This document shows, one piece after another, positions 1 through 38,684 of a stretch of 38,684 nucleotides of DNA. The translations under genes and the position numbers were made by a program. Source of the DNA: Rhodospirillales bacterium (GTDB taxonomy: Bacteria; Pseudomonadota; Alphaproteobacteria; Rhodospirillales; Defluviicoccaceae); assembly GCA_007694935.1 (NCBI GenBank), contig REES01000052.1, positions 1 through 38,684 on the forward strand, in the 5' to 3' direction. Numbering within the stretch: the first letter of the stretch is position 1; every line of letters starts with the position of its first letter. The notes below the pieces were generated by a model. It did not search any database, was not told the DNA's origin, and saw only the letters and a program-made list of their open reading frames with translations.

Positions 1-1
1 A

Positions 2-211
2 CTGCTCGATCATCGGCCGGTCCAGGCCGTACTGCTGGCGCAGGAACTCGATCCGCTCCCGCGCCACGATCTCGCCCTGGGCCTCGAGCTGAGCGATGTA
101 GCTGGTGAGATAGTCTCCCGGCGGCAGCTGGATGATGACGAACACCAGGGCGCTGATGACGAGCAGCGTCAACAGCATCGTCAGCACCCGCCGGGCCAGG
201 TAGACCACCAT
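2..211 (-). CDS. Oligopeptide/dipeptide-type ABC transporter permease, N-terminal fragment
   Basis: Partial gene: only about the first 70 residues are in the window and it continues past position 1. It starts at the ATG at 211-209, 5 bases after the solute-binding protein stop at 217. The N-terminus has a short basic stretch, then one hydrophobic helix (about residues 10-28) and the segment QLPPGDYLTSYIAQLE. The visible part ends with a GLDRP motif. This layout is typical of DppB/OppB-type inner-membrane permeases of the family-5 (peptide/nickel) importer class. It completes a set with the upstream binding protein and double ATPase. A second permease (DppC-like) is expected beyond the edge but cannot be seen. 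The family call is confident. The substrate is unknown: members move peptides, opines, oligosaccharides or metal chelates. Confidence 0.88.
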   Translation of the reverse strand, partial: MVVYLARRVLTMLLTLLVISALVFVIIQLPPGDYLTSYIAQLEAQGEIVARERIEFLRQQYGLDRPMIEQ

Positions 212-216
212 GGCGG

Positions 217-2148
217 TCAGTCGCTGCGGGCGGTGGCCGCGTCGACGAACCAGAAGGTGTCGGGCCGATGGATCCCGAAATGGGCGCCGGGCTCCCAGTT
301 GTACACACCTTGCTCCGGCACGTTCCGCAACCGGTTGCTGATCACCACCGGCTGCGGTACGCCACGGACGATACCGATGGTAAATACTTGGTCGGCGTGG
401 ATGTCCAGCATCCGCTCCCAGATGCCGGCGCGCTCGGCGATGTCGGTGGTCTTCTGCCAGCGCTCGTACAGAGCGGCCAGTTCCGCCGCTTCCTCAATGT
501 CGATGGCCTCGCCGCCCTGGCCGCGGGTCTCGTGATGGAGCCCCCACTGCGGCCAGTGCAGCTGCACCTGCGCCGTCGGGGCGAGTTCGCTCGGCGCCAT
601 CTCCGGCGCCGGGATGCCGTTCTCCAGGCCCTTCCAGATGCTCATGACGGTGGAGCCGGCAAACACCCGGTTGCGGAACACCTCCCGCTGCAGCGGCGTG
701 ATGTGCAGCTTGACGCCGGCCTCGCTCCAGGTATCCCGGATGAGCTGAAGGATATCCACTTCGGTGACGTCTTCGCCGGCGGTCTCGACGATGATCTCGA
801 GCGGCCGGCCATTGGGCAGCCGGCGCACCCCCGAGCGGTCCCGCTCGGCCAGCCCCACCGCATCCAACAGCCGGTTGGCCTCCGCCAGATCGAAGCCCGC
901 CCAGGCCGAGGCCAGCTCGGGCCGGAACAGCGGGCTGTGCTGCAGCACCGTGTTGGCCCCTTCCTCCGCCAGGCCGAAATAGATCGTTTGGTTGATTTCC
1001 CCCCGGTCGATGGCCAGCGACAGGGCGCGACGGAAATCCGGGGTCCGCACCAGCGCCCGCCAGACCGGATCGGTGACGTTGAGGTTGGGGTAGAGGGCCT
1101 TTTCCGCCCCCGCCGCGGAAGCCCACAGGTGGACCTTGAAGTTGTGACGCCGCTCACCCTGTTTCAGCACCGCGAAGTTCTCGAAACCGAGCCCGCGCGC
1201 CTGAAGATCGGTCTCCCCGGCTGCCGCCTTGGCTGGGATCAACTGCGCACTGGTGATGTTGAACACCACCTCGTCGATGTAGGGAAGCTGGCGGCCATCA
1301 CCGTCGACCCGGTGGTAGTACGGGTTGCGGCGGAACACGAAGCGGGTGGACGGCGGCTCGGTCATCAGCACCCAAGGCTGCAGCGACGGCAGGCCGGGGT
1401 TCTCGTTGTTGTACTTCTGCGAAAACCGGTAGTGCAGGGCCGCCCAGTTGCGCTGACCCGCCTCCGCCACCCGCCTGGCCAGCTCGGCCTCGTCGGCGTA
1501 GTCGGCATGGAACTGCTTCAGGTAGTGCGCGGGCAGGTGCAGGTACTCCGGCCGTGCCCCCGCCAGGGTCGGCAGCAGCGCGGGATTGGGCTCGCTCCAC
1601 GAATAGCGGACGGTGGTCTCGTCGATCACCTCGAAGGTGCCGGGCTGGCCGTTGACCACCAGGAACTGCGGCATGCCGCCCGGCGCGGCCTCGGGGTTGT
1701 TGAGCACATCATCCCAGACATAGCGGAAATCCTCGGCGGTGAAGGGGTGGCCATCCGACCAGTGGTGCCCCTCCCGAAGGTGGAAGGTGAAGATGCGCCC
1801 GTCCTCCACCTCGACCCGCTCGAGGATGTCGGGCACCAGCTCCCAGTCGGCGGTGTAGCCGACCAGGCGGGCATAGCCGTAGACCACCATCATCCGGGTG
1901 TCCCGCGGCCGTCCCATCAGCGTGCGCAGGGTGCCACCATGCCGCCCCACTTCCTTGCCGAGCGCCGGAAGGTCGACCACCGCCGGCGTTCGCGGCAGCC
2001 GCTCGGCGACCGGCGGCAGCCGGCCGGCCGCCACCTCCGCCTCCAGTGCCGGCGGCTCGATGAACGCCGCCGCCGGAAGTGCCAGGGCGATGGCGAGCAG
2101 TAGCGCCAGCGCTGCGGCCGCGGGTTTCAGAGGTGTTGCCTTGGTCAT
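217..2148 (-). CDS. Family-5 extracellular solute-binding protein of an ABC importer
   Basis: Predicted periplasmic binding protein of 643 residues that would deliver a ligand to the adjacent permease. The ATG at 2148-2146 overlaps the ATPase stop as ATGA, so this start is favoured over longer in-frame readings into the ATPase gene. Residues 1-28 form a clear Sec signal peptide (Lys residues, a long Ala/Leu core, then an AAA cleavage region). The SBP_bac_5 signature is visible: a FHLREGHHWSDGHPFTAEDF stretch around residue 120-140, and later the DFRRALSLAIDR segment. It is about 100 residues longer than classical DppA/OppA and matches the larger 600+ residue subgroup of this family. The order ATPase, binding protein, permease is the reverse of the usual order. 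No residue fixes the ligand. The co-transcribed glycosyltransferases make a peptide- or sugar-containing ligand conceivable, but that is inference. Confidence 0.92.
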   Translation of the reverse strand: MTKATPLKPAAAALALLLAIALALPAAAFIEPPALEAEVAAGRLPPVAERLPRTPAVVDLPALGKEVGRHGGTLRTLMGRPRDTRMMVVYGYARLVGYTADWELVPDILERVEVEDGRIFTFHLREGHHWSDGHPFTAEDFRYVWDDVLNNPEAAPGGMPQFLVVNGQPGTFEVIDETTVRYSWSEPNPALLPTLAGARPEYLHLPAHYLKQFHADYADEAELARRVAEAGQRNWAALHYRFSQKYNNENPGLPSLQPWVLMTEPPSTRFVFRRNPYYHRVDGDGRQLPYIDEVVFNITSAQLIPAKAAAGETDLQARGLGFENFAVLKQGERRHNFKVHLWASAAGAEKALYPNLNVTDPVWRALVRTPDFRRALSLAIDRGEINQTIYFGLAEEGANTVLQHSPLFRPELASAWAGFDLAEANRLLDAVGLAERDRSGVRRLPNGRPLEIIVETAGEDVTEVDILQLIRDTWSEAGVKLHITPLQREVFRNRVFAGSTVMSIWKGLENGIPAPEMAPSELAPTAQVQLHWPQWGLHHETRGQGGEAIDIEEAAELAALYERWQKTTDIAERAGIWERMLDIHADQVFTIGIVRGVPQPVVISNRLRNVPEQGVYNWEPGAHFGIHRPDTFWFVDAATARSD

Positions 2149-4061
2149 CGTGGTGGGCCTCCCCAGGCTCGTTGGATGGTGCTGATGGTGGACGTCGCGC
2201 GGCCGGGTGCCAGATGGGCGCGGACCCGATGACCTCCGCCCAGGTCGATCATCGCCATGGCTTCGCCGTTCACGCCGAACGGTGCCGGCCAAGCGCGTGG
2301 ATCGGAAGCCCGCCCGTCCATCAGGGCGGCGAAGTTCAGGCGGCGGTCCGGGTCCGGGAACGGCACCGCTGCAAGCAGCGCCCGGGTGTACGGATGAACA
2401 GGCTGGCGGAACAGCACCTCCCGCGGCGCCTCTTCCACCAGTTGCCCGGCGCACATCACCGCGATGCGTTCGGCCATGTAATCCACCACCGCGAGGTTGT
2501 GGGAGATGAACAGATAGGTCAGTCCCAGTTCCTTCTGGAGGTCCTTGAGCAGGTTCAGGATCTGGGCCTGCACCGAGACATCCAGGGCGGACACCGGCTC
2601 GTCGCAGATCAGCAGCTCCGGCTGCAGGGCGAGGGCGCGGGCGATGCCGATCCGCTGGCGCTGTCCGCCGGAGAAACTGTGCGGATAGCGGGACAGATGC
2701 CGCGGATCCAGCCCCACCACCCGCATCAGCTCGGAAACCATCTCCCGCCGCTCGTCGGCGGTGCCGATGCGGTGGATCACCAGCGGCTCGGCGATCAGGT
2801 CGAACACCGTCATCCGGGGGTTGAGGGAGCCGAACGGATCCTGGAACACGTACTGAACGCGCCGGCGGAACATCGCCAGCTCGCGCGGTGCAAGGGACAG
2901 CACATCGATCGGGCCGTCCTCGCCGTGGAAGGTCACCCGTCCGGCATCCGGGGTCACGGCGCGCATGACGATCTTGCTGACCGTGGTCTTGCCGCAACCG
3001 CTCTCGCCCACCAGCCCGAGGCAGGAGCCCCGCGGAACCCAGAAGCTCACGTCGTCGACGGCAAGGTTCTCGTGGGCGGTGCCGGTGCGGAAGATCCCCG
3101 CCCGCTTGCGGGTGGTGAAGCTTTTGGAGATGCCGTCGACCTCCAGCAGTGGCTCACCCTTGCCGCCGGTGCCGGGCCGCTTGGCCGCCAGCAGGCGGCC
3201 GGTCTGGTAAGCGATCTCCCGCAAAGGGGTCAGCCGCTCGCCCGGCTTCATGTCAAAGTGCGGCACGGCGTTGAGCAGCGCCCGGGTGTACGGATGCCGC
3301 GGCTGGCCGAAGATGTCCTGCAGGGTGCCGCTTTCCATCACCCGGCCGTTGTACATCACCACCACCTCGGTGGCGACGTTGGCGACCACCCCGAGGTCAT
3401 GGGTGATCAGCAGCAACGCCATCCCCAACTCCACCTGAAGGTCCTGGATCAGCTTCAGGATTTGCGCCTGGATGGTGACGTCCAGGGCAGTGCTCGGCTC
3501 GTCGGCGATAAGCAGGGCGGGCCGGCAGATCAGCGCCATCGCGATCATCGCCCGCTGGCGCAGCCCGCCCGACAGCTCGAACGGATAGGTGTCGTAGGCG
3601 CGTTCCGGGTCGGGAAACCCGACCATGCGCAGCATTTCGATGGTGACCCGTCGGCCCTTCCACAGGCTCATGGTGCGATGCAGGTGCAGCGCCTCGCTGA
3701 TCTGGTCGCCGATGGTATGCAATGGCGAGAGCGAGGTCATCGGCTCCTGGAAAACCATCGAGATGCGGTTGCCGCGGATGCTGCGGTACTGCGGGCTGGC
3801 CGGATCCAGGTGGGCGAGGTCGATAACGTCGCCGGACCCGCCCGGATCGGCGAGCAGGATCTCGCCGGCGGTGATGCGGGCGGTGCGCGGCAGGATGCCG
3901 AGAATGGCCTGGGCGGTCACCGACTTGCCGGAGCCGGATTCCCCGACCAGGGCGACCGGCGACCCCGGCCGCACCCGGAACGACAGTCCGTCCACTGCCC
4001 GGACTACTCCGGCGCGGGTCTGGAACTCGACCCGGAGGTCGCGGACCTGCAGCAGGTCCAT
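2145..4061 (-). CDS. Double-domain ABC importer ATPase (DppD-DppF fusion, YejF-like architecture)
   Basis: Cytoplasmic energy-coupling subunit with two complete nucleotide-binding domains in one chain of about 638 residues. Domain 1 has Walker A GESGSGKS near residue 41, an LSGGLRQR signature, [12 protein letters not shown] and THD. Domain 2 has [34 protein letters not shown] and SHN. Both keep the catalytic Glu and switch His, so both look active. The HPYTRALL segment typical of the oligopeptide ATPase C-terminal region follows each domain. At DNA level it gives a 23-base identical repeat exactly 900 bases apart (2374-2396 and 3274-3296). An ATG at 4061 overlaps the upstream stop by one base (TGATG). 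A GTG just before it, at 4064, is an equally possible start. The C-terminal tail of about 60 residues beyond domain 2 is unassigned. Confidence 0.93.
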
Positions 4062-4570
4062 CACCGGCCGCGCTCCTGGGCTTGGGCGGCGGGGGTATCG
4101 AGGCCGAGGGTATAGAGGTTGTGAAGGGTGGCGGTATCCAGGGCAATGCCGTTTCGGTGTGCGGCAGCGGCGGCGCAGGCGGCCAAGTGGTCGAACCCAT
4201 CCAGCCGTGAGTCGACGCTGATGCTCTCCCCATGCCCCCGCAGGCGGAGCTGGAGCCAGCCGCCGGAACGGTCGCGCCGGGTGGAGTAGTGGCTGAGCTT
4301 AAGCTGCTCGAGATCCCGCCAAGCCAAGCCGGTGGCGGCGACGCCGATACTGCGAATGCCGTCGTCGCTGACCTCAAGGCGGGTGAGGTGGCGGCGCGCG
4401 GTGATCACAGCGTAGCCGGCGAATAACGCGGCGGCGGCGGCCAGAGCCACGGTAACCGGCGGCGCCGTGTCGCCGAAGGCGAGCGGCAACCCGACCAGCG
4501 ACAAACCGGCGGCGGCACGCAGCAGGTCGCCCGCGACTGCGCCCGCCGGGTAGCGGTGGCAGGTGGTCAC
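4061..4570 (-). CDS. Small membrane protein of unknown function (two helices plus PH-like soluble part)
   Basis: I do not recognise a named family. The 169-residue protein starts at a GTG (4570-4568) that overlaps the deacetylase stop as GTGA. A longer in-frame reading to 4696 would run deep into that gene and is rejected. Residues about 17-33 and 39-57 are hydrophobic, giving a helical hairpin. After a basic TARRHLTR linker comes a beta-rich stretch: LEVSDDGIRSIG, LAWRDLEQLKLSHY, then GGWLQLRLRGHGESISVDS. This pattern resembles bacterial PH-like membrane proteins. The end is Ala-rich and helical. It lies between a carbohydrate deacetylase and an importer ATPase and is translationally coupled to both, which argues for a role in the same pathway. 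That role is not known. Confidence 0.75.
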   Translation of the reverse strand: MTTCHRYPAGAVAGDLLRAAAGLSLVGLPLAFGDTAPPVTVALAAAAALFAGYAVITARRHLTRLEVSDDGIRSIGVAATGLAWRDLEQLKLSHYSTRRDRSGGWLQLRLRGHGESISVDSRLDGFDHLAACAAAAAHRNGIALDTATLHNLYTLGLDTPAAQAQERGR

Positions 4571-5361
4571 GCGGGGGCACCCCGCGGATCGCCCTGGATT
4601 GCGCCCGCGGGCCAGAATGCTTCCCTGGCATCCAGCCACCGCACCGCCGGATGGCGGCGGGTGGCGCCGAGAAAGGCATCGATGAACCGCCAGCATCCCT
4701 CGTCATGGAAGCCGTGGTGGGTCATCAGTCCCGTCGGCTCGTCGGCATCCGCCGCTTCCTCCCGCCGGGCCCGGAGATGCTGCAGGACTTGGCCCAGCGC
4801 GCCGCCGTCACCGACGAAGCCGCCGGTACCGTGCCAGTCCATGATGTCCACATGGACGTTGGTGCGGCGCACTCCGGGGGCGGGCTCCGCCCCCTCCCGG
4901 GGGCCCAAGGTCGAAACCCCGTGGAGGCCGGCCTCTGGCAGTTGGGGCAGCAACTCGGGGTCCATGCGGTTCCACGGCGCTACCAGCACCGGCAGGGCCT
5001 GGGGGAGGTCGGCGATGCGGAGCCAGCCCTCCGCCAGTTCGGCCAGCATGACCTCGCGCCGGCGATGCGGCCCGTATTCTTCCTGGCGCACTCCTTCGGG
5101 AGCATGATTGGCGTGGGCATAGCCATGCTGGAGGGCAGCAGCCTGCGGGCAGCCGGCCAGCAGCGGCGCCAGGGTGGAGTCGGCACCGCGCGGAATGACC
5201 GCGAGCGCCACCGGCACGCCGTGGCGCGCACTGATGTGCAGCAGATGCGCCAGCGCCGGGCAGTCCCGGGTGGCATCATCGTCCCGCCACCACAGGGTCG
5301 CTTGCCGCCCTGCGGCCGACCAGGCGTCCAGCTCGCGGTGCAGGTCGTCCCAGTCGGCCAC
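4567..5361 (-). CDS. Polysaccharide deacetylase (NodB fold) family protein
   Basis: Predicted carbohydrate esterase family 4-type deacetylase of 264 residues. It starts at the GTG 5361-5359, 4 bases after the upstream glycosyltransferase stop at 5366. A longer reading to 5514 would overlap that gene heavily. The expected motifs are in order: LWWRDDDA (residues 23-30, motif 1 Asp pair), QHGYAHANH (78-86, metal His pair), LVAPWNRMDP (126-135, R/P-W motif 3) and LMTHHGF (212-218, the late Leu-x-His motif). No signal peptide is present, so it would act in the cytoplasm. This fits N-deacetylation of a lipid-linked or nucleotide-linked sugar made by the neighbouring glycosyltransferases, not cell-wall trimming. 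The exact substrate is unknown. Confidence 0.85.
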   Translation of the reverse strand: MADWDDLHRELDAWSAAGRQATLWWRDDDATRDCPALAHLLHISARHGVPVALAVIPRGADSTLAPLLAGCPQAAALQHGYAHANHAPEGVRQEEYGPHRRREVMLAELAEGWLRIADLPQALPVLVAPWNRMDPELLPQLPEAGLHGVSTLGPREGAEPAPGVRRTNVHVDIMDWHGTGGFVGDGGALGQVLQHLRARREEAADADEPTGLMTHHGFHDEGCWRFIDAFLGATRRHPAVRWLDAREAFWPAGAIQGDPRGAPA

Positions 5362-5365
5362 GCGA

Positions 5366-6523
5366 CTACGCTCCCCGTCCCCGGCACAGAGCGGCGATCT
5401 CCCGCGCTGTCGCAGCAGCGCCGTCGAGGTTGACCGGGATCGTGGTCGGCGGCTTGCCGAGCGTCGCATCGACCGCGGCGGCCAGGGACTGCGGCGACAG
5501 CCGGGCGGGGTCAACCACGGTCATGACACCTTTCCCCGCCAGGATGGCTGCGCGGAGCGCCTGCTCGGTCTCATTGCCGTCAGCAAACGGAACCACCACC
5601 GCCGGAACTGCCACCTGCAGGATATCCACGATGGTATTGTACCCGCCTTGAGAGATGGAGAGAACGCAGTTCCTCAGCAGATTCGGGAGGTCGGCGCGCC
5701 AGCGCTCGACGATCACCCCCGGCGGGGGGTCGAACAACAGCTCCCCGTACACCGGATCGGCCAGGCCCGGCCCACAAACCAGGCGCCACGGCAGGGTGGC
5801 AGCACGAGACAACGGACGCGCCGCCAGCGCGCACCGCAGCAGCGGCTCCCCCACCGCGCCACCGCCGGCGGAGACGATCACTTCTCCGCGACCGCTCTCG
5901 AAGATCGGAGGGGCGGGGTTGGGCCGCGGCTCCGTGGCGTAGCCGGTGTAGCGGAGCATGTCGGCCAGGTCGCGGGCTTCCGGAAACGAGGCCTCGAGCG
6001 GGATCAGGGTGGGATCGCCATGCACCAGGATGCGATGAAACCAAGCCTTGGCAAGGGTCACCATTTCCCGGCGTCGTGCCGGGTCGGACTTCCGGACCAG
6101 CACGTCGCGCAGCGAACACACCACCGTCGGCGCCGGCGTCGCCACCCGGGCCCGCGCCAGCAGGGGCATCAGTTCGAACCGGAAGGCGTTCCGACCGAAC
6201 GGGAACTGCTCGATCAGCAAAACATCCGGGCGGACCGTTGCGAACTCGTACAGCAGGCGCGACAGCCGCGCCTCCTTGATCGCATCATCGATCGGTGCGC
6301 CGTGCTCGTCGACCAGGGACTGGAAGCTCGCGTCGGCGGCGCGGATCGGTGGCAAGGCGATGCGGGCACAGCCGTCGAATGCGACCCCGGGCACGGCAGG
6401 ACCGCCCAGCACCACCCAGACCTCAAGGCCGTGAGCGGCCATCGCCCGGGCCAGGATCGCCGCCCGCTTGAGGTGGCCGATCCCCAGTAGATGCTGGGCA
6501 TAGAACATCACCCGACCGGTCAT
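5366..6523 (-). CDS. MurG-like predicted glycosyltransferase (COG4671 type), copy 1
   Basis: Predicted GT-B glycosyltransferase of 385 residues. The start ATG at 6523-6521 overlaps the upstream stop as ATGA. The N-terminus reads MTGRVMFYAQHLLGIGHLKR, the characteristic first strand and Gly-His loop of this family. The C-terminal half has the GT28-like donor-site region SISQGGYNTIVDILQ, followed by VVVPFADGNETEQALRA, which binds nucleotide-sugar in MurG-type enzymes. A VVCSLRDVLV segment lies near the middle. There is no membrane segment, so it probably acts at the inner face of the membrane. It resembles the product at 8887-10116 in plan, so the operon carries two related enzymes of this type. 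Donor and acceptor cannot be read from sequence. Confidence 0.87.
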   Translation of the reverse strand: MTGRVMFYAQHLLGIGHLKRAAILARAMAAHGLEVWVVLGGPAVPGVAFDGCARIALPPIRAADASFQSLVDEHGAPIDDAIKEARLSRLLYEFATVRPDVLLIEQFPFGRNAFRFELMPLLARARVATPAPTVVCSLRDVLVRKSDPARRREMVTLAKAWFHRILVHGDPTLIPLEASFPEARDLADMLRYTGYATEPRPNPAPPIFESGRGEVIVSAGGGAVGEPLLRCALAARPLSRAATLPWRLVCGPGLADPVYGELLFDPPPGVIVERWRADLPNLLRNCVLSISQGGYNTIVDILQVAVPAVVVPFADGNETEQALRAAILAGKGVMTVVDPARLSPQSLAAAVDATLGKPPTTIPVNLDGAAATAREIAALCRGRGA

Positions 6524-7644
6524 GCCGGCACCCTGGTCCCGCCCACGGCCTCGAGCACCGCGCCGAGGCGGGCGGTCGCCACCGGCAGAACGTGTTGGCG
6601 GCGCACCCGCTTCCATGCAGCCCGGCCCAGCCGCCGCCGGGCTGCGGGGTCGTCCAGCACGTGTGCCACCGCCACCGCGAACGCCGCGGCGTCGCCTGCG
6701 GCGACAACGACACCGCTCTCCCCATCCGCGACCACATCCGGGACGCCGCCGCTGCGGCCCGCCACCACCGGCAGGCCGGCCGCCTGGGCCTCCAACAGGG
6801 CGAGACCGTAGGCTTCGTTCACTGCCGGCCACAGGAAGGCATCGGCGGTGCTGAGGAGTTCGGGCAGCGCTTCCGGCGCCACCTGGCCCAGCCAGGTGAC
6901 CCGATCGGCGATGGCGGCCAGGGCCACCCTGACATCATCGCGGGCGGGGCCGTCCCCGACCACCGTGAGCCGCCATGGCCGGTCGACGAGACGGCCGAGC
7001 GCTTCGCCGAGAATCCGGTAGGAGGCGAGCTTGTCGCCCGGACGCATCATCGCCACCGTGATCAGCCGGGGCGGCGACGCCGGGGTCGGGCGTCGGTTGG
7101 TCGCGGCCGTGCGAAACGGGGCCGCATCGATGAAGGGGGCCAGCCGGACCAGCCGGTCGCCGTCACCGGCCAGCAGGCGGAGGCAGGGCAGGTCAGCGGA
7201 GTTGAGCGCGATCACCCGGTCGGCGCCGGCGATGGCGTCTGCTGCGGCCCGGTGCCCGAGCGCCCAGGGGCCGCTTGCCTGCTTCGGCGCATGGGAGGCT
7301 TCGGCCACGACATAGGGAATGCCGAGCCTGGCCGCGATCGTCGGCCCCAGCCAGTCCGGGGCCTTGTGGTACAGGTGATAGGTGAACCACAGCTCCGGGC
7401 GGTCCGCCCGCGGGCGGGCTTCCAGCCGCCGGACCATCCGTGCCGCCAGTGCCCGTCCCAGTCTGGCGAGCCGTAGCTGCCGCAGGGCATCGCCGGACCG
7501 GTCGTAGCTGCAGAACATCGATGCCACCGCCACCCCATGACCGCCCTCGCCAAGCGCCCGGATCAGCAGGCGGGCCATCGTCCGATCCCCGGAGGGGACC
7601 GGGTGCTGAGGCGGCTTCATCGGCGCGTAGAAGGCGATGCGCAT
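6520..7644 (-). CDS. GT4-family glycosyltransferase
   Basis: Retaining GT-B glycosyltransferase of 374 residues. The N-terminus MRIAFYAPMKPPQHPVPSGD is a standard GT4 acceptor-domain start, with the GDR loop. This supports the ATG at 7644, which gives a 28-base overlap with the upstream gene. The alternative ATG at 7620 would make a neat ATGA overlap but would lose the first beta strand. The donor domain shows LITVAMMRPGDKLASYRIL, then LTVVGDGP. The NEAYGLALLEAQAAGLPVV motif near residue 275-295 carries the EX7E nucleotide-sugar-binding pair. No transmembrane segment is seen. It sits third in the coupled glycosyltransferase run and probably adds one sugar of the same glycan. Confidence 0.9.
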   Translation of the reverse strand: MRIAFYAPMKPPQHPVPSGDRTMARLLIRALGEGGHGVAVASMFCSYDRSGDALRQLRLARLGRALAARMVRRLEARPRADRPELWFTYHLYHKAPDWLGPTIAARLGIPYVVAEASHAPKQASGPWALGHRAAADAIAGADRVIALNSADLPCLRLLAGDGDRLVRLAPFIDAAPFRTAATNRRPTPASPPRLITVAMMRPGDKLASYRILGEALGRLVDRPWRLTVVGDGPARDDVRVALAAIADRVTWLGQVAPEALPELLSTADAFLWPAVNEAYGLALLEAQAAGLPVVAGRSGGVPDVVADGESGVVVAAGDAAAFAVAVAHVLDDPAARRRLGRAAWKRVRRQHVLPVATARLGAVLEAVGGTRVPA

Positions 7645-8885
7645 CGCTCTGGTGCCGGCTGCGGCAGCCCGAACCGGGCCGCCAGGCAGTCGATCCCCTG
7701 CTCGAACGGGAAATGGTTGCGTACCCGCGCCATGCCCGCTGCCCCAATCCGGGCGCGCAGCGCCGGATTGCGGATCAACCGTTCCAGCGCCGCGGTCAGG
7801 GTCGCCGGGTCATCGGCCGGCACCAGGATGCCGGTCTCTCCGTCGAGGATCAGTTCGGGGATCGCGGCCACCCGCGTCGCCAGGCAAGCCAGTCCCTGGC
7901 TCTGCGCTTCCATCAGCACGTTGGGAAGCCCGTCCCGGTCACCGTCGGCGGCCACCCGGGAGTTCAGCACGAACAGGTCGGCAGCCCGGTAGCGGGCGAT
8001 CACCTTCTCCTGCGCCAAGGCACCCATCCACTGGATGTGGTGCGCAATCCCGGCTTCGTCCGCGGCCTTCTGCAATGCTTTCAGGCGTGGACCGCCGCCG
8101 ACGTGCACGAAGCGCCAAGCCAGCCCCTGGGGCAGAGCGGCCAGTGCCCGCAGCATCCCGTCATAGCCCTTCTTCTCCACCGCCCGTCCGACCGAGAGGA
8201 TGGTCACCGGTTGATCCGGGTCGCTGCCGTCGCGGAAGGATGGGGGACGCACCGGCAGCGGGAAGCGGGCGAGGTCGAGACCGTGGTAGATGAGGCTGAT
8301 TCGCGCCGGGTCCGCCGCCACGGTGGCAAGGTGGTCGGCATTGTATCGGGAGCAGGTCACCAGCCAGCGGCAATCCCGGAGCTTCTCCCGCTTCTCCCAG
8401 TCGGGAATGGTCCAGACATCCTTGGCATGGGCGGAGACGCTCCAAGGCAGTTCGCGGATCAACGCGGCGTACCGGGTTACCGAGGCCGGCGTGTGCAGGA
8501 AGTGGGCATGCAGCCAACCGATATCCGATGGCAGCTCATGGGCCAGAACCAGCGCCTGGCCGAACCGGCGGATCCGGTTGCGCGTGGGATCGCGCTTGAG
8601 ATCACCGATCCAGACGGCACGCGCCCGACGGTACCCGGGCCACCCTCGTACCACCCGCCAAGCCTTCGCCACCCGGCCGGGTTGATCGTGCAGGTATTCC
8701 GGCAGATAGCTGACCGGCGCCAGGATCTCCCGGTGGACCGGATGGACCGCCGGGTCGGTCGGACGGCGGAGCGAGAACAGGCGGACGGCGAGGCCCCGCT
8801 TCTCCAGGGCGCGAATCTCCTGAGCGATGAACGTTTCGGACAGGCGCGGGTAGCCCTTGAGAATGATGGCGACAACAGCGTCCAC
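7617..8885 (-). CDS. GT4-family glycosyltransferase (colanic-acid-type)
   Basis: GT-B glycosyltransferase of 422 residues. It starts at a GTG (8885-8883), one base after the upstream stop at 8887. The start reads VDAVVAIILKGYPRLSETFI, the 'YPRxSETFI' opening typical of exopolysaccharide GT4 enzymes such as the WcaL/AmsK group. The donor domain has TILSVGRAVEKKGYDGMLRA, then FVHVGGGP. The region DRDGLPNVLMEAQSQGLACL contains the EX7E-type pair, and GETGILVPADDP follows. A W-H-A-H-F-L-H stretch near residue 125 belongs to the acceptor domain. It is soluble. The neighbours make it one step in assembling a surface oligosaccharide or glycolipid. The sugar is unknown. Confidence 0.9.
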   Translation of the reverse strand: MDAVVAIILKGYPRLSETFIAQEIRALEKRGLAVRLFSLRRPTDPAVHPVHREILAPVSYLPEYLHDQPGRVAKAWRVVRGWPGYRRARAVWIGDLKRDPTRNRIRRFGQALVLAHELPSDIGWLHAHFLHTPASVTRYAALIRELPWSVSAHAKDVWTIPDWEKREKLRDCRWLVTCSRYNADHLATVAADPARISLIYHGLDLARFPLPVRPPSFRDGSDPDQPVTILSVGRAVEKKGYDGMLRALAALPQGLAWRFVHVGGGPRLKALQKAADEAGIAHHIQWMGALAQEKVIARYRAADLFVLNSRVAADGDRDGLPNVLMEAQSQGLACLATRVAAIPELILDGETGILVPADDPATLTAALERLIRNPALRARIGAAGMARVRNHFPFEQGIDCLAARFGLPQPAPERCASPSTRR

Positions 8886-8886
8886 G

Positions 8887-10116
8887 TCACAGCGTCGCAG
8901 TCATGGCCGGTTTCCGGGCAGGCGCTCCGTGATTGGTTCGAAGCATCGCGTTGATCATCCCGTTGATCACGTCGAGGCCGTCGAGAAGGCCCGGCATCTC
9001 CACCGACGATGGCCGCGGCTGGTGCGGCAGGGCGTCGATCGCCGCCGCCATCACCGCCGGATCACGATCGCCGTCCACCGCCAGCATCCGAACCAGGCCG
9101 AGCGACTGGCCCCGCGACGCCCGGATGAACTGCTCGGCCCGCGGCACCGAGCGCGGCATGATCAGCGCCGGTTTGTCGAACGACAGGATCTCGCAGAAGG
9201 TATTGTATCCGCCCATGGCGATGATCCCGGCCGACGCCGCCATCAGGCTTTCGACATGGGCGTCGAACACGATCGCCTGGACCCGGTCGCCGAGCCTGCC
9301 GGCGCGTTCCATGAACGCCGCCTGATCGGCCGAACGCATGAACGGTCCCAGCACGATGAGCGCGGGGTGCTCGATCCCCGCATCGTGCTCGTAGGCCTGC
9401 AACACCCAGTCGACCACCTCGGCCCCGTCGCCGCCGCCGCCGGTGGTGACCAGGATGTAGGGCCTTCCCCCGAGCGCGGCGAGCGGATGGGCCGGCCGCT
9501 CCACCGGAGAGACCGAGCGCCGGAGGTATCCGGTGTAGCGGACCTTGCGCAGCACCCCCGGCGGCAACGGCAGGCCCTCGAGCGGATTGCACACCGCCGG
9601 AAGGCCGTACACCCAGAGCTCGTCGTAAAAGTCGGCCAGCGCCGGCAGGGCATTCTTGCGCTGCCACTCCTCGGCCAGGACCCGCGGCTCATCCATCACG
9701 TCGCGCAAGCCCAGGATCAGCGGCGTGCCGTTGGCCTTGAGCATCGTCAGCGTTTCCCGGACCTCGCCGCGCAGGCCCCAGGGTTCCTTGTCCACCAGGA
9801 AGATGTCGGGCGCGAAGGTCTCCGCCGTGTGTTGGATGATCGAGGCACGCAGGTGCAGCGTCTCCTCGATGCCGATATCCAGGCTCAATGGCTCATAGTC
9901 GCCGTGGCGAAGCTTGATCACGCCGGGGATGCGCACGAAATCGACACGGTTGCGGAAACCGAAGCTGCCGATGATCGGCGAGCCCGACAGGATCAGCACC
10001 GACAGGTCCGGCTGGGCGCCGACCAGTGCATGGGCGATGGTCCGACACCGCCGCAGGTGGCCAAGGCCGAACGAATCGTGGCTGTAGATCAGAATCCTTC
10101 GGTGCCGTTGCCTCAT
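8887..10116 (-). CDS. MurG-like predicted glycosyltransferase (COG4671 type), copy 2; first gene of the minus-strand operon
   Basis: Predicted GT-B glycosyltransferase of 409 residues. The ATG at 10116 is chosen because the next residues, RILIYSHDSFGLGHLRRC, are the conserved family start. A further 21 in-frame codons upstream look like non-coding leader. The C-terminal domain has YILVTTGGGGDGAEVVDW, and IIAMGGYNTFCEILSFDKPA corresponds to the MurG donor-binding loop. PRSVPRAEQFIRA completes the site. It heads the run of nine minus-strand genes and faces the FkbH-like gene across 262 non-coding bases, where the promoters of both arms should lie. It is a second enzyme of the same class as 5366-6523. 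The two are divergent in sequence, so they probably use different acceptors. Confidence 0.88.
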   Translation of the reverse strand: MRQRHRRILIYSHDSFGLGHLRRCRTIAHALVGAQPDLSVLILSGSPIIGSFGFRNRVDFVRIPGVIKLRHGDYEPLSLDIGIEETLHLRASIIQHTAETFAPDIFLVDKEPWGLRGEVRETLTMLKANGTPLILGLRDVMDEPRVLAEEWQRKNALPALADFYDELWVYGLPAVCNPLEGLPLPPGVLRKVRYTGYLRRSVSPVERPAHPLAALGGRPYILVTTGGGGDGAEVVDWVLQAYEHDAGIEHPALIVLGPFMRSADQAAFMERAGRLGDRVQAIVFDAHVESLMAASAGIIAMGGYNTFCEILSFDKPALIMPRSVPRAEQFIRASRGQSLGLVRMLAVDGDRDPAVMAAAIDALPHQPRPSSVEMPGLLDGLDVINGMINAMLRTNHGAPARKPAMTATL

Positions 10117-10378
10117 GCCCGTTCTCGTGTCCCGCCCGCCTGGTCGGTTAGCGTATTCTACCCCGGGAGCGCAAGGCATGCGATGTCGCCGTGATCAACT
10201 TGATGAGAGGGGGAGTGCAGGGGCCGGCGACAACACCGACATGCTTTGCAAACGACCGCCAGTCACCGGGCGGCGACATTGGCATCCATGATTTCGCTGA
10301 CGGCAGACAACGGGCCGGCAGTACGGTTGCGGTCGCCATGGTGCGGGGTGGACCAACCTCGGGAGAAGTCGCGGACGC

Positions 10379-12262
10379 GTGTTCGAATTCGATCAATATG
10401 AGCCTTCCCGGCATTCCGGGCCCCGACTGACGGGGCCGCCGGGCTACCGGCCGCTCGATGGCGTGGCCGATGTGTCTTTCATGGCCTGGGGCGAGCACTG
10501 TATCGAGTGCGCCGACCCGGGCTGCTATCAGTCATGCGCGCTCTATCAAGCCCGTCCCGACGGCCGCTGCCGCCGGTTCGCCTACGGCATCTTCAAGAAT
10601 CGGCGGTTTCGAGGGGTTCGCGGCTACGGTGCGGAAGTCACCTTCAAAACCTGGGGCAAGCTGGAGGCGGAGGGCAATGCCTTCATGGAGCCGCTCGCCG
10701 CGGTCCTCCGACGGGAGCGCTTGGTCGCCTGGGGCGGCGGGTCGATGCGGGTGGCGGCATCGCTCACCTCCCCCCTCATCGCGCCGGGGCGGTGGCGGGA
10801 TTGGCCGCCACCGCCGCGAAAGATCGCAAGGCGGCTGCATCGGGGCACGTCGGGTTCAGGTCTTCCCGACGCCTTCCTGATCGAGGTGTTCAACCCGGCG
10901 GACCGGCCGGTCACCCTCCAGCTCGAGATGCGCGCCGTCGGCGATGACGGTGCCGGCGGCGCCTTCCTAGGGCCGCCGCCCTTCCTGCACCGGATCGGAC
11001 TGCCGCCGGGGTTCTTTCGGACCTGCATCGAAGCGCATCGCTTCCGCCACATCCTGGCGTCCGGCCATCGGTTCAAGATCTCGGTGATGCCGGAAGCGGA
11101 ACAGTCCATCACCCTTGTCTTCCTCGCCCTCGATTTTGTCCGGATGGCCAAGCCCGTCCCGGCGGATGCGCCGCGGCCGGCACCGGGCAAGGCCGCCGCC
11201 GCCAAGTGCGTCGTCTTCGATCTGGACGGAACCCTTTGGGACGGAGTGCTTGCCGAGGGTGCGGGAGTGGCGCTGCGCGCCGGTGTGCCCGGGTTGTTCC
11301 GCGACCTCGATGCCCGGGGCATCCTGATCAGCGTCGCCAGCAAGAACGATCACGCGGAGGCCTGGGCCAGGCTTGAGGCGTTCGGGCTCGCCGACTACGT
11401 GCTGCATCCCCGAATCGGCTGGGGCCCGAAGAGCATCGCCCTTTGCGAGATTGCTGCGGCCCTGGACATCGGCCTCGATACCTTCGTGTTCGTCGACGAC
11501 AGCCCGTTCGAACGGGCGGAAGTGGCCCGCGCCCTGCCCGCGGTGGAATGCCGGGACGCCACCGAACTCGGCGGGCTGGCCGATCATCCTCGCCTCTGCG
11601 GCAGCGACAGCAGCGAAGCCGGCCGCCGCCGCCAACTCTACCGGGAAGCCATCCGGCGAGACCAGGAACGCCGCACCTGGGGCGATGACTATCTTGGTTT
11701 TCTCGCCGCGTGTAACATGGAGTTAACAATCCGGCCGTACCAGCCAGGGGACTTCACCAGGGTGTCGGAGCTCGTCCAGCGGACCAACCAGCTCAATTTT
11801 TCGGGGCGGAAGTACGCCCCGGACGACCTCTCCCGCCGCCTCGATGATGTTGGCACCGAAAAGCTCGTGCTCACCTGCCGCGACAGGTATGGCGACCATG
11901 GCACCGTCGGATTCGCGCTGGTGGCCCGGTCCGCCGGCACGGTTGCCGTGGATGACCTGATGCTCTCCTGCCGCGTGCAGGGGCGGATGATCGAGGCCGC
12001 GTTGTTCCGATGCCTGTGGGACCGCATGCCGACGGGGCACCGTCGGCTCTGGGTCAGGCTCTCCGCGACCGGGCGCAACCGGCCAGCCCATCAGGTGCTC
12101 GAACAGCTCGGGTTCCGGCCGGAAGCCGGCGGCGACGGGTACGTCATTGAGGAAGCGGCCGGCCTGCAGGTTGCGGATGTCATCACCGTTTGCAGCAGTC
12201 TGGACGGGGCGCCGCCGGCCGAGCCGGCCAATGCTGCCCGTGCCTGCGACGGCCCGACCTGA
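10379..12262 (+). CDS. FkbH-like HAD-IIIC / GNAT protein with an N-terminal cysteine cluster
   Basis: A 627-residue multidomain protein starting at GTG 10379, with a GGGAGAAG ribosome-binding sequence about 10 bases upstream. Residues 41-64 hold C41, C44, C49, C53 and C64. The C-x2-C-x4-C-x3-C spacing resembles iron-sulfur or zinc motifs. Residues about 160-255 look like a beta-sandwich. Residues 277-420 are an HAD domain of the FkbH class: CVVFDLDGTLWDGV (motif I with both Asp), VASKND (motif II region) and FVDDSPFERAEV (motif IV). Residues about 445-590 are a GNAT-like domain (MELTIRPYQPGDF...RTNQLNFSG), as in FkbH. Known FkbH proteins load a glyceryl unit from 1,3-bisphosphoglycerate onto an acyl carrier protein. 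No carrier protein is visible here. The cysteine-bearing N-terminal part is not part of classical FkbH. Confidence 0.85.
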   Translation: MFEFDQYEPSRHSGPRLTGPPGYRPLDGVADVSFMAWGEHCIECADPGCYQSCALYQARPDGRCRRFAYGIFKNRRFRGVRGYGAEVTFKTWGKLEAEGNAFMEPLAAVLRRERLVAWGGGSMRVAASLTSPLIAPGRWRDWPPPPRKIARRLHRGTSGSGLPDAFLIEVFNPADRPVTLQLEMRAVGDDGAGGAFLGPPPFLHRIGLPPGFFRTCIEAHRFRHILASGHRFKISVMPEAEQSITLVFLALDFVRMAKPVPADAPRPAPGKAAAAKCVVFDLDGTLWDGVLAEGAGVALRAGVPGLFRDLDARGILISVASKNDHAEAWARLEAFGLADYVLHPRIGWGPKSIALCEIAAALDIGLDTFVFVDDSPFERAEVARALPAVECRDATELGGLADHPRLCGSDSSEAGRRRQLYREAIRRDQERRTWGDDYLGFLAACNMELTIRPYQPGDFTRVSELVQRTNQLNFSGRKYAPDDLSRRLDDVGTEKLVLTCRDRYGDHGTVGFALVARSAGTVAVDDLMLSCRVQGRMIEAALFRCLWDRMPTGHRRLWVRLSATGRNRPAHQVLEQLGFRPEAGGDGYVIEEAAGLQVADVITVCSSLDGAPPAEPANAARACDGPT

Positions 12263-12315
12263 GCCGCATGCACGCCCCTCCCGGCCACTGCCCGCGGCGA
12301 CGGCGCTGAGCCGAT

Positions 12316-14943
12316 ATGGAACCGACCTTCTTCCGCTACATCCTCCGCCATAGCTGGCGGCAGCAGATCTTTCTGCTCGTCCTCACCGTCGCGTCGTTTC
12401 CGTTCCTTTACTTCTCGTTGGAACTGCCCAAGCGGATCATCAACGACGCCATCGGCGCGACCTTGTTCCCCCGCGAGGTGCTGGGTCGCGAGTTCTCCCA
12501 GCTGGAATACCTTTGGTTCCTTTGCCTGATCTTTTTGGTGCTGGTCGGCATCCGTTTCGGCCTCCGCTACTACGTCAATGTCTATAAGGGACAGCTCGGC
12601 GAGCGCATGCTGCGCCGCCTGCGCTATGAGCTGTTCAGCCGGATGCTGCGGTTCCCCCTGCCGCATTTCCGCAGAGCCTCCCAGGGGGAGATGATCGCGA
12701 TGATGACCGGCGAGGTGGAGCCGCTTGGCGGCTTCATTGGCGATGCCATCGCCCTGCCGGCGTTCGAAGGCGGCACCCTGCTCACCATCCTGTTCTTCAT
12801 GTTCATGCAGGACCCGGTGCTGGGCTTCGCCGCCATCGCTTTGTTCCCGGTCCAGATCTACGTCATCCCGAAGCTGCAACGGCAGATCAACGCTCTGGCC
12901 AAGGAGCGGGTGCGGACGGTGCGCAAGCTGTCGGAGCGGATCGGCGAGGTGGTGACCGGCATCGAGGACGTCCACGCGCACGACACCTCCGAACTGGAGC
13001 GGGCCGATTTCGCCCGTTGGACCGGCAAGATCTATGACATCCGCTACAAAATTTACCGGAAGAAATTCTTCGTCAAGTTTCTCAACAACGTCATCGGCCA
13101 GATCACCCCGTTCTTCTTCTTTTCCATCGGTGGCTACCTGGTGATCACCGGTGACCTCACTTTCGGGGCGCTGGTCGCCGTGCTGGCCGCCTACAAGGAC
13201 GTGGCCGCACCCTGGAAGGAGATGTTGAACTGGTACCAGCAGAAGGAAGACACCCGCGTCAAGTACGAGCAATTGGTGGAGCAGTTCATGCCGGCCGGGA
13301 TCATGGAGGACAGGCTGCAGGCGCTCCCGGACGGTCCGGTGCCGCACCTTTCCGGCAATCTCGTCGCCAGCAACTTGTCCTATGCGGAGGATGAAGGCAT
13401 CAAGGTGGTGGACGGTATCAGCTTCTCCTTCCCGCTCACCGCGCGAGTCGCCCTGGTCGGGCGCGAGGGGTCTGGCCACAGCGTGGTGGCGAAGCTGATC
13501 GCCCGTCTGCTCACCCCCACCACCGGGTCGATCCGGATCGGCGGGACCGATCTCGCCACTCTTCCCGAGTCGGTCACCGGACGGCGCCTCGCCTACGTCG
13601 GGCAATCCCCCGCGATGTTTCAGGGATCGCTTCTGGACAATCTCCTTTATGGCCTCAAGCATCAGCCGGTTCGCCCCGCCGGTCATGACGGCGAGGCCAA
13701 GCTGCGCTTCGAGCGGTACTTGAGGGAGGCCATCGCCGCCGGCACCACCACCAGCGACCTTGAGGCGCACTGGATCGACGACGGCAGCGGCGATGGCGAG
13801 CCGGTCAAGGCGCTTGCCGAGCACATCGCCGCCGCGTTGGACGTCGCGCAACTGGAGCCGGACATCTTCGGCTTCGGGCTGCAGGCGACGTTCGACCCCG
13901 AGAGCAGGCCGGAACTGGCGGAAAGCGTGCTCGCGGCACGCAACGTCCTGAAACAGCGTCTGGATGAACCGAAGTACCAGGGGCTGGTCGAGCCGTTCGA
14001 CCGCGACCGATACAACACCAACATGACGGTGGCGGAAAACATCATGTTCGGCACCCCCGTGGGACGGGACCTCGATCTCGAACACATTGCCGAGAACCCG
14101 TATATGCGGGCGGTCCTGGAGGCGTCCGATCTGCTGGATGAGTTCCTCGCGCTGGGTCTGCAAGCGGCGCGGCTGACGGTGGAACTGTTCCGTGACGTTC
14201 AGCCGGGCGACCCTATTTTCGAGCGGTTCAGCTTCGTCGACATGGAAACCCTGCCCGACTACCAGGGGGTGGTGCGCCGCGCCGATGCGGTCGGCACGGG
14301 CGCGCTCTCGCCAAGCCATCGCGATATGCTGCTGGCCTTGCCGTTCAAGCTGATACCGGCACGCCACCGCCTGGGCCTGCTGGACCGGGACAACGAGCGG
14401 AAACTGCTGCAGGCGCGCCAGCGTTTCGCCGAAGGGCTGCCGGCCCATCTCCGCGGTTCGGTCGCCTTCTTCGACCCGGCCCGGGTCAATCGCGCCGCGT
14501 CGGTGCAGGACAACATCCTGTTCGGCCGTTTCGTCTATGGGAAGCAGCAAGGCCAGCGAGCGGTCGGCGCCCTGATCGCCGAGGTCATCGACGGTTTGGG
14601 CCTCCGTAGCGCCATCCTCGACCTCGGTCTCGAGGCCGAGGCGGGGATCGCCGGCAGTCGTCTGTCGGCCGGTCAGCGTACAAGGCTCGCCATCGCCCGG
14701 GCATGGCTGAAGCGTCCGGACCTGCTCATTCTTGATCAGGCCACCGCCAACCTGGATGCGGCGACCCATGCCACCATCATGAGAAAACTCCTGGACGAGC
14801 GGGGGGGCGCTGGCCTTCTATGGGTGCTGACGGAGGGAGCGGACACCCAGGCGTTCGATCGGGAGATGGTGATGGAGCAGGGACGCCTTGCCCACCGGGC
14901 CATGCCGGACCAGGCCGCGCCTCGCTTTTCGGCCTCGGGATGA
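12316..14943 (+). CDS. ABC exporter with degenerate, expanded nucleotide-binding domain
   Basis: An 875-residue half-transporter. Residues 1-300 are a type-I exporter membrane domain: helices near 17-33, 65-82, 150-165, 168-183 and 262-278, with a basic coupling segment RMLRRLRYELFSRM. Residues 345-860 are the ATPase domain, about 300 residues longer than normal. Walker A reads GREGSGHS (382-389), so the ATP-binding Lys is His388. The signature is LSAGQ (783-787). Walker B LLILD (803-807) is followed by Gln808 in place of the catalytic Glu. The switch His is Glu840 (VLTEG). The segment between Q-loop (Gln430) and signature contains three copies of the post-Q-loop motif: SLLDNLLYG (438), TVAENIMFG (571) and SVQDNILFG (729). 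The reading frame is intact, so this is not simple decay. Its 3' end overlaps the cyclic-nucleotide-binding gene. Confidence 0.9.
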   Translation: MEPTFFRYILRHSWRQQIFLLVLTVASFPFLYFSLELPKRIINDAIGATLFPREVLGREFSQLEYLWFLCLIFLVLVGIRFGLRYYVNVYKGQLGERMLRRLRYELFSRMLRFPLPHFRRASQGEMIAMMTGEVEPLGGFIGDAIALPAFEGGTLLTILFFMFMQDPVLGFAAIALFPVQIYVIPKLQRQINALAKERVRTVRKLSERIGEVVTGIEDVHAHDTSELERADFARWTGKIYDIRYKIYRKKFFVKFLNNVIGQITPFFFFSIGGYLVITGDLTFGALVAVLAAYKDVAAPWKEMLNWYQQKEDTRVKYEQLVEQFMPAGIMEDRLQALPDGPVPHLSGNLVASNLSYAEDEGIKVVDGISFSFPLTARVALVGREGSGHSVVAKLIARLLTPTTGSIRIGGTDLATLPESVTGRRLAYVGQSPAMFQGSLLDNLLYGLKHQPVRPAGHDGEAKLRFERYLREAIAAGTTTSDLEAHWIDDGSGDGEPVKALAEHIAAALDVAQLEPDIFGFGLQATFDPESRPELAESVLAARNVLKQRLDEPKYQGLVEPFDRDRYNTNMTVAENIMFGTPVGRDLDLEHIAENPYMRAVLEASDLLDEFLALGLQAARLTVELFRDVQPGDPIFERFSFVDMETLPDYQGVVRRADAVGTGALSPSHRDMLLALPFKLIPARHRLGLLDRDNERKLLQARQRFAEGLPAHLRGSVAFFDPARVNRAASVQDNILFGRFVYGKQQGQRAVGALIAEVIDGLGLRSAILDLGLEAEAGIAGSRLSAGQRTRLAIARAWLKRPDLLILDQATANLDAATHATIMRKLLDERGGAGLLWVLTEGADTQAFDREMVMEQGRLAHRAMPDQAAPRFSASG

Positions 14944-15431
14944 GGAGCGCCGACGTGTTATACGGCGATGTGATCTCGATTCTGCGCGGGATCCCTCTGT
15001 TTTGCAGGCTGGAACCGGCCAAGTTGAAACTGCTGGCGTTTTCCAGTGCCTACCTCACCTGCGAGCCCGGCGAGGCGCTGTTTCATGAAGGCGAGCCCGC
15101 GGACGCTGCCTTCGTGATCCGAAGCGGCGAAGTGGAGGTGGTGAGCGGAAAACCCGGGGACGAGGTGGTCCTCGGCACCCTCGGCAAGAACGATTTGTTC
15201 GGCGAGATGGCGCTGATCCTCAATGAGCCGCGCTCCGCCACCATCCGCGCGGTCGGCCCGCTCGAAGTGGTCAAGATCGATGCGGATGTCTTCCTCCGCC
15301 TGGTGACGGAGAATCCCGAAACCGCCTTGGCGGTGATGCGGTCCCTCAGCGAAAAGATCGTCCGCCTGACCGAGCGCTACAATCGCTTGCAGCATCGCCT
15401 TCAGGATCCTGAACCGACGGGCGAGCCCTGA
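14940..15431 (+). CDS. Stand-alone cyclic-nucleotide-binding domain protein
   Basis: A 163-residue protein that is essentially one CRP-type cNMP-binding domain. The ATG at 14940 overlaps the ABC exporter stop as ATGA, so the two are translationally coupled. Residues 12-40 form the entry helices. The beta-roll follows: GEALFHEGEPADAAFVIRSG. The phosphate-binding cassette FGEMALILNEPRSATIRA (87-104) has the Gly-Glu pair and the Arg that contact ribose and phosphate in cAMP receptors. A helical tail (about 125-155) follows, with no DNA-binding helix-turn-helix. It is therefore unlikely to be a transcription factor. A role as a cAMP- or cGMP-responsive subunit of the upstream transporter is inferred from coupling alone. 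Confidence 0.9.
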   Translation: MRSADVLYGDVISILRGIPLFCRLEPAKLKLLAFSSAYLTCEPGEALFHEGEPADAAFVIRSGEVEVVSGKPGDEVVLGTLGKNDLFGEMALILNEPRSATIRAVGPLEVVKIDADVFLRLVTENPETALAVMRSLSEKIVRLTERYNRLQHRLQDPEPTGEP

Positions 15432-15638
15432 CGGTTCCCCGTGGCGGCCGGACTCCTGCTGCGGTCCGCCCTGCCGTTCTCGCCCGAGCAACCCGCCGAT
15501 GACCTTCGCCGTTCCCGCCATATCCGGATCGCGCCCCGCCCCCCACCGCGGGCCGAAGCACCCCCTTCCAGGCTTCGGCTACGGTTCTGCTGATGCGGCG
15601 GGGACAGCGCAACCGGTGCCGCCCCGGGGGGCGCAGTC

Positions 15639-17507
15639 ATGTTTATAGTCGAACCGACATTCCACATGTGGGCGACGTTCGCCGTCATCGGGCTCACCCT
15701 CGCTCTCTACGCCACCGAGAAGGCCCCGATGGAGGTCATCTCCATGGGGGTGGTGGCAATCCTGATGCTGCTGTTTCAGATTTTCCCGCTGCCGGGGCCG
15801 ACCGGGGAGAATCTGCTGGGCCCTTACCCGCTCCTGCGAGGCTTCGCCAATCCGGCGCTGGTGACGGTGCTGGCGTTGCTGGTGATGGGCCAGGGCATGG
15901 CGCGGGCCGGGCTGCTGGACGTCCTGGCCCGGGCCGTATTCCGGCTCGGCGGCGGCCACCGGCTGGCATCAGTCGTGCTGGTGCTGGCGGTGGCGATCGT
16001 GGTCAGCGCGTTTCTCAACAACACGCCCGTCGTCATCATGTTCATTCCGATCATGCAGGCACTGGCCAGCCGGTTCCAGCTCGCGCCGAGCAAGCTGATG
16101 ATTCCTCTCAGCTATGCCGCGATCCTGGGCGGCATGACCACGCTGGTGGGCTCCAGCACCAATCTGCTCGTCAATTCGGCGATGGTTGCAAAGGGGGTGA
16201 CGCCATTCACGTTTTTCGAGTTCACCATGCCCGGCACCATCCTGGCCGCGGCGGGACTGGTCTACGTCATATTCGTCGCGCCCTACCTGTTGCCGAGCCG
16301 CTCGCGGCTGGCGGATACTTGGTTCGGTAGCGGCGGACGACAGTTCATTGCCCAGCTCTCGGTGACACCCGGATCACCGCTGATCGGCCGCGGCGCACCG
16401 GGCGGGCTGTTCGCCAGCCTTCCCGATGTCACCGTCCGCATGGTGGTGCGCGGAGAAGAAGCCATTCTGCCGCCGTTCGAGGGTTATGTGGCCGAGGCTG
16501 GCGACGTCCTGGTGGTGGCGGCATCGCGCCGGACCCTGACCGGCCAGACGGTGCGCCGCCAGGGGCTGATGCCACCGGATGTTCCGGTCGCCGGACGCGT
16601 CGGCGGCAAGCCTGTCCCCCAGACCGAGGGGGAGACACCCTGGGGCGAGACCGGCCAAGTGGTTGCCGAGGTGATGGTGGCACCGGCTTCCCGCTTCGAG
16701 GGACAGACTCTCCGCCAGATTGCCTTCCATCACCAGACCCGTTGCGTGGTGCTCGGCATCCAGCGCCGGTCGCGGATGATCCGCACCAGGATGACCGATA
16801 TCCGCCTGGAAGCCGGTGACGTGCTGCTGGTGCAGGGGCAGGCGGCGGACGTCAATGCCCTAAAGGCCAACCGGGACGTGGTGCTGATCGAATGGTCGGC
16901 GGAAGAACTGGCCGCCACCAAGGATGCGCCGATCGCCGCCGGCATCTTCGTCTTTTCGATCGGCATTGCCGCCGCCGATTTGTTGCCGCTGGTGGTCACC
17001 ACCCTGATCGGTGCGGTCGCCATGGTCGCCCTCGGGGTGCTCAATGTCCGTCAGGCGAGCCGGTCGGTGGATCCCCGCATCGTCACCATGATCGGCGCCG
17101 CACTGGCCCTGAGCCTAGCGCTGGAGGCCACCGGCGGCGCCCGTTACCTGGCGATGACGCTGATTACAGCCCTGGAAGGTGCGAGCCCGGTGGTGATGCT
17201 CTCGGTGTTTTTCCTGTTCGCGGCGGCGACCACCAACATCATCAGCAACAATGCCGTTGCCGTTCTGTTCACCCCCATCGGCATCGACATGGCGTTCCAG
17301 CTTGGCCTGCCTCCTCACGCCTTTGCCGTTGCCATCGTCTTCGCCGCCAGTTGCGCGTTCGCGTCACCGATCGGCTACCAGACCAACTTGCTGGTGCTGG
17401 GGCCCGGCCACTACCGCTTCATGGACTTTGCCAAGGCCGGGATTCCGCTGCTGCTGCTGATCTGGCTGGTGTTCACCCTGGTGGTGCCGTGGTGGTACGG
17501 CATCTGA
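15639..17507 (+). CDS. SLC13/DASS-family anion permease with two RCK_C (TrkA-C) domains
   Basis: Inner-membrane transporter of 622 residues. Two membrane halves flank a soluble insert. The first half carries AFLNNTP (124-130) and the SSTNLL motif (172-177). The second half carries NIISNNAVAVLFTP and, near the end, ASPIGYQTNLLVLGP. These paired Asn-Thr hairpins are the substrate and Na+ sites of the divalent-anion symporter family. The insert (about 230-410) holds two RCK_C domains, each ending in an AGDVLLV-type strand (AGDVLVV at 287-293, AGDVLLV at 392-398). RCK_C-bearing members are often annotated as sulfate or other anion permeases. The substrate cannot be fixed here. The gene stands 207 bases after the cNMP-binding gene and probably has its own promoter. 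Confidence 0.88.
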   Translation: MFIVEPTFHMWATFAVIGLTLALYATEKAPMEVISMGVVAILMLLFQIFPLPGPTGENLLGPYPLLRGFANPALVTVLALLVMGQGMARAGLLDVLARAVFRLGGGHRLASVVLVLAVAIVVSAFLNNTPVVIMFIPIMQALASRFQLAPSKLMIPLSYAAILGGMTTLVGSSTNLLVNSAMVAKGVTPFTFFEFTMPGTILAAAGLVYVIFVAPYLLPSRSRLADTWFGSGGRQFIAQLSVTPGSPLIGRGAPGGLFASLPDVTVRMVVRGEEAILPPFEGYVAEAGDVLVVAASRRTLTGQTVRRQGLMPPDVPVAGRVGGKPVPQTEGETPWGETGQVVAEVMVAPASRFEGQTLRQIAFHHQTRCVVLGIQRRSRMIRTRMTDIRLEAGDVLLVQGQAADVNALKANRDVVLIEWSAEELAATKDAPIAAGIFVFSIGIAAADLLPLVVTTLIGAVAMVALGVLNVRQASRSVDPRIVTMIGAALALSLALEATGGARYLAMTLITALEGASPVVMLSVFFLFAAATTNIISNNAVAVLFTPIGIDMAFQLGLPPHAFAVAIVFAASCAFASPIGYQTNLLVLGPGHYRFMDFAKAGIPLLLLIWLVFTLVVPWWYGI

Positions 17508-17531
17508 CCGCCCGGCACTCTCTCTCGCCGG

Positions 17532-18767
<1,236 letters not shown>

Positions 18768-18965
18768 CCGCGTGTCTCCCCCATCCGGGCCCCGTCGCCT
18801 GCACGCTGACCGGCCCCGGTGGCAAGGTCAAGCGGGCCGCGCCCCCGGGGCTCGGGGTCCCGGCCCAGGATGCGGCGGGCGGACGTCGACCGCCTGCCGC
18901 GCGCTCATGATGCGGTGCTCTCACGATGCTGGCGTCGAGGCCCGAACCCGTGCAAGAAGCCGGCG

Positions 18966-19919
18966 ATGTCCGACCCCCGACCCGTCATCGCCCGATTCGT
19001 GATCTGGTTCCACCGCCTGCCCGGTTCGGTGCGGGGACCGGTGTACATGACCGGAGCGGCACTGGCTTTCACCGTGATGATGGTGCTGGTCCGTCACATC
19101 TCGCAAAGCATCCATCCGTTCGAGGCGGCGTTCTTCCGCAACCTGTTCGGCCTGCTGCCGCTGCTGCCGTGGCTGATCCGGGTGCGGAGCGAGGCCTTTC
19201 GGACCCGGCGACTGGGCCTGCATGCCCTGCGGGCCGGCTGCGGACTGTCCGCCATGCTGCTGTTCTTCACGGCGCTGAGCCTGATCCCGCTGGCCGAGGC
19301 AACGGCGCTTACCTTCGCGACGCCGCTGTTCGCCACCGCCGGCGCGGCGCTGGTGCTGAAGGAGCAGGTCGGCATCCGCCGCTGGTCGGCGACGGTCGCC
19401 GGGTTCATCGGGGTCCTGGTCATCCTGCGGCCCGGAGCGGACCTGATCACCGTGGGCGCCGCCGCCGGCCTGGGCGCCGCCATGTTCATGGCGCTCGCGG
19501 TGCTATGCATCAAGACGCTGGCGCGGACCGAGGCGCCGGCGACCATCGTCCTGTATTTCGGGGTGCTGGTGACGCCGCTGTCGCTGCTTCCGGCGCTGCC
19601 GGTGTGGACGACGCCGAGCCTTCCGCTGCTGGGATGGTGCGCCCTGATGGGCTTTGCCGCCACCGCCGGCCAGATCCTGCTCACCCGCGCGTTCGCCAGC
19701 GCCGATGCCTCGGCGGTCCTGCCGTTCGATTTCTCCCGGCTGGTGTTCGTCTCCGTCCTCGGCATGGTGCTGTTCGGCGAGATGCCGGATGTCTGGACCT
19801 ATGTCGGGGCGACGGTGATCGTGGCGGCGACGGTGTACATCGCCCGCCGCGAGGCGCGACTGGGCCGCATCACGCCGCCGGCGGCCGGCACACCTCCGCC
19901 CCACCAGCCGCCGCTTTGA
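18966..19919 (+). CDS. EamA/DMT-superfamily membrane permease
   Basis: A 317-residue inner-membrane protein with about ten hydrophobic helices in two EamA repeats. The first repeat begins YMTGAALAFTVMMVLVRHIS. A charged EAAFFRNLFGLLPLL segment follows, then the conserved LAEATALTFATPLFATAGA. The second repeat contains AATAGQILLTRAFASADASA and ends with LFGEMPDVWTYVGATVIVAA. This is the drug/metabolite transporter plan. Members of this subgroup include S-adenosylmethionine and amino-acid-metabolite carriers, but the substrate is not identifiable. The ATG at 18966 is chosen because it gives a short cytoplasmic N-terminus; in-frame codons upstream are Pro/Arg-rich leader. A proline-rich tail ends the protein. 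Confidence 0.88.
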   Translation: MSDPRPVIARFVIWFHRLPGSVRGPVYMTGAALAFTVMMVLVRHISQSIHPFEAAFFRNLFGLLPLLPWLIRVRSEAFRTRRLGLHALRAGCGLSAMLLFFTALSLIPLAEATALTFATPLFATAGAALVLKEQVGIRRWSATVAGFIGVLVILRPGADLITVGAAAGLGAAMFMALAVLCIKTLARTEAPATIVLYFGVLVTPLSLLPALPVWTTPSLPLLGWCALMGFAATAGQILLTRAFASADASAVLPFDFSRLVFVSVLGMVLFGEMPDVWTYVGATVIVAATVYIARREARLGRITPPAAGTPPPHQPPL

Positions 19920-19934
19920 TCGGTTGAACCGAAT
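19902..19934 (+). repeat. Imperfect direct repeat, copy A
   Basis: A 33-base segment spanning the end of the EamA gene. It matches 21025-21057 at 27 of 33 positions, with an identical 13-base core TGATCGGTTGAAC at 19918-19930. The two copies flank the CHAP-lipoprotein gene in the same orientation. Confidence 0.4.
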
Positions 19935-20270
19935 CGCGCCCGGGCCGCAACCAACTCATCCCGGGCGTCGACCGCGGCACCGAAACCCTGCGCCATGTGT
20001 TCGACCGACGCAGCGAAGCGGTGACCACGACCATCGCCGATTCGCCGGCCAAAGCCAGAAAAAAGCAAGACCAGGACCGAACCCTGTTGCCAGGCGCCCC
20101 GCGACCATCCTCGCATCGGGGGCCACGATCGCCGTCGCCACCATGTGTCGCGTCGAAGAACCTTAGCGGTGCTACTGCCGCGGGTCGCCGGTCGGCGTCG
20201 TCCAGACCACCGGCAGCCGTCACGATGACTGTATTTTTCCCTTGATTTTTCCGTCGCATAATAAGATCGC
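19920..20270. other. 351-base intergenic stretch without a supported gene
   Basis: Lies between the EamA permease and the CHAP lipoprotein. Short open frames exist on both strands, but none has a recognisable domain or convincing start. The first 14 bases belong to direct-repeat copy A. The last 45 bases are distinctly AT-rich (TTTTTCCC, TTGATTTTT, then ATAATAAGAT), which suits a promoter for the gene starting at 20271. No -35/-10 pair with good spacing could be fixed. No terminator hairpin with a T-run was seen. Confidence 0.5.
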
Positions 20271-20915
20271 ATGAGGCATGTGCTGGATCGGGTTTTCACA
20301 GGGAACCGGCGGGCCGTGTCGTCTTTGAGGACAGGATTGCTCCTTCAGTGCTTGCCCGCGGACAGCCGGTACTGGCGTCTGTGCGGCGCAGCGGTCATCC
20401 TCTTCGGCTTCTTAGTTGGTGTCGGGGGCTGTGCCTCGAAGCCGCCACCGCCTGTGGACCCGCAGGGCGCGGTTCGCGTGCCGATGCAGTGCGTGCCGTT
20501 CGCCCGAGAGGTCTCCCAGGTGCAAATCCGGGGAAACGCGGCCGACTGGTGGTCCTTGGCCGAAGGCCGCTACCAGCGTTCGGCGCAACCCGAAGTCGGG
20601 AGTGTGCTGGTGTTCCGTCGCTCCGCAAGGCTGCCGCACGGTCATGTGGCGGTCGTGTCCAGCGTCCTCGCGGATCGCTACATTCTGGTCACCCACGCCA
20701 ACTGGGTCCGTGATCAGATCAACGAAGACGCGCCCGTGATCGACGTTTCGCCCGGCAATGACTGGTCCGAGGTCCGGGTGTGGTGGCCACCGTCCGGCCA
20801 GATGGGCAGGACCGTGTTTCCGACGTTCGGATTTATTGCCGCTGGATCGCCACCCGGTCCCGACCAGATCGCAGGCAACACGCGGCGCGTGATCCAATCG
20901 GCCGTCCACAACTGA
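20271..20915 (+). CDS. CHAP-domain lipoprotein, probable peptidoglycan amidase/endopeptidase
   Basis: A 214-residue envelope protein. A hydrophobic helix (40-53) ends in the lipobox-like VGVGGC, with Cys54 the likely lipidated residue, followed by a proline-rich spacer (PPPPVDP). The CHAP domain starts at MQCVPFAREVSQVQIRGNA. Cys74 is the expected nucleophile, His125 (LPHGHVAVV) the second catalytic residue and Asn144 (THANW) a likely third. CHAP enzymes cleave peptide or amide bonds in peptidoglycan. The start is uncertain: the ATG at 20271 leaves about 38 polar residues before the lipoprotein signal, which is long. A GTG at 20316 would give a more usual signal length. The gene stands alone, with an AT-rich upstream region. 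Confidence 0.8.
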   Translation: MRHVLDRVFTGNRRAVSSLRTGLLLQCLPADSRYWRLCGAAVILFGFLVGVGGCASKPPPPVDPQGAVRVPMQCVPFAREVSQVQIRGNAADWWSLAEGRYQRSAQPEVGSVLVFRRSARLPHGHVAVVSSVLADRYILVTHANWVRDQINEDAPVIDVSPGNDWSEVRVWWPPSGQMGRTVFPTFGFIAAGSPPGPDQIAGNTRRVIQSAVHN

Positions 20916-21024
20916 CCTTGGGCAGCCGCCAAGCCCGCGTGGTTCCGATCCCGGTCAGCGGCCCGGCGGACATACCCGCGGTGTGACCGGGTGCCCGCTG
21001 GTGAGCCCGGGGCGCGGTGCAACT

Positions 21025-21057
21025 CACCCACCGCCGCCCTGATCGGTTGAACTGGAT
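21025..21057 (+). repeat. Imperfect direct repeat, copy B
   Basis: Second copy of the 33-base repeat at 19902-19934, 27 of 33 identical, with the identical core TGATCGGTTGAAC at 21040-21052. It lies in the 253-base gap between the CHAP lipoprotein and the amylase gene. Confidence 0.4.
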
Positions 21058-21168
21058 GGCAGCGCCTCCCCCTCGCATCACCGGCGGTTTCCGCTATGAT
21101 GCCGGGCATCGGCCCGCCGACATCACCCCGCCCGCACGCCTTTTCCGTCGCCACCGGAGTTCGCCACC

Positions 21169-23337
21169 ATGCCTGACCTCGTCATCCGTTTCCGCAAGCC
21201 CCAGGACTGGTCCGAGCCGGTTCGGTTGCACTATTGGGACCTGGAGCCGGGCGGCGGCGGTTCCGGGTGGCCGGGCGTGAGCATGACTGCGGAAGGCGAC
21301 GACTGGTACAGCCACACCTTGCCCGGCGCCGTTTCGGTCCGCCTGGTGTTCAACGACGGGACCGGCCGTCAGACCGGCGACCTTCATCGCCGGGGCAGCG
21401 GCTGGTTCGCCGGCGAGCGTTGGCATGACAGCCGGCCCGAACCGGGTGAGTCGTCGCCCGCTCGGTCTGCACAAGGCCAAATCAAGGCACCGAAACCGCA
21501 GCCTCGCAAGCCGCAGCCCGAACTCACCGGCAAGGACTTCCGGGAGGAGACGATCTATTTCCTGCTGACCGCCCGGTTCTACGATGGCGATCCCTCCAAC
21601 AACTTCTTCTGCCGCGATCGCATCCGCTTCGACCCCGCCACCGGGAAGGCGATCGACCCCCACTGGCGCGGCGACTTCAAGGGGCTGATCCAGCGCCTGG
21701 ACTACATCCGCGACCTGGGTTTCACCGCCATCTGGATCACCCCGCCGATCGAGAACCGCAGCGGCCTGGATTACCACGGCTACCACGGCTACGACTGGAC
21801 CCGCATCGATCCCCGCCTGGAATCCCCCGATGCCACCTACCAGGACCTGATCGACGCCGCCCACCCTCGCGGCATCAAGATCATCCAGGACGTGGTGATC
21901 AATCACTCCTGCCAGTTCGGCATCCGCGGCAAGGTCTGGATCGATCACCTGCCGATCAAATACTACGTGCCCCAGGGCTCGGAGCAGGGCCGGGTCGACC
22001 ACGGGCCCTATCAGGGCAACCTCGGCAACTACGCTTGGCCCAACCGCGACGACATCGACAACCCCGTTGCCCCGGACTGGTACCGGGAGCGGCACGCCAC
22101 CGATCCCGAAGGCAAGGTCCCCCTAAAGGATCCCAAGACCGGAGAGACGGTGCCCAAGCCCGGCTACGATCCGGGGCGCTTTTTCGGCATCGATGCCGGA
22201 ACCCTTGATCCCGAGTGGTACCACCAGCACGGCTTCATCGCCGGCGGCGACTGGGAGAATCCGTGGCCGCTGCAGCAGAAGCACATCGCCGGCGACTGCA
22301 TCGACCTCAATACCGAGGGGCAGACCGTCAAGGACTACATCATCGGTTCGATCAACACGTACCTGGACATGGGGGTGGATGCCCTCCGCATCGACACCGT
22401 CAAGCACATCGAGCGCGGCAACCTGCTCGAGTACGTCAACGCCTGGAAGGCGCACAAGCCGGGGGTGTTCGTGTTCGGCGAGAACCTGGTGAAGGGCTAC
22501 GGCTGGGGCGATCTCGGCGGCGGCGACAACGGCCCGTCACCGATCCGCCCGTGGTGGTACACCCGCCTCGGCAACGATCCGCAGGACCCCAACTCGGGCG
22601 GTGACTCCGGTTTCCCGCAGCTGGATTTCGGGCTGTTCTCCACCTTTCGCGACAACCTGTCCCGCGGCAGCTTCGACGGCGTCGCCCGGGTGCTGGAGAT
22701 GGACTGGATCTACGGCGATGCCACCACCCTGGTCACCTTCCTGCAGAACCACGACGTCGGCCCCGACAACGACTTCCGCTTCCGCTTCAAGGGGGAGGCG
22801 TGGATGGCGGCGGCCGCCTACAACCTGATCTGGACGGTGCGGGGCATCCCCTGCCTCTACTACGGGGAGGAGATCGAGTTCATGAAGGGCGCACCCCAGG
22901 ACGTCATCGGCAACGACGACACCCTGGATACCACGGGCCGCGCCTACTTCGGCGACCACCTCACCGACGACCGCATCAAGGAGACCCAGAGCCATCCGCT
23001 CTATCAGCACATCCGACGGCTGAACCGGATCCGGCGGGCCATCCCGGCGTTGCAGAAGGCGCACATGAGCCACATCCATGAATGGGGCAGCGGCATCCGC
23101 TTCGTCCGTGATCTCGACGACGGCGCCAGCTACGCGGTGGTCGGCCTCGCCATCGGGGGGGACCAGCACATCCACGTGGACGGCGTGCGCAACGGCGTCT
23201 ACCGCGATGCCGTCACGGGGGGCGAGATCCACGTGGGCGATGGCAGCCTTTCATTCGGGGTGCGCGGCAACTCCGCCGGCATCTGGGTCCTGGATGGCCC
23301 GGGCAAGATCGGCGACGACGGCACCTGGCTCCGCTGA
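21169..23337 (+). CDS. GH13 alpha-amylase-family glycoside hydrolase with N-terminal carbohydrate-binding module
   Basis: A 722-residue enzyme acting on alpha-glucans. Residues 1-87 look like a CBM25/26-type starch-binding module (LHYWDLEPGG, DDWYSHTLPG, VRLVFNDG). A Pro/Lys/Gln linker (about 88-120) follows. The GH13 barrel begins at ETIYFLLTARFYDGD. The four conserved regions are intact: DVVINH (241-246), DALRIDTVKH with nucleophile Asp409, FVFGENL with acid/base Glu438, and FLQNHD with Asp529. A C-terminal beta domain (about 640-722) completes it. The ATG at 21169 has GGAG nine bases upstream. No signal peptide is visible. That is odd for an enzyme with a starch-binding module and suggests cytoplasmic glycogen or maltodextrin as substrate, unless a non-classical export route is used. 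Confidence 0.92.
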   Translation: MPDLVIRFRKPQDWSEPVRLHYWDLEPGGGGSGWPGVSMTAEGDDWYSHTLPGAVSVRLVFNDGTGRQTGDLHRRGSGWFAGERWHDSRPEPGESSPARSAQGQIKAPKPQPRKPQPELTGKDFREETIYFLLTARFYDGDPSNNFFCRDRIRFDPATGKAIDPHWRGDFKGLIQRLDYIRDLGFTAIWITPPIENRSGLDYHGYHGYDWTRIDPRLESPDATYQDLIDAAHPRGIKIIQDVVINHSCQFGIRGKVWIDHLPIKYYVPQGSEQGRVDHGPYQGNLGNYAWPNRDDIDNPVAPDWYRERHATDPEGKVPLKDPKTGETVPKPGYDPGRFFGIDAGTLDPEWYHQHGFIAGGDWENPWPLQQKHIAGDCIDLNTEGQTVKDYIIGSINTYLDMGVDALRIDTVKHIERGNLLEYVNAWKAHKPGVFVFGENLVKGYGWGDLGGGDNGPSPIRPWWYTRLGNDPQDPNSGGDSGFPQLDFGLFSTFRDNLSRGSFDGVARVLEMDWIYGDATTLVTFLQNHDVGPDNDFRFRFKGEAWMAAAAYNLIWTVRGIPCLYYGEEIEFMKGAPQDVIGNDDTLDTTGRAYFGDHLTDDRIKETQSHPLYQHIRRLNRIRRAIPALQKAHMSHIHEWGSGIRFVRDLDDGASYAVVGLAIGGDQHIHVDGVRNGVYRDAVTGGEIHVGDGSLSFGVRGNSAGIWVLDGPGKIGDDGTWLR

Positions 23338-23386
23338 GGTACCCCCGGCACGCGCGGCACGGCCGGACGTTCGTTGACGAAGTTGT

Positions 23387-23406
23387 GCGGCCGGCTGCGC
23401 GGCCGC
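23387..23406. terminator. GC-rich hairpin between convergent amylase and ftsB genes
   Basis: Perfect 7-base stem GCGGCCG/CGGCCGC with a 6-base loop, placed 50 bases after the amylase stop and just outside the ftsB stop. No T-run follows on either strand, so termination is only suggested by position. Confidence 0.3.
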
Positions 23407-23408
23407 GT

Positions 23409-23744
23409 TCACGGCCGCGGCTGACCAGCCTCGTCTTCGGGAAAGATCACCAGGTCGTCGGGATGGCCGAGGCCGAGGGTGCGCCGGGCCATCTCCTCAA
23501 GCAGGTCGGCATCCAGGCTCTCCGGCCGCAGCAGGCGGACCCGGTGTTCCAGAATCTGCCGTTCGGCATGGAGGCGGTCCCGTTCCGCGACAGCCTCCGC
23601 ATACTGTCGCTCCATCTCTTCCCAGGCCGCAAGGCCGCGGTCACCGTGGACGACGTGATAGGCGAAAAAGGCGATCAGCAGCAGCCCGATGGCCGGGCCG
23701 GCGAGATAGCGAAGGAACCTTTTCAGAGCGGCAACCAAGCCCAT
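23409..23744 (-). CDS. ftsB: Septum formation initiator, FtsB/DivIC family
   Basis: Small bitopic division protein of 111 residues that bridges FtsL and FtsQ in the divisome. Residues 1-12 are cytoplasmic and basic. One transmembrane helix (about 14-31, AGPAIGLLLIAFFAYHVV) follows. A coiled coil runs over about 40-75 (AAWEEMERQYAEAVAERDRL...ILEHRVRLL) and ends in the family motif LRPESLDADLLEEMARRTLG. The GHPDDLVIF segment near the end is also typical. In alphaproteobacteria this gene usually sits directly after eno. Here a plus-strand toxin-antitoxin pair separates them, so it probably needs its own promoter. Confidence 0.9.
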   Translation of the reverse strand: MGLVAALKRFLRYLAGPAIGLLLIAFFAYHVVHGDRGLAAWEEMERQYAEAVAERDRLHAERQILEHRVRLLRPESLDADLLEEMARRTLGLGHPDDLVIFPEDEAGQPRP

Positions 23745-23782
23745 GTCCGCCTGCGCCGCTTCTGCCGGCGCTTCTCAACAGT

Positions 23783-23983
23783 GTTGATCGATCTCAACTC
23801 TACTCTGGCCAGAGTGGTATTACCAACCGCTTGCCAAGGCAACCGTGTGCGTGAGTCCGGCAACCCGCTTTACGAAGACGTGGTGCCGCTGAAGCGCAAC
23901 CATTCCGATTTGCCTGCTGCGGCCTCGGCTTGGGCTGGCAGGAAACCTTGCGCATTGACATTGTGGATACGGGAGAGCAGATT
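23783..23983 (+). promoter_or_regulatory. Candidate promoter/operator region of the toxin-antitoxin operon
   Basis: Three small inverted repeats follow one another: GTTGA...TCAAC (23783-23798, 6-base spacer), a perfect 14-base palindrome ACTCTGGCCAGAGT (23802-23815), and TGGTA-T-TACCA (23815-23825). Further on, an exact TTGACA (23955-23960) could be a -35 box, with a weak CAGATT 17 bases later, just before the antitoxin ATG at 23991. Autorepression by the antitoxin is normal for this class. Which repeat is the operator is a guess. Confidence 0.35.
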
Positions 23984-23990
23984 CGATTGC

Positions 23991-24332
23991 ATGTCGAAGG
24001 GCGAGTCAACCGTGGCCAGAGCATCGAAGGCTGTAACCGCAGCGGTCGGAGACCGTGCTCGGGCCGCTGATACCAGAGGCAGCATCAACCTCCGCATCGA
24101 AGCCCGGACCCGCCAACTCATCGACGACGCGGCGGCGGTTCTTGGCAAGACGCGGACCGAGTTCATGATCGAGAGCGCGCGACGGCAGGCGATCGATGTT
24201 CTGCTGGATCAGCGACTTTTCGCGCTGGATCCGGAGCGCTATGACGCCTTCGCGCATGCGCTGGAAAACCCGCCGGCGCCGGGCCCGAATCTGAGGGCGC
24301 TGTTGCGCCGCGTTCCGGCATGGGAGCGGTGA
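23991..24332 (+). CDS. DUF1778 (TacA-type) ribbon-helix-helix antitoxin
   Basis: A 113-residue antitoxin of the GNAT toxin pair. The ribbon-helix-helix part reads GSINLRIEARTRQLIDDAAA (residues 30-49), followed by LGKTRTEFMIESARRQA, the classic DUF1778 core. The C-terminal part LLDQRLFALDPERYDAFAHA, then PPAPGPNLRALL, is the arm that wraps the toxin. It neutralises the toxin and represses the operon as a complex. The annotated ATG at 23991 gives about 20 more N-terminal residues than most family members. A GTG at 24012 is an alternative. The 3' end overlaps the toxin gene by 13 bases, so synthesis is coupled. Confidence 0.9.
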   Translation: MSKGESTVARASKAVTAAVGDRARAADTRGSINLRIEARTRQLIDDAAAVLGKTRTEFMIESARRQAIDVLLDQRLFALDPERYDAFAHALENPPAPGPNLRALLRRVPAWER

Positions 24333-24850
24333 GCCAGGAGAAAGGGCCCTCCGCATACGGATTGTCGGCGCCCGTTGCTCTCACCGGGGATCACGACCTC
24401 TCGACATTTGACTGCGGTGAGCCGGCCCTGAATGACTGGCTGAGACAGCGGGCCCTCAGAAACGAAAGCCGGTTTTCGCGAACCTATGTCGTCTGCGATG
24501 GCAATAGGGTCGTCGCGTACTTTTGCATTTCCGCTGGGGCGATCGAACGCGCGGCCGCGCCGGGACGGATCCGGCGCAACGCTCCAGAAGCGATACCGGT
24601 CTCCATCATTGGCCGACTGGCGGTCAGTCAGGATCACGCAGGAAAGGGACTGGGGGCCGACATCCTCTCGGATGCCCTGCGCCGCATAGCCTTGGCTTCG
24701 CAGAGCATCGGCATCGCAGCGGTGGTCGTTCACGCCAAGGACGATACGGCGAAGCGTTTCTACATGAATTGCGCAGAGTTCATCGCATTCCCGGCCGACA
24801 GCCGAACCCTCTTTCTCCCCATAGAAACCGTGGCCGCGGCCTTCGGCTGA
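24320..24850 (+). CDS. GNAT-family acetyltransferase toxin (TacT type)
   Basis: A 176-residue acetyltransferase. Known TacT-type toxins acetylate the amino group of aminoacyl-tRNA and stop translation. Visible features are the opening LTGDHDLSTFDCGEPALNDWL (split here at residues 21-41), SRTYVVCDGNRVVAYFCIS, IIGRLAVSQDHAGKGLGADIL with the acetyl-CoA loop around Gly108-Gly112, and FYMNCAEF with Tyr148 as the likely catalytic residue, ending in TLFLPI. All elements are intact, so the toxin is probably active. The ATG at 24320 lies inside the antitoxin gene. The pair is on the strand opposite to its housekeeping neighbours eno and ftsB. Confidence 0.92.
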   Translation: MGAVSQEKGPSAYGLSAPVALTGDHDLSTFDCGEPALNDWLRQRALRNESRFSRTYVVCDGNRVVAYFCISAGAIERAAAPGRIRRNAPEAIPVSIIGRLAVSQDHAGKGLGADILSDALRRIALASQSIGIAAVVVHAKDDTAKRFYMNCAEFIAFPADSRTLFLPIETVAAAFG

Positions 24851-24932
24851 CCTTGGAAGGCCGCCGCCCGATACCCGCCTTCGGGGGCACTGAACGGGTG
24901 GCCCCCGGGGGATCGGGGGCTGCCCCGGATCC

Positions 24933-24980
24933 AAAAAACGTTGGGGGACGGGCGGCAGCACCTGCGGCCGCTCGCCCCCC
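24933..24980 (-). terminator. Rho-independent terminator of eno
   Basis: On the minus strand, 22 bases after the eno stop, a 14-base arm rich in G (24980-24967) pairs with 24956-24943. Twelve pairs are Watson-Crick, with one G-T wobble and one A-C mismatch. The loop is 10 bases, and AACGTTTTTT follows. A T-tract after a strong GC stem is the textbook form. It lies between the convergent toxin and eno genes. Confidence 0.75.
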
Positions 24981-25002
24981 GTAAGATTATTCGCCGAACC
25001 GC

Positions 25003-27621
<2,619 letters not shown>

Positions 27622-27669
27622 ACAGTCCCACGGTCCGCAGTCGACTGCCACACCGGATAGAATTCATTG

Positions 27670-27812
27670 ATGGATTGCTTTGCCTTCGGCTCGCAATGAC
27701 GATGGTGACTCCGTCACATTGCGTGAAGAGTTATTTGTTTATGTCAATAAAATCGGTTTCGAACACCCGGAATTTCATCTCGTCATTGCGAGCCGAAGGC
27801 GAAGCAATCCAT
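27670..27812. repeat. MITE-like element with 33-base inverted repeats
   Basis: Arms at 27670-27702 and 27780-27812 are inverted copies with one mismatch in 33 bases, separated by 77 AT-richer bases. Each arm contains the theme GTCATTGCGAG...GAAGCAATCC, which I recall as a widespread dispersed palindromic repeat in bacterial genomes. No transposase is encoded. It lies between the convergent channel-like gene and kdsA, where the RNA hairpin could also act as a bidirectional terminator. Confidence 0.85.
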
Positions 27813-27879
27813 TTTTTCTTGTGTGAGGCTGTTAAAACACACTGAAACCGAACGGCCAGGACGGCGGATCCTTACAAAC

Positions 27880-28716
27880 TCAGACCACGACCGGGTGGGC
27901 CTTGGCCAGCCGGTCCAGCTGCATCAGCAGCTCCACAACGGCCGGCAGTTCCGCCATGGGAATCATGTTGGGGCCGTCGCTGGGGGCGCGGTCGGGATCG
28001 GGATGGGTCTCGATGAACACCGCGGCGACGCCGATCGCCACGGCGGCGCGTGCCAGCACCGGCGCGAATTCCCGCTGGCCTCCCGACGCGGTGCCGCGCC
28101 CGCCCGGCTGCTGCACGGAATGGGTGGCGTCGAACACCACCGGGCAGCCGGTCGCGGCCAGCACCGGCAGCGCCCGCATGTCGCTGACCAGGGTGTTATA
28201 GCCGAAGCTGGCCCCGCGTTCGGTCACCAGTACCGCGTCGTTGCCGGCGCCGCGCACCTTGGCCACCACCGCCGCCATGTCCCAGGGTGCGAGGAACTGG
28301 CCCTTCTTCACGTTCACCACCCGGCCGGTCTCGGCCGCCGCCACCAGCAGGTCGGTCTGCCGGCACAGGAATGCCGGAATCTGCAGGATATCGACCGCTT
28401 CCGCCACCAGCCTGCACTGCTCCGCCGTGTGCACATCGGTCAGCACCGGCAGGCCCAGGCGCTCCCGGATCTCGGCGAACACCGGCAGCGCCGCGGCCAA
28501 GCCGACACCCCGGGCGGCGTCGAGGCTGGTGCGGTTGGCCTTGTCGAACGAGGTCTTGTAGACCAGTCCGAGGCCGAGGCGTGCGGCCATGTCCCTGAGG
28601 GCTTCCGCCGTCTCCAGGGCGTGGGCCCGGCTCTCCATGGCGCACGGCCCGGCGATCAGCACCAGCGGCAGGTCGTTACCGAACACCACCGGACCGACGG
28701 AGACGTGGCTTGGCAT
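27880..28716 (-). CDS. kdsA: 3-deoxy-8-phosphooctulonate (Kdo8P) synthase
   Basis: Condenses phosphoenolpyruvate with arabinose 5-phosphate to give Kdo 8-phosphate for the lipopolysaccharide core. It has 278 residues. Signatures are LIAGPCAMES (22-31), KTSFDKANRTS, LTDVHTAEQ, THSVQQPGG, and near the end FIETHPDPDRAPSDGPNM. The Cys in AGPCAMES, where the E. coli enzyme has Asn, together with the later His, Glu and Asp, marks the metal-dependent class as in Aquifex. It starts 10 bases after the pyrG stop and is the last gene of a tpiA-secG-pyrG-kdsA run. Its presence confirms a Gram-negative outer membrane. Confidence 0.96.
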   Translation of the reverse strand: MPSHVSVGPVVFGNDLPLVLIAGPCAMESRAHALETAEALRDMAARLGLGLVYKTSFDKANRTSLDAARGVGLAAALPVFAEIRERLGLPVLTDVHTAEQCRLVAEAVDILQIPAFLCRQTDLLVAAAETGRVVNVKKGQFLAPWDMAAVVAKVRGAGNDAVLVTERGASFGYNTLVSDMRALPVLAATGCPVVFDATHSVQQPGGRGTASGGQREFAPVLARAAVAIGVAAVFIETHPDPDRAPSDGPNMIPMAELPAVVELLMQLDRLAKAHPVVV

Positions 28717-28726
28717 GCCGACTCGC

Positions 28727-30436
<1,710 letters not shown>

Positions 30437-30454
30437 TCAAGGACACGCAATAGT

Positions 30455-30775
30455 TTAGCGGGCCAGCGGCGCCGCCGGCGCCCGGGGCTCCGCCGGTTGC
30501 TCCTGAACAGGCGGCATCGGGTGATCGAGAATCGATCGTGGTGCCGGGCTGGTGCCGGCCAGCTTGGCCAGCGTCAGGCTGGTGCAGATGAACAAGGCGG
30601 CGAGGATCGCCGTCGCCCGGGTCAGCAGGTTGGCGGTGCTGCGGCCGGTCATGAAGCCGCTCATGCCGCCGCCGCCGCCGATCCCGAGGGCACCGCCCTC
30701 GCTGCGCTGGAGGAGGACCACTCCCACCAGCGCGATGGCGAGGATGAGGTGGATGACGAGAATGACCGTGATCAT
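30455..30775 (-). CDS. secG: Preprotein translocase subunit SecG
   Basis: Small auxiliary subunit of the SecYEG channel, 106 residues. The ATG at 30775 gives the conserved start MITVILVIHLILAIALVGVV, followed by LLQRSEGGALGIGGGGG, the typical glycine-rich loop between the two helices. Helix 2 is about 55-75 (LLTRATAILAALFICTSLTL). The tail is Pro/Ala-rich and ends at the TAA in 30455. In-frame codons further upstream would overlap the end of tpiA and are rejected. It starts 28 bases after the tpiA stop, so the two are probably co-transcribed. Confidence 0.93.
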   Translation of the reverse strand: MITVILVIHLILAIALVGVVLLQRSEGGALGIGGGGGMSGFMTGRSTANLLTRATAILAALFICTSLTLAKLAGTSPAPRSILDHPMPPVQEQPAEPRAPAAPLAR

Positions 30776-30803
30776 CGAAAACCGAAACGATCCTTGCCTG
30801 TGT

Positions 30804-31562
30804 TCAGGGGCAGCTTTGCGCCACCGCCCAGAAATCGTCGGCCTTGAGCGATGCGCCACCGATCAGGCCGCCGTCGATATCCTGCTGGGCGAGCAGCTCC
30901 TTGGCGTTCTTGGGATTCATCGACCCGCCATAGAGCACCCGCATGGCGTCGGCCACGCCCTGACCGAGCTTGCCGACCAGTTCGCTCCGGATCATCGCGT
31001 GCACTTCCTGCGCCTGTTCCGGGGTCGCGGTGCGCCCGGTGCCGATCGCCCACACCGGCTCGTAGGCGATGACGGTGTTTTCCGCGGTGGCGCCCGCCGG
31101 CAGCGAACCGTGGAGCTGGGTCCGGTTGACATCCAGGGTCTTGCCGGCATCCCGCTCTTCCAGGGTCTCGCCGATGCAGACGATGGCACGCAACCCGGCG
31201 GCCAGCGCCGCCTCGGCCTTGGCCTTGACGGTGGCATCATTCTCGCCGTGGTCGGTGCGGCGCTCGGAATGGCCGACAATGGCATAGGTGCAGCCGAGGT
31301 CCTTGAGCATCCACGCGCTGGTGTCGCCGGTATGGGCACCCTTTTCGGCGGCATGGCAGTCTTGGCCGCCCACCTGAATGCCGCTGCCGGCAACCGCGTC
31401 CACCACCTTGGAGATAAGCGTGAACGGCGGGCAGACCAGCATTTCGAACGCGGGATCGGACGTTCCGCGCATGTGCGTCGCCAGTGCGGATGCCAGCGCG
31501 AGCCCGTCGGACTGCAGTCCATTCATCTTCCAGTTGCCGGCGATCAGAATTCGTCGGGCCAT
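30804..31562 (-). CDS. tpiA: Triosephosphate isomerase
   Basis: Interconverts dihydroxyacetone phosphate and glyceraldehyde 3-phosphate. It has 252 residues. Visible active-site motifs are GNWKMNG with Lys12, IVGHSERR with the catalytic His, IAYEPVWAIGTGR with the catalytic Glu, and the phosphate-gripping LYGGSMNPKNA and GLIGGASL. The ATG at 31562 has a strong GGGAGGGG ribosome-binding site. It is first in the tpiA-secG-pyrG-kdsA run. The 187 bases upstream, after the esterase stop, hold a 38-base palindrome and presumably the promoter. Confidence 0.97.
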   Translation of the reverse strand: MARRILIAGNWKMNGLQSDGLALASALATHMRGTSDPAFEMLVCPPFTLISKVVDAVAGSGIQVGGQDCHAAEKGAHTGDTSAWMLKDLGCTYAIVGHSERRTDHGENDATVKAKAEAALAAGLRAIVCIGETLEERDAGKTLDVNRTQLHGSLPAGATAENTVIAYEPVWAIGTGRTATPEQAQEVHAMIRSELVGKLGQGVADAMRVLYGGSMNPKNAKELLAQQDIDGGLIGGASLKADDFWAVAQSCP

Positions 31563-31700
31563 GCTCCCCTCCCTGCTGCAATCGATTGGATTTGAACGAA
31601 ACGGCGGTCGGTACGGTGGCGCTTCTTTAGCATGGTCGCGGCGGCAGGTCCAACACCAACAGCCGGCCCGCCCGGAACGAGGATGATGGTCGCGGCGAGG

Positions 31701-31738
31701 CCCGAACCTGAAGTCCTCGCGAGGACTCCAGGCTCGGG
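31701..31738. repeat. 38-base near-perfect palindrome
   Basis: Two 19-base arms abut with no loop (31701-31719 and 31720-31738), with 17 of 19 positions complementary. The centre is CCTCGCGAGG. It lies 12 bases after the esterase stop and 139 bases before the tpiA start. No T-run follows on the minus strand, so it may be a dispersed palindromic element, an operator or a weak terminator. Confidence 0.6.
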
Positions 31739-31749
31739 AGCGCGAAAGG

Positions 31750-34515
31750 TCAGGCGGCCGACGTGCTTGCCTCGTGGGCGTCGCCGATCACGACGTTTCG
31801 GATCCACGCCTTGGCCGAGACGGTCTGGCAGACGTTGGCATTGGCGGCGACCTCGAACGTCAGGGTCACGGTGCTGCCGGCGAAGGGGGTGAGGTCGATG
31901 CCCCGCCGTTCCGTCCAGTCAGCCTCGGCGTAGTCCATGCCGACGGCGCTGACCTCGTCCACCGGCTCAGCGTCCACCAGAACCCGGAAGCGGGCGGTGG
32001 TGAACATGTTGGCTGAGGCCTGCAGCTCCAGGCGCCGCGCGTAGGCCAAGCTGGGCTGTGGCCCGAGGGTGAGGCGGCAGGAGACCGAGCGCACCCGGCT
32101 GCCCACCGCGCCGTCGCCGCCGGATGAGACCTCACCGGACAGCACGGCCCCGTCTGGGGTTGCACGGGACCCGGCTGCCGCCGCGGCCCCGCTCTGGAAC
32201 AGCTGCCAGCCCTCACTGACCTCTTCCGCCGCCGCCCCCGAAGGTTCCGACGGCGCCTCGGCCGTCGACTCGGGAGCGGCCTTGGAGGCTGGTTCGGAGT
32301 CTGGTTCGGGGGCTGGTTCGGGCGCCGGCTCAGCCGCCGGCTCGGGGGCCCACCCGGCCGCGCTTCCGTCCTGGGCCGTTCCCCGGTCCGGCCGCAGCAG
32401 GCCCGCGGCCTGGAACGACGCTGCCAGGATACCCGGGATGTCGATGCCGGCCGGCCCACGAGCCTGGCCCTTGGTGATACCGGGGCCACCCCCCCGCATC
32501 ACCCCGGCGGCCTGCAGCGATGCGGTCACGAGACCGGGAATGTCGATGCCGGCGACCACCCCGGGCTTGCCGCGGCCGCCCTGGAGCAGGCCCGCCGCCT
32601 CGAACGATTTGGTCAGGATGCCCTCGATATCGACGCCGAGGTCGAAGTCCTGTGCCGCACCCTCGTCATGGCCGAAATCCGCATGGAATGCCGCATCGTC
32701 CTCGCGGTCCTCGCGTGCCCGTGCGGGAGAGGTCGTATCCGTATCGCCGTGACCCTCGGTCGTCGCCGGCAGGGCAAGGACCGGCGGAACCTCATGCTGG
32801 CGGGCGGTGAGGCCCCAGGACGCCGCGATGTGACGGGTCGAACAGAGGCCCACGTCCAGGATGAACGGCGCCGGGTTGCCAACTCCGTCCGCCCCGGCGG
32901 GATCGATCGGCACGCCATGTGCCATGCCGTTGACGGTATAGGACTCGAGCACCACCGTCCCATCCGGCCCGTGCCACTGGCGGCGGCGGTGGCCCCGCAC
33001 CCGATCCTCGGCACTGTGGTGATGCGCAAGGCCGTGCACATCCGCCCACTGCTTGATGATCTCCTCCGCATTGGCCGGGCTGACGGTGCCGTCCTCGGCG
33101 CCGTGCCAGACGGTGACGCGCGGCCACGGACCGCTGTGGCCCGAGGCCTGGCGAACGCGATCCCCCCACTCAACCGGCGGCAAGGTGCGCCCCTGGAAGA
33201 TCACGTCGAACCCTTCCTGCAGGCCCAGCGCCGCACGGTACGGAACGCCGGCGATGATGGCTCCACCGGCGAACACATCCGGATAGGTGGCGAGCAGGGA
33301 CGACGCCATGGCACCGCCGGCCGAAACGCCGGTCACATACACCTGAGAAGCGTCCAGGCCGTGATCCGCTACCATGCGGTCCACCATCTGGCGGATCGAC
33401 AGGACCTCCCCGGAGTCCCGCGCTGTGTCTTCCGCCTTGAACCAGTTGAAGCAGCGGAGCGGGTTGTTGCGGCGCCGCTGCTGCGGCAGCAGCACGGCAA
33501 AGCCGTGGCGGTCGGCGAGGGTGGTCCAGCCGGTGCCATCATCATAGGACGCGGCGGTCTGGGTGCAGCCGTGCAATACCACCACCAGCGGCGCACCGGT
33601 GGGCAGACCCGGGGGCACGTAGCGGTACATCTTCAAGTTGCCCGGGTTGCTGCCGAAGGCGGGCACCTCGGTGAGGCGGCTGGGCCGATGTTCGATTTCC
33701 TGAACCCGTGCGAACGCTTCTTCGGCTTTGCCGAGGAATCGCTCCCAGGGGCGGCGGTTGCGGCGCGAGCGGACCAGGTCGGCGAGGCCGGCGAGCCGGG
33801 ACTGGGGAGGGATCATGCCATGCATCAGGCGGGTCCTTTCGGGTTGTGGGGTGATCAGGCTGCCGATGGCGATGAGCTTCTGCACCGGCAGGAAAGCGCT
33901 GAGCAGGAGACCGGGGTCGGCGGTGCCGCCCCGGGACGGGTCCAGCCAAGCCGGCGGTTGCGCGCCCTTGGGCAGTTCGAACCGCTGGGTCCACAGGCTG
34001 CGCTGCCCCTCCCGCCATGCGGCGAACTGCAGGGCGGCGACCGGAACCCCGCGCGCCACCCAAAGGCCGAACAGATCCCTGGCCAGGGCATCGCGGTCGG
34101 CCGCATCGCCGGCGGCCACGTCTTCGAGAAGCCGCGCCAGCGCTTCCCGCAGCGGCGGCCGGCCGATGAGCAGCGGCAGATGGCCGTGCGGGCGGTCCGC
34201 CGCGGTCGCGTGGGGGGGCGGGCCAAGGTAGATGCCGGTGGCGGCGGCGCCGGGGGCGAGGGTGGTCGGGACCAGCGCACCGTAGCTGTGCACCGCCTCG
34301 GCGGTATGGACTTGAGCCGGCGCGGCCAGCACGGCCAGCAGCAGGGCCGCCGCATCGTCCGGGGTGGCAAGGGGTGCACCGGGGCCGCGGCGTCCGGGCG
34401 GGAAAATACCGGCGGCAACCAGGAGCGTCACCCGGACCCGGAGATCCCGGCGCGACTCGCCGAGGATGTCGGCCAAGCGTTCACTGAAATCATAGCGGCG
34501 GAGCGGGTTCGACAT
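31750..34515 (-). CDS. Multidomain PHB-depolymerase-family esterase with novel flanking domains
   Basis: A 921-residue protein, more than twice the usual size of this esterase family. Residues 1-270 are an unassigned helical region; VRVTLLVAAGIFPPGRRGPG followed by TPDDAAALLLAVL recalls phage-type regulatory proteins. Residues 285-560 are the alpha/beta hydrolase: VVLHGCTQTAASYDD (oxyanion loop), VTGVSAGGAMAS with Ser398, WHGAEDGTV with Asp475 and NGMAHGVP with His533. Then come three copies of an 18-residue unit, VDIEGILTKSFEAAGLLQ, IDIPGLVTASLQAAGVMR and IDIPGILAASFQAAGLLR (629, 657, 691), a Pro-Glu linker (723-755) and a C-terminal beta domain (about 765-912). No signal peptide is seen. 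The ATG at 34515 is the likely start; a TTG at 34551 is possible. The substrate could be intracellular polyester, but that is inference. Confidence 0.85.
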   Translation of the reverse strand: MSNPLRRYDFSERLADILGESRRDLRVRVTLLVAAGIFPPGRRGPGAPLATPDDAAALLLAVLAAPAQVHTAEAVHSYGALVPTTLAPGAAATGIYLGPPPHATAADRPHGHLPLLIGRPPLREALARLLEDVAAGDAADRDALARDLFGLWVARGVPVAALQFAAWREGQRSLWTQRFELPKGAQPPAWLDPSRGGTADPGLLLSAFLPVQKLIAIGSLITPQPERTRLMHGMIPPQSRLAGLADLVRSRRNRRPWERFLGKAEEAFARVQEIEHRPSRLTEVPAFGSNPGNLKMYRYVPPGLPTGAPLVVVLHGCTQTAASYDDGTGWTTLADRHGFAVLLPQQRRRNNPLRCFNWFKAEDTARDSGEVLSIRQMVDRMVADHGLDASQVYVTGVSAGGAMASSLLATYPDVFAGGAIIAGVPYRAALGLQEGFDVIFQGRTLPPVEWGDRVRQASGHSGPWPRVTVWHGAEDGTVSPANAEEIIKQWADVHGLAHHHSAEDRVRGHRRRQWHGPDGTVVLESYTVNGMAHGVPIDPAGADGVGNPAPFILDVGLCSTRHIAASWGLTARQHEVPPVLALPATTEGHGDTDTTSPARAREDREDDAAFHADFGHDEGAAQDFDLGVDIEGILTKSFEAAGLLQGGRGKPGVVAGIDIPGLVTASLQAAGVMRGGGPGITKGQARGPAGIDIPGILAASFQAAGLLRPDRGTAQDGSAAGWAPEPAAEPAPEPAPEPDSEPASKAAPESTAEAPSEPSGAAAEEVSEGWQLFQSGAAAAAGSRATPDGAVLSGEVSSGGDGAVGSRVRSVSCRLTLGPQPSLAYARRLELQASANMFTTARFRVLVDAEPVDEVSAVGMDYAEADWTERRGIDLTPFAGSTVTLTFEVAANANVCQTVSAKAWIRNVVIGDAHEASTSAA

Positions 34516-34555
34516 GGACGTGACGGTACCACCGGCCGCGGGGACGCGCAACGGG

Positions 34556-34590
34556 TTTTTTAATATATGCTGGTTATTAAATTTCTTTCC
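34556..34590. promoter_or_regulatory. AT-rich divergent promoter region between esterase and ubiD-like genes
   Basis: A short AT-rich block in very GC-rich surroundings, containing the inverted repeat TTAATA...TATTAA (34560-34580, 9-base spacer). It lies between two divergent starts (34515 minus, 34675 plus) and could hold -10 elements for both or an operator. No full -35/-10 pair was fixed. Confidence 0.4.
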
Positions 34591-34674
34591 CTGTAAGCCG
34601 CCGCTTGACGCCGCAGTGCCCTTCGCCTCCCATGCCCGCCCGGGACAAGCTCAGTGCGGACAAGGAAAAAACGG

Positions 34675-36198
34675 ATGGCTTACACCTCGTTGCGCGGGTT
34701 TATCGACCGCCTGGAGCGGGACGGCCGGCTGGTGCGTGTCCGCGAGCCGGTCTCTCCGGTGCTGGAGATGACCGAGATTCAGACCCGGCTGCTGGCCGAA
34801 GGCGGCCCCGCGGTGCTGTTCGAAAACGTGGTGGGGACCGACGGCCGCCGGTTCGAGATGCCGGTGCTGGTGAATCTGTTCGGCACGGTGGAACGGGTGG
34901 CCTGGGGGATGGACCGGGAGCCGGCGCAATTGCGGGAAGTGGGGGAGACGCTGGCGTTCCTGCGCCAGCCGGAGCCGCCGGGGGGCTGGCGGGAAGCGCT
35001 GGACATGCTGCCGCTGCTGAAGACGGTGATGGCGATGCGCCCGAAGACGGTGAGCCGTGCCCCCTGCCAGGAGGTCGTGCTGACCGGCGATGCCATCGAC
35101 CTCGGCCAGTTGCCGGTGCAGACCTGCTGGCCGGGGGAGCCCGCGCCGCTGATCACCTGGCCGCTGGTGGTGACCGAGGGGCCGAGTGCCGGCACCCGCG
35201 GCGGCGATCGGCGCGACACCCCCAATCTCGGCATCTACCGGATGCAGGTGACCGGGCGCAACACCACCTATATGCGCTGGCTCAAGCACCGCGGCGGTGC
35301 CCAGCACCATGCCCGCTGGAAGCAGGCGCGGCGCGAGCCGCTGCCGGCGGCGGCGGTGATCGGCGCCGATCCCGGCACCATCCTGGCCGCGGTCACGCCG
35401 GTGCCCGATACGGTTTCCGAGTACCAGTTCGCCGGGCTGCTGCGGGGCGCCAAGGTGGAACTGGTGGCCTGCCGGACGATCCCGCTCAAGGTGCCGGCGG
35501 AGGCCGAGATCATCCTGGAAGGGCACGTCGCTCTGGACGATTACGGCGACGAGGGCCCGTATGGCGATCACACCGGCTATTACAACGCGGTCGAGCCGTT
35601 CCCGGTGTTCACGGTGAGCGCCATCACCATGCGGCGGCAGCCGATCTACCTGTCGACCTTCACCGGTCGGCCGCCGGACGAACCGTCGGTGCTGGGCGAA
35701 GCCCTCAACGAGGTGTTCATCCCCCTGTTCACCCAGCAGTTCCCGGAGGTGGTGGACTTCTGGCTGCCGCCGGAAGGCTGCTCCTACCGGGTGGCGGTGG
35801 TGGCGATGCGCAAGGCTTATCCCGGCCACGCCAAGCGGATCATGATGGGGGTTTGGTCGTACCTCCGCCAGTTCATGTACACCAAGTTCGTGATCGTCGT
35901 GGATGCGCACATCAACGCCCGCGACTGGAAGGACGTGATCTGGGCGGTCTCCACCAATGTCGATCCGGGCCGCGACATCACCGTGATCGAGGGCACGCCG
36001 ATCGACTATCTGGATTTCGCCTCGCCGGAATCCGGCCTCGGCGGCAAGCTCGGCATCGATGCCACCGCCAAGCTCCCGCCGGAAACCCATCGCCCCTGGG
36101 GCCGACCGATCCGAATGACCGACGACGTCATCGCCAAGATCAGCGAGGCTTGGCCCCGCTACGGCCTGCCCGGCTCCGGCCGGCCGATCTGGCGCTGA
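34675..36198 (+). CDS. UbiD-family prenylated-FMN-dependent decarboxylase
   Basis: A 507-residue enzyme of the UbiD family, which decarboxylates aromatic or unsaturated acids. UbiD itself acts on 3-polyprenyl-4-hydroxybenzoate in ubiquinone synthesis. The start [20 protein letters not shown] at ATG 34675 has AAGGA eight bases upstream. Cofactor-site segments are [19 protein letters not shown] and [10 protein letters not shown]. The catalytic acidic segment [15 protein letters not shown] contains the essential Glu. [14 protein letters not shown] near the end is typical of true UbiD. No ubiX (flavin prenyltransferase) is next to it. The ubiquinone role is the best guess, but other UbiD substrates are not excluded. 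Confidence 0.9.
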
Positions 36199-36235
36199 GC
36201 CCGAAGGCTGCCGGAGCCGCGTCGGCTGCCGCCGG

Positions 36236-37378
36236 TCATCGGCGGAGCGAGCCCCGCCAGGCCGGCCTGTCCTTGCGAAACACCCAACCGAAAGAGAACA
36301 GAAAGTTGCTGATGGTGCCGACCAGAATGCCGATCAGGGCAGCGAGATAGATGCGGTCCTGAAAGAACGGAATGGTGAACGTCAGCGAGACCGAGATACC
36401 CCAGCTCAGCACTGCACCGAGCGCCGAGGTGGCGACGAAACGAAGATACTGCCGGATCAGATCGCCCTTCCGGCTGTAGCTGAAGGTCACGTAGCGGTTG
36501 AGCGTGAAATTGGACGTCATCGCGGAAAGGATGGCGCCGGCCCGTGCCACGCCCAGAGACACGCCCATGCCGAGCAGGAACGCGTATATCAGGAGATCCA
36601 CGACAACACCAGTACCGCCCACCATGCAGAACTGCAGAAACCGCGACACCGGACCGTACTTGTAGTCGAACAGCCGCTTGATGTGGCGACCGTAATTGAA
36701 CTGCTCCCTAATCGAGAGCTTGCTTTCCCCCGCCTGCCGGTCGGCGAAATGGATCGGCACTTCTTCCACGGTGCGGCACTCGCATTTGACCAGGAGCTCG
36801 AGGCCGATCTTGTAACCCACCGGGTTGAGATCCCGGGCCCGGGCAAATACCGTGCGCGGCATCGCGAAGCAGCCCGACATCGGATCGCGCACCCGCGTGA
36901 ACGGGCGGGCGAGCACGGTGGCCACCTTGCTGTTGAGCCAGCGGAACAGGCCCCAGTCGCCGTCGATGCTGCCGCCGGCGACGTAGCGGCTGCCGATGGT
37001 GAACTCGGCACGGCCGTCGATCAGGGGTGCCAGCATCTCGGGCAACGCTTCCGGCGGATGGCTCAGGTCCGCATCCATGCACACCAGGTAGGCGCCGTTG
37101 GCTTCCTCGAAGCCGCGCAGCACGGCGGAGCTCAGGCCGCGTTCCGTGCGTCGGACGATCAGGCGCACCGGGCTCCCCCGGTCCTGCAGCGCCGCGATCA
37201 AGGCCTCGGTACCGTCGCCGCTGTCGTCGTCGACGATGACGATCTCGTAGTCGGGAAATGAATCGGCCAGAGCCGCTTCTATCCGGGTGATCAGCGGTTC
37301 CAGGTTGTCCCGTTCGCGGAAGGTCGGCACCACGACCGAGACCGTCGGGAACCGGGTCGAGCTTGGGTCGCGCTGCAT
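36236..37378 (-). CDS. GT2 glycosyltransferase fused to a GtrA-like membrane domain
   Basis: A 380-residue membrane enzyme. Residues 12-240 are a dolichol-phosphate-mannose-synthase-like GT2 domain: VSVVVPTFRERDNLEPLI, IVIVDDDSGDGTE, the metal-binding DADLSHPPE, FTIGSRYVAGG, and the later RQAGESKLS motif. Residues 255-375 contain four hydrophobic helices of the GtrA type, including VGGTGVVVDLLIYAFLLGM and LNRYVTFSY. Such fusions transfer a sugar to undecaprenyl phosphate and help flip it for surface glycan decoration. It converges on the ubiD-like gene with a 37-base gap and diverges from gmhA, another envelope-sugar gene. Confidence 0.9.
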   Translation of the reverse strand: MQRDPSSTRFPTVSVVVPTFRERDNLEPLITRIEAALADSFPDYEIVIVDDDSGDGTEALIAALQDRGSPVRLIVRRTERGLSSAVLRGFEEANGAYLVCMDADLSHPPEALPEMLAPLIDGRAEFTIGSRYVAGGSIDGDWGLFRWLNSKVATVLARPFTRVRDPMSGCFAMPRTVFARARDLNPVGYKIGLELLVKCECRTVEEVPIHFADRQAGESKLSIREQFNYGRHIKRLFDYKYGPVSRFLQFCMVGGTGVVVDLLIYAFLLGMGVSLGVARAGAILSAMTSNFTLNRYVTFSYSRKGDLIRQYLRFVATSALGAVLSWGISVSLTFTIPFFQDRIYLAALIGILVGTISNFLFSFGWVFRKDRPAWRGSLRR

Positions 37379-37582
37379 TCTAGTGGAACCCCACCTGCAC
37401 TCTCCGGTTGCACGGGAGGTCGGTCGCCGTCAAGAGGGATGACGAGGGGTAGGCGCCTAAGCTATCTAAGCGCCGAAGGTAAATGTGATCCTACCAGGCA
37501 CGGCCCGAGCGATCGAATGCCGGGTACCTGTCACCGGCCCTTCGGATCCGTTTGGCAACCCGAACCACACCAACTGCAGCCG

Positions 37583-38173
37583 ATGACATCCACCCGGTCC
37601 ATGTCAGCCCCAAACACTCTGATTCTCAGCGCCATTCGGGAGGCGGCCGCCAACCTGGGTATCCTGGAGGGCCAGACCGATCTGATCGGCGACATCGCCG
37701 CACGGCTGATCGTGGCGATCCGTGGCGGTGGCAAGGTGATGTTCTGCGGCAACGGCGGGTCCGCGGCCGATGCCCAGCACCTGGCCGCGGAACTGGAAGG
37801 CCGGTTTTTGATCGACCGGGCCCCGCTGCCGGCGATGGCCCTCACCGTCAACACCTCGTCCCTTACCGCCATTGCCAACGATTTCGGCTACGATGAGGTG
37901 TTCGCGCGCCAGGTGCGCGGCATCGCCAAGCCGGGCGACGTGCTGGTTGCGATATCAACCAGCGGCAACAGCGCCAATGTGGTGGCGGCGCTGGTCGCCG
38001 CCCGCGAGAGGGGCGTCGCCACCGTCGGCCTCACCGGTGCGTCCGGCGGCCGGATGGAGCCGCTGTGCGACCTCTGCCTCAAGGTGCCCACCACCGCCAC
38101 CCCCCGGATTCAGGAGATGCACATCCTGGTCGGGCATATCGTCTGTGACATCGTCGAGCGGACCCTGGCCTGA
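37583..38173 (+). CDS. gmhA: Phosphoheptose (sedoheptulose 7-phosphate) isomerase
   Basis: Converts sedoheptulose 7-phosphate to glycero-manno-heptose 7-phosphate, the first step to the heptose of the lipopolysaccharide inner core. The protein has 196 residues from the ATG at 37583, or 190 from the ATG at 37601; neither has a clear ribosome-binding site. The SIS fold motifs are FCGNGGSAADAQHLAAELEG, with the catalytic Glu, and AISTSGNSANVVAA, which binds phosphate. IQEMHILVGHIVCD carries the Gln and His seen in GmhA. No kinase or epimerase partner gene is adjacent. The related carnitine/phosphosugar SIS proteins are a less likely alternative. Confidence 0.88.
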   Translation: MTSTRSMSAPNTLILSAIREAAANLGILEGQTDLIGDIAARLIVAIRGGGKVMFCGNGGSAADAQHLAAELEGRFLIDRAPLPAMALTVNTSSLTAIANDFGYDEVFARQVRGIAKPGDVLVAISTSGNSANVVAALVAARERGVATVGLTGASGGRMEPLCDLCLKVPTTATPRIQEMHILVGHIVCDIVERTLA

Positions 38174-38268
38174 CCCTGAGCCGCCGTTCGTCGGGACGGC
38201 TGGCGCCATCCACGGCGTGGACAGGATCCGTGGCGGCCGGCGCCGGTTCTGGACGCCTTCCGGACGTG

Positions 38269-38684
38269 TCAGCCGAGGCGCTGCTTCAGGTTGGCGTCCA
38301 GGGTGTCGAGGAACTGCTGGGTGGTGAGCCACGGCTGGTCCGGGCCGATCAGGATGGCGAGGTCCTTGGTCATCTGCCCGCTCTCCACCGTCTCGATGCA
38401 CACCGCCTCCAGCGCCTCGGCGAATTCCTGCACGTCGGGCGTGCCGTCGAACTTGCCGCGGTAGTGCAGGCCGCGGGTCCAGGCGAAGATCGAGGCGATC
38501 GGGTTGGTGGAGGTTTCCTTGCCCTGCTGATGCATGCGGTAGTGCCGGGTGACAGTGCCATGCGCCGCCTCCGCCTCCACCACATCGCCGTCCGGCGTCA
38601 GCAGCACCGAGGTCATCAGGCCGAGGGAGCCGAAGCCCTGCGCCACCGTGTCCGACTGCACGTCGCCGTCGTAGTTCTTGCAGG
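38269..38684 (-). CDS. icd: NADP-dependent isocitrate dehydrogenase, C-terminal part
   Basis: Partial gene: the last 138 residues are in the window and the 5' part lies beyond 38684. The segment reads [20 protein letters not shown], then [15 protein letters not shown] (NADP-binding) and [19 protein letters not shown], and ends LKQRLG. This is the homodimeric eukaryote-like class of NADP enzyme common in alphaproteobacteria, not the E. coli Icd class. It oxidatively decarboxylates isocitrate to 2-oxoglutarate in the citric acid cycle. It converges on gmhA, with 95 bases between the stops. Confidence 0.95.

Follow-up and report, generated by a model that had tools for sequence, protein, structure and literature searches.

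The window, by which we mean the whole 38,684-nucleotide stretch of DNA analysed here, encodes an exporter-like ABC protein followed on the same strand by a cyclic-nucleotide-binding (cNMP) domain protein, with glycosyltransferase genes in a divergent operon:

4567..5514, − strand: conserved protein, polysaccharide-deacetylase-like by eye (only DUF2334, at E 0.12)
5366..6832, − strand: second GT28-like glycosyltransferase, its true start probably inside the mechanical open reading frame
6520..7644, − strand: GT4 glycosyltransferase (domain match, locus survey)
7617..8885, − strand: GT4 glycosyltransferase (domain match, locus survey)
8887..10179, − strand: GT28/MurG-like glycosyltransferase, first gene of the divergent operon (below the Pfam and NCBIfam cut-offs)
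12316..14943, + strand: putative pseudo-ABC exporter half-transporter, 875 aa (open frame, domain matches, family alignment)
12316..13290, + strand: its transmembrane domain (TMD), aa 1-325 (PF00664), the most conserved part of the family by mean identity, with the lowest dN/dS
14940..15431, + strand: cNMP-domain protein (likely ATG at 14940-14942; the mechanical frame starts at 14820)

The 875-codon frame described in an earlier, sequence-only reading of this DNA is indeed open. A second frame in antisense (12091-14769, − strand, 892 aa) was rejected as a G+C-rich artefact, the plus strand being favoured by homologues and by codon-position G+C. The window protein consists of ABC_membrane and ABC_tran domains; its TMD matches PF00664 at E 3e-24, and an ABC_membrane TMD is also present in 14/14 members of set A1.

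The family occurs in 131 of the 385 genomes sampled from its class, assumed to be Alphaproteobacteria; the 131 include some fragments and TMD-only matches. Two sets of loci were drawn, both of them samples with some short contigs: 35 loci, made up of the window, 24 chosen from matches and the loci of an earlier 15-locus list except L045, L047, L048, L050 and L052; and 27 loci chosen from the 131-genome matches. From loci L081-L108, 23/28 were used, five having no usable frame by the longest-ORF rule. The TMD-only loci L035 and L050 were excluded from the 42- and 65-row alignments, and contig ends truncate L039 and L048. Counts on the 65 rows are unweighted and include near-identical rows, while the percentile analysis is weighted; TMD counts have n = 64, one row being too short.

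The features of the ATP site are as follows:

13459..13482, + strand: degenerate Walker A GREGSGHS, aa 382-389, with His388 at the Lys position
14662..14676, + strand: signature LSAGQ, aa 783-787 (from the sequence)
14722..14739, + strand: Walker B LLILD, then Gln808 instead of Glu (sequence and family alignment)
14830..14832, + strand: switch-His position, Thr839 (alignment with relatives keeping ‘HR’ in the strand)

The loss of both the Walker A Lys and the catalytic Glu, reported from the sequence, is confirmed, as is the retention of the signature and of the D-loop (Asp814); Asp807 is kept and the Q-loop Gln430 is also present. The switch-His position had been placed one residue too far, at Glu840, which is the residue following Thr839. 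In none of the 65 aligned family members is the complete set of eight catalytic residues found (maximum 5/8); a canonical exporter used as control has 8/8 in 31/31 genomes. Canonical homologues, which the sequence-only reading took as the sign of local decay, thus number 0/65, and for this reason we see no local decay in the window gene. Position 388 is K in 35 members, R in 12, A in 11, H in 2, G in 2, and T, N and S in 1 each, with large clades in which Ala, Arg or Gly replaces the Lys; position 808 is E in 35, R in 12, Q in 6 and others in the remainder. The residues of the window protein are therefore not fixed in the family (H in only 2/65, Q in only 6/65), a point that the earlier reading had proposed to check, and the pattern is one of relaxed constraint at the ATP site with no fixed alternative chemistry. 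Elsewhere in the site, the switch His is present in 19/65 members, the Walker B Asp807 is Asp in 14/65 and Asn in 43/65, Q-loop position 430 is Gln in 8/65, the signature Gly is found in 16/65, the D-loop Asp in 58/65, and the Mg-binding Ser/Thr position is E in 27, D in 16 and S or T in 11.

Loss of catalytic residues from the window gene is also what a recent pseudogene would show, but selection, family spread and the shared degenerate state together speak against this, and we give it practically no credence. Against the nearest relative, L038, dN/dS is 0.16 overall, 0.05 in the TMD and 0.16-0.24 in the ATPase parts and insert, that is, purifying selection in every region measured in this one pair, in keeping with the earlier impression of a maintained gene. 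Mean identity over 65 rows is 53.1% in the TMD, 39.4% in the core of the ATPase domain (NBD) and 38.9% in the insert (51.8, 37.3 and 36.3 in 29 genome-matched rows). For the control exporter, whose 30 genomes were chosen among family-bearing genomes, the values are 34.3% for the TMD and 59.4% for the NBD. Judged by identity, the conservation pattern is inverted relative to this canonical control, with the TMD above the NBD.

These data also bear on whether the site binds ATP without hydrolysing it, or while hydrolysing it very slowly, so that the ATP level, alone or with a cyclic nucleotide, would set the conformation, a mode of action loosely resembling that of ATP-gated ABC channels. We consider such a switch rather unlikely, and yet several observations speak for it, against the pseudo-ATPase reading that we favour below, or both. 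The window protein keeps Ser389, Gln430, LSAGQ and Asp807, leaving ATP binding possible; partial catalytic sets are common in the family (Lys and Glu in 35 members each, His in 19, Walker B Asp in 14); the D-loop Asp is widespread; and the Walker A glycines are mostly retained, G382 and G387 lying at the 15th and 12th percentile of NBD-core variability. Lys388, Ser784 and Asp807 are likewise less variable (47th, 48th and 21st percentile), which argues against a uniformly lax site. Against the switch stand the clades with Ala, Arg or Gly at the Lys, the acidic residues that outnumber Ser/Thr at the Mg-binding position, the Asn at 807 in most members and the scarcity of Gln at 430. ATP-contact positions 389, 430, 786, 808 and 839 lie at the 64th-91st percentile of variability; N733, G737, G780 and R795 are nearly invariant in the NBD core.

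Asn733 and Gly737, both among the near-invariant residues named above, belong to the segment that separates Q-loop and signature, which we divide into three units by profile comparison:

13588..13962, + strand: helical-subdomain unit 1, aa 425-549 (true Q-loop, Asn442, Arg542)
13987..14433, + strand: helical-subdomain unit 2, aa 558-706 (Asn567, Asn575, Arg701; extra helices at about 633-678)
14461..14709, + strand: helical-subdomain unit 3, aa 716-798 (Asn733, Gly737, signature helix with Arg795)

The enlarged spacing noted earlier is borne out, Q430 and S784 being 354 residues apart, and the three motif copies are real (starts at 438, 571 and 729; Asn residues 442, 575 and 733). Profile-profile scores among the three segments are 78, 42 and 34, all above the best permuted control (19-21; 60 column-permuted profiles per pair). 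Among other control pairs, 803-865 against segment 3 scored 28.8 and was set aside for its overlap at 803-812, and the other eleven scored 8.6-16.3. In each unit one Asn is nearly invariant (63, 65 and 65 of 65 members) and the last helix carries an Arg (R542 in 65, R701 in 65 and R795 in 64 of 65). An insert formed by an unrelated domain thus finds no support, since the three segments are related by profile. The profile comparisons (E 5.3e-05 for segment 1 with 2, 0.028 for 2 with 3 and 0.25 for 1 with 3) do not establish that units 1 and 2 each end in a counterpart of the true signature helix; this equivalence is suggested by the shared Arg and by the order of helices in the model, and we put it forward tentatively.

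In the predicted structure, the ATPase fold is intact despite the degenerate site. The NBD superposes on that of ComA with Z 26.4 (rmsd 2.1, 226 residues aligned), level with other exporters. Model confidence is pLDDT 82.2 for the NBD and modest for the full-length protein (pLDDT 69.5, pTM 0.60), which weighs against the favoured reading. The coupling helices, which we presume to lie in the ICL1 and ICL2 loops, were assigned as follows:

12658..12708, + strand: coupling-helix-1 segment, aa 115-131 (model helix 115-131; ICL1 loop length constant in 64/64)
12958..12978, + strand: coupling-helix-2 segment, aa 215-221 (model helix 216-221; ICL2 loop length constant)

ICL1 is 33 aa and ICL2 51 aa in 64/64 full-length members, and both are shorter in 7/7 rows of relatives that have no ATPase domain; the shortening is clear in 6/7, L111 being shorter by only 1 and 2 residues. 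The constant loop lengths wherever the NBD is present suggest, together with the model, that the degenerate NBD is still coupled to the TMD.

Four of these NBD-less relatives lie within copper-resistance loci. The context of L078 is limited to its 3.2-kb contig. L109 has a distant multicopper-oxidase match only (32%, about 8 kb off) and no copper operon. L110 was dropped as a TMD-only candidate, its frame stopping at the contig end. TMD positions 96, 133, 135, 295 and 302 are acidic in both the full-length and NBD-less groups, the last four in all rows of both, a pattern compatible with proton coupling but short of showing it. In the tree, L111 falls with the copper relatives (89/95), and L111, L074 and L078 are flagged as long branches; of the five exporters from the same genome only one was included, and its branch is very long, so that any order of NBD loss read from the tree is tentative.

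The cNMP partner, like the glycosyltransferase operon and the NBD-less relatives, had no place in the earlier reading. The likely start codon of its gene overlaps the ABC stop codon (14941-14943) as ATGA, and its product matches PF00027 at E 6.7e-25. A cNMP domain lies directly downstream of the transporter or is fused to it at 61/62 loci, the fusion in some relatives being C-terminal. L123 is counted here, since its domain follows downstream of where the transporter frame ends, although the ORF was listed as ‘far’; at L126 no cNMP gene adjoining the transporter was found. Beside the control exporters, whose flanks covered at most some 1.5 kb, a cNMP domain was present at 0/30 loci. An acid (E or D) and an Arg, which we take to be the ligand (phosphate)-binding residues, are each kept in 34/35 loci, L070 and L072 each having only one of the two. 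The cNMP protein could instead regulate another product encoded nearby, which would count against our reading. The exception at L126, the incomplete residue pairs of L070 and L072, the barely shortened loops of L111 and the patchy spread of the glycosyltransferase operon also weigh against it.

Not every family member has the operon beside it: GT28a and GT4a occur together at 37/62 loci and are both missing from 20/62. A relative of the GT28/MurG-like enzyme (8887..10179) in L053 clears the Pfam cut-off. This operon, adjoining the transporter in much of the family, and the strongly conserved TMD would suit a scaffold that transports nothing, organises envelope-glycan enzymes and relays nucleotide signals to them. 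We find this improbable: the coupling loops and charged TMD positions are retained, and in the copper loci of the NBD-less relatives the enzymes of the operon have no match.

More improbable still, if slightly, is a degenerate half of a heterodimeric exporter whose canonical partner brings the single functional site, an arrangement known from TmrAB and TAP. Degenerate halves of this kind as a rule keep the Walker A Lys, unlike the family here, which varies at Lys, Ser/Thr, Q-loop, Walker B and signature alike. Within the window, 20/25 candidate neighbour genes were scanned and no canonical exporter half was among them; matches spanning TMD and NBD in the same genome are 20-28% identical and all on other contigs. 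Such a pairing would nevertheless fit the statement in PMC7756269 that heterodimeric and full-length exporters often have degenerate nucleotide sites.

The decay of the ATP-burning parts throughout the family and the almost constant presence of a cNMP sensor indicate that the transporter is probably switched or powered in another way. We favour, at somewhat better than even confidence, a pseudo-ATPase ABC transporter in which a dead NBD and a cNMP module regulate a TMD that its own ATP hydrolysis does not drive. A putative homodimer of type IV (exporter-fold) TMDs would hold, through its coupling helices, a fully folded NBD that may no longer hydrolyse ATP and may have been remade as a regulatory module from the tandem triple helical subdomain and the partner cNMP protein. 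Binding of a small nucleotide signal by the cNMP module would alter the NBD clamp and thereby open, close or bias the TMD, which would move an envelope-related substrate, perhaps one made by the neighbouring glycosyltransferases, either downhill or at the expense of an ion gradient. The non-hydrolysing, regulated transporter of the earlier reading thus fits in outline, less the exact residues that it named, His388 and Gln808 not being fixed and Glu840 being off by one.

The type IV (ABCB-like) exporters MsbA, PCAT1 and TM287/288 share the TMD/NBD fold, domain order, coupling loops, D-loop Asp and parts of the signature with this family, which differs from them in its incomplete catalytic set (65 aligned members), an NBD less conserved than the TMD, the threefold helical-subdomain unit and the cNMP partner. 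According to PMC13316013, SbmA is an NBD-less, proton-driven relative of ABC transmembrane domains that has lost the coupling helices. The likeness to SbmA/BacA (SLiPT), an ABC transmembrane fold working without ATP, applies to the NBD-less relatives with their shortened coupling loops, the window protein still having its NBD. Searched against PDB sequences at E up to 1, profile A3 (the seven NBD-less rows) gave 26 matches, all ABC-named and none SbmA. HetC, as described in PMC10986499, is another ABC exporter linked to a cNMP-fold sensor, a required domain that binds ppGpp; there the domain is N-terminal, a C39 peptidase is present and a catalytic residue of the ATPase is essential, whereas here it is downstream or C-terminal and the catalytic Glu is replaced. 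With E up to 1, the window protein matched neither an N-terminal cNMP domain nor a C39 peptidase. CFTR and the sulphonylurea receptors differ from the present family: in them one site or more still works or binds ATP, and control is by phosphorylation or partner channels. They offer a further likeness, ABC architecture used for gating or regulation and not for pumping, and are named as such in PMC7756269. A paper on the present family was not found in the open-access literature (titles and abstract starts; most subscription papers lie outside it).

What defines ABC proteins is the motor. One in three genomes sampled from the class carries a family that keeps the shape of this motor, lacks its complete chemistry, is seemingly still coupled and is paired with a sensor. 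It is possible, though we advance this only tentatively, that it represents a cNMP-gated, ATP-independent ABC-fold family, an extant link from ATP-driven exporters to secondary transporters that lack an NBD. The pseudo-NBD, with its tripled helical subdomain, would then act as a transmission from the sensor to a TMD run by an ion or substrate gradient, and the TMD would have been freed of its NBD at least once, in copper-resistance operons. If true, a primary pump would be seen turning into a regulated secondary transporter or channel. Proteins likely labelled as ABC transporter ATP-binding subunits may, on this account, be no ATPases. Full-length, cNMP-fused and NBD-less forms all exist, which makes the transition testable with existing genomes.

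The window's transporter gene belongs to a family in which the ATP site is decayed:

12316-14943, + strand: ABC half-transporter of 875 residues, with an ABC_membrane domain (residues 66-290) and a split ABC_tran domain

In the encoded protein, the Walker A Lys is replaced by His388 and the catalytic Glu by Gln808, as the sequence-only reading had claimed; its placement of the switch-His position at Glu840 was one residue too far, since relatives with 'HR' in the same strand put it at Thr839. Gln430, LSAGQ (783-787), Asp807 and Asp814 are kept. An 892-codon open frame antisense to the gene (12091-14769, - strand) is probably a G+C-rich artefact.

Family matches were found in 28 of 398 genomes in a phylum-wide search (E up to 1e-60), and in 131/385 genomes and 87/277 genera in a class-wide search, the class being taken as Alphaproteobacteria from named relatives in another collection, e.g. 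Thalassobaculum litoreum and Rhodospirillales MAGs. First 42 and then 65 members, window gene included, were aligned and scored at eight catalytic positions (Lys, Ser/Thr, Gln, signature Ser, signature Gly, Walker-B Asp, Glu and His). None of the 65 has the complete set; ten members keep five residues and six keep none. The window gene keeps five and is among the least decayed. The loss first noticed in a single gene is borne out and proves bigger than noted. Within the nucleotide-binding domain (NBD) core, N733, G737, G780 and R795 are nearly fixed, and Asp807 (21st percentile of variability) and the Walker A glycines (15th and 12th) are fairly conserved. The Lys position 388 and Ser784 lie near the middle (47th and 48th percentile); values from the 64th to the 91st percentile apply to Q430, G786, Gln808 and the switch position.

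As a control, an MsbA-like exporter from the window's own genome was searched in 30 family-bearing genomes. All eight catalytic residues are present in 31/31 aligned control sequences, own copy included, and mean identity is 34.3% in the transmembrane domain (TMD) and 59.4% in the NBD. In the family this usual order is reversed: mean identities for TMD, NBD core and insert (residues 448-712, between Q-loop and signature) are 53.1%, 39.4% and 38.9% over 65 members, and 51.8%, 37.3% and 36.3% over 29 genome-matched members. In one pairwise comparison, with locus L038 as the closest relative, the window gene has a dN/dS of 0.054 for the TMD, 0.157 and 0.21 for the two parts of the NBD, and 0.24 for the insert, indicating that selection maintains every part, the TMD most strongly.

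The stretch 448-712 is almost constant in length (265 residues in 23 of 42 members, range 254 to 337). Profile comparison matched segment 2 (553-712) with segment 3 (706-812) at E 2e-13 (probability 98%), segment 1 (418-556) with segment 2 at E 1.4e-06 (90%) and segment 1 with segment 3 at E 2.2e-05 (76%); the corresponding scores are 78, 42 and 34, against at most 19-21 across 60 column permutations per pair. Each segment has a near-fixed Asn (63/65, 65/65 and 65/65 members) and, in its last helix, a near-fixed Arg (65/65, 65/65 and 64/65). A model of the NBD (residues 330-866; pLDDT 82.2, pTM 0.76) shows a strand, the Asn helix, further helices and the Arg helix in three successive rounds; units 1 and 2 have additional helices, and residues ~449-495 are poorly predicted. 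Together, the profile matches, the Asn/Arg pattern and the threefold helix order suggest that the helical subdomain is triplicated. The true Q-loop appears to lie in the first copy and the true signature in the third. In units 1 and 2, the final helix may be equivalent to the signature helix, a correspondence for which the profile test was negative. Both this model and the full-length one (pLDDT 69.5, pTM 0.60) match exporter structures: against the ComA NBD, the NBD model gives Z 26.4 (rmsd 2.1, 226 residues) and the NBD within the full model Z 24.6 (rmsd 2.0, 233 residues), and other exporters tie with it. The NBD is predicted to fold as a domain whose active site is worn.

Seven aligned rows share the family TMD, and the NBD is absent from their examined sequence. 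Those in copper-resistance loci, and one elsewhere, are (L-numbers denote relatives' loci in other genomes):

L073, 8932-10197, + strand: NBD-less TMD gene, copper-resistance locus
L075, 9516-10727, + strand: NBD-less TMD gene, copper-resistance locus
L050, 7722-8984, + strand: NBD-less TMD gene, copper-resistance locus
L074, 9543-10817, - strand: NBD-less TMD gene, copper-resistance locus
L111, 2197-3276, - strand: NBD-less gene adjoining the glycosyltransferase operon also seen beside full-length members; genome of 1.6 Mb

A multicopper oxidase, CopB, an amino-acid permease and a heavy-metal P-type ATPase occur at 4/4 of the copper loci and a cupredoxin at 3/4. L109 and L078 fall in the clade of these four (support 100/99), with no copper operon visible. 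At L111, the genes after it look by eye like housekeeping genes, and tblastn across its 12 kb gave no NBD match. The two coupling helices presumably lie in residues 103-135 and 200-250 of the TMD; the full-length model has a short helix between TM4 and TM5 at 216-221. These segments measure 33 and 51 residues in 64/64 full-length rows, 28-29 and 42-47 in six NBD-less rows (gaps at F118-A121 and G215-V219), and 32 and 49 at L111, only slightly shorter than in full-length rows. Only rows that retain a degenerate NBD hold the loops at their length, an argument for continuing action of this domain on the TMD. Positions 96, 133, 135, 295 and 302 are acidic in every full-length and NBD-less row.

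A cyclic-nucleotide-binding (cNMP) gene comes next; its likely start and the transporter's stop codon overlap as ATGA (14940-14943). Of 35 loci in a first set, 27 have the cNMP frame directly downstream and 8 have it fused to the C terminus, the fusions being confirmed by Pfam (L064 (= L025), L066 (= L027), L065, L067, L080, L069, L077 and L079). In a second set, drawn from genomes listed under other identifiers but perhaps sharing near-identical species with the first, it is present at 26/27 loci, three of them fused; the sole exception, L126, has no cNMP gene at the locus. None was found beside the control exporter at 30 loci (flanks up to ~1.5 kb). Among 35 cNMP domains, the phosphate-cassette acid (E in 29, D in 5; missing in L070) and Arg (missing in L072) are each kept in 34, so that conservation is far stronger at the cNMP site than at the ATP site. 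Immediately downstream of the window's cNMP gene lies a CitMHS/DASS-type transporter with a TrkA-C domain (15639-17507, + strand).

These parts fit an NBD turned into a transmission for a nucleotide signal within the transporter. The sequence-only interpretation (a non-hydrolysing, regulated or scaffold transporter, or one with an unknown power source) is supported in part. There are two precedents, neither from this family: SbmA, a proton-driven ABC-type TMD that has lost its NBD and coupling helices (PMC13316013), and HetC, an ABC exporter controlled by a cNMP-fold domain that binds ppGpp in vitro, so that a cyclic nucleotide need not be the ligand (PMC10986499). The family has the fold and descent of ABC exporters; should it prove ATP-independent and gated by cNMP, it would stand further removed from known kinds. 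Searches of an open-access collection listed no paper on it, and work beyond that collection may exist.

The operon divergent from the transporter gene encodes four glycosyltransferases (two GT28-like, two GT4), a protein with the look of a deacetylase, a 211-residue protein and an oligopeptide-type ABC ATPase. Its glycosyltransferases GT28a and GT4a are both present in 37/62 loci and both absent from 20/62, which confines a plausible envelope-glycan link to a single large portion of the family. GT28a lies <0.4 kb from the transporter in 14/22 loci of the first set, with ~2.1 kb extra between them in the window and L038. The 211-residue protein (4061-4696, - strand) has no above-noise Pfam match and recurs in the operon at 9/35 and 12/27 loci. 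Other genes in the window are:

10379-12262, + strand: FkbH-domain protein, between glycosyltransferase operon and transporter
21169-23337, + strand: alpha-amylase with an N-terminal CBM26 starch-binding module
23385-24850, + strand: 315-residue frame with a C-terminal TacA-like antitoxin domain, then a GNAT acetyltransferase frame; the two look like a TacA/GNAT toxin-antitoxin pair
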